A DNA stretch of 64,000 nucleotides, taken from positions 1-64,000 of the forward strand of contig JAUNGD010000004.1 of NCBI GenBank assembly GCA_030524705.1. Reading direction: 5' to 3'. Shown in pieces: positions 1 through 64,000 of this stretch. The position numbers and the translations under genes are program-made. The notes below the pieces were generated by a model. That model had not been told where the DNA came from. It did not search any database and worked only from the letters and a program-made list of their open reading frames with translations. Numbering within the stretch: the first letter of the stretch is position 1; the number at the start of each line of letters is the position of its first letter. The DNA is from Lachnospiraceae bacterium (lineage in GTDB: Bacteria > Bacillota > Clostridia > Lachnospirales > Lachnospiraceae).

Positions 1-2
1 AA

Positions 3-1589
3 ATGAAAAAACGAGTGATTTCAATCATGCTGACAGCTTTGCTGGCGCTGCCGGGCGCCGCTGTTGTTCACGCAGAAGAAGCGGATGCAGGCGTCACAGT
101 ATTTGCCGGAACTACAATTTTTGACGAGAGTCTTGATCCGGTGAAGGGCGGCATGAGCTACGGCTATCCGTTTATCAATAATGCGCTGCTCAAGGTGGCT
201 CCGGATTCTTCTTATGTGGGAGATCTTGCGACGGACTGGACCATCAGTGAGGATGCGCTTACCTATACTTTTACCCTCCGGGACGGAGTAAAATTCAGCG
301 ACGGCAGCGACTTTTCGGCCGAGGATGTTGTGTTTACGTATGAAACGGTCATGGAAAATCCGGCCAACAATGAGAATGTGGACCTGACCCGCCTTGAGTC
401 GGTGAGTGCGCTGGATGACAGTACGGTAGAATTTAAGCTGAAGGAGCCGTATTCACCGTTCTTTGACACGGCGGCAATGCTCCAGATCGTTCCCAGCGAC
501 GCATATGACAGCGACCTGTTCAACACTATGCCGGTCGGTACCGGAGCTTATAAGGTGGTTCAGTATGATACAAATCAGCAGATCATCCTGGAAGCAAATG
601 ATAATTACTTTGGTGAAGCACCGGAGATAAAGAAGGTAACACTGCTGTATATGGACAGCGATGCAGCTTTTGCAGCAGCACAGTCCGGACAGCTTGACAT
701 TGTCATGGTTGGTACGAGATATGCCAACGAAGAGCTGGACGGTATGACGCTGACCAGATTTGAGACCATGGATGTACGTAATATCAACCTTCCGGTACTT
801 CCTGAGCAGACAAGAGAGAACGCGGCAGGAGAGGAAGTAACCGTGGGAAATAACGTGACCTGTGACAAGGCTGTCCGGGAAGCCCTTTCCATCGGATTGG
901 ACCGTCAAAATATCATCAACAATGCATTTAACGGTATCGGAAAACCCGCTGTAAATTTTACAGACAATCTGATCTGGGCAAGTACAGAGGATTATGAGGA
1001 CGGACGCCGGGAAGAAGCAGAAAAGCTTCTGGAGGATGCCGGATGGGTAGATTCCAATGGAGACGGGGTGAGAGAAAAGGACGGACAGGACTGTACTTTT
1101 GACGTATATGCTCCCGGGGCGGATGACGACCGTTATCAGCTTGCAGTTGCCCTCGCAGAGGATGCAGCAGAGCTGGGTATCAAAATCGAAGCAAAGACGG
1201 CAAGCTGGGATGAGATCGTAAATCTTCAGAGTACTGCAGGTATCGTATGGGGATGGGGACAGTACAGCCCCACGGTATTGAACTCTCTGTTTAATTCCAG
1301 ACTGTTCCTGGACGGCGCTTATGACAATCCTTCCGGTTTTGAGAATGAAGCAGTAGATGCGAAAATTGACGAAGCTATTTCAGCAAATACACAGGAAGCG
1401 GCTGTTGCGGCATGGAAAGAAGTGCAGAGCCTTGCAGATGCAGAATATCCTGATCTGTATCTCGTTAATATCGAGCACTGCTACTTTGTCAGCGATGCGC
1501 TGAACATTTCTATGGATACTCAGATTCCGCATCCGCATGGACACGGCAGCCCGATCATCTGCAACATGGCTGACTGGACGCTGAACTAA
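3..1589 (+). CDS. ABC importer solute-binding protein, family 5 (peptide/nickel type)
   Basis: Extracellular binding protein that delivers a ligand to the permeases encoded just downstream; 528 aa, normal length for family 5. Residues 1-24 are a Sec signal peptide (KKR, hydrophobic core, likely cut after VVHA). No lipobox Cys is present, which is unusual for a Gram-positive binding protein. Family-5 features include GTGAYKVV near residue 180 and the helix KAVREALSIGLDRQ. A His-rich segment HPHGHG at residues 510-515 could bind metal, so nickel or a metal chelate is a possible ligand as well as a peptide; the sequence does not decide. The upstream start context lies outside the window. First gene of an operon with two permeases and two ATPases. 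Confidence 0.9.
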   Translation: MKKRVISIMLTALLALPGAAVVHAEEADAGVTVFAGTTIFDESLDPVKGGMSYGYPFINNALLKVAPDSSYVGDLATDWTISEDALTYTFTLRDGVKFSDGSDFSAEDVVFTYETVMENPANNENVDLTRLESVSALDDSTVEFKLKEPYSPFFDTAAMLQIVPSDAYDSDLFNTMPVGTGAYKVVQYDTNQQIILEANDNYFGEAPEIKKVTLLYMDSDAAFAAAQSGQLDIVMVGTRYANEELDGMTLTRFETMDVRNINLPVLPEQTRENAAGEEVTVGNNVTCDKAVREALSIGLDRQNIINNAFNGIGKPAVNFTDNLIWASTEDYEDGRREEAEKLLEDAGWVDSNGDGVREKDGQDCTFDVYAPGADDDRYQLAVALAEDAAELGIKIEAKTASWDEIVNLQSTAGIVWGWGQYSPTVLNSLFNSRLFLDGAYDNPSGFENEAVDAKIDEAISANTQEAAVAAWKEVQSLADAEYPDLYLVNIEHCYFVSDALNISMDTQIPHPHGHGSPIICNMADWTLN

Positions 1590-1612
1590 TTGTTCAACCG
1601 ATATTGAACGAA

Positions 1613-1656
1613 GGAAATTGCTCATTTGGTATGCAAAAATCCAAATGAGCAATTCC
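1613..1656 (+). repeat. Perfect hairpin between binding-protein and permease genes
   Basis: A 16-17 bp inverted repeat (arms 1613-1629 and 1641-1656, 11-nt loop, one unpaired A) lies 24 nt after the binding-protein stop and 31 nt before the permease start. It is not followed by a U-run, so it looks like an mRNA 3'-end stabiliser or processing site rather than a classic terminator. It would allow more binding protein than permease to be made from one transcript. Confidence 0.8.
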
Positions 1657-1686
1657 TATACTGTAAAAAACTAAGGACCGATAACG

Positions 1687-2661
1687 ATGAAAAGAAAAAA
1701 CATATTATTTGAATTGCTGCGAATGATATTTCTTCTGATCGCAGTCAGCCTGGTCGCTTTTATACTGATCACAAAGGCGCCCATCGACCCGCTTGTATCC
1801 TATATCGGGACGAACTCTACACTGTCTCAGGAAGCGAAGGAAGAGATCGCCGACTATTGGGGCCTGAATGATCCGCTGCCTCAGCGTTTTGCGACCTGGG
1901 CAAAAAATGCACTTCACGGAGATCTGGGAACCTCTATTACTTATAAAAGACCGGTAAGCCAGATTATTGCAGAACGGTTTTCTTACTCTATATGGCTGAT
2001 GCTGCTGGCATGGCTGTTTTCCGGCGTGCTGGGATTTATCATAGGAATACTGTGCGGCCTGTATCAGGGCAGTGTCTTTGACCGGCTGGTCAAGCTGTTC
2101 TGTCTGGCTCTGAAATCAGCGCCAACCTTCTGGCTGGGGCTTTTGGTGGTGACTCTGTTCTCTGTTCAGCTGGGCTGGTTCCCGATTGGCATGGCGGCTC
2201 CTATGGGAAAACTGGCTTCAGAAGTAACCCTTGGAGACAGAATTTATCACCTGGTGCTTCCGGTGCTTACCCTGACACTGGTCAGCATCAGTGAAGTGGT
2301 ATTGTATACGAGACAGAAGCTGGTGGAAATCATGCACAGTGATTTTATTCTCTACGCAAGAACGAGAGGCGAGAATCGCCGTCAGCTTGTAGTACGCCAC
2401 GTGCTTCGAAACATTGCTCTTCCGGCAATCACTGTTCAGTTTTCATCCTTCAGCGAACTTTTTGGAGGAATGGCCCTGGCGGAAAATGTATTTGCGTACC
2501 CGGGTATCGGTACTGCGACGACGGCGGCCGCGCTGAATGCCGATGTACCGCTGCTTCTGGGAATTGCAATCTTCAGTGCGCTCTTTGTATTTACGGGAAA
2601 TCTGATCGCCAACCTGCTTTACGGCATATTTGATCCCAGAATGAGGGAGGCACGGCGATAA
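1687..2661 (+). CDS. ABC transporter permease, DppB/OppB/NikB type
   Basis: Membrane permease of the family-5 importer, 324 aa. It starts with a short cytoplasmic Met-Lys-Arg segment and one membrane helix, then an extracytoplasmic loop with the typical GDLGTSI motif, then about five more helices of the BPD_transp_1 domain. The ATPase-contact (EAA) loop is visible as ARTRGENRRQLVVRHVLRN followed by ALPAIT. The stop overlaps the start of the next permease by one base, so the two are translationally coupled. Substrate is shared with the upstream binding protein and is unknown. Confidence 0.92.
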   Translation: MKRKNILFELLRMIFLLIAVSLVAFILITKAPIDPLVSYIGTNSTLSQEAKEEIADYWGLNDPLPQRFATWAKNALHGDLGTSITYKRPVSQIIAERFSYSIWLMLLAWLFSGVLGFIIGILCGLYQGSVFDRLVKLFCLALKSAPTFWLGLLVVTLFSVQLGWFPIGMAAPMGKLASEVTLGDRIYHLVLPVLTLTLVSISEVVLYTRQKLVEIMHSDFILYARTRGENRRQLVVRHVLRNIALPAITVQFSSFSELFGGMALAENVFAYPGIGTATTAAALNADVPLLLGIAIFSALFVFTGNLIANLLYGIFDPRMREARR

Positions 2662-3509
2662 TGGAAAAGAAGAACATAAAATTAAAAGAAGTGATAAACA
2701 GAAGGACCCTGGTCACCATTTTTGTTGCGTTGGCACTTGTATATCTCGTTGGTATTTTTCTATGGGGTATCTTTATGGATCCGTCGGCTTATGCGGTGCA
2801 TTATGAAAATAAATTTATCTCCCCTTGTGCGGAACATCCCTTTGGAACAGATTTCATGGGGAGGGATATGTTTGCACGTTCCATAAAAGGACTTTCGAAC
2901 AGCCTGATCGTCGGTGTCCTGGCGGCGGTGGTCAGTTCTATCGTAGCGCTGATTCTTGGTATTGCCTCCGCAGTTTTCGGCGGATGGGTGGACCGTTTTG
3001 TAAACTGGTGCGTAGACCTTTGCATGGGGCTTCCGCACATTGTTTTGCTGATTCTGATCTCCTTCATGGTAGGAAAAGGAACAAAGGGTGTGACGATCGC
3101 CGTGGCGCTGACTCACTGGCCTGCCCTGACCCGAATCGTCCGGGCAGAGGTGATGCAGGTGCGTTCTTCACAGTATGTACAGGCTGCGTACAAAATGGGA
3201 CGCTCCCGGCTGCAGGTAGCTGTAACGCATATTATTCCTCATGTACTTCCGGCTTACCTGATCGGATTGATCCTGCTGTTTCCGCATGCGATCATGCATG
3301 AAGCCTCGATCACTTTTCTGGGCTTCGGTCTTCCGGCGGAAATGCCGGCCATCGGTGTGATCCTGTCAGAGGCGATGAAGCATATCACCACCGGAAAATG
3401 GTGGCTTGCCGTATATCCGGGACTGATGCTGCTGGTAGCAGTAATTCTCTTCGATGTGATCGGCGAGAATTTGAAGAAGCTGTGGAATCCGGACAGCGGA
3501 AATGAATAA
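2661..3509 (+). CDS. ABC transporter permease, DppC/OppC/NikC type
   Basis: Second membrane permease, 282 aa, partner of the preceding one. One N-terminal helix is followed by the conserved HPFGTDFMGRDMFAR segment characteristic of DppC/NikC proteins and then a five-helix transport domain with the EAA loop around AYKMGRSRLQVAVTHIIPH. ATG overlaps the previous stop (taATG). The C-terminus DVIGENLKKLWNP is typical of the family. The next ATPase gene follows after 15 bp with its own AGGAGG site. Confidence 0.92.
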   Translation: MEKKNIKLKEVINRRTLVTIFVALALVYLVGIFLWGIFMDPSAYAVHYENKFISPCAEHPFGTDFMGRDMFARSIKGLSNSLIVGVLAAVVSSIVALILGIASAVFGGWVDRFVNWCVDLCMGLPHIVLLILISFMVGKGTKGVTIAVALTHWPALTRIVRAEVMQVRSSQYVQAAYKMGRSRLQVAVTHIIPHVLPAYLIGLILLFPHAIMHEASITFLGFGLPAEMPAIGVILSEAMKHITTGKWWLAVYPGLMLLVAVILFDVIGENLKKLWNPDSGNE

Positions 3510-3524
3510 CAGCAGGAGGATACC

Positions 3525-4454
3525 ATGGAAAAAGAAAAAGGCAGAAATATATTAAAGGTAGAAGATCTGGTAGTTGCATTTTCTATGTACCAGAGAGGAT
3601 TTAAGAAAGGTGATCTTGAGGTAATACATTCCCTTTCTCTCGACGTAAATGCGGGAGAGATTGTTGCTGTTGTAGGCTCCAGCGGATCAGGAAAAAGTGT
3701 TCTGGCCCATGCCGTATTGAATCTGCTCCCGGGGAATGCCAGGACAGCAGGAAAGATCACATATAAGGGCGAGGTTCTGGATGCGAAAAAATGCCGGGAG
3801 CATCTGGGAAAGGAAATTTCCTTTATACCGCAGTCAGTGGATTATCTGGATCCGTTGATGAAGGTCGGCAAACAGGTCATCGGTGTCCGGGGAACGAAGG
3901 AACGACAGGAAGAGATTTTTCAGCGCTATCAGCTGGCTCCGGAAACCGCAGAAAAATATCCGTTTCAGCTCTCCGGCGGTATGGCGCGGAGGGTGCTGAT
4001 CTCTGCGGCAGTGATGGGAAATCCTGACTTGATCATTGCAGACGAGCCGACTCCGGGATTGAATGTGGAGATGGCAATGGAGACGCTGCAGCACTTCCGC
4101 CAGCTGGCGGATGACGGCGCTGCGGTGCTGATGATCACCCATGACATTGATCTGGCATTTCATGTAGCAGATCGGATCGCAGTATTTTATGCCGGCACTG
4201 TCGTAGAGGTGGCGCCGACGGAGGATTTCATCAAAGGGAAGGAGGCGCTGCGCCATCCGTACAGCAGGGCATTTATTGATGCACTGCCCCAGAATGAGTT
4301 TAAGCCGCTTCCGGGAACACAGCCGTATGCCGGCAATCTGCCAAAGGGCTGTCTGTTTGCAGACAGGTGTCCGCATCGTGACGGGGCATGCGCTTCTGAT
4401 ATAGAGATGCGGGAAGTCAGAGGCGGAAAGGTAAGGTGTGTTCATGCAGAATAA
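3525..4454 (+). CDS. ABC transporter ATPase, DppD/OppD/NikD type
   Basis: Cytoplasmic ATPase powering the importer, 309 aa. Walker A GSSGSGKS (residues 51-58), signature LSGGMARR, Walker B LIIADEPT and the switch His in MITHD are all present; the signature has Met where Gln/Glu is usual. The C-terminal part (RHPYSRAF, then a Cys-containing tail CLFADRCPHRDGAC) is the oligopeptide/dipeptide ATPase C-terminal domain, which in some relatives carries an Fe-S site. RBS AGGAGG at 3512-3517. Pairs with the shorter ATPase downstream. Confidence 0.92.
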   Translation: MEKEKGRNILKVEDLVVAFSMYQRGFKKGDLEVIHSLSLDVNAGEIVAVVGSSGSGKSVLAHAVLNLLPGNARTAGKITYKGEVLDAKKCREHLGKEISFIPQSVDYLDPLMKVGKQVIGVRGTKERQEEIFQRYQLAPETAEKYPFQLSGGMARRVLISAAVMGNPDLIIADEPTPGLNVEMAMETLQHFRQLADDGAAVLMITHDIDLAFHVADRIAVFYAGTVVEVAPTEDFIKGKEALRHPYSRAFIDALPQNEFKPLPGTQPYAGNLPKGCLFADRCPHRDGACASDIEMREVRGGKVRCVHAE

Positions 4455-4493
4455 AAGAATTAAAATCATGTTCAGAGAGGGGGAAGAGCGCGT

Positions 4494-5108
4494 ATGCAGC
4501 TTACGGTAGAAAATGTCAGTTTTCGTTATACAGAAAAATCCCCCTGGATATTGAAGGACGTGTCTCTGGAAATCAAAGAGGGAGAACGCGTCGGGATCGT
4601 AGGGCCTTCCGGTTATGGAAAAAGTACCCTGGCAAGGATCATTGCCGGTTATGAAAAGCCATCCTCCGGGCGGGTGCTCCTGGACGGAGAATCGTTGCCG
4701 GAAAAGGGTTTTTGCCCTGTTCAGATGGTTTATCAGCATCCGGAGATGGCAGTCAATCCCCGATGGAAAATGGAAAAGACATTAAATGAGTGCTGGCATC
4801 CGGATGAAGCGCTGCTGACGCGCATGGGTATTGAAAAATCCTGGCTCACAAGGTGGCCGTCGGAGCTTTCCGGAGGCGAGCTGCAGAGATTCTGCATCGC
4901 CAGAGTATTGAGTCCGGAAACGAAGCTTCTGGTCTGTGACGAGATCACTACGATGCTGGATGTGATCACCCAGGCTCAGATATGGCAGCTGCTATTGGAG
5001 GTATCCCGGAAAAATAATCTGGGGATGCTGGTGATTACCCATAACATGACTCTCGCCGGACAGATCTGTACCCGGGTGATTGAACTGCCTGAGATTAACA
5101 GACTGTAA
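4494..5108 (+). CDS. ABC transporter ATPase, DppF/NikE type (short)
   Basis: Second ATPase of the importer, 204 aa. Walker A GPSGYGKS, signature LSGGELQR, Walker B LLVCDEIT and H-loop VITHN are intact. It lacks the C-terminal oligo_HPY extension seen in most DppF/OppF proteins and in its partner, so only one of the two ATPases carries that domain; short NikE-like forms are known in Bacillota. Start is the ATG after GAGAGGGGGAAGAG. Last gene of the operon; a hairpin terminator lies about 70 bp downstream. Confidence 0.88.
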   Translation: MQLTVENVSFRYTEKSPWILKDVSLEIKEGERVGIVGPSGYGKSTLARIIAGYEKPSSGRVLLDGESLPEKGFCPVQMVYQHPEMAVNPRWKMEKTLNECWHPDEALLTRMGIEKSWLTRWPSELSGGELQRFCIARVLSPETKLLVCDEITTMLDVITQAQIWQLLLEVSRKNNLGMLVITHNMTLAGQICTRVIELPEINRL

Positions 5109-5174
5109 GAAACACTTCAGAGGAGATCTCAGGTTAGACAGACTATTTCCTGAAAAATTTTAACATATTGCAAT

Positions 5175-5218
5175 ACGCCGGAGCGGGTCCAAAAAGGCTG
5201 CTTCCGGCGTTTTGCTTT
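5175..5218 (+). terminator. Rho-independent terminator after the ABC importer operon
   Basis: Arms ACGCCGGA-GC (5175-5184) and GC-TTCCGGCGT (5200-5210) form a GC-rich stem, followed by a T-rich stretch TTTGCTTT. Position between the last transporter gene and the next promoter fits termination. Confidence 0.6.
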
Positions 5219-5250
5219 GCAGGGCAAATGCGGCATGATGCAATTAGAGG

Positions 5251-5279
5251 TTGCCAGATTGGCGGAATGTGTTTATAAT
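5251..5279 (+). promoter_or_regulatory. Sigma-A promoter of the cyclophilin gene
   Basis: TTGCCA (5251-5256), 17-bp spacer, TATAAT (5274-5279), ending 42 bp before the start codon. Confidence 0.65.
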
Positions 5280-5321
5280 CGGCAGCAGGATGATAAATAA
5301 AAAAGAAAAGAGGCAGAAGGA

Positions 5322-6053
5322 ATGAAAAGGATAAAAGAATTAACGGTCATGCTGGCGGTATTTTGCGCGGTGCTGGTGCTGGCCGCGGGCTGCGGTGCAA
5401 AGAAGGATGAAAAGGCGCAGAGTGAAGCACAGAAGCAGGAGGAAACTCAGGAGAAGACAGAAGCACAGGACGCCGGAGAAGGTCAGAAAGAGACAGAAGC
5501 GCAGAGCACCGGGGAAGATCAGAAAGAGACAGAAGCGCAGGACGCCGGGGAAAGCCTGAAGGGGCCCCAGGTGGAGATCAAGGTGAAGGATTACGGTACG
5601 ATTAAGCTGACGCTGGACAAAACGAACGCCCCGATCACCGTGGATAATTTTGTGAAGCTGGCAGAGGAGGGCTTTTATGACGGACTTACCTTCCACCGCA
5701 TCATCGACGGATTCATGATCCAGGGCGGGGACCCGCTGGGCAACGGAACGGGCGGTTCGGATGAAACAATCAAGGGGGAATTTTCAGAAAACGGCGTGGA
5801 CAATAAAATTTCCCATAAGCGCGGCGTGATCTCTATGGCGCGGTCCCAGATGCCGGACAGCGCCAGCTCACAGTTCTTTATCGTACAGGCCGACAGTACG
5901 TATCTGGACGGGCAGTACGCGGGCTTCGGCTACGTTACGGAGGGAATGGAGGTCGTGGATGAGATCTGCAAAAAAGTGACTGTACAGGATCAGAACGGTA
6001 CGGTATCGAAGGAGGACCAGCCGGTGATCGAGAGTATTACCGTGACAGAATAG
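5322..6053 (+). CDS. Cyclophilin-type peptidyl-prolyl isomerase lipoprotein
   Basis: Surface-anchored prolyl isomerase that would help fold exported proteins; 243 aa. Residues 1-24 are a lipoprotein signal with lipobox LAAGC (lipidated Cys24). Residues about 28-78 form a charged, repetitive linker with repeats of the type KETEAQ(D/S)(A/T)GE. The cyclophilin domain runs from about residue 83 to the end and contains FHRIIDGFMIQGGDP, SMARSQMPDSASSQFFI and GFGYVTEGMEVVDEI, the usual active-site segments. RBS AGAAGGA just before ATG. Monocistronic or followed closely by the Crp/Fnr regulator (13 bp). Confidence 0.93.
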   Translation: MKRIKELTVMLAVFCAVLVLAAGCGAKKDEKAQSEAQKQEETQEKTEAQDAGEGQKETEAQSTGEDQKETEAQDAGESLKGPQVEIKVKDYGTIKLTLDKTNAPITVDNFVKLAEEGFYDGLTFHRIIDGFMIQGGDPLGNGTGGSDETIKGEFSENGVDNKISHKRGVISMARSQMPDSASSQFFIVQADSTYLDGQYAGFGYVTEGMEVVDEICKKVTVQDQNGTVSKEDQPVIESITVTE

Positions 6054-6066
6054 GAAGTTGTATTTT

Positions 6067-6723
6067 ATGAGCTTTGCAGAATATTTTCCGATTTTTGATA
6101 AACTGACAAGGGAAGAGCAGGCGGCGCTTTTGGATGCGGTGACATACCGCAAAATAGAAAAGGGAGCGCTGGTCTACAACGGCTCCGCGGACTGCTTTGG
6201 CGTGCTTTTGCTGCGCCGGGGCCAGCTCCGCGCCTATATCTGCTCGGAGGAGGGCCGGGAGGTCACTGTCTACCGGCTGTTTGACCGGGACATTTGTCTG
6301 CTTTCCGCTTCCTGCATGATGCGCAGTCTGCAGTTTGACATCACAATTACTGCGGAGAAGGATACGGAGGCCTGGATGATCCCAGTGAATGTCTATAAAA
6401 ACCTGATGGAGCGGTCGGCGGTGATCGCGAATTACACCAACGAGATTCTGGGAACGCGTTTTACGGACGTGATGTGGCTGGTCGAACAGATTCTGTGGAA
6501 AAGCTTCGATAAAAGGCTTGCGGCGTTTCTGATGGAGGAAAGTGCGATTGAGGGAACGGACAGGCTTCGGATTACCCATGAGCAGATCGCTTCTCATCTC
6601 GGGACCGCCCGGGAGGTCGTGACAAGGATGCTTAAATATTTTCAAACTGAGGGCGCAGTGAAGCTTACCCGCGGTCTTATCGAGATCACGGATTTTGAGA
6701 GGCTTTCCGGTATGAGCGAATGA
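6067..6723 (+). CDS. Crp/Fnr family transcriptional regulator
   Basis: Dimeric regulator with an N-terminal cyclic-nucleotide-binding-like sensor barrel (about residues 15-125) and a C-terminal winged HTH with LRITHEQIASHLGTAREVVTRMLKYF (HTH_Crp_2) around residues 165-195; 218 aa. Start chosen at ATG 6067, preceded by AGGAAG at good spacing, rather than the TTG nine bases upstream. The sensor has few Cys residues (near positions 39, 57, 76, 81) and no clear N-terminal Fe-S motif, so the effector is unknown. A CRP-like palindrome upstream of the convergent thioredoxin gene (7218-7236) is a plausible target. Confidence 0.9.
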   Translation: MSFAEYFPIFDKLTREEQAALLDAVTYRKIEKGALVYNGSADCFGVLLLRRGQLRAYICSEEGREVTVYRLFDRDICLLSASCMMRSLQFDITITAEKDTEAWMIPVNVYKNLMERSAVIANYTNEILGTRFTDVMWLVEQILWKSFDKRLAAFLMEESAIEGTDRLRITHEQIASHLGTAREVVTRMLKYFQTEGAVKLTRGLIEITDFERLSGMSE

Positions 6724-6762
6724 AAACCGCCGCAGGCATGCAACGTTCCTGCGGCGGTTTTT
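6724..6762 (+). terminator. Strong terminator after the Crp/Fnr gene
   Basis: A 13-bp perfect stem (6724-6736 with 6748-6760, 11-nt loop) ends in a T-run and starts with an A-run, so it may stop transcripts from both convergent genes. The remaining bases to 6853 contain nothing I recognise. Confidence 0.9.
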
Positions 6763-6853
6763 ACTGCATTTCGGGATCATATGGTCGATCGTGCTTCTGT
6801 CATGCATGATCGGGTTGTATAGGAGGCTCGTGTTAGCAGATTATGTCACCAGA

Positions 6854-7162
6854 CTATACTATCAGATCGAGGATCTGCTGCTTCGGATGGGAGCCTACCG
6901 CCCGGTTGGTGACCTTTCCGTCTTTAAAGACAAACAGGGAAGGAATGGTCATTACCTTAAAGGATTCGGCCAGCTCCGGCTGCTCGTCTACATTTACCTT
7001 GCCGACCTTGATCTCAGGGTGCTCGGCAGCTATTTCATCTATAATAGGAGAGACCATCCGGCAGGGGCCGCACCAGCTTGCCCAAAAATCCAGAAGGACA
7101 GGCTTTTCACTCTGTAAAACCTCATGTTCAAAATTATTTTTATCTATTACTAATGGCGTCAT
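6854..7162 (-). CDS. trxA: Thioredoxin
   Basis: Small cytoplasmic dithiol reductase, 102 aa, with the canonical active site FWASWCGPCR (Cys pair near residues 30-33) and the cis-Pro segment TIPSL. Start is ATG at 7162, directly after AAAGGAGGAAAAACT; the longer open frame upstream is not supported. The promoter region has a good -10 (TATACT, 7198-7193) but a poor -35, with a CRP-like palindrome centred about -41, suggesting activation by the neighbouring Crp/Fnr protein. Confidence 0.95.
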   Translation of the reverse strand: MTPLVIDKNNFEHEVLQSEKPVLLDFWASWCGPCRMVSPIIDEIAAEHPEIKVGKVNVDEQPELAESFKVMTIPSLFVFKDGKVTNRAVGSHPKQQILDLIV

Positions 7163-7192
7163 AGTTTTTCCTCCTTTGTCTTTGATGGTTAC

Positions 7193-7236
7193 AGTATAGC
7201 GCTTTGAGGGACTGGCTTCTGTGATTTTGTCACAGA
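7193..7236 (-). promoter_or_regulatory. trxA promoter with CRP-like palindrome at about -41
   Basis: -10 hexamer TATACT at 7198-7193 has no good -35. Centred 41 bases upstream of the predicted start (about 7186) is a perfect inverted repeat TCTGTGA-TTTTG-TCACAGA (7218-7236). This matches the TGTGA/TCACA half-sites of Crp family boxes, except for a 5- instead of 6-bp spacer, at the class II activator position. Confidence 0.6.
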
Positions 7237-7257
7237 GGCTCATCTTTGCTATGACAT

Positions 7258-7293
7258 AAAAAACGGGCAGCTGCACAAAACCGTGCAGTGCCC
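7258..7293 (-). terminator. Terminator after queT
   Basis: On the minus strand a stem made from 7293-7283 and 7276-7265 (GGGCA...GCAC/GTGC...TGCCC) is followed by a run of six U (7263-7258). It separates queT from trxA. Confidence 0.75.
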
Positions 7294-7342
7294 AAATATG
7301 CTTGACGCGATGAAAAATACATCTTGCTTTATGCCAGGTGGC

Positions 7343-7834
7343 TTATACCGCCGCCTGTTTAAAAATGACTCCTCTGTAACGCTCCAGGGCGAGCAGTACG
7401 ATCATACCCATCACTCCGCAGGAAGCCACTTCACCGATGCCTACGGTCAGCATCATGAACGGAATCGGAAGCGGAACTCCATAGCCGTAGCGAAGGACGA
7501 AGGGAACGATCAGTGCGTTTGCAACGATCGGCGGAACCGGCGCCAGATAACGATGGCTGCGAAGCAGATAGGTACACACTGCTGCAATCAGCGTAGCCAG
7601 GCTTCCGAAAACAATGTCCACCGGAATTGCGCCGCCCAGGGTATTGCCGATCAGACATCCGATAAACAGCCCGGGGATCGCTGCCGGTGTAAAATACGGC
7701 AGAACCGTCAGGGCTTCAGAAACACGTATCTGTATTTCTCCGAAGCTGAAGGGTGCAAATACCATCGTCAGCACGACGTAAATGGCGGCAATCGCCGCAC
7801 CTTGAACGAGGAACAGTACTTTTTTGTCTTTCAT
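7343..7834 (-). CDS. queT: QueT-family queuosine-precursor transporter
   Basis: Integral membrane S-component-like protein of 163 aa with about five hydrophobic segments; conserved QueT features include MVFAPFSFGEIQIRVSEAL and GLFIGCLIGN. QueT proteins are thought to import queuosine precursors such as preQ1 or queuine for tRNA modification, usually with a shared ECF energising module, which is not in this window. Start ATG 7834 with AAAGGAG upstream. The leader contains a preQ1-I-like aptamer overlapping the ribosome-binding region, which supports the assignment. Confidence 0.92.
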   Translation of the reverse strand: MKDKKVLFLVQGAAIAAIYVVLTMVFAPFSFGEIQIRVSEALTVLPYFTPAAIPGLFIGCLIGNTLGGAIPVDIVFGSLATLIAAVCTYLLRSHRYLAPVPPIVANALIVPFVLRYGYGVPLPIPFMMLTVGIGEVASCGVMGMIVLLALERYRGVIFKQAAV

Positions 7835-7844
7835 ATTCAGTTTT

Positions 7845-7887
7845 CTCCTTTAGTTTTGTTTTACGAGTGGAAGGTCTCGAACACTCG
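7845..7887 (-). ncRNA. PreQ1-I-like riboswitch in the queT leader
   Basis: On the minus strand: P1 stem CGAGTG/CACTCG (7887-7882 with 7869-7864), an 11-nt loop starting TTCGAG, a single C (7870) just 5' of the 3' stem strand, then an A-rich tail ending AAAACTAA directly before AAAGGAG. The Bacillus class I preQ1 aptamer has the same loop length, UUC-AG loop start, ligand-specifying C at the same place and AAAACUAA tail. Overlap of the tail with the ribosome site implies translational control. The first P2 pair is not canonical here, so binding is inferred from architecture. Confidence 0.65.
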
Positions 7888-7898
7888 ATTCATTTAAC

Positions 7899-7945
7899 GC
7901 CGGGAATCGGCGGCAAGCCCTGTCAGACCTTGGTTTTATGGGCTT
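7899..7945 (-). ncRNA. Upstream hairpins with a loop complementary to the aptamer
   Basis: Between the predicted start (about 7952) and the aptamer lie a stem AAGCCC/GGGCTT (7945-7940, 7920-7915) and a small stem GCCG/CGGC (7914-7911, 7902-7899). The first loop contains AAGGTCT (7931-7925), a perfect 7-nt complement of AGACCTT (7877-7871) in the aptamer loop. The same aptamer bases CCTT can also pair with AAGG of the ribosome site (7850-7847), so the two pairings exclude each other. Confidence 0.6.
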
Positions 7946-7958
7946 TGCAACGTGGATT

Positions 7959-7987
7959 AGTGTAGCATAGTTGGGAGAGAAATGCAA
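7959..7987 (-). promoter_or_regulatory. Promoter of queT
   Basis: TTGCAT (7987-7982), 17-bp spacer, TACACT (7964-7959). Transcription would begin near 7952, just in front of the structured leader. Confidence 0.6.
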
Positions 7988-8020
7988 GAGAAATAAAGAA
8001 AATCCGGCTTTGTTATTTTT

Positions 8021-8075
8021 TAGACAAAACAGGTGCATTTGTCTGATTTTCGGATATTTGCACCTGTTTTGTCTA
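8021..8075. repeat. Perfect 17-bp inverted repeat between divergent genes
   Basis: Arms 8021-8037 (TAGACAAAACAGGTGCA) and 8059-8075 are exact reverse complements around a 21-nt centre. It lies between the divergent queT and DUF308 genes, so it is not placed as a terminator of either; a large operator or a relic of a mobile element are options. The rest of this 300-bp gap holds the queT promoter and leader. Confidence 0.8.
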
Positions 8076-8138
8076 TTGCTGGATTTTGGGGATTTCCGTA
8101 AAATGACGCTATGAGATACATGCAGAAGAAGAGAGGAG

Positions 8139-8717
8139 ATGAGCAATGTGAAAAAGCTCCGGATAGCACGAATCGGCTATATTCTGATGTCCCTCGTATT
8201 TTATATCGCGGGGCTGGCCTATATGGCGGCGCCGGATATTTCCCCCTCACGGCTTTGTATCGTCGGCGGAATTATTCTGATCATATACGGAGTCATCAGG
8301 ATGATCGGCTATTTTTCGGATGATCTGTACTGCCTGGCGTTTCAGCATGATCTGGGCTGCGGATTGTTTCTGGTGATACTTGGAGTGATTGTACTTGCGG
8401 CAAATAAACGTATTCAGGGATACCTGTCCATTGGATTTGGGGGACTCATATTGCTGGATAGTCTTCTTACGATCCAGACTTGCGGGGAAGCAAAAAAATT
8501 TGGGATAGAATCCTGGATGGTGCTGCTGATTCTGTCTCTGATCGCAGGTACCTGCGGAGTTTTGGTCATTGCAGGCCCTTTTCAGAGCGTCAGGTCCCTG
8601 CACATTCTTGCCGGCTGTGCATTGTTTGCAGAAGGGCTGATGAAGCAGTTTGCCGTCCATATTACAGTGGCAAAGCAGCGGGATGCTTATTCGCCGGATG
8701 AAAGTAATAGTATATAA
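8139..8717 (+). CDS. DUF308 / HdeD-like membrane protein
   Basis: Six-helix integral membrane protein, 192 aa, built as repeated hydrophobic pairs (for example CIVGGIILIIYGVIRMIGYF and GCGLFLVILGVIVLAA), the pattern of the DUF308/HdeD-like family. Function is unknown; E. coli HdeD is linked to acid stress. Start ATG 8139 preceded by GAGAGGAG. The C-terminal tail (about 25 residues) is polar. A long inverted repeat lies 64 bp upstream. Confidence 0.75.
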   Translation: MSNVKKLRIARIGYILMSLVFYIAGLAYMAAPDISPSRLCIVGGIILIIYGVIRMIGYFSDDLYCLAFQHDLGCGLFLVILGVIVLAANKRIQGYLSIGFGGLILLDSLLTIQTCGEAKKFGIESWMVLLILSLIAGTCGVLVIAGPFQSVRSLHILAGCALFAEGLMKQFAVHITVAKQRDAYSPDESNSI

Positions 8718-8747
8718 AAGCACATAAGGAAAACAGGAGGTAACAAC

Positions 8748-10085
8748 ATGGGCGTTTCAACAACAATAAAAAAATTTGGATTAGAGCAGGCTTTCAAATA
8801 TCTGTATAAGGATCCTGAAAAAAATCTTCTGAAGATAATGGACTGGGCGGATAAGTTTGCAGGAGAGGAGTTTGTCAGCCAGCGGAAAATGGTGCGGTCG
8901 GCGATGACAGATCCGGAGCATCCGTATTACAGCTATATTCGCCGGCTTATCAATGATATTGATCCGAATGTTATGCAGACAACCGCAGTGAATTTCTTTA
9001 TCAATGCAGTGCTCGACGGATGGAAGAAGCAGGAGAAGCTGAGAGAAGAATACGGCTGCAATATTCCCTGGGCTATTTTGCTGGATCCGACCAGTGCCTG
9101 CAATCTGCACTGCACCGGCTGCTGGGCGGCAGAGTACGGCAATAAGCTGAATCTTACCTTTGATGAGATTGACGATATTATACGCCAGGGCAAGGAGCTG
9201 GGCGTATACTTCTACATATATACCGGTGGAGAACCTCTGGTACGTAAAAAAGATCTGATTCGGATCTGTGAGAAGCATTCAGACTGTGTATTCCTGAGCT
9301 TTACGAACGGCACACTGATCGACGAAGCGTTTGCAGATGAAATGCTTCGGGTAGGGAACTTTGTACCTGCCATCTCTTTGGAAGGCTTCGAGGAGGCCAC
9401 GGACGGACGGCGTGGAAACGGCGTATTCGAGAAGGCGACGAAGGCAATGCAGATTCTTCGGGAAAAGAAGCTGTTCTTCGGTATTTCGGCCTGCTATACC
9501 AGCGCAAATTTTGAGTCCATCACTTCGGAGGAATTCTTTGACAGCCTGATCGACATGGGAGCATACTTCATCTGGTATTTCCATTATATGCCGGTAGGAA
9601 ATGACGCTTCTCCTGAACTGATGCCGACACCTGAGCAGAGGACAGAGACGTATCACCGGCTTCGGAAATACCGCGCGGAAAAACCGCTGTTCGCAATGGA
9701 TTTCCAGAATGATGCGGAGTATGTAGGCGGCTGTATCGCCGGAGGAAGACGGTATTTCCACATCAATGCGAACGGAGATATTGATCCCTGTGTATTTGTA
9801 CATTATTCTGATTCAAATATCCGGGAGAAGACGCTGCTGGAAGCGCTGCGGTCACCGATGATGATGGCGTATCACGACGGGCAGCCCTTCAATGACAATA
9901 TGCTGCGTCCGTGTCCGATGCTGGAAAATCCGCAGATGCTGAGAAAGATGGTTGCCGGGACGGAGGCGCATTCCACGGATCTTCAGTCGCCGGAGAGCGT
10001 GGATCATCTGTGTGCAAAATGCGATAAATATGCGGAGCACTGGAAGCCGGTAGCAGAGCAGCTCTGGGAGAAAAAGGAAAACTGA
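8748..10085 (+). CDS. Radical SAM protein with C-terminal Fe-S (SPASM/twitch-like) region
   Basis: 445-aa radical S-adenosylmethionine enzyme. The cluster motif CNLHCTGC (CxxxCxxC) is near residues 120-127, followed by the GGEPL motif about 40 residues later. The C-terminal region has further Cys residues (CIAGGRRYFHINANGDIDPC, RPCP, HLCAKC), as in SPASM/twitch auxiliary-cluster proteins. An N-terminal helical stretch of about 110 residues precedes the core. Substrate is not evident and no precursor peptide gene is adjacent. RBS AGGAGG nine bases upstream; own terminator follows. Confidence 0.85.
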   Translation: MGVSTTIKKFGLEQAFKYLYKDPEKNLLKIMDWADKFAGEEFVSQRKMVRSAMTDPEHPYYSYIRRLINDIDPNVMQTTAVNFFINAVLDGWKKQEKLREEYGCNIPWAILLDPTSACNLHCTGCWAAEYGNKLNLTFDEIDDIIRQGKELGVYFYIYTGGEPLVRKKDLIRICEKHSDCVFLSFTNGTLIDEAFADEMLRVGNFVPAISLEGFEEATDGRRGNGVFEKATKAMQILREKKLFFGISACYTSANFESITSEEFFDSLIDMGAYFIWYFHYMPVGNDASPELMPTPEQRTETYHRLRKYRAEKPLFAMDFQNDAEYVGGCIAGGRRYFHINANGDIDPCVFVHYSDSNIREKTLLEALRSPMMMAYHDGQPFNDNMLRPCPMLENPQMLRKMVAGTEAHSTDLQSPESVDHLCAKCDKYAEHWKPVAEQLWEKKEN

Positions 10086-10129
10086 GAAAAAGCATAAAGC
10101 CGGGGAAAAGATAGAGCTGAGAATGATCT

Positions 10130-10168
10130 AAGCTGCTGCAGGTAAAAACGCCTGCAGCAGCTTTTTTA
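10130..10168 (+). terminator. Terminator after the radical SAM gene
   Basis: A 13-bp perfect stem (10130-10142 with 10151-10163, 8-nt loop) followed by six T. Confidence 0.92.
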
Positions 10169-10181
10169 TGCCATAGGAAAG

Positions 10182-10228
10182 ACCTTGTCACGCTAAAGCG
10201 TGAAAGGTGGATGTCAGCTAAAGCTGAC
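10182..10228. repeat. Twin hairpins with identical TAAA loops
   Basis: Two adjacent palindromes, CACGC-TAAA-GCGTG (10189-10202, extended by flanking ACCTT/AAGGT to 10182-10207) and GTCAGC-TAAA-GCTGAC (10213-10228), share loop and spacing but not stem sequence. They lie between a terminator and the 3' end of the tetR-type gene. No T-run follows on either strand. Confidence 0.7.
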
Positions 10229-10241
10229 CACGCCCGGAGCG

Positions 10242-10781
10242 TCAGAAAAAGAACTGTTTTCCTGAGTCGGCGAAAATGCTGCTGATCTGATTGAAGGATG
10301 CGACTGGATCATAACTCATTCCGTTGTCCAGCCAGTCATAGGTAATGCCGACCACCAGACATTTGTGAAAACGGATCAAAAGCTGTTTATCCTCCGGGGG
10401 CAGCGGTGCTTCTGCCGTGACAGTGTCAATATATTCCGTGACCACGTAGAGGGAAAGCCGCTCCAGCTCCTTTTGAAATAGTTCTCTTTGAATGGAACGG
10501 TAAATGTGAAGTATGGCATTCTGGCGTTTGGAGGTATATTCGACGATCTGTGCAAGACAGTCCGTGGCAGCCCCGGGTTTGCAATTATTTTGGATGATGA
10601 TATTGACGTCCTGCTTTATTGCATACTCAAGAAGATCCGGAATATCATGAAAATGGTAATAAAAGGTGTTGCGGTTCACCTGACAGCAATCTACAATGTC
10701 CTTTACGGTAATTTTATTATATGGTTTTTCCTCAAGTAATTGCCAAAAGGCATCTGTAATGATAGACTTTGTACGAATCAT
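10242..10781 (-). CDS. TetR/AcrR family transcriptional regulator
   Basis: One-component repressor-type protein, 179 aa. Residues 1-48 form a TetR HTH (IITDAFWQLLEEKPYNKITVK, then NRNTFYYHFHDIPDLL with the family signature FYYHF). The C-terminal ligand/dimer domain resembles the TetR_C_8 type common in Bacillota. Start taken at ATG 10781; the longer frame would need TTG at 10805 with no better ribosome site. Divergent from the phospholipase-D gene (109 bp apart), which is its likeliest target. Confidence 0.88.
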   Translation of the reverse strand: MIRTKSIITDAFWQLLEEKPYNKITVKDIVDCCQVNRNTFYYHFHDIPDLLEYAIKQDVNIIIQNNCKPGAATDCLAQIVEYTSKRQNAILHIYRSIQRELFQKELERLSLYVVTEYIDTVTAEAPLPPEDKQLLIRFHKCLVVGITYDWLDNGMSYDPVASFNQISSIFADSGKQFFF

Positions 10782-10826
10782 AAAAAACCTGCTCTGAAAA
10801 ATCAATATAGTGTCGGCGCATAAGGA

Positions 10827-10856
10827 CTGACATTTTTTATACGCTTACGATAGTAT
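10827..10856 (+). promoter_or_regulatory. Candidate promoter of the phospholipase-D gene
   Basis: CTGACA (10827-10832), 18-bp spacer, TAGTAT (10851-10856), 33 bp before the GTG start, in the divergent region shared with the TetR gene. Confidence 0.45.
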
Positions 10857-10889
10857 ATCACAAAAGTTGAAATTCTGCGAGGTAATCTG

Positions 10890-12368
10890 GTGAAAAGATT
10901 TTTCTGTCTGTTTAAAAGAATATTGTTATTGTGGCTTCTCTATTTCTTCGTGTGTATGGTGGTGCCGCCGCTGTTTCACAAGCCTTCATTGCCGAACTCA
11001 ACAGAGGAAAGCGCATCTTTGGGCGCTGCCGCAGAGCTACAGAAAGGTGCGTTTCCGGATATTGCCGCGGATGAGAAAGCGCAGGAACGCGTGCGGAGCA
11101 TTGATGACAATACGGAGGCGCTGCTGTGGAGGCTGCGGCTGATTGAGACGGCCCAGGAACGGGTGGTGCTGACGACCTTCGATCTGCGGGACGACAACAG
11201 CGGGCGGGATGTTATGGCTGCTCTTTTCCACAGCGCCCAGCGGGGCGTAAAGGTACAGGTGCTGGTAGACGGGATGAACGGCGTCCTGCGGCTGACAGGA
11301 AGCGATTGCTTCCGTGAACTGTCTTCCCAGGAGAATGTTGAGATCAAGCTGTACAATCCCATAACGCTTCTGGCTCCCTGGAAAAACAATTACCGCATGC
11401 ACGACAAGTACGTGATTGCGGATGATTTTGCGTACCTTCTCGGCGGAAGGAACACGGACGACCTTTTTCTCGGAAGCTACGTGGACTCCTACAATGAGGA
11501 TCGGGATATCCTGGTGTACGAGGAGATGCCGGGAGCGGGAAATTCTTTTATACAGCTGGAGGAATATTTTGATCAGATATGGAACCTGCCCTGCTGTAAG
11601 ACGTACAAAAAAATGGCGGCGGGACCTGCATATCTGGAGGAGCATTACCAGGAGGTCAGAAAAAAATATCCCCAGGCATTTGCCGGGACAGACAGTGGTG
11701 AGGCAGAAAGCGGGACAGACGGAGGGCCGGACAGTGACGGGTTCGATTGGGAGGCCGCGACGTTGGAAACCCAGGGCGTTGAGCTGTGTACCAATCCGAT
11801 CAATCCGGGGAACAAGCATCCTGTACTTTGGGACAGGCTGGTGGAGGAGATGAAGCAGGAGGAAGATATTCTGATACAGACTCCCTACATCATCTGCGAC
11901 AAAAAAATGTACCAGGATCTGACGGAACTGTGCGCGGACGGGGCCAGGACAGAGATCATTATTAATGCGGTGGAGAGCGGTACGAATCCCTTTGGTTGTA
12001 CAGATTATCTGAATCAGAAGAAAAAGGTGCGGGGGACGGGCGTACAGACCTATGAATATCTGGGGAATCAGGCGCTGCATACAAAAACGGTGCTGGCCGG
12101 AGAACGCATCAGCATCGTGGGTTCCTGCAACCTGGATATGCGCAGTATTTATCTGGACACGGAGATGATGCTGCGCATCGACAGCCGGGAGCTGAACGCT
12201 CAGCTCCGGGAGCAGGCGGAGACCATGAAGGACAGATGCCGCAGCGTGTCTCCGGAGGGCGTTGTGACAGAGGGAGAAAATTATCAGGCGAGGGAGCAGA
12301 GCGCCGGGAAGAAGATCATTTACGGTATACTCCGGGCGGTGATTATCCCCTTCCGGCATCTGCTGTGA
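10890..12368 (+). CDS. Phospholipase D family protein (cardiolipin-synthase-like)
   Basis: 492-aa membrane-anchored PLD-superfamily protein with GTG start. A hydrophobic segment at residues 8-30 is followed by two PLD domains. The first HKD motif MHDKYVIADD (near residue 170) is intact and followed by GGRN; the second LHTKTVLAGE (near residue 395) has His and Lys but Gly at the Asp position, followed by GSCNLDMRS. It resembles ClsC/YmdC-type phospholipid synthases, so transphosphatidylation is likely, but the altered second motif leaves activity open. Residues 265-290 are a Gly/Ser/Asp-rich linker. Confidence 0.82.
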   Translation: MKRFFCLFKRILLLWLLYFFVCMVVPPLFHKPSLPNSTEESASLGAAAELQKGAFPDIAADEKAQERVRSIDDNTEALLWRLRLIETAQERVVLTTFDLRDDNSGRDVMAALFHSAQRGVKVQVLVDGMNGVLRLTGSDCFRELSSQENVEIKLYNPITLLAPWKNNYRMHDKYVIADDFAYLLGGRNTDDLFLGSYVDSYNEDRDILVYEEMPGAGNSFIQLEEYFDQIWNLPCCKTYKKMAAGPAYLEEHYQEVRKKYPQAFAGTDSGEAESGTDGGPDSDGFDWEAATLETQGVELCTNPINPGNKHPVLWDRLVEEMKQEEDILIQTPYIICDKKMYQDLTELCADGARTEIIINAVESGTNPFGCTDYLNQKKKVRGTGVQTYEYLGNQALHTKTVLAGERISIVGSCNLDMRSIYLDTEMMLRIDSRELNAQLREQAETMKDRCRSVSPEGVVTEGENYQAREQSAGKKIIYGILRAVIIPFRHLL

Positions 12369-12417
12369 CGGTGAAAGCCAGAAAATAAAATGTAATAAAT
12401 AAAAAGGAGAAGCAGAT

Positions 12418-13566
12418 ATGAAATATCGTGATTTGGGAAATACAGGATTAAAGGTCAGTGAGATCGGTCTGGGCTGCGAGGGCTTCGAGGAGGATCACTG
12501 CCGGAATATCAGGCAAATGCTGGATGCGGCACAGAAACACGGCGTTAATTATATAGATTTATATACGCCGAATCCGGAGGTGCGTTCCGGCGTCGGAGAA
12601 GCGCTGAAGGGCAGAAGAGAGCAGTTTTATCTGCAGTCCCATGTCTGTTCCGTCTGGAAGAATGGGCAGTATGAGAGGACCCGGGACATAGGAGCTGTGA
12701 AAAGGGGCGTGGAGGAAATGCTCTCCCAGCTTCAGACGGATTACATTGATGTTGGTATGATACACTACGTAGATTCTATGGAGGACTGGAGGAGGATCGC
12801 AGAAGGATCTGTCTTGAAGTACGTACTGGAATTGAAGCAGAAGGGGATCCTCCATCACATCGGCATGAGCAGCCATAACCCGGAGGTGGCTCTGGAGGCG
12901 GTGAAGAGCGGATATATTGAAGTACTGATGTTCAGTGTGAATCCCTGCTATGACCTGCAGCCGGCCAGCGAGGACGTGGAGGAGCTGTGGGCCGAAAAGA
13001 ATTATCAGGAGCACCTGGTAAATATGGATCCAAAACGGCAGGAGCTGTATGAGACCTGTCAGCGCCTGGGGGTGGGAATTACCGTCATGAAGGTATTTGG
13101 CGGCGGTGACCTGTTGGATGAAAAATTGTCTCCGGCAGGAAAAGCCCTGACGCCCAGCCAGTGTATCCACTATGCGCTGACCCGGCCCGGGGTAGCGACG
13201 GTGCTGGCAGGGGCACATTCCATTGAACAACTGGAAATCAGTGTGGCCTATGAAGAGGCTTCCGAGGAAGAAAAGGATTACGCCCTGGCCTTCGCATCCT
13301 TCCCGAATATCAGCTGGAAGGGGCATTGTATGTACTGCAGCCACTGCGCACCCTGTCCGAAGCACATTGACGTAGCGTCGGTTACAAAATTTTTGAATCT
13401 GGCGAAGGCCCAGAGGGAGGTGCCGGAGACCGTCCGGGAGCATTACAGAGCGCTGCCCCACCATGCCGGGGAATGCATCGGCTGCGGAGCCTGCGAGACG
13501 AGATGCCCCTTTGAGGTATCTGTCGTGGAAAATATGCGGCAGGCTAGGAAAATATTTGGAGAATAG
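12418..13566 (+). CDS. Aldo/keto reductase with C-terminal 4Fe-4S domain
   Basis: 382-aa predicted oxidoreductase. Residues 1-280 are an aldo/keto reductase barrel beginning MKYRDLGNTGLKVSEIGLGC. Residues 300-380 hold Cys-rich segments CMYCSHCAPCPKHID and CIGCGACETRCPF, a ferredoxin-like cluster domain seen in many anaerobe AKRs. The usual DxxxY motif that supplies the catalytic Tyr is replaced around YIDLYTPNPE, so chemistry may differ from classic AKRs. RBS AAAAGGAG. Stands alone between the PLD and metallophosphoesterase genes. Confidence 0.9.
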   Translation: MKYRDLGNTGLKVSEIGLGCEGFEEDHCRNIRQMLDAAQKHGVNYIDLYTPNPEVRSGVGEALKGRREQFYLQSHVCSVWKNGQYERTRDIGAVKRGVEEMLSQLQTDYIDVGMIHYVDSMEDWRRIAEGSVLKYVLELKQKGILHHIGMSSHNPEVALEAVKSGYIEVLMFSVNPCYDLQPASEDVEELWAEKNYQEHLVNMDPKRQELYETCQRLGVGITVMKVFGGGDLLDEKLSPAGKALTPSQCIHYALTRPGVATVLAGAHSIEQLEISVAYEEASEEEKDYALAFASFPNISWKGHCMYCSHCAPCPKHIDVASVTKFLNLAKAQREVPETVREHYRALPHHAGECIGCGACETRCPFEVSVVENMRQARKIFGE

Positions 13567-13672
13567 AATAGATCCGGCAAAACGGCGGAAATTTTGCAGA
13601 GCAAGAGAATAAATGAACTCCTCAAGACAGATACTAGATGCGATTAAAATAAAATGCAGGCAGGAGAAAAAA

Positions 13673-14800
13673 ATGTTCAGACATCTGAGTGCCGCCGGAA
13701 TGCTTCTGATTCCGCTGGGGATTTATTTGTATTTTATTATCCGAAGATCGTTGAAGGTATTGCTGAAGGAAAGAGGAATATGGCTGCAGAGAGGAGCCGC
13801 CGCGGCTGCGGCGTTCCTGCTCACACTGCCGGTTCGTGATATTTACAGCCTTGGTACGGCCCTGGTGCTTCATTTTACTGTGATATCGGTGATTGTCGAT
13901 TTAGTATGCCTGCTCCTGAAAAGGACGGGCTGCACCTTCCGAAGGGGGTGGAACATTGCCTGGCGCAGCGGAGGGGCTGCGGCTGTGATTACTCTTGGGC
14001 TGATCGGGTACGCCTACCTGAACATGCATCGCGTGTCCGTCACAGAATACACAGTGTCCACTGAAAAGCCGATTCGGGAGGAGGGCTACAGGCTGGTCTT
14101 TCTGTCGGATCTGCATTTTGGAACGACCATGGCTCAGGAAAAGCTGGCAGAGTACTGTGCACGGATAGAGGCGGAAGAGCCTGATCTTGTGGTGCTTGAC
14201 GGAGATATTGTAGACGAGTCCACCTCATCAGAGCAGGTGTGGCAGGCATTTGAGACCCTGGGGAAGATCCAGAGCACGTATGGGACGTATTACATCTACG
14301 GCAATCACGACAAAGGAAAATATTCAAAGGACTGTGATTTTACGGAAGAGGAATTGTCACAGACAATTCAGAAATGTGGGATCCGGATACTGGAGGATGA
14401 GACGGCGGAGCTGAACGGTGAGCTGAGCCTGAGCGGCCGGGCGGACCGGTCGGATGCCCGGATGTCCGGGAGCAAAAGAAAGAACCCCGGGAAGCTTTTA
14501 AAGGATACGCCTGACTCTGCATTTCACATACTGGCGGAGCATCAGCCCCGGGATATGGAGAAAAACGAAAAGGCAGGCTATGACCTGATGCTGTCGGGAC
14601 ACACTCATGCGGGCCAGCTGTGGCCGGTGGGGCTGATCACAACACTTTTTGACCAGGATACTGTAAACTACGGAGAGAAGCGCTTTGGGGATATGGAGCT
14701 TATCGTATCCTCGGGAATCGCCGGATGGAAGTATCCGCTGCGGACCGGAAAGCACTGTGAGTTTGTGGTGGTGAATATCGAGCCGGCAGGAAAAGGATAA
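13673..14800 (+). CDS. Membrane-anchored metallophosphoesterase
   Basis: 375 aa; start ATG 13673 with CAGGAGAA seven bases upstream, preferred over an ATG 60 bases earlier that has no ribosome site. About four hydrophobic segments in residues 1-125 precede a calcineurin-type phosphoesterase domain with the metal motifs LSDLHFG, DGDIVD, GNHDKG and SGHTHAGQLWP in order. YkuE-like proteins of this build act on the cell surface or lipids; the substrate here is unknown. Confidence 0.9.
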   Translation: MFRHLSAAGMLLIPLGIYLYFIIRRSLKVLLKERGIWLQRGAAAAAAFLLTLPVRDIYSLGTALVLHFTVISVIVDLVCLLLKRTGCTFRRGWNIAWRSGGAAAVITLGLIGYAYLNMHRVSVTEYTVSTEKPIREEGYRLVFLSDLHFGTTMAQEKLAEYCARIEAEEPDLVVLDGDIVDESTSSEQVWQAFETLGKIQSTYGTYYIYGNHDKGKYSKDCDFTEEELSQTIQKCGIRILEDETAELNGELSLSGRADRSDARMSGSKRKNPGKLLKDTPDSAFHILAEHQPRDMEKNEKAGYDLMLSGHTHAGQLWPVGLITTLFDQDTVNYGEKRFGDMELIVSSGIAGWKYPLRTGKHCEFVVVNIEPAGKG

Positions 14801-14848
14801 TTTTGAAGGCGCGAGGGTGGGCGAAGCACACTTTTATTCCAATAATTG

Positions 14849-14877
14849 TTGACAAATCATGATAGCGGAGCTATCAT
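14849..14877 (+). promoter_or_regulatory. Promoter of larE operon with palindrome over the -10
   Basis: TTGACA (14849-14854), 17-bp spacer, TATCAT (14872-14877). A perfect 8-bp inverted repeat ATGATAGC-GGA-GCTATCAT (14859-14877) covers spacer and -10, an ideal repressor site. Confidence 0.7.
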
Positions 14878-14937
14878 ACATAACATATTGGTAAATAAAA
14901 CCTATAGAAATAATATGAAAAGAGAAAGGAAGGCAGA

Positions 14938-15789
14938 ATGAGCGAGGCACAGAATCGTGAAAAGATACAATTGGAGAAGCTGGAGCATTTGAAAAATGAC
15001 CTGCGGAGCATGAAAAGCGTTGCCGTGGCATTTTCAGGAGGCGTGGATTCCACGTTTTTGCTGAAGGCGGCTCAGGAGGCACTGGGGGATCAGGTGATCG
15101 CAGTGACGGCAAAGTCCTGCTCCTTCCCTAAGCGGGAGCTGGAGGAGGCAAAGGCCTTCTGTGCGAAGGAGGGGATCCGCCATCTTATCGTGGAGTCCGA
15201 GGAGCTGCAGATTGAGGGCTTTTCCCAGAATCCGAAGAACAGATGCTACCTGTGCAAGCGGGAGCTGTTTGAGAAGATCGGAAAGATCGCAGAGGAGAAT
15301 GGCATCGCGTATATCGCGGAGGGCTCCAATCTGGACGACAACGGAGACTACCGGCCGGGGCTGCAGGCCGTGGCAGAGCTGGGAGTGAAGAGTCCGCTTC
15401 GCGCCGCGGGACTGAGTAAGCAGGAGATCCGGGAGCTTTCCAGGAAATATGGCCTTCCCACCTGGGAAAAACAATCCTTCGCGTGCCTGTCTTCACGTTT
15501 CGTTTACGGGGAGACCATCACAGAGGAAAAGCTGGGGATGGTGGATAAAGCGGAACAGCTTCTTCTGGATCTTGGCTTTCATCAGGTGCGCGTCCGTATT
15601 CACGGCAGGATGGCCAGAATAGAGATACAGCCGGAGGAATTTGCCCGGCTTTTGGAGGAGAAAACCAGGAGGGAGATCGTCGGCAGACTGAAGGAATACG
15701 GCTTTACCTATGTGTCTCTTGACCTGCAGGGATACCGTACCGGCAGCATGAACGAGACACTGGACGAGACGCCGAATAATAAAGAATAA
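14938..15789 (+). CDS. larE: LarE-type ATP-dependent sacrificial sulfur transferase
   Basis: 283-aa PP-loop enzyme. The ATP loop AFSGGVDSTF is at residues 31-40 and the LarE hallmarks AKSCSFPKRE, EGSNLDDNGDYRPG and SFACLSSRF follow. In L. plantarum LarE the Cys of the last motif (here Cys183) gives up its own sulfur to build the nickel-pincer cofactor; this protein also has Cys103 and Cys106, as in LarE forms proposed to hold a 4Fe-4S cluster and recycle sulfur. No larA, larB or larC is in the window, so its partner here may be different. Starts a sulfur-transfer operon. Confidence 0.93.
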   Translation: MSEAQNREKIQLEKLEHLKNDLRSMKSVAVAFSGGVDSTFLLKAAQEALGDQVIAVTAKSCSFPKRELEEAKAFCAKEGIRHLIVESEELQIEGFSQNPKNRCYLCKRELFEKIGKIAEENGIAYIAEGSNLDDNGDYRPGLQAVAELGVKSPLRAAGLSKQEIRELSRKYGLPTWEKQSFACLSSRFVYGETITEEKLGMVDKAEQLLLDLGFHQVRVRIHGRMARIEIQPEEFARLLEEKTRREIVGRLKEYGFTYVSLDLQGYRTGSMNETLDETPNNKE

Positions 15790-15855
15790 AAGAAAAAATA
15801 AAAGAAAGAATACAGACAAAATCTGAAATAAAACTGACTGAAGGAATGGAGATAG

Positions 15856-16647
15856 ATGTTAAATCAATTTTCAAGGACAGAGCTGTTGTTCGGAAAAGAA
15901 GCAATGGAGATTCTGCAAAATTCCAGAGTGGCCGTTTTCGGAATCGGAGGAGTGGGCGGCTATGCCGTGGAAGCGATGGCGAGAAGCGGGGTAGGAACCA
16001 TCGACCTGATCGACGACGACAAGGTGTGCCTTACGAATCTGAACCGCCAGATCATTGCCACCAGAAAGACTGTGGGCAAATATAAAGTAGATGTGATGAA
16101 GGAGCGGATTCTTGAGATCAATCCGAACGCAGAGGTAAACGTACATAAATGCTTTTATCTGCCGGAAAATAAGGATGAATTTGATTTCACCCAGTATTCC
16201 TACGTGGTGGACGCGGTGGATACGGTGACGGCGAAGATACAGCTTGTATTGGACGCACGGCAGGCGGGAGTTCCCATCATCAGCAGTATGGGAGCCGGCA
16301 ACAAAATCAATCCCGCGGAGTTTGAGGTGGCGGATATTTATGAGACCTCCGTCTGTCCTCTGGCAAAGGTGATGCGCCGGGAGCTGAAAAAGCGCGGCGT
16401 GAAGAAACTGAAGGTGGTGTATTCGAAGGAAAAACCGGTCCGGCCCATAGAGGACATGGCGATTAGCTGCCGGACGAACTGTATCTGTCCGCCGGGGGCG
16501 AAGCATAAATGTACGGAGCGGAGAGACATTCCGGGCTCCAATGCCTTTGTGCCCTCGGTTGTAGGGCTGATTATTGCAGGTGAGGTGATCAAAGATCTGA
16601 CCTGGGATGCGGCGCTGCGGGCCAGAACGGAGGCGGAAGGTGTTTAG
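15856..16647 (+). CDS. tcdA: tRNA threonylcarbamoyladenosine dehydratase (TcdA/CsdL)
   Basis: 263-aa E1-like adenylating enzyme of the ThiF/MoeB superfamily. It has the nucleotide-binding loop FGIGGVGGYAVEAMARSG, the catalytic region DLIDDDKVCLTNLNRQI and the TcdA-type C-terminus SCRTNCICPPG. TcdA cyclises t6A to ct6A at tRNA position 37; in E. coli it works with the CsdA/CsdE sulfur relay. Its 3' end overlaps the GTG start of the next gene by 8 bases, pointing to coupled translation. Confidence 0.93.
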   Translation: MLNQFSRTELLFGKEAMEILQNSRVAVFGIGGVGGYAVEAMARSGVGTIDLIDDDKVCLTNLNRQIIATRKTVGKYKVDVMKERILEINPNAEVNVHKCFYLPENKDEFDFTQYSYVVDAVDTVTAKIQLVLDARQAGVPIISSMGAGNKINPAEFEVADIYETSVCPLAKVMRRELKKRGVKKLKVVYSKEKPVRPIEDMAISCRTNCICPPGAKHKCTERRDIPGSNAFVPSVVGLIIAGEVIKDLTWDAALRARTEAEGV

Positions 16648-17788
16648 AAAAAGGATAGAAGATCTGGTGCAGGAAAACCGTCCTGTGACGATTGTCGATA
16701 TGAGAAGACGGGAGGATTACGAAAAAGAATCCTATCCCGGAGCTATTCATATCGACGGAGATGAAACTGAGGAAATACGGCAGAAGATCAATAAAGAGCG
16801 GCCGGTTTATTTTATCTGCTATACGGGCCAGAAAAGCGACGCAGCGGCGGAGGAGCTTTTGGAAGAAGGATATGAGGCTTACAGTATTGCGGAGGGATAC
16901 CGCGCTTACATCCGGTATAAGCTCCAAAAGCTGATGGCATCAGAAAACGACGCCCGGGAACGGACAAAGCAGATCGAGCGCAGTATCATCAAAAAATTCC
17001 GAAAAGAGCTCTGGTGTCGTTTTACCAGGGCGGTTCGGGAGTACGAGCTGGTGCAGGAGGGGGATAAGATCGCCGTATGTATTTCCGGCGGCAAGGATTC
17101 CATGCTGATGGCAAAGCTGTTTCAGGAGCTGTACCGGCATGGACAGAAGAACTTTGAGCTGGTGTTTCTCGTAATGAATCCTGGCTACAATCCGGTGAAT
17201 TATCAGGTGGTTCTCGATAATGCGAGGCTGCTGGAGGTACCTGTCACGGTGTTCCAGTCAGAAATTTTTGATATTGTAGCCTCGGAGGAGAATTCCCCGT
17301 GTTACCTCTGTGCCAGAATGAGGCGGGGCTATCTGTACAGCAAGGCTCAGGAGCTGGGCTGCAACAAGATCGCCCTGGGTCATCACTATGATGATGTGAT
17401 CGAGACGATTTTGATGGGAATGCTGTACGGCGGCCAGGTGCAGACCATGATGCCGAAGCTTCACAGCACGAATTTTCCCGGGATGGAGCTGATCCGGCCC
17501 CTGTATCTGATCCGGGAAAAGGATATCCGATGCTGGGCTGACTACAATGACCTGCATTTTATCCAATGTGCCTGCCACTTTACGGAGCACTGTGCTTCCT
17601 GCGGGGGAACGGAAAAGGGCTCCAAGCGGGCGGAGGTCAAGGAGCTGATTCGTCAGCTGGCGCAGAAGGATCCGATCATAGAGAGCAATATATTCCGAAG
17701 CGTGGAAAATGTAAATCTGAATACGGTGATTGCATATAAAAAGGACGGTGCCAGGCACCATTTTCTTGAGGAATATGAGGAAAAATAA
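16640..17788 (+). CDS. Rhodanese fused to a TtcA-like PP-loop thiolase
   Basis: 382 aa with two domains. Residues 1-95 are a rhodanese domain with active loop CYTGQKS. Residues 105-380 are a TtcA/TilS-type ATP-dependent sulfur-insertion domain: PP-loop ISGGKDSMLM, CYLCARMRRGYLY (CxxC), GHHYDDVIET and the Cys-rich segment CACHFTEHCASCGG. TtcA makes 2-thiocytidine in tRNA with an Fe-S cluster; the fused rhodanese may supply persulfide directly. Start chosen as GTG 16640 (GGAGG upstream); a longer frame exists inside tcdA. Confidence 0.88.
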   Translation: MFRKRIEDLVQENRPVTIVDMRRREDYEKESYPGAIHIDGDETEEIRQKINKERPVYFICYTGQKSDAAAEELLEEGYEAYSIAEGYRAYIRYKLQKLMASENDARERTKQIERSIIKKFRKELWCRFTRAVREYELVQEGDKIAVCISGGKDSMLMAKLFQELYRHGQKNFELVFLVMNPGYNPVNYQVVLDNARLLEVPVTVFQSEIFDIVASEENSPCYLCARMRRGYLYSKAQELGCNKIALGHHYDDVIETILMGMLYGGQVQTMMPKLHSTNFPGMELIRPLYLIREKDIRCWADYNDLHFIQCACHFTEHCASCGGTEKGSKRAEVKELIRQLAQKDPIIESNIFRSVENVNLNTVIAYKKDGARHHFLEEYEEK

Positions 17789-17845
17789 TAGGTTGAGACG
17801 GTTGAAGACGGAGTTTGAGCAAAGCGAGTATGGGAGGTATGAAGA

Positions 17846-18013
17846 ATGCAGAAAGGTGAGCAGACGAAGCGAGAGGGCAGCAGAATATCGGAGAAGGATC
17901 TGAAGAAGATCGTGGAATATATCGAGGAAATACAGTTCGGATCGGTCTCTGTCGTGATCCAGAACGGCAAGATCATACAGATCGAAAAGAACGAAAAGAT
18001 ACGGTTGAGTTAA
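17846..18013 (+). CDS. YezD-like DUF2292 small protein
   Basis: 55-aa protein with GGGAGG eight bases before ATG 17846. Its core, from ISEKDLKKIVEYIEEIQFGS through VVIQNGKIIQIEKNEKIRL, matches the DUF2292 (YezD) pattern: a helix followed by two strands. These proteins are commonly found next to sulfur-assimilation genes in Bacillota, but their role is unknown. It ends the larE operon just before the promoter of the homocysteine-type operon, so it may be a regulator or adaptor for sulfur flow; that is inference. Confidence 0.75.
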   Translation: MQKGEQTKREGSRISEKDLKKIVEYIEEIQFGSVSVVIQNGKIIQIEKNEKIRLS

Positions 18014-18032
18014 ATAAAATCCTGAAAACCTA

Positions 18033-18061
18033 TTGACAAAATAGAAAAAATAGGATATGCT
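18033..18061 (+). promoter_or_regulatory. Promoter of the sulfur-carrier operon
   Basis: TTGACA (18033-18038), 17-bp spacer, TATGCT (18056-18061). Predicted start near 18068. Confidence 0.7.
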
Positions 18062-18081
18062 CGTTTAGAATAAAACATATA

Positions 18082-18105
18082 ATTCATACCAAAATAGTAT
18101 AGAAT
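18082..18105 (+). promoter_or_regulatory. Operator-like inverted repeat just after the transcription start
   Basis: ATTCATAC (18082-18089) and GTATAGAAT (18097-18105) are inverted repeats with one extra base. The shape ATAC-N7-GTAT placed just after the start is what an Rrf2-type sulfur regulator such as CymR might bind; no such gene is in the window. Confidence 0.4.
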
Positions 18106-18127
18106 AAAATGAACTGACCAGAAAACT

Positions 18128-18165
18128 GGAGGTTTTAGCAAAATACGCTAAAGCCTTCTTTTTTT
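18128..18165 (+). terminator. Leader terminator (attenuator) before the MetY-like gene
   Basis: A 12-bp stem (18128-18139 with 18147-18158, two G-U pairs, 7-nt loop) is followed by seven T and lies only 28 bp before the start codon and about 60 nt after the predicted transcription start. A small hairpin CCAG-AAAA-CTGG (18118-18129) overlaps its foot. Confidence 0.8.
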
Positions 18166-18192
18166 GGTTAATTTCTAAAAAGAGGAAAAATT

Positions 18193-19425
18193 ATGCAATT
18201 CAACACGAAATTACTGCATGGAAAATCGGTCAGAAGATACGCGGAGGGCGCGACGGTGCCTCCGATTAGTCAGGTCAGCGCCTTTTCTTATGAAACGGCG
18301 GAGGAGCTGGAAAAGGTATTCGAAAACAAAGCGCCGGGCTTTGCCTATACAAGGATCGGCAATCCTTCTGTGGATGCATTTGAAAGGAGAGTAGCGGAGC
18401 TGGAGGGCGGCCTGGGAGCCGTGGCCTGCGCGTCGGGCATGTCGGCGGTGACGTTGTCGCTTCTGAACATCCTGCAGGCCGGCGACGAGGTGATCGCAGG
18501 AAGCGGGCTGTTCGGCGGTACGATCGACCTTTTCAGTGATCTGAAGGCCTTTGGGGTCACCGTCCGGTACGTGAAGCACATCACGGTGAAGGAGATCGGG
18601 CCTTTGGTCACAGAGAAGACGAAGGCCGTGTTCGGAGAGGTAATCGGCAATCCGGGGCTGGACGTCATTGACATCCGGGCGGTTTCCGATTTTGTACATA
18701 GCAAGGGCATTCCGTTTATCGTGGATTCTACGACGGCGACGCCTTATCTGGTGCAACCCTTCACCCTGGGGGCGGATATTGTCGTGCACTCTTCCTCCAA
18801 GTATATCAATGGAGGCGGAAACTCCATCAGCGGAATCATCGTAGACGGCGGAAGGTTCCGCTTTGCGCCGGATCGCTATCCGGGCTTTGAAAAGTACAAA
18901 AAGTACGGGAAGCTTGCATATCTGGCGAAGCTCAGAAACGGGATCTGGCGAAATATGGGAGGCTGCCTGGCACCCTTCAACGCCTTTCTGAACGTGATCG
19001 GCATGGAGACGATGGGCCTTCGGATGGAGCGGATCTGCGAAAATGCAAAGCAGCTGGCTCTGGCGGTCAATAAATTCGAGGGCGTGTCGGCGGATTACCC
19101 GGCGCTCTATGGAAATCCCTACGCAGAGCTGGTGGAAAAGCAGTTCGGCGGCAGGGGCGGCGGCATCGTAACGATCCGGGCCGGCTCAAAGGAGCGGGCG
19201 TATAAGCTTATGAATGCGCTGAAATACGCGCTGAACGCCACAAATATCGGAGACGTCCGCACCCTTGTGATCCATCCGGCCTCCACGATCTACGTACACA
19301 GTACGCAGCAGGAGAGGGAGGATGCAGGCGTGGCCGACGATATGATCCGTGTCAGCGTCGGAATCGAGGATACACAGGATCTGATCGAGGATTTTACCCA
19401 GGCAATCTTCAGCCTGTACGATTAA
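18193..19425 (+). CDS. metY: Cys/Met-metabolism PLP enzyme (O-acetylhomoserine sulfhydrylase-like)
   Basis: 410-aa cytoplasmic PLP enzyme of the cystathionine-gamma-lyase/MetY family. Visible: YTRIGNPSVDAFERRVAELEGG, ACASGMSAV (phosphate loop), and the PLP-lysine segment VVHSSSKYINGGGNSISG. It would replace the acetyl group of O-acetylhomoserine (or -serine) with sulfur. Directly downstream lie a sulfite reductase, a sulfur-carrier protein, its activating enzyme and a JAMM protease, the set found around MetY in Wolinella, where thiocarboxylated carrier, not free sulfide, is the donor. RBS AAGAGG before ATG 18193. Confidence 0.9.
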   Translation: MQFNTKLLHGKSVRRYAEGATVPPISQVSAFSYETAEELEKVFENKAPGFAYTRIGNPSVDAFERRVAELEGGLGAVACASGMSAVTLSLLNILQAGDEVIAGSGLFGGTIDLFSDLKAFGVTVRYVKHITVKEIGPLVTEKTKAVFGEVIGNPGLDVIDIRAVSDFVHSKGIPFIVDSTTATPYLVQPFTLGADIVVHSSSKYINGGGNSISGIIVDGGRFRFAPDRYPGFEKYKKYGKLAYLAKLRNGIWRNMGGCLAPFNAFLNVIGMETMGLRMERICENAKQLALAVNKFEGVSADYPALYGNPYAELVEKQFGGRGGGIVTIRAGSKERAYKLMNALKYALNATNIGDVRTLVIHPASTIYVHSTQQEREDAGVADDMIRVSVGIEDTQDLIEDFTQAIFSLYD

Positions 19426-19437
19426 GGAGGAGAAAAA

Positions 19438-20301
19438 ATGGCAGTGGATTATGCAGCATTGAAAAAAGGCGGCTTCATGAGACAGAAGCAGAAAAATAAT
19501 TTTTCCCTGAGACTTCGGGTGGTGGGAGGTAATCTGACGGCGAAGCAGCTTGCTAAGATTGCGGAGGTTTCGGAAAAGTACGGCGACGGATACGTTCACC
19601 TCACTTCGAGACAGAGCGTGGAAATACCGTTTATCAAGCTGGAACAGATCGACGAGGTAAAGAATGCGCTGGCCCAGGGAGAGGTGGCTCCCGGCGTCTG
19701 CGGCCCGAGAGTCCGCACCGTCACCGCCTGTCAGGGTGCCGCCGTATGTCCCAGCGGATGTATTGATACGTATGCTCTGGCAAAGGAACTGGATGAGCGG
19801 TATTATGCCCGGGAGCTGCCGCACAAATTTAAGTTTGGAATTACAGGATGCCAGAATAATTGTCTGAAGGCAGAGGAAAATGACCTTGGCATAAAGGGCG
19901 GTATCCAGGTGAAATGGGTGGAGGACGCCTGCATCCAGTGTGGCGTCTGCGTGAAAGCCTGCAGAACGGAGGCCATCACCCTGGAGGACGGAAAGATCAG
20001 CATTGATTACAGCAAATGCAATTTCTGCGGAAGATGTACAAAGGCCTGTCCGGCGGATGCTTACGAGGAAACGCACGGATACATCGTTTCCTTCGGCGGA
20101 CTGTTTGGAAACAGCATCGCCCAGGGCGAATCCGTGATCCCGTTCATCGAGGATCATGAAAAGCTTTTGAAGATCTGCGACGTGGCGATTCAGTTTTTTG
20201 AGAAACACGCCAAGGCCGGAGAGCGCTTCAAATTCACGCTGGACCGTGTAGGACATGACGTGTTTGAAAAAGAAATCAGGGAGGCATATGAGAATGGCTG
20301 A
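19438..20301 (+). CDS. Siroheme sulfite reductase with ferredoxin domain
   Basis: 287 aa. N-terminal ferrodoxin-like half-domain, then the siroheme/4Fe-4S ligands TACQGAAVCPSG (C-x5-C) and ITGCQNNCLKAEENDLG (C-x3-C), with an inserted 2x4Fe-4S ferredoxin module CIQCGVCVKACRTEAI and CNFCGRCTKACPADAY. This compact form resembles clostridial assimilatory or AsrC-like sulfite reductases. It should supply sulfide for loading the carrier protein. The linker between metY and this gene is 12 bp with AAGGAGG; its end overlaps the TusA start. Confidence 0.92.
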   Translation: MAVDYAALKKGGFMRQKQKNNFSLRLRVVGGNLTAKQLAKIAEVSEKYGDGYVHLTSRQSVEIPFIKLEQIDEVKNALAQGEVAPGVCGPRVRTVTACQGAAVCPSGCIDTYALAKELDERYYARELPHKFKFGITGCQNNCLKAEENDLGIKGGIQVKWVEDACIQCGVCVKACRTEAITLEDGKISIDYSKCNFCGRCTKACPADAYEETHGYIVSFGGLFGNSIAQGESVIPFIEDHEKLLKICDVAIQFFEKHAKAGERFKFTLDRVGHDVFEKEIREAYENG

Positions 20302-20539
20302 TATTGTGTACGATGATTACGTGGATATCACAGACGTTGTGTGCCCGGTCACCTTTGTCAAGGCGAAGGTGGCTCTGGAGGAGCTGGAGGACGGGCAGAT
20401 CCTGGCGATCCGCATGAACGACGGGGAGTCGGTGCAGAATGTTCCCCGGAGTATAAAGGAAGAGGGACACCGGGTAAAGAAGCTTCAGGACAATGGGGAC
20501 GGAACGTACACGCTGTTCGTCCAGAAAGAAGGGGATTGA
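20294..20539 (+). CDS. TusA-family sulfurtransferase
   Basis: 81-aa single-domain sulfur carrier of the TusA/YedF/SirA fold. The persulfide Cys lies in DVVCPVTFVKAKVALEEL; the usual second Pro of CPxP is Thr, a variant shared by a clostridial subgroup as I recall it. ATG 20294 is 9 bases after AGGGAGG (an alternative ATG at 20288 is too close) and lies inside the end of the sulfite reductase gene. Likely passes sulfur from reductase or persulfide to the ThiS-like carrier. Confidence 0.87.
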   Translation: MADIVYDDYVDITDVVCPVTFVKAKVALEELEDGQILAIRMNDGESVQNVPRSIKEEGHRVKKLQDNGDGTYTLFVQKEGD

Positions 20540-20540
20540 T

Positions 20541-20858
20541 TTGGCAGAACGAGTAGGCAGGGATGAATTTGAGGGCAGGGTGCTTTCGAACGGAAAGCTG
20601 TCCCTGATCGAGTTTTACCACGACGGCTGTGTCGCCTGCAAAATGCTCTCTCCGGTGCTGGCTGAAATAGAGGAAAAATACGGGGAACAGCTTTACGTGG
20701 GAAAGGTCAATACTGTTTATGAGGAGGAGCTGACGGAGGAATATAAGGTGAAGGCTTCCCCCACCCTGATCTTTTTTAAAGACGGCAGACCGCTGCTGAA
20801 GCTGATCGGGACGCAGAAGAAAAACGAGCTGGAAAAGATTATTGAAGAAAATTTATAA
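20541..20858 (+). CDS. Thioredoxin-like protein with CVAC active site
   Basis: 105 aa with TTG start (AAGGGG upstream), overlapping nothing and separated by one base from tusA. The thioredoxin fold is clear: FYHDGCVACKMLSPVL active site and the cis-Pro loop KASPTLIFF. The dipeptide between the cysteines is VA rather than GP, so its redox potential probably differs from the housekeeping thioredoxin at 6.9 kb. Within this operon it may reduce persulfide or disulfide intermediates. Confidence 0.88.
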   Translation: MAERVGRDEFEGRVLSNGKLSLIEFYHDGCVACKMLSPVLAEIEEKYGEQLYVGKVNTVYEEELTEEYKVKASPTLIFFKDGRPLLKLIGTQKKNELEKIIEENL

Positions 20859-20880
20859 TTGATAGAGGAGAAAAGCAGAT

Positions 20881-21087
20881 ATGAATATTACGGTGGCTGG
20901 CGAGAAAAAAGAGGTAAAGGACGGACTTACCGTTGCGGAGCTGATCGTGCAGGAGGACGTGGAGACGCCGGAGTACGTTACAGTTTCTGTAAATGAGGAG
21001 TTTGTGGAAAAAGAAGATTTTTCTGCCCTCACGCTGAAGGACGGAGACGTCGTTGAATTCGTATACTTCATGGGAGGTGGACGGTAG
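20881..21087 (+). CDS. ThiS-like sulfur carrier protein with masked GG terminus
   Basis: 68-aa ubiquitin-fold carrier (ThiS/MoaD family). The C-terminus is FMGGGR: the diglycine needed for thiocarboxylation is covered by one extra Arg. In Wolinella HcyS and mycobacterial CysO systems a JAMM protease is involved in processing the carrier; a JAMM gene is two genes downstream here. ATG 20881 follows GAGGAGAAAAGCAG. The stop codon overlaps the GTG of the ThiF-type gene by one base, so carrier and activating enzyme are coupled. Confidence 0.9.
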   Translation: MNITVAGEKKEVKDGLTVAELIVQEDVETPEYVTVSVNEEFVEKEDFSALTLKDGDVVEFVYFMGGGR

Positions 21088-21899
21088 TGGCATTTACGAA
21101 CGAGCAGCTTGAGCGCTACTCCCGGCACATCATACTGAAGGAGGTGGGAGCTAAGGGACAGAAGAAATTGATGAATGCCAGGGTACTAATCATCGGGGCG
21201 GGCGGCCTTGGAGCGCCTGCGGCAATGTATCTGGCGGCGGCAGGAGTCGGCACCATCGGTATCGCAGATGCGGACGAGGTGGATCTGTCCAACCTGCAGC
21301 GCCAGATCATCCACAGTACGGAGGATGTGGGCAAGGCAAAGGTCCAGTCTGCCAAAGAGACCATGAATAAAATGAACCCGGACGTAACCGTTCGGACGTA
21401 CCGTACCTTTGTGAGTGCAGAGAATATTATGGAGCTGATTCAGGATTATGATTTTATTATTGACGGCACCGACAATTTTCCTGCAAAATTTTTGATTAAT
21501 GACGCCTGTGTGCTGGCAAAAAAACCTTTTTCCCATGCGGGGATTATTCGCTTCCGGGGGCAGCTTATGACCTACGTTCCCGGAGCGGGCCCCTGCTATC
21601 GCTGTGTTTTCAAGGATCCGCCGCCAAAGGACGCGGTGCCTACCTGCAAGCAGGCCGGAGTCATCGGGGCAATGGGAGGCGTGATCGGAAGCCTTCAGGC
21701 TATGGAAGCAGTGAAATATATTCTGGGAGTAGGGGATCTGCTCACGGGCTATCTGCTGACCTTTGATGCGATAAAGATGGAGTTCCGCAAAATAAAGCTT
21801 CCGTCCCGGGTGGCCGACTGTGCGGTCTGCGGGGAGCATCCCGACATCACGAAGCCCATTGATTATGAGCAGACTGTTTGCGAAGGAGTGGGAATATGA
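21087..21899 (+). CDS. ThiF/MoeB-type carrier-adenylating enzyme
   Basis: 270-aa E1-like enzyme that would adenylate the C-terminal glycine of the ThiS-like carrier and allow its conversion to a thiocarboxylate. Loop IGAGGLGAPAAMYLAAAG, R-finger region SNLQRQIIHSTEDVG, zinc Cys pairs CYRC and CAVC, and the DGTDNF motif are present. GTG start at 21087 with GGGAGG upstream, overlapping the previous stop; its TGA overlaps the ATG of the JAMM gene by 4 bases. Equivalent to HcyF in the Wolinella pathway. Confidence 0.92.
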   Translation: MAFTNEQLERYSRHIILKEVGAKGQKKLMNARVLIIGAGGLGAPAAMYLAAAGVGTIGIADADEVDLSNLQRQIIHSTEDVGKAKVQSAKETMNKMNPDVTVRTYRTFVSAENIMELIQDYDFIIDGTDNFPAKFLINDACVLAKKPFSHAGIIRFRGQLMTYVPGAGPCYRCVFKDPPPKDAVPTCKQAGVIGAMGGVIGSLQAMEAVKYILGVGDLLTGYLLTFDAIKMEFRKIKLPSRVADCAVCGEHPDITKPIDYEQTVCEGVGI

Positions 21900-22306
21900 T
21901 TACGATTTCTGCCGGTGATTTTGAAAAAATCGTACAGCACGCAAGGTCTGAGTTGCCGGAGGAGGCCTGCGGCCTAATCGCCGGAGTCCGGGAGGGAGAG
22001 AACCGAATCATAAAAAAGGTCTACTTTTTGACAAACCTTGACCATTCCAACGAGCATTTTTCCCTCGATCAGAAGGAACAGCTAAACGCCGTCAAGGATA
22101 TGAGGGCGAAGGGGCTTGTACCCCTGGGCAACTGGCATTCCCACCCGGAGACCCCGGCGCGGATGTCCCAGGAGGATAAGCGCCTGGCCTACGATAAACA
22201 GGCAAGCTATATGATTCTTTCTCTTATGGATAAGGAAAATCCGGTGCTGCATTCCTTTCGCCGAAGCGGGGACGAATTCAGCCCGGAAGAGGTAGTAATA
22301 AAATAA
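21896..22306 (+). CDS. JAMM (M67) metalloprotease for the sulfur carrier
   Basis: 136-aa zinc protease of the Mec+/HcyD type. The JAMM signature is complete: Glu in LPEEACGLIAG and HSHP-ETPARM-SQED, that is HxH-x7-SxxD. In the Mec+ and HcyD systems such enzymes cut the carrier protein near its C-terminus. Here it could remove the Arg from GGGR, free the amino acid from the carrier, or both. Translationally coupled to the adenylating enzyme (ATGA overlap). Last gene of the operon. Confidence 0.92.
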   Translation: MITISAGDFEKIVQHARSELPEEACGLIAGVREGENRIIKKVYFLTNLDHSNEHFSLDQKEQLNAVKDMRAKGLVPLGNWHSHPETPARMSQEDKRLAYDKQASYMILSLMDKENPVLHSFRRSGDEFSPEEVVIK

Positions 22307-22325
22307 GAAGGTTTTACGTTTTTTC

Positions 22326-22368
22326 GGGCGCTGCGGTATCAAATCACTCTTCGCAGCGCCCTGTCTTT
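22326..22368 (+). terminator. Terminator of the sulfur-carrier operon
   Basis: Arms 22326-22335 and 22352-22361 form a perfect 10-bp stem followed by a T-rich tract. Lies between convergent genes. Confidence 0.7.
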
Positions 22369-23477
22369 TATCTGTCTTTTGCCAGCTCCTGAATTTTCTC
22401 CAGGCAGGAATCGAAAAACATCCTGTAGCTTTCGCAGTAATAATTTTCATATGTATTGCTGTCCGGGTTGTAATCCCGGTTGCGCTGGCAGCCGCCCTTG
22501 CATATCCAATGGTATTTGCAGTCTCTGCACCTGGCGGACAGCAGGTAAGAACGTTCGACAAATCCGATTTCACTTCGTTTCTGATTAATCTGAGAAAAAT
22601 TGTTCTCGTTGAAATTCCCCAGAAGATATTCATCCAGCATGTAAAAATCACAGGGATAAACGTTGCCGTTGGCCTCCACCACATTTTGAATGCTGCAGAC
22701 GCCGCACTGGTCACAGGAAGCGGGGTAGTATCCGGCGGCAATGCTGATATAGTTTTCAAACTGGCGGTTATAGGGGGCGCGGCCCTTTTGGACATCCCGG
22801 TACCAGAGCGAAAACAGGTCAATTAAAAACCGGCCGTAAAGCCGGGGCGGCAGGGCGTGGGGCGTCTGCCCGTGAGCTTCTCCCAGAGGATCAAGGCAGG
22901 GGATATATTGCTGATAGCGCCAGCCCTGTTTTTGGTAGAAGGAATACACCTCATCGACCTGACTGGCGATCATCGGAGTAACGACTGTCAAAATATTGTA
23001 TTCTACGTGAAACTGATCCATGAGCCGGGCAGCCCGGACTGCCATATGAAAGGTACTGCCGCCGGAGGCGGTATGCCGCAGTCCGTCGTGGATTTCCTGC
23101 GTTCCGTCTACGGACAATCCCACCAGAAATTTGTTTTCAGATAAGAAGCGGCACCAGTCTTCATTGAGCAGGGTTCCGTTGGTCTGGATAGCGTTGTAAA
23201 CGGCAATTCCCTTTTTGTTGTAGTGCTGTTGATAATAAAGCGCTTTTTGAAAAAAAGGAATGCCGATCAGGGTGGGTTCTCCGCCCTGAAACATATAATG
23301 AGCTGCGCCCTGCGCATTTAAAATGGTCTTTCGGATGACATTTTTCAGGGTGGCCTCGGACATAAAGCCGTAGGATGCCTGACTGCGTTTGGAAGTCTCG
23401 TCACAATAAAAACAGTAATCACAGCTCATATTGCACATGCCGGAGGCAGGTTTAATCAAAACGGAAACGGGGGGCAT
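22368..23477 (-). CDS. Anaerobic sulfatase-maturating radical SAM enzyme (anSME)
   Basis: 369-aa radical SAM/SPASM enzyme that oxidises a Cys or Ser of a sulfatase to formylglycine. Radical SAM motif CNMSCDYCFYC (residues 17-27 of the chosen start), GGEPT, then auxiliary-cluster cysteines CDQCGVC and CRDCKYHWICKGGC near the end, the arrangement known in anSMEs. Start ATG 23477 with AAAGGAGAATTTATC; an upstream in-frame ATG is weaker. A type I sulfatase with the matching Cys motif is encoded on the divergent side at 26.9-28.2 kb. Confidence 0.92.
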   Translation of the reverse strand: MPPVSVLIKPASGMCNMSCDYCFYCDETSKRSQASYGFMSEATLKNVIRKTILNAQGAAHYMFQGGEPTLIGIPFFQKALYYQQHYNKKGIAVYNAIQTNGTLLNEDWCRFLSENKFLVGLSVDGTQEIHDGLRHTASGGSTFHMAVRAARLMDQFHVEYNILTVVTPMIASQVDEVYSFYQKQGWRYQQYIPCLDPLGEAHGQTPHALPPRLYGRFLIDLFSLWYRDVQKGRAPYNRQFENYISIAAGYYPASCDQCGVCSIQNVVEANGNVYPCDFYMLDEYLLGNFNENNFSQINQKRSEIGFVERSYLLSARCRDCKYHWICKGGCQRNRDYNPDSNTYENYYCESYRMFFDSCLEKIQELAKDR

Positions 23478-23571
23478 GATAAATTCTCCTTTTATATTCA
23501 AAATTTATATCATTGTAGCAGAAAAAGTGTTGAAACGCTATATAAAATAACGAAAAACCATATAAAGCAGA

Positions 23572-23637
23572 ACAACTTTTGGGTGAAATGCTTAAAACCA
23601 GACAACTTTCTGATAAAACTGCTCAAACTTATTGTTT
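23572..23637 (+). promoter_or_regulatory. Direct repeats upstream of the TTT operon promoter
   Basis: ACAACTTT occurs at 23572-23579 and again at 23602-23609, exactly 30 bp apart (about three helical turns), each followed by A-rich sequence and GCT(T/C)AAA. They end just before the -35 and could bind the GntR-type regulator of this locus. Confidence 0.5.
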
Positions 23638-23660
23638 TGAAAAAACCCGTATGCTATATT
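23632..23660 (+). promoter_or_regulatory. Promoter of the TTT/sulfatase operon
   Basis: TTGTTT (23632-23637), 17-bp spacer, TATATT (23655-23660), 67 bp before the first gene. Confidence 0.6.
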
Positions 23661-23726
23661 GAAATCACCAGGTATCAGAAGAAACGCTGATATCAAAACA
23701 TGCAACCTTAAGAAGGGAGAAGGAAA

Positions 23727-24692
23727 ATGAAAAAACGTATTTTAAGCATGGGTGTAGCACTTGGTATGATGGCCAGCATGATGGTAGGAATGACTGCACA
23801 GGCGGCAGAAACATGGACCGTTACATGTCCCTGGGCGCCGTCAGGTGTGGCGGCAATGGTAAGCCAGCAGGCAGCCACAAAATCCACGGAATATTCCGAT
23901 GACCTGATTTTAGTGGCAGAGGCTGTGAAGGGGGATGCAGCTACTGTAAACACCTGGGTGGCCAGCAATCAGGCCGGGGACAATTCCCTGGTATTTGCGG
24001 GAGAGGGCCTGCTCTCCATTACCTCGCTTCTCGATCCGGCGAAGCTGCAGTTTGATTATGAGAATTTTGCATATGTGGAGAATTTGTATTCCTCCATTTT
24101 TGTTCTGTCAGCAGAGGCCTCTCTGGGTCTGGAGGGCGTTGAGGCGCTGGAAGCATATGTGGAATCCGGCGAGGCCATCAGTGTGGCCGTGAACGGCGCC
24201 ACAGGCTCGGAAGCATTTTTGGCGGCGGCTCTGTTCGGAGCAATGGGCGCAGGGGACCAGCTCAAGCTTGTTCCGTATGAGTCAGCGGCAGAGGCGGCTC
24301 AGGCAGTTGCAAAGGGAGAAACCACCTTCGCAGTTTCCCATCAGTCTCAGATTCAGGAGACGTATCAGCAAGGTGACGTAACCATCGTCTGTGCATTTGA
24401 TGAAAGCGCACTGGAGAACGGACCGTTTGCAGGCGTGGAAGGCGTCGGCGAATACGGCTATCCGTACTTCCGCAACCGCTGCTTTGTAATGGCTCCGGCG
24501 GGGACGGAGGAGGAGACGGTAACGGCTCTGAGAACTCTGTATGACGATATTCTGGCGGATGAGGAAGTGACAAGCTGGCTGCAGGATACGATGCTTCTGG
24601 AGGTGGATACCATGACAGAAGAAGACGTGAAGGCGCATATCGAAAATGTAAAAGCGATTGTGGAGGAGTATGAAGAGATCGTAGCCGGATAA
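23727..24692 (+). CDS. Tripartite tricarboxylate transporter binding protein (TctC family)
   Basis: 321-aa extracytoplasmic binding protein. Residues 1-27 form a signal peptide (MKKR, hydrophobic core, cut near AQA/AE); no lipobox. The TctC/Bug pattern is seen from TWTVTCPWAPSG through GATGSEAFLAAALFGAMG. TTT systems import carboxylates and other anions by secondary transport. Here the gene is followed by TctB and TctA homologues and a sulfatase, so an anionic organosulfate is a plausible ligand. RBS AAGAAGGGAG. A terminator-like hairpin follows before the membrane genes. Confidence 0.88.
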   Translation: MKKRILSMGVALGMMASMMVGMTAQAAETWTVTCPWAPSGVAAMVSQQAATKSTEYSDDLILVAEAVKGDAATVNTWVASNQAGDNSLVFAGEGLLSITSLLDPAKLQFDYENFAYVENLYSSIFVLSAEASLGLEGVEALEAYVESGEAISVAVNGATGSEAFLAAALFGAMGAGDQLKLVPYESAAEAAQAVAKGETTFAVSHQSQIQETYQQGDVTIVCAFDESALENGPFAGVEGVGEYGYPYFRNRCFVMAPAGTEEETVTALRTLYDDILADEEVTSWLQDTMLLEVDTMTEEDVKAHIENVKAIVEEYEEIVAG

Positions 24693-24748
24693 ATCCGGGG
24701 TACATTTTCTGCGGAGTAAGGGCGCTGTTTGACAGCTTCGAAGGAAAA

Positions 24749-24793
24749 GGCTGCCGCAAAATCTGATGTTGGTATTTTGCGGCGGCCCTTTTT
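24749..24793 (+). terminator. Intra-operon attenuator between TctC and TctB genes
   Basis: A 14-bp stem (24749-24762 with 24074-type pairing partner at 24774-24787, one U-G pair, 11-nt loop) followed by TTTTT. It would let excess binding protein be made while only some polymerases continue into the membrane genes. Confidence 0.85.
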
Positions 24794-24820
24794 GTAATAT
24801 GAAAAAGGAGGTTGTATCCT

Positions 24821-25336
24821 ATGAAAGATTTGATAGAACGCATAGACAGTGGGTTTGATCGCATTTCCCTGCGGTTGGAGGACAAAGAAATCCAGGCGCC
24901 TGTGGATCTGATCGCCGGTATTCTTTTTCTCTTGTTCGGGGTCTTTATTTTGGCCATAATGCCGGAGCAGGTAACCGTATCGGAGAAGGATGTGGTAAAC
25001 GGGCGGGCATTTCCCACTATGCTGATGGGACTTTTGATGTTTTGCTGTGTACTACTGATCGGTAAGGAGGTAATCCGCATCATCAGAAAGCAGCCGCTGA
25101 CCCGGAAAACCATTAATTTGCTGGTGGAGGTAAAGGCTCTGGTCATCTTCTGCATCTTGCTGGTTACGTTCCTGATCTGTAAATACACGGGACAATTTGT
25201 AGCAGGAGCGGTTTTCTGCTGTCTTGGATTTTTAATTTATTTTCGCTGTAAAAAGCCGGCCTATTATGCCATTACGCTGGTTCTGGCCGTGGCGATCTGG
25301 GCGGCGTTCCGTTACCTTTTGAAGGTAAATTTTTAA
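24821..25336 (+). CDS. TctB-like small membrane subunit of TTT transporter
   Basis: 171-aa membrane protein with about four hydrophobic segments (AGILFLLFGVFILAIM, TMLMGLLMFCCVLLIG, ALVIFCILLVTFLIC and a C-terminal pair), the DUF1468/TctB layout. Start ATG 24821 with AAAAAGGAGG upstream. It pairs with the large TctA permease 18 bp downstream. Residues 1-25 are charged and cytoplasmic. Sequence in this subunit family is poorly conserved, so the call leans on topology and context. Confidence 0.82.
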   Translation: MKDLIERIDSGFDRISLRLEDKEIQAPVDLIAGILFLLFGVFILAIMPEQVTVSEKDVVNGRAFPTMLMGLLMFCCVLLIGKEVIRIIRKQPLTRKTINLLVEVKALVIFCILLVTFLICKYTGQFVAGAVFCCLGFLIYFRCKKPAYYAITLVLAVAIWAAFRYLLKVNF

Positions 25337-25354
25337 AGAGAGGGGATGAGTTAG

Positions 25355-26854
25355 ATGTTACAATTTATCGGTCCGGCGGCGGGGCTTTTGTTTACGCTGC
25401 AAAATATAATCTGGATTAATCTGGGCGTGTTTATCGGTTCTGTGTTTGCGGCGATTCCGGGACTCAGTGTGATCCTGTGTGTGATTCTGTTTTTGCCGGT
25501 TACTTACAGGCTGAGTGCGATTCCGGGCATGATGTTCCTGCTGGGTATTTATTGTGCGGGCGGTTACGGCGGAAGCGTATCCGCAATTCTGATTAATACG
25601 CCGGGAACGCCCCATGCGGCGGCAACGATGCTGGACGGTCATCCGCTGTCCAAGCAGGGGCGGACGAAGGTTGCGCTTAAGATTGCGCTGTATGCCTCCA
25701 CCTTCGGCGGGATATTTTCAGCAATCACGCTTTTATTTTTGGGGCCGCAGGTGGCCCAGATCGCATCTCAGCTGGGAACGGCGGAGTATTTCATGGTATG
25801 CCTGTTCGGTCTGACCATCATTGCGGGGGTTTCTGGAAAAAGCATGGTAAAGGGTATCATTTCCGCCTGTATCGGATTGTGGATTTCCTGTATCGGTTCT
25901 GACCCCATGACCAGCTATGACCGTTTTACCTTCGGCGTTCCGAGGCTGTATCTTGGCCTGGATCTGGCGGTGTGCCTGATTGGTCTGTTTGCTCTGGTGG
26001 AAATCATGTCAAGAGCGGAGGACAAAAAGGAAGTGCTGCATGTAGATACGAGAAAGATGAAGGATGACGGAGTTCTGACGCCTGATGAGAAAAAGAGAAT
26101 ACGCCTTCCGATTTTCCTGTCTTCCCTGATTGGCGTTATGGTAGGAATTATCCCGGGAACGGGAGCGTCAGAGGCATCCTGGTTCAGCTACAATACGGTA
26201 AAAAATATTTCCAAGCATAAGGAAGAATTCGGACACGGCTCTGTGGAGGGAATCGCTGCGGCGGAGGCGGCTAACAACGCGGTGACGGGAGCCACTCTGA
26301 TCCCGCTGCTTACGCTGGGAATTCCGGGAGACGGAACGGTGGCGATCATGCTTTCGGCGCTGATGATTAACGGGCTGAATCCCGGGCTTTCTCTGTTTAC
26401 GACAGACGGGGACATCATGTATGCAATTATGCTGGGCTTGATTCTGGTAAACGTGTTCATGCTGCTCCAGGGCAAGCTGTTGACGCAGCTTTTTGCCAAG
26501 GTGGTTTTGATCCCGAAGGAAATCCTGACTCCGATCATTGTTATTTTCTGCTTCGCCGGCGCGTACTCTGTGAATAAAAATTATTTTGATGTGGGAGTGA
26601 CGCTGGTATTTGCGCTGATCGCATGGATCCTGCGGAAATTTGACATGCCGGCTGTACCGATTCTTCTGGGTATGGTGCTGGGTAAGATGACAGAGACTAA
26701 TTTCAGAAGGGCGCTGTTTATTTCCGATGGAAACCCGAAAATTTTCTTCAGCAGTATTTATTGCATTATCTTCCTGCTGCTGATCATCGTTGCGATCGGA
26801 GCGATCGTACGCAGCAAAATGACTGAGAACAAAGCAGCAAATAAAGGGGAATAA
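25355..26854 (+). CDS. TctA-like large membrane subunit of TTT transporter
   Basis: 499-aa permease with about 11-12 membrane helices. Conserved TctA segments are visible: GGYGGSVSAILINTPGTP near residues 67-85, and GIIPGTGASEASWFSY and TLIPLLTLGIPGDGT in the second half, the two Gly/Pro-rich repeats typical of the family. It forms the transport channel with the TctB-like subunit. Next gene (sulfatase) starts 4 bp after its stop, so uptake and desulfation are co-expressed. Confidence 0.92.
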   Translation: MLQFIGPAAGLLFTLQNIIWINLGVFIGSVFAAIPGLSVILCVILFLPVTYRLSAIPGMMFLLGIYCAGGYGGSVSAILINTPGTPHAAATMLDGHPLSKQGRTKVALKIALYASTFGGIFSAITLLFLGPQVAQIASQLGTAEYFMVCLFGLTIIAGVSGKSMVKGIISACIGLWISCIGSDPMTSYDRFTFGVPRLYLGLDLAVCLIGLFALVEIMSRAEDKKEVLHVDTRKMKDDGVLTPDEKKRIRLPIFLSSLIGVMVGIIPGTGASEASWFSYNTVKNISKHKEEFGHGSVEGIAAAEAANNAVTGATLIPLLTLGIPGDGTVAIMLSALMINGLNPGLSLFTTDGDIMYAIMLGLILVNVFMLLQGKLLTQLFAKVVLIPKEILTPIIVIFCFAGAYSVNKNYFDVGVTLVFALIAWILRKFDMPAVPILLGMVLGKMTETNFRRALFISDGNPKIFFSSIYCIIFLLLIIVAIGAIVRSKMTENKAANKGE

Positions 26855-26858
26855 AAAT

Positions 26859-28214
26859 ATGGAAAGAAAAAATATTATATTTTATTTCAGTGACCAGCAG
26901 CGATGGGATACCTGCGGGTGTTATGGTCAGCCGCTGGATATTACGCCGAATCTGGACCGGCTGGCGGAGGAGGGCGTCAGATTCGAGAATGCGTTTTCAC
27001 CGCAGCCGGTCTGCGGCCCCTGCCGCGCGCTGTTTCAGACGGGCCGTTATCCCACGGAGACGGGATGCTTCCGCAACAATATTATGCTGCCGGGCAATAT
27101 AAAAACTCTGGGAAATTACATAGAGGAGGCGGGCTATGAAACGGCCTACGTGGGGAAATGGCATCTGGCCAGCGACGGAGAGCTGGAAAAGGCTCCTGTC
27201 GTCGACCATACCATCACGGCGGTTCCCAAAGAGCTGCGGGGAGGCTACACGGGCTACTGGAGAGCTGCGGATGTACTGGAATTTACCTCTCACGGCTATG
27301 ACGGCTATGTATTTGACGAAAATAATAACCGGATTGATTTCAAGGGATACCGGGCGGACTGTATCAATGATATGGCGCTGGAATTTCTGGATGTACGGGA
27401 TCCTGACCGTCCCTTCTTCCTGACGGTTTCCCAGATTGAGCCGCATCATCAGAATGACCGGAAGCATTATGAAGGCCCCGAGGGGTCAAAGGAGAAGTAT
27501 AAGGATTTCGTTCTGCCGGAGGATTTGAAGGCTCTGGGCGGAAATGCCGCGGAGGAGTATCCAGATTATCTGGGGCAGTGTGCCAGCCTGGATATGAATC
27601 TGGGACGTCTTGTGGATAAATTGAAGGAAAAGGGAATCTATGAGGATACGGTTATCATATATGCTTCCGACCACGGTTCCCATTTTCTGACCCGGAACCG
27701 GGACGAGCATTTGAACGGCTATGATGATTACAAGCGCTCCGGGCATGACGCCTGCCTGAAGGTACCGCTGATTATCTCCGGCGGGCCCTTTACCGGCGGA
27801 AAGATAGTAAAGGATCTGGTAAGTACCGAGAGTCTTCCGAAAACGATCCTGGCTTTGGCCGGCGTGGATGTGGGAGATGCCATGATTGGCGAGAACCTTC
27901 TTGACGTGGCGGAGAACAGGACGGATAATAGAGAAAATCAGGTTTTTGCGCAGATATCGGAGAGCCGGGTGGGACGCTGTATTCGTACGCCGGAATATCT
28001 CTATGCGGTGTATGCGCCGGGAATTAACGGCGGTGAGGCGGCTTCTTCGGACCGGTATGCGGATGATTATATGTATGATATGCGCAAAGACCCGTATCAG
28101 CTGAACAATATCGTGAAGGATGAGGCTTATGCTTCCGTGAAGGCGCAGCTTAGGGAGCGTCTGCTGGCGTGGATCGAAAAGGCAGAGGGAAAACGGCCGG
28201 AGATTACGGATTAG
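26859..28214 (+). CDS. Type I sulfatase (cytoplasmic)
   Basis: 451-aa alkaline-phosphatase-superfamily sulfatase. The formylglycine motif is CGPCRALFQTGR near residues 49-60 (C-x-P-C-R-x4-TG), preceded by the metal Asp region FYFSDQQRWDTCGCYG; later metal/active residues lie in GKWHLA and ASDHGSH. No signal peptide: the protein starts MERKNIIFYFSDQQ, so hydrolysis occurs inside the cell on an imported substrate. Cys-type maturation fits the anSME encoded upstream. Similar to choline/aryl or sugar sulfatases; exact substrate unknown. Confidence 0.9.
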   Translation: MERKNIIFYFSDQQRWDTCGCYGQPLDITPNLDRLAEEGVRFENAFSPQPVCGPCRALFQTGRYPTETGCFRNNIMLPGNIKTLGNYIEEAGYETAYVGKWHLASDGELEKAPVVDHTITAVPKELRGGYTGYWRAADVLEFTSHGYDGYVFDENNNRIDFKGYRADCINDMALEFLDVRDPDRPFFLTVSQIEPHHQNDRKHYEGPEGSKEKYKDFVLPEDLKALGGNAAEEYPDYLGQCASLDMNLGRLVDKLKEKGIYEDTVIIYASDHGSHFLTRNRDEHLNGYDDYKRSGHDACLKVPLIISGGPFTGGKIVKDLVSTESLPKTILALAGVDVGDAMIGENLLDVAENRTDNRENQVFAQISESRVGRCIRTPEYLYAVYAPGINGGEAASSDRYADDYMYDMRKDPYQLNNIVKDEAYASVKAQLRERLLAWIEKAEGKRPEITD

Positions 28215-28240
28215 TGTGAGCCGGGCCGGGAGGGAAGATT

Positions 28241-29353
28241 ATGGTAAGAAAGAAAACGGATAAGGTATATCAATGGCTGCTTGCGTATATTGATGAGCAT
28301 AAGTTTTCCAGCAACCTGAAACTTCCCTCCGAAAATGCGGTCCGCCAGAGGCTGCAGGTGGGGCGGGAAACCGTGCGTGCGGCCTTGGAGCAGCTTCAGT
28401 CGGAGGGGCTGATTTATAAAGTAAGAGGCAGCGGAACATACATAAAAAAGGAAACGGCCCTTACCCGTAATCTGGATACGGGCAGCGCCGCCTGCAAGAT
28501 CGGACTGATCCTGCAGGGGCAGGACAGCAGCGCAAATTCAAACCTGATCGACGGGATCGTGGACGGACTGAAGCACACGTTTCCAGAGAAAAAAACGGAC
28601 CTGAATATTTTTCTTACGGACAACAAGTTTTCGAACGAGAGGCGCTGCCTGCAGACCGTGATTAATCAGGATTTTCAGGGCTTTATCATTGACGGCGTAA
28701 AGGCCAGCCTGCTTAACCCGAATCTGGACTGCTATCAGGACATCTACGAAAAACGGATACCGGTAATTTTTTACAACAATTATTATAAGGAAGTGCCGTA
28801 TCCGAAGGTCATCGTAGACGATATCAGATGTGCGGACCAGCTGGTGCATCTGCTGGTTTCGGCGGGACACCGGAAGATCGCAGGTATCTTTGTGTACGAC
28901 AATTACCAGAGCGTTGAGAAGTTTCAGGGTATGGTGAAGGCTCTGCGGAAATACCATGTAGAATTTCAGGACGACTATGTGAAATGGTGTGTTTCCAATG
29001 AGGCCCACGATGAGAAATTCGTGAAGACCGTGGACCGGTTTTTGAAAGGACTGCCCCAGTGTACAGCAATTATCTGCTGCAATTATATTATCTACCGGCT
29101 GGTCAGAAAGGCGCTGCAGCAGCGGGGCAAGCGGATCCCGGAGGATTATTCTTTGGTCTGTTTTGATTATTCCGGGGAAGCCTGGGAGGAGGAAGGGATT
29201 ACCTGCTCCATCAGTCAGGGCTATCAGACCGGATGGAAGCTTGCGGAAAACCTGATGAAAATGATTGAACGGAAGGATTGCTCCGGCGCAAGATACTCCT
29301 GTGTGATGGAGCCGAAAATTTATATTGGCAGGTCTGTGAAAACGATTTTGTAA
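28241..29353 (+). CDS. GntR-HTH / LacI-type sensor regulator (AraR-like)
   Basis: 370-aa regulator. Residues 1-70 are a GntR winged helix (KLPSENAVRQRLQVGRETVRAALEQL and GLIYKVRGSGTYI); residues 85-370 are a periplasmic-binding-protein-like effector domain (Peripla_BP_3) as in LacI proteins and B. subtilis AraR, which has the same architecture. Such proteins usually sense the transported sugar or its product. It sits inside the TTT-sulfatase operon and probably controls the promoter at 23.6 kb. RBS GGGAGGGA. Confidence 0.9.
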   Translation: MVRKKTDKVYQWLLAYIDEHKFSSNLKLPSENAVRQRLQVGRETVRAALEQLQSEGLIYKVRGSGTYIKKETALTRNLDTGSAACKIGLILQGQDSSANSNLIDGIVDGLKHTFPEKKTDLNIFLTDNKFSNERRCLQTVINQDFQGFIIDGVKASLLNPNLDCYQDIYEKRIPVIFYNNYYKEVPYPKVIVDDIRCADQLVHLLVSAGHRKIAGIFVYDNYQSVEKFQGMVKALRKYHVEFQDDYVKWCVSNEAHDEKFVKTVDRFLKGLPQCTAIICCNYIIYRLVRKALQQRGKRIPEDYSLVCFDYSGEAWEEEGITCSISQGYQTGWKLAENLMKMIERKDCSGARYSCVMEPKIYIGRSVKTIL

Positions 29354-29368
29354 TAGGGGATGAAGGAA

Positions 29369-29971
29369 ATGCATGAGAATAAAAGCAGGGAAGCTTTGGC
29401 GCAGATGTCGGATATGCAGATATATTGGAAGCTGTTCTGGATTACTCTGACCCTGAGCGCCAGTACCTTCGGCGGCGGCTTCGTTATCATCAGTATGATG
29501 AAAAAGAGATTTGTGGAGCAGCTTGGATGGCTCGGAGACGAAGAAATGCTGGATATGACGGCGATTGCTCAGTCTTCCCCCGGGGCGTTGGGGGTGAATA
29601 TTGCAATCGTGGTAGGCTACCGCCTGAAAAAAGTTATGGGAGCGCTGGTCTGTACGCTGGGGGCAGTTTTGCCGCCTCTGGTAATTATTTCTGTGATATC
29701 GGTGTTTTACAATCAGTTTCGGGACAATACATATATTTCGATCGCCCTGCAGGTAATGCGGGCCGGAGTGGCGGCTGTCATCATTGATGTGGTCATTGAT
29801 CTGGCAAAAAATATTTTAAAGATGAAGAACGCATTGTGGGTGATTATGATGGCTGCGGCCTTCCTTGCAGTCTGCTTTTTTAAGGTCAGTGCCATTGTGA
29901 TTATACTGATCTGCGGCGCTGTCGGACTGATCTATGTATTGACGGAGAACGGAAGGGAGGCAAAGCGATGA
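29369..29971 (+). CDS. Chromate-transporter family protein, N-half (ChrA-type)
   Basis: About 200-aa short-chain CHR family membrane protein with six hydrophobic segments; the CHR motif is visible as STFGGGFVIISMMKKRFVEQ and AQSSPGALGVNIAIVVGYR. Short CHR proteins function as pairs with oppositely oriented halves; the second half overlaps by 4 bases. Start taken at ATG 29369 (AGGGG eight bases upstream); ATG 29360 is too close to that site. In this operon it may export an oxyanion such as sulfate rather than chromate; that is inference. Confidence 0.85.
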   Translation: MHENKSREALAQMSDMQIYWKLFWITLTLSASTFGGGFVIISMMKKRFVEQLGWLGDEEMLDMTAIAQSSPGALGVNIAIVVGYRLKKVMGALVCTLGAVLPPLVIISVISVFYNQFRDNTYISIALQVMRAGVAAVIIDVVIDLAKNILKMKNALWVIMMAAAFLAVCFFKVSAIVIILICGAVGLIYVLTENGREAKR

Positions 29972-30534
29972 TTTATCTGCAGCTATTCTGGGCTTTCTTT
30001 CAGATCGGTTTATTCAGCTTTGGCGGCGGATATGCGGCGGTGCCCCTGATTCAAAACCAGATTGTGGAGGGGAATCACTGGCTGGAAATGAGCCAGTTTG
30101 CTGATTTGATTACGATAGCGGAAATGACGCCCGGGCCTATCGCGGTGAACAGCGCCACATTTGTCGGACAGCAGATTGCAGGACTTCCGGGAGCCATTGT
30201 CTGTACGCTGGGCTGCATCCTTCCTTCTTTTATTATTGTGCTGGTTCTCGCATGGCTTTATATGAAATACAGGAGCCTGAAGGTGATGCAGGGCGTGCTT
30301 ACGGGGCTTCGGCCGGCCGTTGTGGCGATGATTGCCTCCGCCGGACTGTCGCTGCTGAGTTTGGCTTTGTTCAATGCGTCTTTATTTGACATTCAATTAT
30401 CCGACTTTCGGGTAGTGGAGGCGGTGATTTTTTGTATCTGCCTTGTACTGCTTCGGAAAAAGAAGGCCGGTCCGATTCTGATTATTTTCGGATCGGGGAT
30501 TGTGGGAACGCTGGTGTACTGTTTGATGCGTTAG
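29968..30534 (+). CDS. Chromate-transporter family protein, C-half (ChrA-type)
   Basis: 188-aa partner of the preceding short CHR protein. Motifs FSFGGGYAAVPLIQNQI and EMTPGPIAVNSATFVGQQIAG define the family. ATG 29968 overlaps the upstream stop (ATGA), the normal arrangement for bipartite ChrA. Last gene of the TTT-sulfatase operon, ending 5 bp before a strong terminator. Confidence 0.88.
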   Translation: MIYLQLFWAFFQIGLFSFGGGYAAVPLIQNQIVEGNHWLEMSQFADLITIAEMTPGPIAVNSATFVGQQIAGLPGAIVCTLGCILPSFIIVLVLAWLYMKYRSLKVMQGVLTGLRPAVVAMIASAGLSLLSLALFNASLFDIQLSDFRVVEAVIFCICLVLLRKKKAGPILIIFGSGIVGTLVYCLMR

Positions 30535-30537
30535 ATG

Positions 30538-30578
30538 AATGGATATCTTCATTATTTTGAAGATATCCATTTTTTGTA
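30538..30578 (+). terminator. Terminator of the TTT-sulfatase operon
   Basis: Stem ATGGATATCTTCA with its complement TTGAAGATATCCAT around a short loop, then TTTTTT. The arms are nearly the same as those of the tRNA-Gln terminator at 44.15 kb. Confidence 0.9.
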
Positions 30579-30585
30579 TAAAAAA

Positions 30586-30662
30586 GTTAGAGAAAACTAA
30601 CTAAAAATATTGACATTCCGGCCGTTGTCTGGTACCATTTTAAGAGGTTAGTAATATCTAAC
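30586..30662 (+). promoter_or_regulatory. Enolase promoter bracketed by two GTTAG-N6-CTAAC sites
   Basis: Promoter TTGACA (30610-30615), 17-bp spacer, TACCAT (30633-30638). Two palindromes of the same form flank it: 30586-30601 (spacer AGAAAA) and 30647-30662 (spacer TAATAT), both followed by TAA, 61 bp apart. The downstream copy covers the transcription start. This is a typical twin-operator layout for a repressor. Confidence 0.7.
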
Positions 30663-30695
30663 TAAGCGTGAATAAATCTTGTGGACTCCTCATAG

Positions 30696-32078
<1,383 letters not shown>

Positions 32079-32179
32079 GTCATGTCCGGCGGAAACGCAA
32101 TGGTATTTTATTATGAAGAAACAATGGATTTAAGGTAAAAAGAGCAAAAAAATTTTTGTACAAAAATAAGGAGGTAACA

Positions 32180-32743
32180 ATGTCATTAATCAATAAAGAA
32201 GTAAGTGAATTTTCTGTACAGGCCTTTCAGAATAATGAATTTAAGACAGTGACAAAGGCGGATATCCTGGGAAAATGGAGCGTTTTCTTCTTCTATCCGG
32301 CGGACTTTACGTTCATCTGCCCGACAGAGCTGGAGGATCTGGCAAATAAATACGAGGAATTCAAGGCCATCGGATGTGAGATCTATTCCGTATCCTGCGA
32401 CAGCCATTTCGTACATAAGGCATGGCATGACGCATCTGACCGTATCAAAAAGATCCAGTACCCGATGCTGGCAGACCCGACGCATGCGCTGTCGAAGGAT
32501 TTTGAGGTTTATATTGAAGCAGACGGCATGTCTGAGAGAGGCAGCTTTATCGTGAACCCGGAGGGTAAGATCGTAGCCTACGAGGTAAATGCCGGAAACG
32601 TAGGAAGAAATGCAGATGAGCTGTACCGCAAAGTACAGGCCAGCCAGTTCGTACACGAGCATGGGGACGAGGTGTGCCCGGCAAAATGGCAGCCGGGAGC
32701 TGAGACCCTGAAGCCGAGTCTGGATTTGGTCGGACAGCTCTAA
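32180..32743 (+). CDS. ahpC: Alkyl hydroperoxide reductase AhpC (2-Cys peroxiredoxin)
   Basis: 187-aa peroxidase reducing H2O2 and organic peroxides. Peroxidatic Cys in DFTFICPTELEDL (near residue 47), catalytic Arg region PMLADP, resolving Cys in DEVCPAKWQPG (near residue 166). ATG 32180 follows AAGGAGG; the slightly longer frame lacks support. Its reductase partner lies 113 bp downstream beyond an attenuator-like hairpin, so AhpC can be made in excess. Confidence 0.96.
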   Translation: MSLINKEVSEFSVQAFQNNEFKTVTKADILGKWSVFFFYPADFTFICPTELEDLANKYEEFKAIGCEIYSVSCDSHFVHKAWHDASDRIKKIQYPMLADPTHALSKDFEVYIEADGMSERGSFIVNPEGKIVAYEVNAGNVGRNADELYRKVQASQFVHEHGDEVCPAKWQPGAETLKPSLDLVGQL

Positions 32744-32797
32744 AAAACAGCTGTGAGCACCCGGAGACGGTCGGACAGCGCAGAAAATGAGAAAACG

Positions 32798-32831
32798 GGG
32801 GCTGCCGCGGTATGGTGCGGCAGCTCCTTTT
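32798..32831 (+). terminator. Attenuator hairpin between ahpC and the AhpF-like gene
   Basis: An 11-bp stem (32798-32808 with 32817-32827, one G-U pair) followed by TTTT. It partially separates the peroxidase from its reductase. Confidence 0.75.
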
Positions 32832-32855
32832 CATAAGGACAGAATGGAGAATAAT

Positions 32856-34541
32856 ATGAAACAAATGTATGACGTAGTCGTAATTGGCGGCGGCCCGGCC
32901 GGACTGACTGCAGCCCTTTATCTCGCCAGGGCACGCTACCGCGTGGTGGTGGTAGAGAAGGAGCAGTTCGGAGGCCAGATCACTATTACCTCGGAGGTGG
33001 TCAATTATCCGGGAGTAGCCCGCACAGACGGAAAGACCCTTACGGAGACTATGAGAAAGCAGGCGGAGAGCTTCGGTGCGGAATTCATGCTGGCAGAGGT
33101 GAGCAAGCTGGAGCTCTCCGGCGATGTGAAGACGGTGTATACCTCCCGTGGGGAGCTGCAGTGCTTTGGGGTGCTGCTGGCCACCGGCGCGCATCCAAGG
33201 AAGACCGGCTTTGAAGGAGAAGAGGAATTCCGGGGCCGCGGTGTGGCGTACTGTGCCACCTGCGACGGAGAATTTTTTACCGGAAAGGACGTATTTGTAG
33301 TGGGAGGCGGCTTCGCCGCGGCGGAAGAGAGTGTTTTTCTTACGAAATACGCGAACCATGTGACGATCCTGATTCGGGGTGACGATTTTAAATGTGCAAA
33401 AAGTACGGCGGAGGCAGCCCGGAATCACGAAAAAATTACAGTTCTGACCAATACTGAAATTATTAAGGCCACGGGAGATACGGCGCTGCGTACGCTGCAG
33501 TACCGAAACAGCAGAACCGGAGAGGTGACAGCGTATCAGGCTCCGGAAGGCGATAGCTTCGGTATCTTCGTGTTTGCGGGATATGAGCCAGAGACCAGCC
33601 TGGTCAAAGGAATTGCGGCGCTGAATGAGCAGGGGTATGTGGAGACGGACCGGCGGCAGAAAACAAATATAGACGGCCTTTACGCGGCGGGAGACGTTTG
33701 CGTGAAGCAGCTGCGCCAGGTGGTGACGGCCACCGGAGACGGAGCCGTGGCAGCCACGGAGCTGGAGCGGTATGCGGCAGCCATGCAGAAAAAGACGGGC
33801 ATTCATCCTGTTCAGGCAGGGCAGGAGATTTCCGGGGCGCAGCCGGCAGGGCAGGAGGCCTCCGGAAGGCAGCAGTCAAACGGGACGGCGGGAAGCAGCA
33901 TAGGCCAGACGGAAAAGACAGCGCCGGGGAATCGGGCCGCATCTGCCTTATTTGATGAAGCTATGACGACGCAGCTGCAGACCGTATTTGACCGGATGGA
34001 ACAGCCGCTGATACTGAAGCTGTTTCTGGATGACAGACCGGTATCCGCCGAGCTTCGCTCTTATATGGACGAAATGGCCGGGCTGACGGACAAGCTGACG
34101 GTAGAGCTTTCGGATGAGCCGGAACAGAATTGTCCGTGCGTCAGGATCTTCCGGCAGGACGGAACGGACACCGGGCTGGCCTTTCACGGGGTACCCGGCG
34201 GACATGAGTTTACGTCCTTTGTGCTGGGCCTGTATAATGCAGCCGGTCCCGGACAGTCTCTGGATGAGGATACCCGGGCGCAGATAGGGCAGATCGACAG
34301 GCCGGTAGAGCTTCAGGTACTGGTATCTCTTTCCTGTACCATGTGCCCGGAGCTGGTAACGGCGGCCCAACGGATAGCGACGCTTCAGCCTCTGGTACGG
34401 GCAGAGGTCTTTGATCTGAATCATTTTCCAGAGATAAAGGAGAAGTACAGCGTCATGAGTGTCCCCTGCCTTGTCATCGACGGGGAAAAAGTGACCTTCG
34501 GTAAGAAGAATATCCAGCAGCTGCTGGAACAGCTTTCGTAA
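32856..34541 (+). CDS. AhpF-like flavoprotein disulfide reductase with domains in reversed order
   Basis: 561 aa. Residues 1-310 are a thioredoxin-reductase-like FAD/NADH module: VVIGGGPAGLTAALYLARA, GEEEFRGRGVAYCATCDGEF with redox pair CATC, second nucleotide loop VVGGGFAAAEE, and the FAD motif GLYAAGDVCVK. Residues 315-365 are a Gln/Gly/Ser-rich linker. Residues 370-561 are the tandem thioredoxin-like AhpF N-domain, with CTMC in SLSCTMCPELV. In E. coli AhpF this domain is N-terminal; here it is C-terminal. Start ATG 32856 with GGAG six bases upstream. Electron donor to AhpC by context. Confidence 0.88.
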   Translation: MKQMYDVVVIGGGPAGLTAALYLARARYRVVVVEKEQFGGQITITSEVVNYPGVARTDGKTLTETMRKQAESFGAEFMLAEVSKLELSGDVKTVYTSRGELQCFGVLLATGAHPRKTGFEGEEEFRGRGVAYCATCDGEFFTGKDVFVVGGGFAAAEESVFLTKYANHVTILIRGDDFKCAKSTAEAARNHEKITVLTNTEIIKATGDTALRTLQYRNSRTGEVTAYQAPEGDSFGIFVFAGYEPETSLVKGIAALNEQGYVETDRRQKTNIDGLYAAGDVCVKQLRQVVTATGDGAVAATELERYAAAMQKKTGIHPVQAGQEISGAQPAGQEASGRQQSNGTAGSSIGQTEKTAPGNRAASALFDEAMTTQLQTVFDRMEQPLILKLFLDDRPVSAELRSYMDEMAGLTDKLTVELSDEPEQNCPCVRIFRQDGTDTGLAFHGVPGGHEFTSFVLGLYNAAGPGQSLDEDTRAQIGQIDRPVELQVLVSLSCTMCPELVTAAQRIATLQPLVRAEVFDLNHFPEIKEKYSVMSVPCLVIDGEKVTFGKKNIQQLLEQLS

Positions 34542-34547
34542 AACAGG

Positions 34548-34934
34548 ATGCAGGAGGTGATACTACTGAAATTAGGAGAGTCTATGGAAGATTATCTGGA
34601 GTCGATTCTGGCTCTGTATCAGGAAAAGGGCTATGTGCGGTCTGTAGATGTAGCCAGGTATATGAATTTTTCCAAGCCCTCCGTCAGCCATGCAGTAAAG
34701 GAACTGAGGAAAAAAGGATATCTGGAGATGGACCAGGATGGATTTCTGCATCTGACGGATGAGGGCACGGCTATGGCAAAACGGGTATATGAGCGCCATC
34801 AGTTTTTGACCGATATGCTGGCAGGAATGGGAGTCTCCCGGGAAGTGGCTGAGGAGGATGCCTGCCGGATCGAGCATGTGATCAGCGAAGAAAGCTTTGA
34901 AAAAATGAAAAACCGATACGTTTTGGAGCAGTAA
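34548..34934 (+). CDS. DtxR/MntR-type metalloregulator
   Basis: About 122-128 aa, with a winged HTH (VRSVDVARYMNFSKPSVSHAVKELRKKGYLEM) and the dimerisation/metal region RHQFLTDMLAGMGV...DACRIEHVISEESFEKMK; His/Glu/Cys ligands fit the MntR/IdeR family, and the SH3-like third domain is absent as in MntR. Start is uncertain: ATG 34548 has no ribosome site, but AGGAGGTGA at 34550-34558 sits seven bases before a CTG (34566) that would give MKLGESMEDYLE, the usual N-terminus of this family. ATG 34584 is another option. Confidence 0.85.
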   Translation: MQEVILLKLGESMEDYLESILALYQEKGYVRSVDVARYMNFSKPSVSHAVKELRKKGYLEMDQDGFLHLTDEGTAMAKRVYERHQFLTDMLAGMGVSREVAEEDACRIEHVISEESFEKMKNRYVLEQ

Positions 34935-34990
34935 TCCAGAATCTTTTTTCGTTTATCCGGATCAAAGTGCGTTTTTCAGTGGAATATCCA

Positions 34991-35019
34991 TTGCGATCAT
35001 CTGAAAAATGAATTATGCT
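34991..35019 (+). promoter_or_regulatory. Candidate promoter of the alpha/beta hydrolase gene
   Basis: TTGCGA (34991-34996), 17-bp spacer, TATGCT (35014-35019). An inverted repeat TTTTTCAG/CTGAAAAA spans its -35 and spacer. Confidence 0.4.
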
Positions 35020-35086
35020 TTAAATACCGGGCGCTGTACGGACTTATATGGATCTGCCCCGGAAGGGCATACGAAAGGAGCACGAT

Positions 35087-35779
35087 ATGGATATTGCATT
35101 GCACTATATAGAAAAGGGAACGGGAACGCCCCTGATCCTTTTGCATGGAAACGGGGAGAGCCTTGCTTATTTTGAAAATCAGATCGAATATTTTTCTGCA
35201 AAATACCGGGTCATTGCCATTGACACCCGGGGGCACGGGAAATCTCCCCGGGGGGAGGCACCCTTTACCATACGTCAATTTGCACAGGATCTGCGCGACT
35301 TTATGGATCTGCATTCGATCGAAAAAGCGCATATCCTTGGATTTTCGGACGGCGGGAATATTGCACTGGTTTTTGCACTGAAATATCCCGGGCGGGTAGA
35401 ACGGCTGATACTGAACGGGGCAAATCTTGACGCCTCCGGGGTAAAGCCCTCCGTGCAACTTCCGATTGAAGCGGGATATCGCATTGCTTCTCTGTTTGCC
35501 GGAAGAAATCAGGAAGCCAGAAAACATGCGGAGCTGTTGGGCTTGATGGTGAATGATCCGAATATACGGCGGGAGGAATTGAAGAAGCTTCCTGTTAAAA
35601 CGCTGGTGATCGCCGGGACAAAGGATATGATAAAGGCAGAGCATACGCGGCTGATCTGGGAAAGCCTGCCGAAGGCAGAGCTCGTATTTTTGCCGGGGGA
35701 TCATTTTATTGCAAATAAAAATGCGCGGGAGTTCAATGCCGTGGTGGAGCGTTTTTTGGAAGAGAACGATAAGAATTAG
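35087..35779 (+). CDS. Alpha/beta hydrolase
   Basis: 230-aa hydrolase of the alpha/beta fold. Oxyanion region LILLHGNGES, DTRGHGKSPRG, nucleophile elbow LGFSDGGNIAL (Ser near residue 87), acid in AGTKDMI and His in LPGDHFI complete the triad. Short cap region. Start ATG 35087 with GAAAGGAG; the longer frame from 35048 has no ribosome site. No partner gene suggests a substrate. Confidence 0.9.
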   Translation: MDIALHYIEKGTGTPLILLHGNGESLAYFENQIEYFSAKYRVIAIDTRGHGKSPRGEAPFTIRQFAQDLRDFMDLHSIEKAHILGFSDGGNIALVFALKYPGRVERLILNGANLDASGVKPSVQLPIEAGYRIASLFAGRNQEARKHAELLGLMVNDPNIRREELKKLPVKTLVIAGTKDMIKAEHTRLIWESLPKAELVFLPGDHFIANKNAREFNAVVERFLEENDKN

Positions 35780-35813
35780 CCGGAAAAAGCGGGCAAAATG
35801 CGAATATTATAAG

Positions 35814-35842
35814 AAGCGCCGCGGTCTGGCGGCGCTTTTGAG
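35814..35842 (+). terminator. Terminator between hydrolase and antiporter genes
   Basis: GC-rich stem AAGCGCCGC / GCGGCGCTT with short loop, followed by TTTTG; lies between convergent genes. Confidence 0.7.
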
Positions 35843-35843
35843 G

Positions 35844-36812
35844 TTACATCATAAACTGGAAAATACAGTAGGCCGCATAGATGATCAGAAGTACGATTCC
35901 CTGTATCCGGGAGAGCTTTCCGCGTATCAGTGCAGGAACTGTCAGGAAAAGCATCACAAAGATCATGAGCGGTATATCCAGCACCAGGGAGGCGTTGTGC
36001 CCGGCGATCATGGAGCCCTGCGGGATATCGAAGGGCGACAGGGTCACGGAAATACCGGAAACCAGTACGAGATTGAACAGGTTTGCGCCAATGACATTGC
36101 CGAGGGAGAGCGCTCCGTGTCCCTTTGCCAGGGAGGTGACGGCGGTCACCAGCTCCGGCAGGGAGGTGCCCAGTGCAACAAAGGTAAGGGCGATGACGGA
36201 TTCCGGGACGCCTAATGCCTGGGCGATCAGCGTGCCGTTGTCAACCAGAAGATCCGCGCCCACCGCGATCAGGCCGGCTCCCAGCACCAGGAGCAGGATA
36301 TTTTTTGCAATAGAACCAGAGGACTCATCGGTATCCGCAGCAGCAGCGTCTGTCTGCGGCGTGTTTTTCATCTGAAGGACCGTGTAGACCATGTAGATGA
36401 GAAAAAGAATGAGCAGAACGATACCGGCGGCACGGCTGAAATGCCCGGAGCTGTAGGCAACGAAGGCGTAAAATGCTGCCGCAGCAATAAAAAACAGAAC
36501 CGGGGGAATCAGAGAATCGCGTTCTACCTTTCCCGGGCGCACGGCAACGGTAATGGCCGCTATGAGCGCCGTATTGCAGATGATAGAGCCGATGGCATTG
36601 CCGTAAGCGATCTCACCGTGGCCGCTCAGAGCCGAGGTGGCGGAGACCATGACCTCTGGCAGGGTAGTGCCGATGGAGACGACGGTGGCGCCGATGAGCA
36701 GCTCGGGGATATGAAAATGGTGGGCGATACCGGTGGCGCCGTCCACGAACCAGTCTCCGCCGCTGATCAGCAGTACGAGACCGACAATAAAAAGAAGTAC
36801 GGGGATAAACAT
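35844..36812 (-). CDS. Calcium/sodium antiporter (CaCA family, YrbG-like)
   Basis: 322-aa membrane exchanger with ten or so helices in two homologous halves. The two alpha-repeats are GATVVSIGTTLPEVMVSATSA and LTFVALGTSLPELVTAVTSLA, containing the conserved Glu residues that bind cation. A loop rich in Asp/Ala (DAAAADTDESSGS) separates the halves. Start ATG 36812 with AAGGAGGAG; the longer frame lacks a site. Stands alone, convergent with the hydrolase. Confidence 0.92.
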   Translation of the reverse strand: MFIPVLLFIVGLVLLISGGDWFVDGATGIAHHFHIPELLIGATVVSIGTTLPEVMVSATSALSGHGEIAYGNAIGSIICNTALIAAITVAVRPGKVERDSLIPPVLFFIAAAAFYAFVAYSSGHFSRAAGIVLLILFLIYMVYTVLQMKNTPQTDAAAADTDESSGSIAKNILLLVLGAGLIAVGADLLVDNGTLIAQALGVPESVIALTFVALGTSLPELVTAVTSLAKGHGALSLGNVIGANLFNLVLVSGISVTLSPFDIPQGSMIAGHNASLVLDIPLMIFVMLFLTVPALIRGKLSRIQGIVLLIIYAAYCIFQFMM

Positions 36813-36914
36813 AAAAGCTCCTCCTTGTTTCGATTTTATAGCTTGATTATATATACAGCATGTCCCGATGAGCAGAAGTATAACATTAAGATTCTTCATT
36901 TTCAATCCAATATC

Positions 36915-36952
36915 GGAAAAAATGCCATCCGAAAACGGATGGCAAAAAATGA
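36915..36952 (-). terminator. Bidirectional hairpin after the HPr-like gene
   Basis: GCCATCCG (36924-36931) and CGGATGGC (36936-36943) with AAAA loop, flanked by A-runs and T-runs on both strands, so it can act for the minus-strand gene. Confidence 0.75.
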
Positions 36953-36962
36953 CATTTAATAA

Positions 36963-37181
36963 TTATGCAAGAAAAGGAAGGACTGCGGATGGAATGACAC
37001 CCGTCTGTGAACGAAACTCGATGGGCTTGGTGAGATCAAGACTGAAGATTCCCATGATAGATTTTGCATTGATCACATATTTGCCGGAAGCCAGCTCGTA
37101 GGTGCCTTCGCTTTTCCGAAGCGCCTCGACAAAGCTTTTGATTTTTTCAATACTGTTTAAATTCACCTGGCATGTAGCCAT
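36963..37181 (-). CDS. HPr-like protein lacking the phosphorylatable His
   Basis: 72-aa protein of the HPr fold: the second half YVINAKSIMGIFSLDLTKPI matches the conserved Ser46 region of HPr (NAKSIMGxxSL). The first part has no GLHARPA motif, so it cannot take part in PTS phosphotransfer at His15; the regulatory Ser is still present. It may have a Crh-like signalling role, binding a CcpA-type regulator; inference. ATG 37181 with AAGGAGG nine bases upstream on the minus strand. Confidence 0.82.
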   Translation of the reverse strand: MATCQVNLNSIEKIKSFVEALRKSEGTYELASGKYVINAKSIMGIFSLDLTKPIEFRSQTGVIPSAVLPFLA

Positions 37182-37410
37182 ATCAACAACCTCCTTAAAG
37201 ATCTGAATTATACTTCCCTTATCTCCTCAGACATCCGCATTATAATTCCAGATTTTTCAAAAATCAATATGCAGAATGCATAAATATAAGCCGATATACC
37301 CTCGAAAAGCGTGCAATAGTTGTATAAAATACACAATTTTGACTTTTTACTTACAAATGTTGACTTTACTTTGCGGAGCATATAGGATGTGGCCGGATCA
37401 TATTTGGCGG

Positions 37411-37485
37411 TTCTGTGGGAAATTTTGCTTGTGTAGGTTTTGTGGCAAATTCTGCTTGTGTAGGTTCTGTGGGAAATTCTGCTTG
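37411..37485 (+). repeat. 27-bp tandem repeat, 2.8 copies
   Basis: Copies at 37411-37437, 37438-37464 and a partial one at 37465-37485, differing at two or three positions (TTCTGTGGGAAATTTTGCTT type). Lies in a 380-bp gap between the HPr-like and tatD genes; apart from the repeat and a promoter the gap shows nothing recognisable. Confidence 0.85.
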
Positions 37486-37489
37486 CCCC

Positions 37490-37518
37490 TTGTGGAGCAT
37501 TCTGAATTGTATTATAAT
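37490..37518 (+). promoter_or_regulatory. Promoter of the tatD-helicase operon
   Basis: TTGTGG (37490-37495), 17-bp spacer, TATAAT (37513-37518), directly after the tandem repeat. Confidence 0.6.
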
Positions 37519-37559
37519 TTTACTGACGCTATTTAATGCAGAGAGGAAATCGGTTAAGA

Positions 37560-38450
37560 ATGAGAGCAGAGATGAAGGATTCGGGACGGACGCGTTTGCT
37601 GGATATGCATGCACATCTGTCCTGTTTTATGGGAGAAAATGGACCGGGGCTAAGGGATGAGGAACGGCAGGCGCTGGCAGAGCAGGAGCTGGAGCTGAGG
37701 CGCAGCAGCAGGGTTGCCAGCTTTTTCAGCTGTGGAGGCCTGGAGGAATGGGAATTTATGCGGAAGTACCGGAATCGGGAAGAGGTATTTCTGAGCTTTG
37801 CCATTCATCCGTGGAATACAGGATTTCCCGATCATGCAGAGGGTGGCCGCAGAGAAGATACTTTATATGAGGAAAGAAGCCGGGAAGAGGCAATGCGGGA
37901 CGCGTTTGCGGAATGCGATGCAGTTGGCGAGACGGGAATGGATTCTGTCTGGTGCGACGTACCCCTATCTCTTCAGCGCCGCAGCTTTGAGCGGCAGCTT
38001 CAGATCGCGGCTGACCTGAAAAAGCCGGTGATCCTGCACACAAAAGGGATGGAAAGGGAGATTGCCGCTATGATCCGGGATTTTTCGGAGCCGGTGTGTG
38101 TACACTGGTATTCCGGGGATCGGGAGAGCTTTGAAGCCTTTCTGGAGGCGGATTGCTTTTTTACCCTGGGGCCGGATCTGGCGGAGGCATACGAAAAAAA
38201 TGCATTGTACCGGCTTATGCTGCGGGAGATACCTGTGAGCCGCCTTTTTGTGGAGACGGACGGTATTTCTTCCATCGCCTGGGCCAGAGGCGTCCGGGAG
38301 GCGGAGCTTTCGGAAATACCGGAGGTGCTGGCCGGAAATGTAGATTTTATTGCGGAAATGAAAAATATGCGGAGGGAAGAGCTGCGCGGAAGAATGTGGG
38401 AAAATCTCAGAGAATTCTTCCGAAAAACCGGCACGGAAGCGAGGCTTTAA
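37560..38450 (+). CDS. TatD-family metal-dependent hydrolase
   Basis: 296-aa TIM-barrel hydrolase of the TatD DNase/amidohydrolase group. Metal ligands: DMHAHLSCF, Glu in GETGMDS, His in ILHTKG, His in VHWYSG and Asp in VETDG. Longer than E. coli TatD (260 aa) because of insertions around residues 25-45 and 95-110. Start ATG 37560 chosen over the upstream frame; ATG 37572 is also possible. Followed after 27 bp by a Suv3-like helicase, suggesting a nucleic-acid role for the pair. Confidence 0.87.
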   Translation: MRAEMKDSGRTRLLDMHAHLSCFMGENGPGLRDEERQALAEQELELRRSSRVASFFSCGGLEEWEFMRKYRNREEVFLSFAIHPWNTGFPDHAEGGRREDTLYEERSREEAMRDAFAECDAVGETGMDSVWCDVPLSLQRRSFERQLQIAADLKKPVILHTKGMEREIAAMIRDFSEPVCVHWYSGDRESFEAFLEADCFFTLGPDLAEAYEKNALYRLMLREIPVSRLFVETDGISSIAWARGVREAELSEIPEVLAGNVDFIAEMKNMRREELRGRMWENLREFFRKTGTEARL

Positions 38451-38477
38451 GCTGGCAGGAGGCGCTTGGAGAGAGTT

Positions 38478-40418
38478 ATGGTACAGACGAAGAAGCTGGT
38501 ACAGTTTTATGTTTCACAGTATGAAATGCAGATGAAAAAACGGCAGAGAAAACCGGTAAACTTTAATGATTTTTCGGGTCGGGTGGAGAGGCTGCGAAGA
38601 TCTTTGAAAAATGCAAAGGGTTCCCGGGTCAACAGCGCTGTGTTAGAGGATTATCACAAACAGATCAAAAATATTTCTTCTTATGCGTTTCGAAAACACA
38701 GGGAGGATGTACTGCAGATTGTCAATCAGGAGCTGCTTCCAAAGCTGGTGCAGTTGGATATGGGATTTCTGCTGCCGGAGCAGCGGGAGGGAATAAATGG
38801 AGAATTCCTGGCATTTCTGAGACAGAGAATGCCGGGGAAAATTTGTTCCAGGTCGTTGTTTTCTCTGTATCCGGTTTACCGGCAGCATCAGATCAGGAGT
38901 AAGATCCTGGACCTGGTGCCAACAAGACCGGAACTGGAATTTCCGGAGGCTTTGCAGATGCAGCGCCATTTTATTCTGCATATTGGACCGACAAACAGTG
39001 GAAAGACCTTCTGTGCGCTGGAGCGGCTGAAGACAGCCGGACGGGGCGCCTATCTCGGCCCTTTGCGTCTGCTGGCGCTGGAGGTATATGAAAAGATGAA
39101 GGAGTACGGCGTTCCCTGTACGATGCTGACGGGGCAGGAATGCATCGAGGAGCCGGACAGCCGTGTGACCGCCTCCACAATAGAGATGGCGGATTACGAT
39201 GAGCTGTACGATATTGCGGTGATTGACGAGGCCCAGTTGATGGCAGACCCGGATCGGGGGCATTCCTGGACAAAGGCGATCCTGGGAATCAAGGCAAAGG
39301 AGATCCATGTGTGTACAAGCCCGGCGGCGGAGGAGGTACTGAAGCATCTGATTACGCTGTGCGGTGATACCTTTGAGGAAAACCGTTATGAACGGAAGAC
39401 GGATCTCGTTTTTGAAGAGGCGGCATTTGCATTTCCGGAAGATGTGCAGGCGGGAGATGCACTGATCGTTTTTTCGAAGAAATCTGTTCTGGATGTGGCA
39501 GGGCGGCTGGAGGAACGCGGGGTGAATGCCAGTGTCATATACGGCAGTCTTCCTCCGGAAATCCGCCGCCGGCAGATGCATCTGTTTACCAGCGGCCGGA
39601 CGGAAGTGGTGGTGTCCACGGATGCGATTGGTATGGGGCTGAACCTTCCGGTGCGCAGAATTGTATTTCTGCAGGCTGAAAAGTTTGACGGAGTGGGCCG
39701 CAGGGCACTTCGGACGCCGGAGATAAGGCAGATTTCTGGCCGGGCCGGCCGATTCGGCATTTATGATACCGGATATATCAATGCACTGGGGGAAGATGCT
39801 TTGGAATATATTCGGGAAAAGTATCAGGAGGAGGAACAGCCTCTTGAGAAGGTAAACCTGGGCTTCCCTCAGGTGCTTCTCGATATCGACGAATCTCTGG
39901 ATGAGATTTTGAAGGTCTGGCATTCGGTGGAACCCTCCGATCCCTTTGAAAAGGAGAATGTGGACGAAGCGCTGTTTTTGTATGAGCGGGCAAAGAAGGT
40001 ACGGGGACGGATCGACGGTTTTGACAATAAACGCCTTCTGTACCGCATGATTACGTGTCCCATTGATATTAAGGACCGCCGGGTGGTTTCCCTGTGGCTG
40101 GATTACTGCCAGACCTACTCGGCAGATGTGTCCCTGAAGCGCCCCAGGCTGGACCGGAGAGACCAGGGCGGTATTATGAAGTATGAGACGTATTATAAGC
40201 AGCTTGACCTGTACTATCAGTTTTCCCATCGGATGGGAAAGCTCGTAGATGAAAAATGGCTGCAGGAGGAACGGGAGAAAACGGAGGCCAAAATCATGCG
40301 TTATTTGACGAAGGGAAAGGCGGATTATATTGCCCGGTGCCAGTACTGCGGCAGGCTGCTGCCCCTGGGATACCCGTACCGTATCTGCGAAGGCTGCTAT
40401 GGCAGAGAGGAGATGTGA
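38478..40418 (+). CDS. Suv3-type ATP-dependent RNA helicase
   Basis: 646 aa. Unlike DEAD-box or RecQ helicases, its motifs match the mitochondrial SUPV3L1 family: I HIGPTNSGKT (near residue 175), Ia GPLRLLALEV, TG motif CTMLTGQE, II VIDEAQLMADPDRGHSWTKA, then IFSKKSVLD, ASVIYGSLPPEIR, V STDAIGMGLNLPVRRIVF and VI QISGRAGRF. A C-terminal region (CPIDIKDRRVVSLWLDYCQ) resembles the Suv3 C-domain. The last 30 residues form a zinc-ribbon-like CQYCGRLLPLGYPYRICEGC, not found in the human protein. ATG 38478 has GGAGAG five bases upstream. Likely RNA turnover. Confidence 0.9.
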   Translation: MVQTKKLVQFYVSQYEMQMKKRQRKPVNFNDFSGRVERLRRSLKNAKGSRVNSAVLEDYHKQIKNISSYAFRKHREDVLQIVNQELLPKLVQLDMGFLLPEQREGINGEFLAFLRQRMPGKICSRSLFSLYPVYRQHQIRSKILDLVPTRPELEFPEALQMQRHFILHIGPTNSGKTFCALERLKTAGRGAYLGPLRLLALEVYEKMKEYGVPCTMLTGQECIEEPDSRVTASTIEMADYDELYDIAVIDEAQLMADPDRGHSWTKAILGIKAKEIHVCTSPAAEEVLKHLITLCGDTFEENRYERKTDLVFEEAAFAFPEDVQAGDALIVFSKKSVLDVAGRLEERGVNASVIYGSLPPEIRRRQMHLFTSGRTEVVVSTDAIGMGLNLPVRRIVFLQAEKFDGVGRRALRTPEIRQISGRAGRFGIYDTGYINALGEDALEYIREKYQEEEQPLEKVNLGFPQVLLDIDESLDEILKVWHSVEPSDPFEKENVDEALFLYERAKKVRGRIDGFDNKRLLYRMITCPIDIKDRRVVSLWLDYCQTYSADVSLKRPRLDRRDQGGIMKYETYYKQLDLYYQFSHRMGKLVDEKWLQEEREKTEAKIMRYLTKGKADYIARCQYCGRLLPLGYPYRICEGCYGREEM

Positions 40419-40425
40419 TACGAAG

Positions 40426-40683
40426 ATGGCAGAGATCTCTTTGAAGGGAATGTTCACGCTGGCATTGGTAAAAAAAGAGCGCTTCTGCGGCTCTCACGGA
40501 AGGATGCGCTATATGCTCTGCAAGGCAGACGACCGGCTTCAGGCCTCCGTATACCCAGAGCCGTATTGCTGGGATGCGACGCCGGAGGAGCAGAAGGAGT
40601 CGGAATTTTTTGAATTGTCAGACGAAGGAATAGAGCAGGCGGTGGAGTGGCTGAACCGGAGGTATCGGGAGTCATTCGCATAA
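40426..40683 (+). CDS. Conserved hypothetical small protein downstream of the Suv3-like gene
   Basis: 85-aa acidic protein starting MAEISLKGMFTLALVKKERF; no family recognised. It has two Cys and several aromatic residues and ends in an amphipathic helix (DEGIEQAVEWLNRRYRESF). It begins 8 bp after the helicase stop with a weak site (GTGATACGAAG), so translation may be coupled. Context suggests a helicase accessory factor, but nothing in the sequence proves it. Confidence 0.65.
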   Translation: MAEISLKGMFTLALVKKERFCGSHGRMRYMLCKADDRLQASVYPEPYCWDATPEEQKESEFFELSDEGIEQAVEWLNRRYRESFA

Positions 40684-40759
40684 AAAGAAACGGCTCTGGC
40701 TTGCCGTATTGGAAAATATTTCACTATATTTTCAGCGGGTAATTCGTGTTATTTTGTGA

Positions 40760-40788
40760 TTGACATTCTGGAAAACTTATGCTAGAAT
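40760..40788 (+). promoter_or_regulatory. Promoter of tRNA-Thr
   Basis: TTGACA (40760-40765), 17-bp spacer, TAGAAT (40783-40788), 23 bp before the tRNA. Confidence 0.8.
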
Positions 40789-40811
40789 TATAAACCGTAG
40801 CGAATGCTTAT

Positions 40812-40884
40812 GCTGATGTGGCACAGTCGGTAGCGCACCTCATTGGTAGTGAGGAGGTCACGGGTCCGATTCCCGTCATCAGCT
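40812..40884 (+). tRNA. tRNA-Thr(GGU)
   Basis: 73-nt cloverleaf: acceptor GCTGATG/CATCAGC, anticodon arm CCTCA-TTGGTAG-TGAGG with anticodon GGT (Thr, ACC), T-arm ACGGG-TCCGATT-CCCGT, discriminator T. CCA is not encoded. A terminator hairpin follows. Confidence 0.95.
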
Positions 40885-40899
40885 TATCAGCTACCAGAG

Positions 40900-40928
40900 A
40901 TACCCTGGCTTTTGTCAGGGTATTTTTG
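40900..40928 (+). terminator. Terminator of tRNA-Thr
   Basis: ATACCCTG (40900-40907) pairs with CAGGGTAT (40916-40923), then TTTTT. Confidence 0.85.
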
Positions 40929-41035
40929 TGTAGAAGAAGAGTGTTTTCAGAAGACCGGTGATACGCTGCAGGGAAGAAATTTGATACCGGGAAGTATATT
41001 TTTGCTATTTATGGGAAATAACAGGGGGCTGAGGT

Positions 41036-41680
41036 ATGGGTTATTCAGATATGATTATATTTATTATGGAAATTGTGGGGACGGTGGCCTTTGCGGCTTC
41101 CGGGGCAATGACGGGCATCCAAAAAAGAATGGATTTATTCGGCGTAAATGTTCTGGGAGTGACGACGGCAGTGGGCGGCGGCCTGATCCGGGATCTGATC
41201 CTTGGCCTGAATCCTCCGGTCATGTTCCAAAATCCCCGATATGCATTGACGGCGGTGATTACTTCCACGGTGCTGTTTATTTTTATGTATGTCCGGGCAG
41301 GAGTACATACCGGACGGCATGCGAAGATGAGGGAGATTCTGCTTTTTGTAGGCGATACGATCGGCTTGGGGATCTTTACCGTAGTGGGAAGCCATACGGC
41401 AGTCACGGCGGGCTATGGAGACAACCGTTTTCTTCTGGTGTTTGTCGGCGTGATGACAGGAGTCGGAGGCGGAATGCTGCGGGACGTGCTGGCGGGAAAT
41501 ATGCCCTATATTCTTGTAAAACATGTATATGCCGTTGCCTCATTAAGCGGAGCGCTGGTATACGTGCTGCTGCTGCCGTATCTGAGCGGGCTTTCCTGCA
41601 TGATGGCCGGAGCAGTGGCGGTGATGCTGATTCGGATTCTGGCGGCGTACTACAGATGGAACCTGCCCCGCATTCCATAA
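41036..41680 (+). CDS. TRIC / UPF0126 family membrane protein (YadS-like)
   Basis: 214-aa protein with seven hydrophobic helices in two repeats. The family motifs are VAFAASGAMTGIQKRMDLFG and VLGVTTAVGGGLIRDLILG in the first half and GVMTGVGGGMLRDVLAGN in the second. Members form trimeric intracellular-cation channels, permeable to potassium in studied prokaryotic examples; some have been linked to amino-acid export. ATG 41036 follows GGGGGCTGAGGT. Single gene. Confidence 0.9.
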   Translation: MGYSDMIIFIMEIVGTVAFAASGAMTGIQKRMDLFGVNVLGVTTAVGGGLIRDLILGLNPPVMFQNPRYALTAVITSTVLFIFMYVRAGVHTGRHAKMREILLFVGDTIGLGIFTVVGSHTAVTAGYGDNRFLLVFVGVMTGVGGGMLRDVLAGNMPYILVKHVYAVASLSGALVYVLLLPYLSGLSCMMAGAVAVMLIRILAAYYRWNLPRIP

Positions 41681-41686
41681 AGGCAC

Positions 41687-41738
41687 AAAATAACTCAGAG
41701 TAGGACCTGCAGGAGTGTCCGCCCTGAGCTATTTTTTC
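41687..41738. terminator. Shared terminator between convergent genes
   Basis: AAAATA-CTCAG-type arm (41687-41698) pairs with CTGAG-TATTTT (41724-41736); T-run on the plus strand and A-run on the 5' side suit both directions. Confidence 0.7.
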
Positions 41739-41793
41739 TGTACGGCATTCTCTATTCCTAAGTCTGTAGTATAACTGTTTATAGCAGAGCTGT

Positions 41794-42342
41794 TTATTGC
41801 TCCATCTGCCTTCCCATAAATCCGGCGGCGCACTTTGCCAGCACCTGCTCTGTCTCTCCCATTTTCCGGGAGGTATCCTTGCTGCGCAGGATGACGGAGC
41901 CGATGACGTCGCCCTCGCAGAGGATTGGGCTGATGACCTGCGGCAATTCATCATCCATATCTTCACTGGTGATTTTTACGTGATTCCGGGACTGCTGATT
42001 CGAGAGAATATGCTCCCGGTCATTCATGACAGCCTCGAGCTGGCCGGTGACGGGAGCGCCTATGGTTTCCTTGCGGATGCCTCCGGCAGCGGCGATGACC
42101 TGATCCCGGTCTGTGATGCAGACACTGTGTCCGGAAGCGGAGGCAAGGGCTTCGGCATATTCTTTTGCAAAGCTGCCCAATTCCCCGATCGGGGAATATT
42201 TTTTTAAAATGATTTCTCCTTCGCGATCGGTAAATATTTCCAATGGATCGCTTTCTCTGATCCGCAAGGTTCTTCGTATTTCCTTTGGGATGACAACGCG
42301 TCCCAGATCGTCTATTCTTCTTACAATTCCCGTAGCTTTCAT
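41794..42342 (-). CDS. spoVT: Stage V sporulation protein T
   Basis: 182-aa forespore regulator. Residues 1-50 are the AbrB-type swapped-hairpin DNA-binding domain (MKATGIVRRIDDLGRVVIPKEIRRTLRI); residues 55-182 are the GAF-like domain (SASGHSVCITDRDQVIAAAGG, PILCEGDVIGSVIL). Length and order match SpoVT of Bacillus and clostridia, where it tunes sigma-G genes. Good evidence that the host lineage makes endospores. ATG 42342 with GGAGGAA on the minus strand. Confidence 0.93.
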   Translation of the reverse strand: MKATGIVRRIDDLGRVVIPKEIRRTLRIRESDPLEIFTDREGEIILKKYSPIGELGSFAKEYAEALASASGHSVCITDRDQVIAAAGGIRKETIGAPVTGQLEAVMNDREHILSNQQSRNHVKITSEDMDDELPQVISPILCEGDVIGSVILRSKDTSRKMGETEQVLAKCAAGFMGRQMEQ

Positions 42343-42471
42343 ATATAAATTCCTCCATTTACTGTACTTTCCACTACTGGAATTAGTATCTGTAAACGGA
42401 GGGTTTTTATACGTGTCTCTCTTTTAAATTGAATTTGTCATGGCATATTACAACAATACAACAACTTTTAT

Positions 42472-43938
42472 TTACAGCGACAATGCTTCCCGTCCCATCT
42501 GCTCCAGAAGCTCGCTTTTGATCTTAAAGAGCTTGTCGGAAAGGTCGACGTATACCTCGTGCGGGTTTGCAAAACGCTTCGTCTCCTCCCACAGGGTATC
42601 CTTTTCCTTTGTGCAGTAATCCCGGATTTCCATAACAGAAGGAGAGGTATAAACGCATTCTCCCTTCAGGAATACCGGAACAAGCATTTCTCGTAGGGTG
42701 TAGGTGCCGGCCTTAATCTTTGTCTTTTTCCAGGTCTCCAGCGGGTCGAAGATGATCATATCCTCGGATTCGTCGAAGGTCTCATCCTCCAGGCAGATCA
42801 GGTCGGCGCGGATCTTTCCGCTTTCCTTGTCATAGATACGGAGGAGTTTTTTGTTGCCCGGATTCGTGATCTTTTCTGTATTTTCGGAAAGCTTGATCTT
42901 CGGTATAAATTCACCTGTTTTGTCATCCAGAACAGCCGCCAGCTTGTAAACGCCGCCGAAAGCAGGGCAGTCCTTTGAGGTAATCATATTCGTGCCGACG
43001 CCCCAGGAGGTAATTGCCGCACCCTGGGTCTTCAGGCTGTCGATCAGATATTCGTCCAGATCACTGGAGGCCGAAATGATGGCGTCGGTAAAACCGGCGT
43101 CGTCCAGAAGACGGCGGGCCTTCTTTGACATATATGCCAGGTCGCCGCTGTCAAGACGGATACCGTAATTTTTGAGCTCAATGCCGGCTTCCTTCATCTC
43201 CCGGAAAACGCGGATTGCATTCGGAACGCCAGAGCGGAGCGTATCGTACGTATCCACCAGCAGCGTGCAGGCATTCGGGTACATCTCGGAATATTTTTTA
43301 AATGCGGTGTACTCATCCGGGAAGCTCATGATCCAGCTGTGGGCGTGGGTTCCCTTCACCGGAATGTCAAAAAGCTGTCCGGCCAGGACGTTGGATGTGC
43401 CGATGCAGCCCGCGATGACAGCGGCCCTTGCACCGTAAACGCCGGCGTCCGGTCCCTGTGCCCGGCGCAGGCCGAATTCCATGATACCGTCGCCCCGGGC
43501 AGCGCGGACGACCCGGGCAGCCTTGGTGGCGATCAGGCTCTGATGATTCAGAATGGTCAAAATAGCAGTCTCTACGAGCTGTGCCTGCATGATCGGAGCG
43601 ATGACCTTCAGGAGCGGTTCGTAAGGGAAGACAATGGAGCCTTCTGGAATGGCATAAATATCACCCTCAAAATGGAAGTTCTTTAAATAATCAAGAAATT
43701 CATCGTGGAAAATGCCGAGGCCCTTCAGATAAGAAATGTCTTCCTCTGAAAAATGAAGATTTTTAATATAGTCAATTACCTGATCCAGACCGGCAGCGAT
43801 AGCGTAGCCGTTACCGCAGGGATTCTTGCGGTAAAAAGCGTCAAAGATAACGACTTCGGAGGAATGGCTTTCAAAATAGCCCTGCATCATGGTTAATTCA
43901 TACAGGTCTGTCAGCAAGGTAAGATTCAGTGTACTCAT
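42472..43938 (-). CDS. pncB: Nicotinate phosphoribosyltransferase
   Basis: 488-aa enzyme making nicotinate mononucleotide from nicotinate and PRPP, the entry to NAD salvage. N-terminal LTDLYELTMMQGYF, the FGLRRAQGPDAG motif, GTHAHSW with the phosphorylatable His, RLDSGDLAYMSKKAR and SSDLDEYLIDSL support the family. ATG 43938 has AAGGAGTGA upstream; the longer frame is rejected. Divergent from tRNA-Gln. Confidence 0.95.
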   Translation of the reverse strand: MSTLNLTLLTDLYELTMMQGYFESHSSEVVIFDAFYRKNPCGNGYAIAAGLDQVIDYIKNLHFSEEDISYLKGLGIFHDEFLDYLKNFHFEGDIYAIPEGSIVFPYEPLLKVIAPIMQAQLVETAILTILNHQSLIATKAARVVRAARGDGIMEFGLRRAQGPDAGVYGARAAVIAGCIGTSNVLAGQLFDIPVKGTHAHSWIMSFPDEYTAFKKYSEMYPNACTLLVDTYDTLRSGVPNAIRVFREMKEAGIELKNYGIRLDSGDLAYMSKKARRLLDDAGFTDAIISASSDLDEYLIDSLKTQGAAITSWGVGTNMITSKDCPAFGGVYKLAAVLDDKTGEFIPKIKLSENTEKITNPGNKKLLRIYDKESGKIRADLICLEDETFDESEDMIIFDPLETWKKTKIKAGTYTLREMLVPVFLKGECVYTSPSVMEIRDYCTKEKDTLWEETKRFANPHEVYVDLSDKLFKIKSELLEQMGREALSL

Positions 43939-44027
43939 GAGGTTCACTCCTTTTTTCTTTTTATATATGAATATACCACATTTTTTGCAGGATGGAAGAA
44001 AAAAATAAAAAAAAGTGAAAAAAGTAC

Positions 44028-44056
44028 TTGCATTATTTAAAAACATAGGTTATAAT
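44028..44056 (+). promoter_or_regulatory. Promoter of tRNA-Gln
   Basis: TTGCAT (44028-44033), 17-bp spacer, TATAAT (44051-44056), 18 bp before the tRNA. Confidence 0.8.
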
Positions 44057-44074
44057 TCTTCTTGCGTTGAACGA

Positions 44075-44146
44075 AGGGCTATCGCCAAACGGTAAGGCAA
44101 CGGACTCTGACTCCGTCATTTCAAGGTTCGAATCCTTGTAGCCCTG
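44075..44146 (+). tRNA. tRNA-Gln(CUG)
   Basis: 72-nt cloverleaf: acceptor AGGGCTA/TAGCCCT with the weak A1-U72 pair common in tRNA-Gln, anticodon arm ACGGA-CTCTGAC-TCCGT giving anticodon CTG, T-arm CAAGG-TTCGAAT-CCTTG, discriminator G. CCA not encoded. Confidence 0.95.
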
Positions 44147-44153
44147 CTTAGAT

Positions 44154-44190
44154 AAATGGATATCTTCAGATTGGAGATATCCATTTTTTT
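44154..44190 (+). terminator. Terminator of tRNA-Gln
   Basis: A 12-bp stem (44154-44165 with 44175-44186) ending in a T-run; arms nearly identical to the terminator at 30.54 kb. From here to 44278 nothing else is visible. Confidence 0.9.
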
Positions 44191-44278
44191 GTGTATTTTC
44201 GGGCTTTTTCAGGTGCGGCGGATGTGAAAGAAAGATGCTGTTTCCGAAAATGCTGCCCTGTAAAGCGCATCCTACCTC

Positions 44279-45514
44279 TTAGGACAAGGGCTTTGAAATC
44301 AAATCACGGTACTTTTTCGGCGTCATTCCGCAAAATTTTTTGAAAATCCTTGTAAAATAATTGATATCCTGAATACCGCAATAGGAGGCAACGACTTGTA
44401 TTTGCAGGTGCGTTGTATTCAGCAGGAAGATGGCGTGTTCTACTCTCTTTTTGTTGACGTAGTCGGTCAGGGTCATTCCGGTTTCTTTTTTGAATAAGGT
44501 AGACAGATAGCCGGCGCTGATATTGAACATTTCTGAAAGGGTTTTCAGCCCCAAATCGCTTGCAAGGTTCAGGTTGATTTGGTTGATTACTTTTTGAATG
44601 ACGGGGGAATACCCTTTTACGGAGTGGTTCCGCACAAGCAGACAATATCTATGAAGCATTTCCCGTTCCAGATTATGATCTGTGACGGTGGTAAGTGCTT
44701 CTATTTTTTGCGCAAATTTTGTGGAAATCCGGTCAAGATATGCAGGATGGACCGCACTATGCTCAGCCGCTTTGCGCAGTAATGTGTTGAAAACTACCAT
44801 ATAGTTTTTATAATCGCGCAGGGAATCGGCCAAGCGGGGGATATAGCGGATGCCCTCGTCTTTAGGAAGTATCTGGCTGATCATGGCAAGATTTCCCTGG
44901 CTGACGGCCTGCATAATTTGGTTCTCGAATTCGTACCGTTCTTCTACCACTTTCAGATTCGTCGGCATCAGATAAGGAGCTTTGGCCGATTCTGTGATAA
45001 AGTCTCTGCTGTAGGGCATATTCAAAGGGCTGCCGTTTATGACAGAAACCGTGTAATTGGTATCCTGCCAAATGGTTTCGGCTAAAGTTCCGATCATGTT
45101 TTTGAAATCAGCTTCCGAACGGATAAAAGTAATGTTGTAATAGTAGGTCTCCATAAGGGGAAGAAGATGGGATGGAAGTTCCAATTCCTCCAGTATTTTA
45201 TAATAATTTTTCTGGTTAATGTCTATGTAAGTAAATGGCCCAATTACAAAATACTGTTTTTTTTGAGCGTTAGGAAGCTGCATACATGCGTAGCTGCAAT
45301 AATATTCGTCTGTAAAGTAATATAGGGTATTTTCTTTACAATTTTCCAGAAAGATGGAGATGCATTCATCTTTGTCAAAATTGGCCAGCAAACTTTCACG
45401 CAGACCATTGTCTAAAAGCTCAATTAATTCAAATGGTTCTTCGTATATCGCAGTAGGAATATGGTTGTTTTTCAGAATTTTTCTTACATAAGCAAGTACG
45501 CTGTCATAGTGCAT
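44279..45514 (-). CDS. AraC-family regulator of the glucuronide cluster
   Basis: 411 aa. The C-terminal 100 residues are the double HTH of AraC proteins (LGLKTLSEMFNISAGYLSTLF, then GIQDINYFTRIFKKFCGMTPKKY). The N-terminal 290 residues have no recognised sensor fold, a common type in Lachnospiraceae. Start ATG 45514 with AGGAGACA; a longer frame from 45553 is not supported. Divergent from beta-glucuronidase with a 218-bp region between, so most likely its activator, sensing a uronide or intermediate. Confidence 0.88.
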   Translation of the reverse strand: MHYDSVLAYVRKILKNNHIPTAIYEEPFELIELLDNGLRESLLANFDKDECISIFLENCKENTLYYFTDEYYCSYACMQLPNAQKKQYFVIGPFTYIDINQKNYYKILEELELPSHLLPLMETYYYNITFIRSEADFKNMIGTLAETIWQDTNYTVSVINGSPLNMPYSRDFITESAKAPYLMPTNLKVVEERYEFENQIMQAVSQGNLAMISQILPKDEGIRYIPRLADSLRDYKNYMVVFNTLLRKAAEHSAVHPAYLDRISTKFAQKIEALTTVTDHNLEREMLHRYCLLVRNHSVKGYSPVIQKVINQINLNLASDLGLKTLSEMFNISAGYLSTLFKKETGMTLTDYVNKKRVEHAIFLLNTTHLQIQVVASYCGIQDINYFTRIFKKFCGMTPKKYRDLISKPLS

Positions 45515-45578
45515 TTGTATGTCTCCTGTTTGTAAATTCTTTCGGGTACCCATTAAATTTCATTCGCCGTATGATTTT

Positions 45579-45677
45579 TTGACATTATCATACAATTTTC
45601 ATTTGAATTCAACTGGTTTCGATAATTGTGCGAAAAGTCATGAAAATCATCCTCACGTCATGGCAGAGGGGGATGAT
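45579..45677 (+). promoter_or_regulatory. Divergent regulatory region of the glucuronide cluster
   Basis: A candidate promoter TTGACA (45579-45584) with 18-bp spacer and weak -10 TTGAAT (45603-45608), followed by an inverted repeat TTTCG-N9-CGAAA (45617-45635) and a second one ATCATCC (45646-45652) / GGATGAT (45671-45677). The weak -10 suits an activator-dependent promoter. Confidence 0.4.
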
Positions 45678-45732
45678 AAATTTAAAATACCGAAAAATGA
45701 TACAAAAATATGAAAGAAAGTGAGGAAAATTT

Positions 45733-47550
45733 ATGAGAACATGTCAAATGCTGTATCCGAGAGATACAGTTACGCGGCGGGCGGTGAGCATGGATGGTAT
45801 GTGGAAGTTCCGTCTGGACTGGCAGCAGCAGGGATATGAAAAGGATTGGAAAGACGGTATTCCGAACCCGGACCTGATTCCTGTTCCTGCGAGTTTTCAA
45901 GATTTTTATACGGAAAAAGACGTCCGGGAATTTACAGGGGATGTCTGGTACGAGACGGATGTGTTCGTGCCCGGAGAATGGGAAGGGCGCGAGGTAGCGG
46001 TCCGGTTCGGCTGTGCGACCCATCGTGCGGAGGTTTACGTAAATGGGGTAAAGGCGGCTGCCCATGAAGGCGGATTTCTTCCATTTTCCGCTGTTGTGAC
46101 AGAGATCGTACGGTATAACGCATTTAATAAAGTGGTGGTTCTGGTAAACAACGAGCTGAATGTGACCAGTATACCATGTGGTGAAACAAAAGTTTTGAGC
46201 AATGGAAAGAAAATGTCCAAACCGTATTTTGATTTCTACAATTATTCAGGCCTGCAGAGATCGGTGAATCTGATTGCTTATCCGAAGGAGCATATTGAAG
46301 ACTTTTCGGTAATACATGAATTTGAAGGGCAGGATGCCATTGTGCATTATTCTGTGGAGACAACCGGCTCGCATGAAGTGGAAATACAAGTGTTTGATGA
46401 GGGTTCGCAAAAAGTTGCCTCTGCCGTAGGAAAGGAAGGGGAAATCCGTATCCCTGATGTGCAGAAATGGAGTGTAGGCAAAGGTTATCTTTACCGCTTT
46501 GAAATCCGTATCGTGGACGGAATGGAAGTCATTGATGAGTATTATGACCAGATCGGTATCCGTACCGTAGAGGTTCGGGGAAAAGATATCTTGCTCAATG
46601 GAGAAAAGATTTACCTGAAGGGCTTTGGAAAGCATGAGGACAGCGACGTGGTGGGCCGCGGGTTCAACATCGGTATGATGAAGCGTGATTTTGAATGTAT
46701 GAAATGGATTGGGGCGAACTGTTTCCGTACCTCCCATTATCCGTACAGTGAAGAAATCTACCAGATGGCTGACCGGGAAGGAATTCTTGTCATTGATGAA
46801 GTGGCGGCAGTAGGGCTTTTCAAGAGTATGATGAACTTTCTGGAGGCGTCCACCGGAAAGCAGACAGCCTTTTTTGAGGAGCCGACCATTCCGAAATTGT
46901 TGGAAAATCATCTGCAGTGTATCGAGGATATGATCTGCCGCGATAAGAACCATGCCTGCGTGATCGCATGGAGCCTTTTAAATGAGCCGGAGACGACGAA
47001 TGAAGCTTCGGTGCCGTATTTTGCAAAAGTATTTGAAGCGGCAAGGGCGCTGGATCCGCAGAAACGTCCGCGTACGTTTGCGATGGTTATGAATTCACTG
47101 CCGCAAAACTGCAAGTGCTACCAGTTTAGTGATTTTCTTTCCCTGAACCGTTATTACGGCTGGTATACGCTGGGTGGTTATGAAATCTCAGATGCTGAAG
47201 CGGCGTTTAGGGACGAAATGGATGCTTGGGCGGCGAAAGAGATGAATAAGCCGCTGATCTTCACGGAATACGGCGCAGATACCAGCGCGATGGAACATAA
47301 GCTGCCGTCTGTAATGTGGAGCCAGGAATACCAGATAGAATATCTGGAAATGTGCCACCGGGTATTCGATTCTTATGATTTCATTGCTGGCGAACTTGTG
47401 TGGAATTTTGCTGATTTCCAGACAACAGAGGGAATTATGAGGATGGATGGAAATAAGAAGGGCATTTTCACAAGACAGAGACAGCCGAAGCTGGCCGCAT
47501 ATTATTACAAAAAACGTTGGGAAAACATTCCATTAGATTATAAAAAATAA
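45733..47550 (+). CDS. uidA: Beta-glucuronidase (GH2)
   Basis: 605-aa glycoside hydrolase. Jelly-roll, immunoglobulin-like and TIM-barrel domains in order; barrel motifs KGFGKHEDSDVVGRG, acid/base Glu in WSLLNEPETT and nucleophile Glu in LIFTEYGADT match GUS enzymes. The active-site loop region GLFKSMMNFLEASTGKQTAF is present but shorter than in E. coli GUS, which affects substrate size in gut GUS classes. No signal peptide, so glucuronides are taken up intact by the next gene's transporter. RBS AAGTGAGG. Confidence 0.93.
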   Translation: MRTCQMLYPRDTVTRRAVSMDGMWKFRLDWQQQGYEKDWKDGIPNPDLIPVPASFQDFYTEKDVREFTGDVWYETDVFVPGEWEGREVAVRFGCATHRAEVYVNGVKAAAHEGGFLPFSAVVTEIVRYNAFNKVVVLVNNELNVTSIPCGETKVLSNGKKMSKPYFDFYNYSGLQRSVNLIAYPKEHIEDFSVIHEFEGQDAIVHYSVETTGSHEVEIQVFDEGSQKVASAVGKEGEIRIPDVQKWSVGKGYLYRFEIRIVDGMEVIDEYYDQIGIRTVEVRGKDILLNGEKIYLKGFGKHEDSDVVGRGFNIGMMKRDFECMKWIGANCFRTSHYPYSEEIYQMADREGILVIDEVAAVGLFKSMMNFLEASTGKQTAFFEEPTIPKLLENHLQCIEDMICRDKNHACVIAWSLLNEPETTNEASVPYFAKVFEAARALDPQKRPRTFAMVMNSLPQNCKCYQFSDFLSLNRYYGWYTLGGYEISDAEAAFRDEMDAWAAKEMNKPLIFTEYGADTSAMEHKLPSVMWSQEYQIEYLEMCHRVFDSYDFIAGELVWNFADFQTTEGIMRMDGNKKGIFTRQRQPKLAAYYYKKRWENIPLDYKK

Positions 47551-47589
47551 AACGGGAATGGATAAAAACAGAAAGGCAGAGAAATACAT

Positions 47590-48978
47590 ATGGAGAAAAA
47601 GAAAAATGTCAGGCCATTTGGCATGAGAGATAAGCTCGGATATATGTTTGGTGATTTCGGAAATGATTTTACCTTTGTTTTATCTTCGATGTTTATGCTT
47701 AAATTTTATACGGACGTTATGGGGATTGCCCCTGGCGTAGTAGGCGCGCTTATGATGGCCGCCCGGTTCGTGGACGCAGTTACGGATGTTACGATGGGAC
47801 AGATCGCAGACCGTTCTAAACCTACGAAAGACGGAAAATTTAAACCGTGGATCAAGCGGATGTGCGGCCCTGTGGCGATTGCTTCTTTTTTGATTTATCA
47901 GTCGGCATTTGCGAATATGGCGTATGGATTTAAAGTGGTATGGATGGTGGTAACTTATATACTGTGGGGCTCTATCTTTTATACCTCTATCAATATTCCG
48001 TATGGCTCTATGGCATCTGCAATTTCTGAAGACCCGACAGACCGCGCGCAGCTTTCTACCTGGCGTACCGTCGGAGGAACCTTGGCCGGCCTTGTAATTG
48101 GCGTCGGCACTCCGATGTTTGCATACGTTGTAGTTGACGGAAATACAGTCCTTTCCGGTACCCGCATGACAATTATTGCAGGTGTATTTGCGCTTTGTGC
48201 AGTTGTTTGCTATCTGCTTTGCTTCAATCTTGTTCAGGAGCGTGTTGTGATTGAAGCGAACAATCAGAAATTGGAAATAGGCAAGCTTCTGAAAACCTTG
48301 TTTACAAATCGTGCTCTCCTTGGAATTATTGCCGCGGCTATTTTGGTACTGCTGGCACAGCTCAGTATGCAGGGAATGGCCGGATATGTATTCCCGAATT
48401 ATTATGGTTCTGCTAGTGCGCAGTCGATGTCTTCTTTAACAGGAACCATTGGTATGCTGGTAATTTGTGCACCGCTGGCAGTAAAGCTGTCTAAAAAGTT
48501 TGGTAAAAAGGAGCTTTCCATTGCATCCTGCTTGCTGGGAGCGGCGTCTTATGTGATCTGCCTGATCCTGCGCCCGGAAAATCCTTATGTTTATATTGTA
48601 TTCTATACGCTGTCCTTTACTGGCCTTGGTTTCTTTAATATGATTATATGGGCGATGATTACGGATGTAATTGATGACGCGGAGCTCCGCAACGGCGTCC
48701 GTGAGGATGGAACCATCTATTCTGTTTATTCTTTCGCAAGAAAAATAGGACAGGCGCTTTCATCAGGTATGGTCGGCGGTTTGATGGGGATGATCGGATA
48801 TTCAAAAGAAACGGCATTTGACCCGGAAGTCCTGGACGGAATCTTTAATATATCCTGTATCGTGCCGATTATAGGGCTGGTGGCGGTTGCTCTTGCATTG
48901 ATGTTTATTTATCCTCTGAACAAACAGCGCGTGGAAGAAAACTGTGCGGAGCTGGCCCGCAGACGGGAAGCAAAATAA
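47590..48978 (+). CDS. GPH-family glucuronide/sugar:cation symporter (UidB-like)
   Basis: 462-aa transporter with 12 membrane helices of the glycoside-pentoside-hexuronide family. The N-terminal MRDKLGYMFGDFGNDFTF, the RFVDAVTDVTMGQIADRSK motif and the cytoplasmic loop between helices 6 and 7 are typical. E. coli UidB, in the same position after uidA, imports glucuronides. Begins 40 bp after the glucuronidase. Confidence 0.92.
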   Translation: MEKKKNVRPFGMRDKLGYMFGDFGNDFTFVLSSMFMLKFYTDVMGIAPGVVGALMMAARFVDAVTDVTMGQIADRSKPTKDGKFKPWIKRMCGPVAIASFLIYQSAFANMAYGFKVVWMVVTYILWGSIFYTSINIPYGSMASAISEDPTDRAQLSTWRTVGGTLAGLVIGVGTPMFAYVVVDGNTVLSGTRMTIIAGVFALCAVVCYLLCFNLVQERVVIEANNQKLEIGKLLKTLFTNRALLGIIAAAILVLLAQLSMQGMAGYVFPNYYGSASAQSMSSLTGTIGMLVICAPLAVKLSKKFGKKELSIASCLLGAASYVICLILRPENPYVYIVFYTLSFTGLGFFNMIIWAMITDVIDDAELRNGVREDGTIYSVYSFARKIGQALSSGMVGGLMGMIGYSKETAFDPEVLDGIFNISCIVPIIGLVAVALALMFIYPLNKQRVEENCAELARRREAK

Positions 48979-49033
48979 GGAACTATCAGATATAAAATGG
49001 AATGGCAAAAAAAGTTAAGGATAGGAGAGGGTA

Positions 49034-49882
49034 ATGGCTTCAGTATTTGATAGATTTGAAAAAAATAAGGAATATTTGATTTGCGTGGATTCAGACGGCT
49101 GTGCGATGGATACCATGAACAGTAAACATATTAAATGTTTTGGGCCATGTATGGTTGAAGAGTGGGGGCTCAAGGAATGGGAGGAAGCGATTCTGGCCAG
49201 ATGGAATGATATCAATCTTTATACTATGACCAGAGGGATCAACCGTTTCCAGGGATTGCTCAAAGCCCTGAAGGAAATAGATGGACAGTATGTGCCGATA
49301 GAGGGGCTGGATGATTTGGAGCAGTGGGTAGAAAATACTCCCGAATTGTCCAACGGTTCACTGAAAAAGGAAATAGAAAGAACTGGGAGCGCCGTGCTGA
49401 AGAAAGCGCTGCGCTGGTCGGAAGCCGTAAATACGAGCATTCAGATGCTTGATGAAAAGGATAAGCAGCCGTTCGCAGGCGTGAAAGAAGCATTGTCCCA
49501 CGCGCACAGGTTTGCGGATATAGCGATCGTATCTTCAGCAAACCTGCAGGCAGTTATGGAAGAATGGGATGTGCATGGGCTTTTGGAGCATACGGACATT
49601 GTCCTGGCACAGGATGCGGGGAGCAAAGCGTACTGTATCGGAGAATTGCTTAAAAAGGGATATGAGAAAGACAAGGTGCTGATGACCGGGGATGCGCCGG
49701 GGGATTACAAAGCGGCACAGTCAAACGGCGTGTTCTATTATCCGATTTTGGTTCGCCATGAGGCGGAATCCTGGGCGGAGTTTAAAGAGACGGCGGTTTC
49801 CAGATTATCGGGCGGAAGCTATGAAGGCGCATACCAGCAGGAAAAAGTAGATGCTTTCCTGCGCAATCTGGGAGCGGAATAG
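49034..49882 (+). CDS. HAD-superfamily hydrolase
   Basis: 282 aa with HAD motifs: I VDSDGCAMDT (nucleophile Asp; the usual second Asp is present in DSDG), II SSANLQA, and III/IV LMTGDAPGDYKAA. A helical cap of about 120 residues lies between motif I and II. Substrate unknown; its place in the glucuronide cluster suggests dephosphorylation of a sugar-phosphate side product. RBS AGGAGAGGG nine bases upstream. Confidence 0.85.
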   Translation: MASVFDRFEKNKEYLICVDSDGCAMDTMNSKHIKCFGPCMVEEWGLKEWEEAILARWNDINLYTMTRGINRFQGLLKALKEIDGQYVPIEGLDDLEQWVENTPELSNGSLKKEIERTGSAVLKKALRWSEAVNTSIQMLDEKDKQPFAGVKEALSHAHRFADIAIVSSANLQAVMEEWDVHGLLEHTDIVLAQDAGSKAYCIGELLKKGYEKDKVLMTGDAPGDYKAAQSNGVFYYPILVRHEAESWAEFKETAVSRLSGGSYEGAYQQEKVDAFLRNLGAE

Positions 49883-49907
49883 ACTGATTGTAGGAGAGGA
49901 GACCAAT

Positions 49908-51674
49908 ATGGTTGATTTGAAATCAAATCCTTATTTTTTGACGGATGAGGACTGCAAATGGGTGGAAGAGACGATCGCCGGCATGACAGATGAAGAAAAA
50001 GTCGGACAGCTTTTCTTTCAGTTAACTCAGTCGCAGGATGAGGAATATTTGAAAGAACTGATGGAGAAATACCATCTTGGAGGGTGCCGCTATAATGCGG
50101 CGCCCGGTAAAACGATTCAGGAACAGAATAGGATATTGCAGAAGTATGCGAAGATTCCGGTAATTATTGCTTGTAATACGGAGGCCGGAGGCGATGGGGC
50201 GTGTGCGGACGGAACAGCGATTGCGTCGGGGGTAAAGATCGGGGCAACCGGAAATGAACAATATGCATATGCGCTGGGCAAAATGGCGAATGAGGAAGCG
50301 GCTGCAATTGGCTGTAATATGGCGTTTGCTCCGGTTTGCGATATTGCTTATAATTGGGAAAACACGGAAGTCATTACCCGTGCTTTCGGCAATGACCCTG
50401 AGCGTGTGGCAAAGATGAGCGCCGCATATTTAAACGGCGCGCATACGATTCCGGGCTTTGTCTGTGCGGCGAAGCATTTTCCGGGAAACGGACAGGATTT
50501 CCGGGATGCACACCTTGCAAATAATGTGAATTATTTTGACGTAGAGGAATGGGACGCAACATATGGCCTTGTATACAGGACGTTGTTTGAAAACGGGCTT
50601 GAGGCCGTTATGGGCGGGCATATCATGCTTCCTAAATATGCGAGAGCAATCAACCCCGAACTGACGGATGAAGAGATGATGCCGGCTACATTAAGCCCTG
50701 AAATTATGACCGGGCTGCTTCGCGGCAGGCTGGGATTCAATGGAATGGTAGTGACGGATGCATCGCATATGGTTGCGATGACAGACCGGATGAAGCGTTC
50801 TGAGATGCTGCCGCGGGCGATCAATGCAGGCTGTGATATGTTCCTGTTTTTCAATGATCCGGAAGAGGATTTCTCTACGATGCTCAAAGCATATCAGGAA
50901 GGTACCATCAGTGAAGAACGGATGACGGAAGCCTTGACGCGTATTCTGGGCCTGAAAGCACATATGGGCCTGCATAAAAAGGCAAAAGAAGCGTTGGTGG
51001 CCGGGCCGGAAGCTCTGGAGAAGATTCTTGGAAATGAAAAATATAAAGAGACGGCAAAGGCGATCAGTAAGGACAGCATCACATTGGTGAAATATAAAGA
51101 CAAAGAGGTGCTGCCGGTCACGCCAAAGAGGTACCGCCGCATTATGATCGTCCATATTAAGGGAACCGGCGGGCCAATGGCAGAGCTGATGAAGATGGCA
51201 GGAGTAAAAGGAGAAAATGCAGCAGAGCTTTTGAAGGAAAAGCTGTGCAGCAAAGGGTTTGATGCTTTTATTTACGAGAGTCCGCTGGACCGCATAAAGA
51301 AGCAGGCCGCTGAGGGAAAGAAGCCGGATTTAAACGTATATTTTGCAGGAAAAAATGCTATTTCAGATTTTGTAAAAGATATGGATCTTGTCATTACTCT
51401 TTGTGATGTCTCAAGCGGTAGGCCGGTATTCGGCATGTCTAAGGGCGGCGGCGAGATTCCGTGGTATGTCTATGAGGTGCCGGTGGTTGTAGTGGGCTGC
51501 GGGCAGCCTACCATGCTGGCGGATATTCCGCAGGCGCGCACTTACATTAATACTTACGATTCAAAGAGCCATACTTTTGACGCGTTGGTAGAAAAGCTTA
51601 TGGAAGGTCCCGAAGCATTTGCGGGAATTGATCCGATTGACAGCTATTGCGGGCTGTTCGACGCGCATTTGTGA
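49908..51674 (+). CDS. GH3 family glycoside hydrolase (NagZ-like barrel)
   Basis: 588 aa, start ATG 49908 with GGAGAGGAG. N-terminal 370 residues are the GH3 barrel: VIIACNTEAGGDGA, AKHFPGNGQDFRDAH (the loop that carries the Asp-His dyad in NagZ) and nucleophile Asp in VVTDASHMVAM. The C-terminal 200 residues form an alpha/beta domain. Could be a beta-N-acetylglucosaminidase or a beta-glucosidase acting on a glucuronide-containing oligosaccharide. No signal peptide, so cytoplasmic. Confidence 0.85.
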   Translation: MVDLKSNPYFLTDEDCKWVEETIAGMTDEEKVGQLFFQLTQSQDEEYLKELMEKYHLGGCRYNAAPGKTIQEQNRILQKYAKIPVIIACNTEAGGDGACADGTAIASGVKIGATGNEQYAYALGKMANEEAAAIGCNMAFAPVCDIAYNWENTEVITRAFGNDPERVAKMSAAYLNGAHTIPGFVCAAKHFPGNGQDFRDAHLANNVNYFDVEEWDATYGLVYRTLFENGLEAVMGGHIMLPKYARAINPELTDEEMMPATLSPEIMTGLLRGRLGFNGMVVTDASHMVAMTDRMKRSEMLPRAINAGCDMFLFFNDPEEDFSTMLKAYQEGTISEERMTEALTRILGLKAHMGLHKKAKEALVAGPEALEKILGNEKYKETAKAISKDSITLVKYKDKEVLPVTPKRYRRIMIVHIKGTGGPMAELMKMAGVKGENAAELLKEKLCSKGFDAFIYESPLDRIKKQAAEGKKPDLNVYFAGKNAISDFVKDMDLVITLCDVSSGRPVFGMSKGGGEIPWYVYEVPVVVVGCGQPTMLADIPQARTYINTYDSKSHTFDALVEKLMEGPEAFAGIDPIDSYCGLFDAHL

Positions 51675-51713
51675 TGAAAAATTTTTCAAATAAAAGGAAA
51701 GGAAGAAAAAACA

Positions 51714-52787
51714 ATGCAGATGACATTAAGATGGTACGGTTCTAAATTTGATACCGTTACGTTAAAACAGATTCGTCAGATACCGGGTGTTACAGGTGTG
51801 ATTACGACTCTCTACGATACTCAGCCGGGTGAAGTGTGGAGCAGGGAACGGATTCGTGCAATGAAAGAGGAGGTTGAAGCGGCAGGGCTTTCGATTGCGG
51901 GAATTGAGAGTGTGAATATCCATGATGATATTAAGACAGGAGCGGGAAACCGTGACCAGTATATTGCAAATTATATTGAGACTTTGGAGAATCTGGGAAA
52001 AGAGGATATCCATCTTGTGTGCTACAATTTCATGCCGGTATTTGACTGGACCAGAACGGAGCTTGCAAGAGTCAGGCCGGATGGCTCTACCGTGCTGGCT
52101 TATACACAGGAAGCGGTAGATGCGCTGGATCCGGAAAAGATGTTTGATTCTATTGCCGGGGATATGAACGGAACCGTGATGCCGGGCTGGGAACCGGAGC
52201 GTATGGCAAAGGTGAAAGAGCTGTTTGAGCTGTACAAGGATGTGGATGAAGAAAAGCTGTTCGAGAACCTGAAATATTTTTTGGAGAAGATCATGCCGGT
52301 CTGCAATGAATATGATATCAAAATGGCGATCCATCCGGATGATCCTGCATGGAGTGTATTCGGGCTTCCGAGAATTATTACATGTAAAGAAAATATCCTG
52401 AGAATGATGAAAATGGTAGACGACCCACACAACGGTGTTACTTTTTGTTCTGGTTCTTACGGGACGAACCTGAACAATGACCTGCCGGATATGATCCGTT
52501 CCTTAAAGGGAAGAGTTCATTTTGCACACGTACGCAACCTGAAATTCATTACGCCGACCAATTTTGAAGAGGCGGCGCATCTGTCTTCTGACGGAACCTT
52601 TGATATGTATGAGATTATGAAGGCTCTGTATGATATCGGATTTGACGGACCGATCCGCCCGGACCACGGACGTATGATTTGGGATGAAGTGGGAATGCCG
52701 GGATATGGCCTTTATGACAGGGCGCTGGGCGCAACGTATCTGAATGGCCTGTGGGAGGCAATCGAGAAGGCAGATCAGAGAAAATAG
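51714..52787 (+). CDS. uxuA: Mannonate dehydratase
   Basis: 357-aa enzyme that dehydrates D-mannonate to 2-keto-3-deoxygluconate. UxuA features: MQMTLRWYGSKFDTVTL at the start, ESVNIHDDIKTG, AIHPDDPAWSVFGLPRI with metal His, FCSGSYG, HFAHVRN and IRPDHGRMIW. Requires Mn2+/Fe2+ in studied homologues. Follows the GH3 gene by 40 bp with AAAGGAAAGG. Confidence 0.96.
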   Translation: MQMTLRWYGSKFDTVTLKQIRQIPGVTGVITTLYDTQPGEVWSRERIRAMKEEVEAAGLSIAGIESVNIHDDIKTGAGNRDQYIANYIETLENLGKEDIHLVCYNFMPVFDWTRTELARVRPDGSTVLAYTQEAVDALDPEKMFDSIAGDMNGTVMPGWEPERMAKVKELFELYKDVDEEKLFENLKYFLEKIMPVCNEYDIKMAIHPDDPAWSVFGLPRIITCKENILRMMKMVDDPHNGVTFCSGSYGTNLNNDLPDMIRSLKGRVHFAHVRNLKFITPTNFEEAAHLSSDGTFDMYEIMKALYDIGFDGPIRPDHGRMIWDEVGMPGYGLYDRALGATYLNGLWEAIEKADQRK

Positions 52788-52808
52788 ATTGTGGAAAGGG
52801 ATGGAAGG

Positions 52809-54413
52809 ATGCAGTTAAATGAACAAGGTTTAATCAAAGAAAAGGCCCAGTGGGAAGCGGCCGGGTACCGCCTTCCGCAGTACGATCACGCTGCTATGGT
52901 GAAAGCCACCAAGGAGAATCCGTTTTGGGTTCATTTTGGGGCAGGAAATATTTTCCGTGCATTTCAGGCAAATGTCGTTCAGGATCTGTTAAATAATAAG
53001 ACTCTGGACCGCGGGCTGATCGCTGTAGGCGGCCATGAAGCAATGGAAAAGCTGAGTCATCCCCATGATAACTATTCTGTACTTGTGACGCTGAAGGCGG
53101 ATGGAAGCATTGAGAAGACGATTGTGGGAAGTGTGGCAGAATCTTTGACGATGGATGCGGGGTATGAAGCAGATTTTGAGAGGCTGAAAGAAATCTTTAC
53201 AAAGAAATCCCTGCAGATGGTTAGCTTCACGGTTACAGAAAAAGGCTACAATCTTACAAAAGGAGATGGTACCTGGACGCCCGAGGTGGAACGGGACCTG
53301 CAGGAAGGCCCCCAAAAGCCTGTAAGCTATATGGGAAAAATCGCATCTTTCCTGTATGCGAGGTATCAGGCAGGGCAGTATCCGGTGGCCATGGTCAGCA
53401 TGGATAATTGTTCTCATAACGGAACAAAGCTGCATGAGACGGTTGCCGTATTTGTTAAGCACTGGACACAGAGCGGCCTGGTGGATGCAGGATTTGCAGA
53501 TTATATTGAAGATGCGGCGAAGGTATCCTTCCCGTGGACGATGATTGATAAAATCACGCCGCGCCCGGATGCAAAAGTGGAAGCGCTCCTTGCCGAGGAT
53601 GGGATCTCAGATTTGAAGCCGATCATTACGGCAAAGAAGACGTATATCGCCCCGTTTGTGAATGCGGAGGAATGCCAGTATCTTGTGGTCGAAGATGCAT
53701 TCCCCAACGGCAGGCCCGAACTTGAGAAGGGAGGGCTGATTTTCACAGAGAAAGAGATTGTGGATAGGGTGGAAAAGATGAAGGTGTGCACCTGCCTGAA
53801 TCCATTGCATACGGCGTTGGCTGTTTTTGGCTGTCTCCTTGGCTTTGACCTGATTTCCGATGAGATGAAGGATGAAACGCTGAGAAAGCTAGTGGAAGGA
53901 ATCGGTTATACGGAAGGCCTTCCGGTGGTTGTCGATCCTGGCGTGCTGGATCCGAAGGAATTTATTGATACGGTGCTGAACACAAGGCTGCCGAACCCGT
54001 TTATGCCGGATACGCCGCAGAGAATCGCAACCGATACTTCACAGAAGCTGGCAATCCGTTTCGGAGAGACGATAAAGGCGTATGCGGCCAGAGAAGATTT
54101 GGAAGTGGCGGATCTGAAGCTGATTCCTTTAGTATTTGCCGGATGGCTGCGCTATTTGACGGGGATTAACGATGCGGGAGAAGCTTTTGAACTGAGTCCG
54201 GACCCCGTATTGGAAACAGTGCGCCAGCATGTGGCAGGACTGAAGCTGGGAGATTTTGCAGATGGCGGGGAGCTTCGGCCGATTTTGGAAAATGAGAAGA
54301 TTTTTGGCGTGAATCTGTATGAGGCTGGCCTGGCTGAAAAGGTAGTCGGTTATTTTAACGAGATGCAAAAAGGGCCGGGAGCTGTACGGAATACACTGGA
54401 AAAGTATGTGTAG
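52809..54413 (+). CDS. uxuB: Fructuronate reductase (mannitol dehydrogenase family)
   Basis: 534-aa NADH-dependent enzyme converting D-fructuronate to D-mannonate. N-terminal Rossmann part with VHFGAGNIFRAFQANVV; C-terminal helical domain with KMKVCTCLNPLHTALAVFGC, containing the family Lys/Asn/His active-site pattern (K, N, H). Start ATG 52809 with AAAGGG; the frame extends 18 bases upstream to a GTG. Works between UxaC and UxuA. Confidence 0.92.
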   Translation: MQLNEQGLIKEKAQWEAAGYRLPQYDHAAMVKATKENPFWVHFGAGNIFRAFQANVVQDLLNNKTLDRGLIAVGGHEAMEKLSHPHDNYSVLVTLKADGSIEKTIVGSVAESLTMDAGYEADFERLKEIFTKKSLQMVSFTVTEKGYNLTKGDGTWTPEVERDLQEGPQKPVSYMGKIASFLYARYQAGQYPVAMVSMDNCSHNGTKLHETVAVFVKHWTQSGLVDAGFADYIEDAAKVSFPWTMIDKITPRPDAKVEALLAEDGISDLKPIITAKKTYIAPFVNAEECQYLVVEDAFPNGRPELEKGGLIFTEKEIVDRVEKMKVCTCLNPLHTALAVFGCLLGFDLISDEMKDETLRKLVEGIGYTEGLPVVVDPGVLDPKEFIDTVLNTRLPNPFMPDTPQRIATDTSQKLAIRFGETIKAYAAREDLEVADLKLIPLVFAGWLRYLTGINDAGEAFELSPDPVLETVRQHVAGLKLGDFADGGELRPILENEKIFGVNLYEAGLAEKVVGYFNEMQKGPGAVRNTLEKYV

Positions 54414-54423
54414 GAGAAAAAAC

Positions 54424-55854
54424 ATGAGAGCATTTTTAGATGAGGATTTTTTGCTGTCAACAAAAACTGCCCGGAAATTATACCATGAATATGCAGAGGT
54501 GATGCCGGTTCTGGATTATCATTGCCATATCAGCCCGCAGGAAATTTATGAAGACCGGAAATTTGATAATATTACGCAGGTATGGTTGGGGGCCGATCAC
54601 TATAAATGGCGTCAGATGCGTTCGAATGGCGTAGAGGAGAAGTACATTACCGGAGACGCATCCGACCGGGAAAAATTTCAGAAGTGGGCGGAAACGCTGG
54701 AGATGGCGATTGGCAACCCGCTGTACCACTGGAGCCATTTGGAATTAAAACGGTATTTCGGGTACGAAGGCTATCTGAACCGTGATACGGCGGAGGAAGT
54801 TTGGAACCTTTGCAATGAGAAGCTGCAGGGGGGCTTGAGCGCAAGGAAAATGATACAGATGTCAAATGTAACATTGATTTGTACGACGGACGACCCGGTG
54901 GATTCTCTTGAGTGGCATAAGAAGATTGCGGAGGATGACAGCTTTACTACGGCTGTGCTTCCGGCGTGGCGGCCGGATAAAGCTATGAGCCTTGAAAAGC
55001 CGGATTATCTGGTTTATTTAAAAGAACTGGAAAGAGTATCGGGAGTAGAGATTAACAGCTTTGCAGCGCTGGTCGACGCCCTGAGAAAACGCATGGATTT
55101 CTTTGCGGCTATGGGCTGCAGCGTATCCGACCATGGGCTTGCGTATGTAATGTATGAGCCGTCTGCACCGGAAACAGTCGAAAAAATTTTTGCAAAGAGG
55201 CTGTCGGGCGATAGTGTTTCTCCAATCGAAGAAAAACAGTTTAAGACGGCGTTTATGGTTGAGCTTGGCCGGGAATACCATAAAAGAAATTGGGTGATGC
55301 AGCTTCATTATGGCGTGAAGCGTGATAATAACGGAAAAATATTTGGGGAGCTTGGCCCGGATGCGGGAATTGATTGTATCAATAATTATGCTCCGTCATC
55401 TGAAATGGCAGAGTATCTGAATGCGCTGGCAAAAACAGATGAATTGCCGAAGACCATCCTATATTCTTTAAATCCGGTGGATAATGCCGCTATTGGAACC
55501 ATCATCGGATGTTTTCAGGATAGCAGCGCAGCCGGAAAAATCCAACAGGGAAGCGCATGGTGGTTCAATGACCACAAAACAGGTATGACGGACCAGATGA
55601 TTTCATTGGCAAATCTTGGATTGCTGGGCAATTTTATTGGGATGCTGACGGACTCCAGAAGTTTTCTTTCTTATACCAGACATGAGTATTTCCGCAGGAT
55701 TATGTGTGAGCTGATCGGAAGCTGGGTAGAAAATGGGGAATATCCTCCAGATTATACGGCTCTGGAAAGAATCGTGAAGGGGATCTCCTATAGGAATGCG
55801 GTACGGTATTTTGGGTTTGAACACAATGTACCGGCTGCCGGAATTGATTTATAA
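54424..55854 (+). CDS. uxaC: Uronate (glucuronate) isomerase
   Basis: 476-aa amidohydrolase-fold isomerase turning D-glucuronate into D-fructuronate. Metal motif LDYHCHISPQEI, VTLICTTDDPVDSLEWH, HYGVKRDNNG and the C-terminal RHEYFRRIMCELIGSWVENG match UxaC. Start ATG 54424 with AGGAGAAAA. First intracellular step after the glucuronidase. Confidence 0.96.
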   Translation: MRAFLDEDFLLSTKTARKLYHEYAEVMPVLDYHCHISPQEIYEDRKFDNITQVWLGADHYKWRQMRSNGVEEKYITGDASDREKFQKWAETLEMAIGNPLYHWSHLELKRYFGYEGYLNRDTAEEVWNLCNEKLQGGLSARKMIQMSNVTLICTTDDPVDSLEWHKKIAEDDSFTTAVLPAWRPDKAMSLEKPDYLVYLKELERVSGVEINSFAALVDALRKRMDFFAAMGCSVSDHGLAYVMYEPSAPETVEKIFAKRLSGDSVSPIEEKQFKTAFMVELGREYHKRNWVMQLHYGVKRDNNGKIFGELGPDAGIDCINNYAPSSEMAEYLNALAKTDELPKTILYSLNPVDNAAIGTIIGCFQDSSAAGKIQQGSAWWFNDHKTGMTDQMISLANLGLLGNFIGMLTDSRSFLSYTRHEYFRRIMCELIGSWVENGEYPPDYTALERIVKGISYRNAVRYFGFEHNVPAAGIDL

Positions 55855-55899
55855 GGAAACAATTGGATTAGTTTTATGGAAACGGAGGTTGCAAAAAAG

Positions 55900-56538
55900 A
55901 TGAAAACAATGGAAGAACAATTTCGCAAAGTAGGCGTAGTTCCGGTGGTGGTGCTGAATGATGCAAAGGATGCCCTGCCTTTAGCGGACGCGCTTGTAGA
56001 GGGGGGATTGCCCTGCGCAGAGGTGACTTTTCGAACCGATGCGGCGGCGGAGTCTATTCGCTTGATGGCAGAAAAATATCCTGAGATGTTGATAGGGGCC
56101 GGCACAGTTCTGACGATTGAGCAGGTCGAGCGTGCAGTAGCAGCAGGGGCAAAGTTTATTGTCAGCCCGGGATTTGATCCTGAGATTGTAGATTATTGTC
56201 TGGAAAAGGAGATTCCGGTATTTCCGGGGTGTATTACTCCGACAGAGTTAGCGCAGGCTGTAAAGCGCGGGCTGAAGGTAGTAAAATTTTTCCCGGCAGA
56301 GCAGTTTGGTGGAATCAGCACGATCAAGGCACTGGCCGCACCGTATACGACGGTGAAATTTATGCCGACAGGCGGAGTAAATGCAAAGAACCTGCATGAT
56401 TATTTAAGCTGTGATAAAATTATCTGCTGCGGCGGAAGCTGGATGGTAAAAGGTGATTTGATTGAGGCAGGCGAGTTTGATAAAATCCGCGAACTGACAA
56501 AAGAGGCGGTTGCGCTGGCAGAGAAAATCCGTGCTTAA
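55900..56538 (+). CDS. kdgA: KDPG aldolase (2-keto-3-deoxy-6-phosphogluconate aldolase)
   Basis: 212-aa class I aldolase: Glu in AEVTFRTDAA, GAGTVLTIEQ, SPGFDPEIV and Schiff-base Lys in VVKFFPAEQFGG with the CGGSW end motif. It splits KDPG into pyruvate and glyceraldehyde-3-phosphate. Start taken at ATG 55900, 11 bases after GGAGG; the ATG at 55876 would place that site inside the gene and has none of its own. Confidence 0.93.
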   Translation: MKTMEEQFRKVGVVPVVVLNDAKDALPLADALVEGGLPCAEVTFRTDAAAESIRLMAEKYPEMLIGAGTVLTIEQVERAVAAGAKFIVSPGFDPEIVDYCLEKEIPVFPGCITPTELAQAVKRGLKVVKFFPAEQFGGISTIKALAAPYTTVKFMPTGGVNAKNLHDYLSCDKIICCGGSWMVKGDLIEAGEFDKIRELTKEAVALAEKIRA

Positions 56539-56597
56539 TCGGCGGTTGTTTTGTTAGCTGCGGAGAATTACAGAAGACGGTATCAGGAGGAAGAAAA

Positions 56598-57695
56598 ATG
56601 GATTTAAATTTAAGGCCGGCAAAGGAATGCAGATATGACGCAGTATCTCTGGGAGAGGTCATGCTTCGGCTGGACCCCGGCGAGGGCAGGATCAGGACCG
56701 CAAGATCGTTCCGTGCATGGGAAGGAGGCGGCGAATATAATGTAGTCCGCGGCTTGAGGAGATGCTTCGGAATGCGGACGGCCGTTATCACCGCATTTGC
56801 TGACAATGAAGTAGGAAAGCTGATGGAGGATTTCATACTTCAGGGGGGCGTTGATACGGAGCTGATCAAATGGATGAAGACAGACGGAATCGGACGGACT
56901 TGCCGAAATGGTTTGAATTTTACAGAACGCGGTTTCGGTATCCGCGGGGCTGTCGGATGTTCTGACCGTGCGAACACGGCAATCTCGAAAGCAACGCCGG
57001 AAGATTTTGATTTTGATTATATTTTTGGTGAGCTGGGAGTGCGCTGGCTGCACACGGGAGGAATTTATGCGGCTCTTTCTGAGCAATCCTGTGAAACTGT
57101 ACTGGCAGCGATCAAGGCGGCTAGAAAATACGGCACGGTGATTTCTTATGACTTAAATTACCGTCCGTCTATGTGGAGCGCTATCGGCGGGCTGGAAAAG
57201 GCGCAGGCAGTCAACAAAGAGATCGCGCAGTATGTGGATGTTATGATCGGTAATGAAGAAGATTTCACAGCATGCCTTGGGTTTGAGATTGAAGGCAATG
57301 ACGCTGATCTGAAGGAATTGAATCTGGATGGTTACCGGAAGATGATAGATGAGGCGGCGAAGGCGTATCCGAATTTCAAAGCCGTCGCAACGACATTGCG
57401 TGAGGTAAAAACAGCAACGGTCAATGACTGGAGTGCGATCTGCTGGGCGGACGGCAAGATTTACAAGGCAAAAGATTATAAGGGCCTTGAAATTATGGAC
57501 CGTGTCGGCGGCGGCGATTCCTTCGCTTCAGGGTTGATCTACGGCTTAATGACGACGGGTGATGCAGAGGCGGCCGTTAATTACGGCGCAGCCCATGGCG
57601 CACTGGCAATGACCACACCGGGCGATACCACAATGGCAAGCAAAAAAGAAGTAGAGGCCATAATGGGAGGCGCAGGTGCAAGGGTGCAGCGGTAA
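56598..57695 (+). CDS. kdgK: 2-keto-3-deoxygluconate kinase (PfkB family)
   Basis: 365-aa sugar kinase phosphorylating KDG. N-terminal SLGEVMLRLDPGEGRIRTA and GGGEYNVVRGL, and the C-terminal PfkB signature DRVGGGDSFASGLIYGL with catalytic Asp. Longer than E. coli KdgK (about 310 aa) with extra segments in the lid, a type common in clostridia. Final gene of the cluster; a strong terminator follows. Confidence 0.92.
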   Translation: MDLNLRPAKECRYDAVSLGEVMLRLDPGEGRIRTARSFRAWEGGGEYNVVRGLRRCFGMRTAVITAFADNEVGKLMEDFILQGGVDTELIKWMKTDGIGRTCRNGLNFTERGFGIRGAVGCSDRANTAISKATPEDFDFDYIFGELGVRWLHTGGIYAALSEQSCETVLAAIKAARKYGTVISYDLNYRPSMWSAIGGLEKAQAVNKEIAQYVDVMIGNEEDFTACLGFEIEGNDADLKELNLDGYRKMIDEAAKAYPNFKAVATTLREVKTATVNDWSAICWADGKIYKAKDYKGLEIMDRVGGGDSFASGLIYGLMTTGDAEAAVNYGAAHGALAMTTPGDTTMASKKEVEAIMGGAGARVQR

Positions 57696-57740
57696 AATAC
57701 TATATTCCTAATTCCTAAATGTATCAATATAATGTAATAA

Positions 57741-57775
57741 AAACCCCGCAGATACACATCTGCGGGGTTTATTAA
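57741..57775 (+). terminator. Terminator of the glucuronide cluster
   Basis: A 12-bp perfect stem (57741-57752 with 57759-57770), 6-nt loop, ending in TTTATT. Confidence 0.92.
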
Positions 57776-58096
57776 AGGAAAGATAAGTATCCCGCAGGAG
57801 AATATTGTCTGAAAAGAAGATAATAATTTTATCCCGCTGGAAGGGTAAATACAGCCTCCAATTTGGAACATCGTCAGAGAGTGATTTTAAATAATGCCGG
57901 ATTAAGTGATGGGAATGGTGGATGTATGAGCAGGGGACGCGTGTGGAGGAAAAAGGGATACGGCGATATAGGTATCATGGGTATGGAAAGGTTTGAACAG
58001 TCCAGGAGATGACTGAAAAAAATCATGAAATGGGTTAAAGAAAAGTGCTATACTGTATATATCAATCTGAAGATGGCCGCTATACAGGAACCTTCA

Positions 58097-58196
58097 AAGA
58101 TTCAGTAAAACAGGAATTTTGGTTGACACAAATGTGTTTTTAGAACCGACGGATACGAAAGGAATAATCGATAGATCAATTAATGAAAATATTTGA
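58097..58196 (+). pseudogene. Possible PIN-domain toxin remnant
   Basis: One reading frame gives KTGILVDTNVFLEPTDTKG before a stop at 58196. The pattern hydrophobic-VDTNVFLE is the first strand and catalytic-Asp motif of PIN (VapC-type) RNases. No start codon or ribosome site is placed well and the rest of a PIN domain is missing, so this looks like a relic. The stretch 57776-58096 shows no gene. Confidence 0.35.
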
Positions 58197-58217
58197 GCAG
58201 GAAAGGAGACTGGTGTG

Positions 58218-58310
58218 ATGTATGATTTGGCATTGATTACGAAATGCAATCGTTTGGAAGCGAAACAATATAGCGGTGCTTTGGCCGGAATAAAAGGTGC
58301 TTCGGGATAA
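58218..58310 (+). CDS. Possible 30-aa small ORF
   Basis: ATG 58218 lies eight bases after a perfect AAAGGAG and opens a 30-codon frame (MYDLALITKCNRLEAKQYSG...). No family is recognised. It may be a real small peptide or the 3' part of the degraded gene just upstream. Confidence 0.3.
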   Translation: MYDLALITKCNRLEAKQYSGALAGIKGASG

Positions 58311-58378
58311 CCTGTGTTTAGAGCGGAATGAATAGGAAGAATATTAATAAAAATATAAAAATAGTTGAGGACAAACAA

Positions 58379-58888
58379 ATGACAAAGATTCGTGTAATTA
58401 AAAAAAATGATGATTATTCCACGGAGTATGAAATAGGTGATATTTTAGAGGTACAGGGTACCTGGTATGGCGGCGTGCATGTGGCAGGCAGGACGGGAGT
58501 TCCGGTATCGCTGGACAAGGAGGAGTACGTTGAACTGGAAGGTGAATCGGTGACGGAGGCGGACAGGAAGCTGACAGCGATGGGAGAAGAGCCAGCGGCA
58601 GAGCTGGATAAAGGATACGAACGGGATATTCAGATAGGGGATATTGTACAGCACTTCAAGCGGGAGTGGGTAGCGGCAGATACTTCGGAGTATCTGTATA
58701 AGGTGCTGGCGTTTGCACAGCATACGGAAAACGGGGAAAAGCTTGTGATTTATCAGGCTTTGTACGCACCATATAAAACGTGTGCCAGACCCTTTGGCAT
58801 GTTTATGAGTGAAGTGGATCGAAAAAAATATCCGGATATAAAACAGAAGTATCGTTTTGAGAAAGTGGAGAAGAAGATGTGGGTATAA
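58379..58888 (+). CDS. DUF1653 domain protein
   Basis: 169 aa. The N-terminal 60 residues read like a small beta-barrel (IRVIKKNDDYSTEYEIGDIL). Residues 95-165 match DUF1653: IGDIVQHFKREW, YLYKVLAFAQHTENGEKLVIYQALY, CARPFGMFMSEVD. Function unknown; such domains often occur alone in clostridia. Start ATG 58379 with GAGGAC upstream. Own terminator. Confidence 0.8.
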   Translation: MTKIRVIKKNDDYSTEYEIGDILEVQGTWYGGVHVAGRTGVPVSLDKEEYVELEGESVTEADRKLTAMGEEPAAELDKGYERDIQIGDIVQHFKREWVAADTSEYLYKVLAFAQHTENGEKLVIYQALYAPYKTCARPFGMFMSEVDRKKYPDIKQKYRFEKVEKKMWV

Positions 58889-58939
58889 GAACGGGCGGAA
58901 AACAGAGAGATCCGTGTGACTGTCTGATATAGAAAAATT

Positions 58940-58980
58940 AATCAGCGAAATTCCATAAAGAGAATTTTGCTGATTTTTTT
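58940..58980 (+). terminator. Terminator after the DUF1653 gene
   Basis: Stem AATCAGC-AAATTC / GAATTT-GCTGATT with an 8-nt loop, then seven T. Confidence 0.8.
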
Positions 58981-59092
58981 GTGCAGTGAAATAGGATAAA
59001 TGTACAATATAAATAGAAAAACGGCCGGGCAGAAGGAAAAATAACATAATAAAACACAATAAAATAGTTGAAAGAAAACGTAAAATTGTTCA

Positions 59093-59121
59093 TTTCGGGA
59101 AATAATGCAAAAATGTATAAT
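59093..59121 (+). promoter_or_regulatory. Promoter of the sugar ABC importer operon
   Basis: Consensus -10 TATAAT (59116-59121); 17 bp upstream only a poor -35 (TTTCGG), which suggests activator dependence. 36 bp before the first gene. Confidence 0.5.
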
Positions 59122-59156
59122 GAAGCTATCATAAAACAAATAAAGGAGGACGAGAA

Positions 59157-60113
59157 ATGAAAAAAAGGATGAGTATGGTTATGGCACTTTTGGCAGCGGC
59201 AAGTATGCTGGCGGCAGTTCCGGTATCAGCGGCTGAGGCTGATCTGAAGGTTGGCTTTTCTGAGCTTGATATTGACGGAGCATGGCGTATCTGTCAGACG
59301 GATTCCATGCAGGAGCAGGCAGATGAACGCGGCTATGATTATGTCATGACAAATGCAGAATACGATACGGAGAAACAGGTAGCGGACGTGGAAGACCTGA
59401 TTGCTCAGGGCTGTAATTTCCTGTTTATCGCACCCATCGATATGGATGCAGTCGTACCGGCGCTTGATGCAGCAAAGGAAAAAGAGATTCCGGTTATTCT
59501 TCTTGACAGGGAAGCGACCGGTACCTGGGGCGAAGACTGGCTGACTACGATCATTGCGGATTATGTGCTCCAGGGAGAGATGTGCGGACAGTGGATTGTT
59601 GACAATAACGATATGGAGCAGGATGTAAAGATCGTGGAGATCACCGGCGTAGAGGGCGGATCCGATGTACGTGACCGGGCACAGGGCCTGAGAAATGCGG
59701 TGGAAGATTATGACAATGTGGAAATCGTTGCTTCACAGTCCGGCGAGTGGTCAAGAACGACAGCACAGGAAGTAATGGAAAACATCATTCAGTCAACGGG
59801 CGGAGATTTTGACGTCGTATATTGCCACAATGATGAGATGGCCCTTGGCGTAGTTCTGGCATTGAAGGCAGCAGGGATCACCCCGGGCGAGGATGTTCAG
59901 ATCGTAGCAATTGACGGACAGGCAGAAGCCATTGAAGGGATCATCGCAGGGGAAATCAACTGTATCGCAACCTGCAGCCCGAGATTCGGCCCGGCAGCGT
60001 TTGATGCAATGGAAAGCTATCTGGCCGGAGAAGAGCTTCCGGAAAAGATCATTAACACAGAGACTTTGATCACTGCAGAAAATGCAGAAGAGCAGTTGGA
60101 GTTCGGATTCTGA
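59157..60113 (+). CDS. Sugar ABC transporter binding protein (RbsB-like)
   Basis: 318 aa. Signal peptide residues 1-24 (MKKR, core ALLAAASMLAAVPV, cut near SAA/EA), no lipobox Cys. The Peripla_BP_4 fold is clear: EADERGYDYVMTNAEYDTEKQ, APIDMDAVVPAL, DRAQGLRNAV and YCHNDEMALGVVLALKAAG. Binds a sugar for the ATPase and two permeases downstream. RBS AAAGGAGG. Confidence 0.9.
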   Translation: MKKRMSMVMALLAAASMLAAVPVSAAEADLKVGFSELDIDGAWRICQTDSMQEQADERGYDYVMTNAEYDTEKQVADVEDLIAQGCNFLFIAPIDMDAVVPALDAAKEKEIPVILLDREATGTWGEDWLTTIIADYVLQGEMCGQWIVDNNDMEQDVKIVEITGVEGGSDVRDRAQGLRNAVEDYDNVEIVASQSGEWSRTTAQEVMENIIQSTGGDFDVVYCHNDEMALGVVLALKAAGITPGEDVQIVAIDGQAEAIEGIIAGEINCIATCSPRFGPAAFDAMESYLAGEELPEKIINTETLITAENAEEQLEFGF

Positions 60114-60150
60114 TTTACGTGTAAGAAAAGTTTAAACTCACAAAGAAAGC

Positions 60151-60184
60151 GGGGGTGCCGCCGTCTGCGGCAGCCCCTTTTTTC
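60151..60184 (+). terminator. Intra-operon attenuator after the RbsB-like gene
   Basis: GGGGTGCCGC (60052+100 region, 60152-60161) pairs with GCGGCA-g-CCCC (60167-60177), then six T; 38 bp before the ATPase gene. Third binding-protein gene in this window followed by such a hairpin. Confidence 0.85.
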
Positions 60185-60221
60185 AAAAATGATCTGATTA
60201 TGAAAACGAATGGGTGGTGCT

Positions 60222-61724
60222 ATGGAATATATTCTTGAAATGAAAGACATTCAAAAATCCTTTCCGGGTGTTCGTGCCCTGAAAGGGATCACATTTCAAT
60301 TAAAGCCGGGCGAAATTCATTCTCTGATGGGGGAGAATGGAGCGGGGAAATCGACATTGATCAAAATACTGACCGGCGTATACAAAAAGGACGGCGGAAC
60401 CATTCTGTTTGACGGCCGGGAAGTTGAAATTAACAGTACGATAGAGGCACAGAATCTCGGAATCAGTACGGTATATCAGGAATTGAATATGATTCCCTAC
60501 CTGAGTGTCGGAGAAAATATTTTTTTGGGGAGATATCCAAAAAAGGGGAAAGCAATCGACTGGAAAAAGCTTTATGAGGACGCCGGAAAACTGCTCCGGG
60601 ATATGGGACTGAACATAAAGGCGGAGGCGACGCTGAACAGCTACGGGACAGCCGCGCAGCAGATGGTTTCCATCGCGCGTGCCATCAGTCTGAACTGTAA
60701 AGTGATCGTCCTTGATGAACCTACCTCTTCGCTTGATACGGACGAGGTAAAAATGCTGTTTTCAATCGTGAGAGATCTGAAGAAGAAAAATATTGCCGTT
60801 ATCTTTATTTCTCACCGTCTGGATGAGGTGTATGAGATAAGTGACCGGATTACAATTTTAAAGGATGGAGAATACGAGGGGACGTATGGAGCTTCTGAAC
60901 TGAGTCAGAATGAGCTGATCACGAAAATGGTTGGCCGTGAGATTGAACAGAAGCAGAAAATAGAGAGAAGCCATAAGAACAGCGGTTCGGAGATGGTGAT
61001 AGAGCTGGATAAGATCGTCTCAAAACCGAAACTGAAAAATATTTCCATCAATATCAAAAGAGGTGAGATCGTTGGACTGGCAGGGCTGCTGGGAGCAGGG
61101 CGTACGGAAACAGCCCAGGTGATTTTCGGATATACGACGCCGGATGCAGGAACGATCAAAGTAAAGGGGGAAAAGGTCACGCTGAAAACGCCCAGAGACG
61201 GGTTGAGCCACAAAATGGCCTTTTGTACGGAAAACCGTCGGGAAGAAGGAATCATACCGAACATGAGTGTTTACGATAATATAGTTCTTTCCAGCCTGAA
61301 AACGATCAGCCATCACGGATTTCTGAATCGGGCGGAAGGAGACAGGATCGTAAAAGAATATATAGAGAGATTTCATATTAAAACGCCAGGACCGAAACAG
61401 AAGATCAAAAATCTGTCCGGCGGAAACCAGCAGAAAGTAATTCTTGCCCGATGGCTGGCGACAAATCCGGATTTCATCATTTTTGATGAACCCACAAGAG
61501 GCATTGATGTGGGTGCAAAACGGGATGTGGAAAATCTAGTGGCGGAAATTGCAGATATGGGTCTTGGCGTGCTTCTGATTTCCTCGGAAATGTCAGAGCT
61601 TGCACGGAACTGTGACCGGGTTTATGTCCTGCGGGACGGCGTTGTAGTGGGAGAGGTTTCCGGCGAAGAAATACGCCAGGAAAATATTACAAAAATCATT
61701 GCGGAGGGCAGGCATGGAGGATGA
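60222..61724 (+). CDS. Sugar ABC transporter ATPase, RbsA/MglA type
   Basis: 500 aa with two ABC domains. First domain: Walker A GENGAGKS, Walker B VIVLDEPTSSLD; its signature is diverged (YGTAAQQM). Second domain: degenerate Walker A GLLGAGRTE and intact signature LSGGNQQK and FIIFDEPTRGIDVG. This asymmetry is normal for RbsA/MglA. Start ATG 60222 after GGGTGG; an ATG 12 bases earlier is less well placed. Confidence 0.93.
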   Translation: MEYILEMKDIQKSFPGVRALKGITFQLKPGEIHSLMGENGAGKSTLIKILTGVYKKDGGTILFDGREVEINSTIEAQNLGISTVYQELNMIPYLSVGENIFLGRYPKKGKAIDWKKLYEDAGKLLRDMGLNIKAEATLNSYGTAAQQMVSIARAISLNCKVIVLDEPTSSLDTDEVKMLFSIVRDLKKKNIAVIFISHRLDEVYEISDRITILKDGEYEGTYGASELSQNELITKMVGREIEQKQKIERSHKNSGSEMVIELDKIVSKPKLKNISINIKRGEIVGLAGLLGAGRTETAQVIFGYTTPDAGTIKVKGEKVTLKTPRDGLSHKMAFCTENRREEGIIPNMSVYDNIVLSSLKTISHHGFLNRAEGDRIVKEYIERFHIKTPGPKQKIKNLSGGNQQKVILARWLATNPDFIIFDEPTRGIDVGAKRDVENLVAEIADMGLGVLLISSEMSELARNCDRVYVLRDGVVVGEVSGEEIRQENITKIIAEGRHGG

Positions 61725-61776
61725 TCGGGCCGCTGCAGCAGAAAAATCTGTTTCATTTTACTGTATGGAGGTACAT

Positions 61777-62733
61777 ATGCGACAACTGGGATTAAAGAAA
61801 GAGAACGGGATAGGGGAACTGCTGAAAACGTACGGTGTGTTCCTGGCTTTTATCATCCTGTTCGTGGGTAATTCAATTTTTACAAAAAACTTCCTGAGCA
61901 TGAATACTGTGCAGAATATTCTTTCGCAATGTACGACGACGGTTCTTCTGGGAATCGGAATGACTGTCGTTATTGCAACCGGAGGCATCAATATTTCTGT
62001 TGGCTCTGTAATGGCTATGTCATCAATGATTGCTGCGAAATTCATTGCAGAGGGACATCTGGTACAGGGAATGCTGCTTGGACTTCTGGCGGCTCTCTTC
62101 TGCGGCCTTTTGACCGGATATGTGGTAATTAAGTTTAATATTCAGCCGATGATCGCTTCTCTGGCGATGATGTTTGTCTTAAGGGGTATCGCGAAGCTTT
62201 TAAATGACGGTAAAAATATGAACCCAAGGAATAAAGCGCTGAATAATTTTCTGTATGAAACCTTTGCAGGGATTCCTGTACGGACGATTATATGGCTGAT
62301 CTGTGTCATTATTGTTGCAGTATTGATCTATAAGACCCGGTTCGGAATCTGCATTGAAAGCTATGGAGATAACAACAGAGCAACGAAAATAGCAGGAATC
62401 AATACGGTCGCGGTGATTACGGCCTGTTACGTCATCTGCAATATACTGGCCTGCGTCGCCGGATTCGTGGAGATGGGATATTCTTCCATTGTAGACCCGG
62501 GCAATATGGGCTCGTCCAAAGAGATGGATGCGATTGCAGCTACCGTGCTGGGAGGAACGTCGATTGACGGAGGGAAACCCCATGTGTGGGGAACTGTGGT
62601 CGGAGCAATGGTGCTTCAGATGATTACCATTATGGTCAATATGAATAATGTTCCGGCGTCTTATGCGAAGATCATCAAAGCCGTGATTATTGTTCTGGCG
62701 GTATATCTGCAGGGAAACAGGAAAGACGATTAG
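61777..62733 (+). CDS. Sugar ABC permease, RbsC type (first)
   Basis: 318-aa permease of the BPD_transp_2 family with about nine helices: GIGMTVVIATGGINISVGSVMA near residues 60-80 is the conserved segment, with DAIAATVLGGTSIDGGKPHVWGT near the end. Start ATG 61777 with ATGGAGG seven bases upstream, rather than the longer frame overlapping the ATPase end. Confidence 0.9.
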   Translation: MRQLGLKKENGIGELLKTYGVFLAFIILFVGNSIFTKNFLSMNTVQNILSQCTTTVLLGIGMTVVIATGGINISVGSVMAMSSMIAAKFIAEGHLVQGMLLGLLAALFCGLLTGYVVIKFNIQPMIASLAMMFVLRGIAKLLNDGKNMNPRNKALNNFLYETFAGIPVRTIIWLICVIIVAVLIYKTRFGICIESYGDNNRATKIAGINTVAVITACYVICNILACVAGFVEMGYSSIVDPGNMGSSKEMDAIAATVLGGTSIDGGKPHVWGTVVGAMVLQMITIMVNMNNVPASYAKIIKAVIIVLAVYLQGNRKDD

Positions 62734-62749
62734 GAATGGAGGCTGAATA

Positions 62750-63739
62750 ATGAAGAAGACGAATACGATAAAAAAGGCAGCTCATTTTTTAGGAGAAAAT
62801 GCTTTCATCATAGGGCTGATTTTTATGATGCTGGTCGGAACCCTGATCAATCCCAACTTCCTGACTCTGAGTAATATTTCTAATATCCTGCGGCAGATGA
62901 GCACGATTTCTGTCGTTACTCTCGGCATGGCTGTTGTAATCATCAGCGGTTCGATTGATCTGAGTGTGGGTTCTCTTTTTTGCCTGACGGCTTTCATAGC
63001 CAGCTATTTAAGCCAGTATGGTACGTTTCTGGCGGTGGCAGGAACACTTCTGGCCGGAATCCTGATCGGAGGAGTCAACGGTTTTCTTGTGACAAAGATG
63101 AAAGTGCATCCCTGGATCGCGACGCTGTCCATGATGCTGGGACTTCGGGGGCTGGTCCTGATCCTGACCGGTGAAAATACGTACAAGCCCGGGCGGGAGA
63201 ATCTGGCATTTGAGAGGATTGCCCGGGGCGGGATCGGATCATTTTTGAATTATCCGCTGATCATTATGGTGGTGCTGGCGGTAATATTTGCACTTATGAT
63301 GAAGTATACACGGATTGGCCGGGATTTTTATGTATGCGGGGGCAATCGGGAAGCCGCCCGGATGATGGGAATCAATGTGGAGCGTGCCATAAATGTCTCT
63401 TTTATCCTGTGCGGTTTTACCTGCGCAGTTTCCGGTATTATCCTGGCCGCCCGGCTGGGCTCTGTTTCGCCTCTGGCGGGAGACGGAAATGAAATGTATG
63501 CGATCGCTTCCTGCGTGGTGGGCGGTGTGTATCTGACCGGAGGAAGAGGAAAAATACACGGTGCTTTTATTGGCTCTATGATCATTGGCCTGCTGACAAA
63601 CATTTTCAATATGCAGTCATTGCTGAGCACTTTCTGGGAAAGTGTAATCACCGGATCTCTGGTATTGATTGTCGTTCTGCTGCAGCAGGTGTCTGCCGTG
63701 AGGGCGGAGCATAACAGAAAGATAAATGAGAATGTATAA
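62750..63739 (+). CDS. Sugar ABC permease, RbsC type (second)
   Basis: 329-aa second permease of the same family (VVTLGMAVVIISGSIDLSVGSLF; YAIASCVVGGVYLTGGRGKIHGA). Having two different permeases, as in LsrC/LsrD or rhamnose systems, suggests a heterodimeric channel. Starts 16 bp after the first with AATGGAGG. Followed by a class II aldolase gene, so the sugar is probably a deoxy sugar or pentose. Confidence 0.92.
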   Translation: MKKTNTIKKAAHFLGENAFIIGLIFMMLVGTLINPNFLTLSNISNILRQMSTISVVTLGMAVVIISGSIDLSVGSLFCLTAFIASYLSQYGTFLAVAGTLLAGILIGGVNGFLVTKMKVHPWIATLSMMLGLRGLVLILTGENTYKPGRENLAFERIARGGIGSFLNYPLIIMVVLAVIFALMMKYTRIGRDFYVCGGNREAARMMGINVERAINVSFILCGFTCAVSGIILAARLGSVSPLAGDGNEMYAIASCVVGGVYLTGGRGKIHGAFIGSMIIGLLTNIFNMQSLLSTFWESVITGSLVLIVVLLQQVSAVRAEHNRKINENV

Positions 63740-63754
63740 AGGAAAGGAGAAGTT

Positions 63755-64000
63755 ATGAGAACATTTATTTCAGAAAAAGAAGCAAAAGAGATGATCTGTT
63801 CTATCGGAGCAAAAATGTACCAGAGGCAGTTTGTATCAGCAAATGATGGAAATATGACGATCCGTATAGGGGAGCGCGAGGTGATTGCCACTCCCACCGG
63901 CGTTTCAAAGGGGGACCTGACGCCGGATAAGCTGCTGAAGGTTGATTTTGACGGAAATATATTGGAGGGGACCTGGAAGCCTACCTCAGAGCTGCCGATG
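63755..64000 (+). CDS. Class II aldolase/adducin family protein (5' part)
   Basis: First 82 codons of a gene cut by the window end. MRTFISEKEAKEMI, VSANDGNMTIRIGEREV and ATPTGVSKGDLTPDKLLKVD match the N-terminus of class II aldolases such as fuculose- or ribulose-phosphate aldolase/epimerase; the zinc His residues lie beyond the window. GGAAAGGAG precedes ATG 63755. It probably processes the sugar brought in by the ABC importer upstream. Confidence 0.85.
   Translation, partial: MRTFISEKEAKEMICSIGAKMYQRQFVSANDGNMTIRIGEREVIATPTGVSKGDLTPDKLLKVDFDGNILEGTWKPTSELPM

Follow-up and report, generated by a model that had tools for sequence, protein, structure and literature searches.

A probable Wolinella-type protein-thiocarboxylate homocysteine operon, with an added thioredoxin-like gene, in a Lachnospiraceae bacterium

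Homocysteine is the precursor of methionine, and in 2011 Krishnamoorthy and Begley reportedly described a route to it in Wolinella succinogenes that is made up of MetY, HcyS, HcyF, HcyD and Sir. Gene neighbourhoods of a comparable kind had been listed five years before: those holding ThiS/MoaD, JAB, E1, sulfite reductase and O-acetylhomoserine sulfhydrylase are stated, in the passages of that paper used here, to “always contain a SirA” (TusA) protein (Iyer et al., 2006; PMC1779556). Routes of this kind, in which a small protein carries the sulfur, are already known but little-studied. Here we analyze an operon in a 64,000-nucleotide stretch of Lachnospiraceae DNA (“the window”), in which a thioredoxin-like gene is the extra element. 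We consider it likely that this is a Wolinella-type protein-thiocarboxylate homocysteine operon because its gene content, its carrier cap and its type of MetY all fit, and the resemblance to the Wolinella pathway proposed by an earlier sequence-only reading is in this respect upheld. Under generic names such as ThiS, MoeB, thioredoxin and MetY, an alternative route to methionine would go unnoticed in anaerobic, gut-type bacteria.

Gene content of the operon

Seven ORFs, all open and all on the + strand, are tightly packed at 18193-22306 (Table 1). From MetY to JAMM, their junctions are a 12-nt gap, a 14-nt overlap, a 1-nt gap, a 22-nt gap, a 1-nt overlap and a 4-nt overlap. ORFs, spacing and Pfam matches for each gene bear out the seven coupled genes and the identities that the sequence-only reading had given them, and MetY, sulfite reductase, carrier, E1 and JAMM are contained in a single operon. 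The TTG start of the thioredoxin-like gene at 20541 matches the MAERI/MAVRI starts of its relatives.

Table 1. Genes of the operon in the window
Product	Position	Strand	Domain matches and remarks
MetY-type PLP enzyme, 410 aa	18193..19425	+	Pfam PF01053 Cys_Met_Meta_PP 5.1e-102; assigned to the loop-deleted, thiocarboxylate-type branch (moderate support)
Small siroheme/Fe-S sulfite reductase (Sir), ferredoxin-type clusters, 287 aa	19438..20301	+	PF01077 NIR_SIR 2e-29, PF03460 2.5e-23, Fer4
TusA-type sulfur transferase, 83 aa, CPVTFVK	20288..20539	+	PF01206 1.4e-19; motif common to relatives
Thioredoxin-like protein, DGCVACK, 105 aa, TTG start	20541..20858	+	PF00085 5.2e-21
ThiS-like sulfur carrier, 68 aa, end FMGGGR	20881..21087	+	PF02597 1.2e-12
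E1-like adenylating enzyme (ThiF/MoeB type), 270 aa, GTG start	21087..21899	+	PF00899 3.3e-87; no rhodanese match
JAMM/JAB metalloprotease, 136 aa	21896..22306	+	PF14464 Prok-JAB 1.6e-23

The grouping is not due to chance, since the gene set is found again across loci. Carrier and E1 occur together in 53 family-level loci (the window counted in) and in 21 loci of a phylum sample, and nearly all of these also hold JAMM (52/53 and 20/21) and TusA (49/53 and 19/21). In L241, one of the two JAMM exceptions, JAMM and E1 share one 429-aa frame. Sir is present in 33 of the 53 family-level loci, a count to be read with the fact that many of these loci are incomplete (cut short).

The MetY leader yielded no riboswitch: two tRNAs are all that the window gives at gathering level, and the four RNA-family matches to the leader at a relaxed threshold all lie far under the gathering scores of their families. 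A terminator-like hairpin occurs in 10/55 upstream regions of operon-branch MetYs vs 24/34 of stand-alone ones; as the ten differ in sequence and place, it was rejected as a shared feature.

The capped carrier, its protease and MetY

The carrier ends in VEFVYFMGGGR, a triglycine followed by one arginine. ThiS models (Pfam, NCBIfam) stop at residue 67, the third glycine, while the alignment with the best solved relative (2k5p/3cwi) runs through FMGGGK. The capping of the glycines by a single Arg, claimed from the first, is therefore confirmed. Among 74 distinct carriers related to this one, 73 extend 1-18 residues past MGGG. One operon carrier (L045) has lost its tail, which counts against our preferred explanation. 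The working end of the carrier is probably hidden by this extra residue pending trimming by a protease. Such a one-residue cap is not new in kind, given that Wolinella HcyS is reportedly made as HcyS-Ala.

The carrier also scores as ThiS in NCBIfam (70 bits vs a cut-off of 37), as a second thiamine sulfur-carrier operon would have it. We rule this reading out because the genome's own ThiS is encoded on another contig (C49), beside a ThiG-like gene, and ends in FVGGG. All 23 readable ThiG-linked ThiS proteins, this one included, have the plain GGG end. The operon carrier has no free glycine end, and its surroundings gave no recognisable ThiG, ThiH or comparable gene.

The JAMM protein, which has a solved relative in 2kks (4.5e-43), has an intact motif, with E23, H81, H83, S91 and D94 invariant among 29 aligned sequences. 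It would take off the C-terminal Arg, after which the E1, judging from its family, would adenylate the newly exposed glycine. The E1 alignment contains the CxxC and the TC...G cysteines, and we take the position of its cysteine to be that of ThiF. Wolinella HcyD reportedly also releases homocysteine from its carrier; by analogy JAMM likely has a second job, absent from the sequence-only reading, in cutting homocysteine off the carrier.

These same two enzymes could instead serve ubiquitin-like tagging, the E1 joining the trimmed carrier to lysines and JAMM removing it, with the sulfur genes as bystanders. JAMM does match the archaeal desampylase model (78 bits) and E1 the SAMP-activating one (330 bits), each score falling short of the respective cut-off (130 and 450), and ubiquitin-like tagging with JAMM is described for Thermus in the part of the source drawn on here (PMC3980101). 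MetY, TusA and Sir nevertheless constantly accompany the carrier in the loci, and this, together with the MetY loop signature, ties it to homocysteine chemistry; we regard tagging as very improbable.

That signature is the absence of a loop of about 10 residues, which the window MetY shares with PDB 3ri6, the Wolinella MetY structure used for comparison, and which stand-alone MetYs retain. The loop is missing in 48/48 MetYs from carrier/JAMM loci, in 14/14 from such loci of the phylum sample, and in two more (L088 and L098). Five other short-loop MetYs come from loci with no carrier or JAMM seen, four of them on contigs of 3.2-4.1 kb and the fifth in L094. Loop absence alone is no proof, because cystathionine-lyase-type paralogues (the genome's own on contig C8; L052 and five others) also lack it, their gap being larger. 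In a loop-masked tree, 33 operon-type MetYs and 3ri6 fall into one clade with moderate support (UFBoot 79). By BLAST-like score the window MetY is closer to the conventional 8sf5 (360 bits) than to 3ri6 (304 bits). Shared loop absence and the clade thus place it, with moderate confidence, in the same branch as Wolinella MetY.

In the Wolinella-type reading, MetY would couple the carrier sulfur to O-acetylhomoserine to give carrier-homocysteine, from which a second cut by JAMM would free homocysteine, as reported for Wolinella. Of the two products named by the sequence-only reading, homocysteine and cysteine, the first is favoured, both by the branch to which MetY belongs and by the presence of a homoserine transacylase in this genome (464 bits). 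The genome also has two MetYs with the loop (contigs C90 and C72), along with enzymes of the cysteine-synthase type, so the operon route is not its only one. Loop absence and carrier cap are both easily read from sequence and could help separate thiocarboxylate users from sulfide users.

Sulfur supply to the carrier

Judged by its matches, the operon sulfite reductase is of the small AsrC/Dsr-like type: its nearest NCBIfam model is TIGR02912 (AsrC; 164 bits, under the curated cut-off of 324.1), and its relatives of known structure belong to the F420-dependent and Dsr-type sulfite reductases. Its expected product is sulfide, which is itself no persulfide donor for TusA. Sulfate as the source of sulfite was not borne out: an AprA-like query (named from its neighbours, with FAD_binding_2 as its only Pfam match) gave one weak match in the window genome (27% identity, 29 bits), although absences are weak evidence in a genome that is 88.3% complete. 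A CysD-type gene (186 bits) lies on contig C132 beside CysN-like and sulfotransferase-like genes, the latter two called by eye.

TusA and the thioredoxin had both been proposed as additions to the Wolinella scheme. As a novelty TusA was rejected, being present in the neighbourhoods of PMC1779556, as far as the passages cited go, and in most family-level loci. The claim stands for the thioredoxin-like gene, a genuine, lineage-limited addition found in 21/53 family-level loci vs 1/21 in the phylum sample. It lies between TusA and the carrier in 20 of the 21 family-level loci that have it; at L057 it is present and TusA is missing from the locus. The classical thioredoxin active site is WCGPC, which this protein does not have: all 21 aligned operon proteins, the window one included, read D[SGT]C..C[KR], and none has a Trp ahead of the first Cys. 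Most likely it would keep the thiol chemistry of TusA, E1 and carrier reduced by acting on a persulfide or acyl-disulfide; no other step of the scheme is as uncertain.

The acyl-adenylate would be turned into a thiocarboxylate by sulfide from the sulfite reductase and/or persulfide passed on by TusA. The relay that the sequence-only reading proposed, with TusA and thioredoxin as intermediates, would be plausible. A variant of our explanation at this charging step, which we hold possible but somewhat doubtful, is that the carrier receives its sulfur from TusA and not from free sulfide: a persulfide, supplied by thiosulfate, a rhodanese or a cysteine desulfurase, would pass via TusA either to the cysteine of E1 or to the adenylated carrier, the thioredoxin-like protein would reduce the resulting disulfide, and the sulfite reductase would be one of several interchangeable sources. 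The higher count of TusA than of Sir in these partly incomplete loci, the place of the thioredoxin gene and the presumed ThiF-like cysteine of E1 all argue for it. So does the failure to find Sir in three of 12 genomes searched (L061, L063 and L073), all three of which have an encapsulin/desulfurase module besides TusA, carrier, E1, JAMM and MetY, although these are MAGs whose completeness is not stated. Against it, E1, ATP and bisulfide reportedly suffice to charge the Wolinella carrier, Sir adjoins TusA in many loci, and L057 has thioredoxin without TusA.

In relatives of the window, the operon is linked with genes for a cysteine-desulfurase-type enzyme and a type 2A encapsulin, a pairing also described in the consulted part of PMC8346489; no encapsulin match was found in the window genome at its 88.3% completeness. 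More speculatively, and in our view rather unlikely, TusA(-Trx)-carrier-E1-JAMM-MetY could be the core of a general sulfane-sulfur acceptor with a swappable source, here the sulfite reductase and in relatives a cysteine-desulfurase/encapsulin store acting via a second carrier that is fused with an E1 of its own. If so, the sulfur of homocysteine would come from persulfide with no passage through free sulfide, and the dedicated thioredoxin would close the redox cycle. The carrier-E1 fusion of the encapsulin relatives has an AGG[AS] site, and these relatives also have a second JAMM. Together, the thioredoxin and the encapsulin link make sulfur delivery to such carriers in cells a directly testable question.

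Comparison with known systems

Within a literature search of mainly openly accessible papers, none was found to combine four of the five themes homocysteine, thiocarboxylate, TusA, sulfite reductase and Clostridi-, and encapsulin was not mentioned among the matches listed. The type 2A encapsulin/cysteine desulfurase system (PMC8346489, in the part used) resembles the present one through its linkage to the operon in relatives only. Closer are the class 4e neighbourhoods (Iyer, Burroughs and Aravind, 2006; PMC1779556), which in the passages cited combine ThiS-like, JAB, E1 without rhodanese, SirA/TusA, sulfite reductase and O-acetylhomoserine sulfhydrylase; the operon has the E1 without a rhodanese domain and the TusA that define this class. 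Unlike that class as there described, it is without sulfate transport and activation genes, and the word “thioredoxin” has 0 occurrences in that paper. TusA stands beside the enzymes here; for Wolinella, a TusA is implied by the general wording of the same paper. The thiamine ThiS/ThiF system shares the carrier fold and the E1 family, and differs in its uncapped carrier; no thiamine genes were seen beside the operon. The nearest counterpart remains the Wolinella succinogenes pathway: the same five enzyme types are found in both, the carrier is capped in both (reportedly as HcyS-Ala in Wolinella) and MetY lacks the loop in both, while in the window the cap is Arg and a thioredoxin-like gene has been added to the operon.

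The operon and its spread among relatives

All seven genes of the operon (MetY, sulfite reductase or Sir, TusA, a thioredoxin-like protein, a ThiS-like carrier, an E1 enzyme of ThiF/MoeB type and a JAMM protease) are open in the ORF reading of the window; no intergenic gap exceeds 22 nt, and three neighbouring pairs overlap. The family of each protein is backed by Pfam, and the carrier ends in FMGGGR, which together bear out the seven-gene operon with a GGGR carrier that the sequence-only reading had claimed. The thioredoxin-like gene starts with a TTG at 20541, in agreement with the MAERI/MAVRI starts of its relatives, and the closest named relatives of the MetY are Eubacteriales and Lachnospiraceae MAGs (MetY scan, best 80 of 132 relatives), which suggests a host in the Lachnospiraceae. 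The leader ahead of MetY matched no Rfam family and is not generally common to the relatives.

In the family, 26 of 250 genomes have the JAMM, the window genome counted, and it was not found in the one same-genus genome listed; in the phylum, the JAMM profile search matched 56 of 398 genomes, some matches being other than this operon. Loci drawn from the family set, the phylum set and a scan for MetY in named genomes (best 80 of 132 relatives) were compared by HMMs made from the window proteins; L057-L098 are operon-like or have the same MetY type, and L099-L136 are mostly ordinary Bacillaceae MetYs. Because many loci end at contig ends or at the fetched length, the counts per locus are lower limits. 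Once the duplicates L042 and L066 are removed, 53 family-level loci hold both carrier and E1; JAMM is present in at least 52 of them, TusA in at least 49, MetY in at least 48, Sir in at least 33 and the thioredoxin in at least 21, the corresponding figures for the 21 phylum-sample loci being at least 20, 19, 12, 14 and 1. In L241, one of the two loci without a JAMM match, JAMM shares its frame with E1.

Coordinates of features in the window, elsewhere in its genome and in loci of relatives
Location	Feature	Basis or remark
14938-18013	Upstream sulfur-type cluster: LarE-like PP-loop protein, TcdA-like ThiF, rhodanese-TtcA-type fusion, DUF2292/OscA-like small protein	LarE-like protein by eye
18033-18192	Promoter-like TTGACA-17-TATGCT, then strong terminator-like hairpin	Directly 5' of MetY
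18128-18158	Terminator-like hairpin	Fold z -6.6; attenuator-like
22368-28214	Downstream: anaerobic sulfatase-maturase-like radical SAM protein (- strand), TctC/B/A-like transporter genes, sulfatase-like gene	By eye
32156-34541	Peroxiredoxin-like gene adjoining thioredoxin-reductase-type flavoprotein with C-terminal thioredoxin domain	Peroxiredoxin by eye; Pyr_redox_2, Thioredoxin_3
L155:8140-12074 (window-genome contig C132)	CysD-type gene with CysN-like and sulfotransferase-like genes	PF01507, 186 bits; neighbours by eye
L045:5669-5881	Tail-less carrier ORF directly ahead of E1 start	GCGGCCGC at the spot
L241:3128-4414	Natural E1-JAMM fusion adjoining capped carrier	One 429-aa frame
L069:9172-13838; L061:3317-7983; further loci	Encapsulin module with operon	PF19307 clustering

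The carrier cap and the MetY loop

The carrier set comprises 74 distinct ORFs (78 before those sharing their last 55 residues were dropped), 73 of which end in MGGG plus 1-18 further residues. This cap is R in 21 carriers, C in 6, AR in 5, Q in 4 and various in the remainder; three of the 73 (the second L227 ORF, L236 and L239) are weaker matches some kb away from JAMM. The sole exception, the carrier of L045, has lost its FLYFMGGG stretch, either by decay or through an assembly error. The control consisted of 31 loci from a ThiS family search (L002 and 30 of 55 matches), 23 of which had a readable carrier and an ORF taken to be ThiG-like from a motif. ThiG-linked ThiS ends exactly in GGG in all 23, the window genome's own among them, and the remaining eight loci hold five capped operon carriers, one carrier-E1 fusion, one GGG-ending carrier from a contig that showed no ThiG, and one ThiG-linked case whose carrier was missed by the search pattern. 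With 73 of 74 carriers of this set capped, against plain GGG in 23 of 23 ThiG-linked proteins, the cap therefore tracks the JAMM operon, and such a variable cap is as would be expected for a sequence cut away and discarded.

Conventional MetYs have a loop of about 10 residues (TEPDPSYHGLVY or similar), present in the window genome's two other MetYs (contigs C90 and C72) and in PDB structures 8sf5 and 7kb0, and missing from the Wolinella MetY structure 3ri6. Among 88 locus MetYs aligned at a score of at least 580 bits, it is absent in all 48 whose locus has a carrier or JAMM match; the 40 lacking such a match include 35 with the loop (all from L099-L136) and five without; L094 is one of the five and adjoins TusA and Sir, and the other four lie on contigs of 3.2-4.1 kb. 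Of the lower-scoring MetYs, at first excluded, those of the operon loci L088 and L098 have no loop and those of L111, L116 and L133 have one, and all 14 MetYs of the phylum sample are loop-less. The MetY of L108 bears the loop and has an E1-like gene in its locus, where an HMM scan found neither carrier nor JAMM. Because cystathionine-lyase-type paralogues (the window genome's own on contig C8; L052, L102, L103, L115, L124, L126) also lack the loop, with a larger gap, its absence is informative only inside the MetY branch. Also against this reading, the window MetY scores higher with conventional 8sf5 (360 bits) than with Wolinella 3ri6 (304 bits); in a 51-sequence, 377-column tree, loop region excluded, 33 operon-type MetYs and 3ri6 form one clade with no conventional MetYs inside, at moderate support (UFBoot 79). 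The absent loop may make space for the carrier tail.

Sulfur entry and the encapsulin link

In 24 loci of relatives, 23 of them distinct (L042 = L092), there is a gene that groups with the type 2A encapsulin of L069 (PF19307, 1.2e-94). Its partners are a cysteine-desulfurase-type enzyme (Aminotran_5), in most cases another JAMM, and an E1-rhodanese protein whose front part is carrier-like, so called from a ThiS-family match in a 502-aa frame of genome G074. Pfam gave no name to this front in L069; AGG[AS] precedes the E1 part in 25 of 25 such proteins compared (24 distinct loci). In the 250-genome family sample, encapsulin occurs in five genomes, all five among the 26 with JAMM (hypergeometric 8.4e-6, with shared descent left uncorrected). 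A term search in the main text of each of two encapsulin papers (PMC8346489, PMC8049743) gave no use of ThiF, MoaD, homocysteine or acetylhomoserine.

The JAMM motif residues are conserved in 29 sequences. A pattern search recovers the E1 cysteines in 49 of 52 proteins, and inspection by eye adds at least two of the remaining three. Trimming, adenylation, charging, transfer and release would be the steps carried out by this operon, the pathway chemistry reportedly coming from the Wolinella work. Sir was not found in three of 12 genomes searched (those of L061, L063 and L073), all with TusA, carrier, E1, JAMM, MetY and encapsulin; in L059 and L062 it is absent from the locus and present elsewhere in the genome. 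These three genomes, and the higher frequency of TusA than of Sir across family-level loci (49/53 vs 33/53), argue for TusA as a sulfur entry point in its own right, an argument weakened by the three being MAGs of unstated completeness. The window genome (3.87 Mb, 145 contigs, completeness 88.3%) gave no close AprA-like match; besides its two loop-bearing MetYs it has a homoserine transacylase and, on contig C8, a pair of PLP enzymes of cystathionine-lyase and cysteine-synthase types. The sulfate activation genes of contig C132 perhaps serve sulfation rather than assimilation.

The thioredoxin-like gene and the known pathway

In all 21 loci that have it, the thioredoxin-like gene lies directly 5' of the carrier, and in 20 it directly follows TusA, L057 being a locus without TusA. 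Its proteins carry the motif D[SGT]C..C[KR] and lack the usual Trp, and in our samples the gene is nearly confined to the window's family, from which the sole phylum-sample case also comes. The flavoprotein reductase at 32156-34541 is a possible reductant for it, and some relatives have a related thioredoxin-reductase-type gene near the operon.

The sequence-only reading held that this version adds TusA and a dedicated thioredoxin. The first addition falls away, TusA being already included in this neighbourhood, which is class 4e of Iyer et al. (2006; PMC1779556), where sulfur of sulfate or sulfite is proposed to end up on the ThiS-like protein; the second stands, the gene being lineage-limited and no description of it in such an operon having been found in the literature searched. 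The operon is real and belongs to a known pathway, beyond which it has one lineage-limited extra gene and two sequence signatures.
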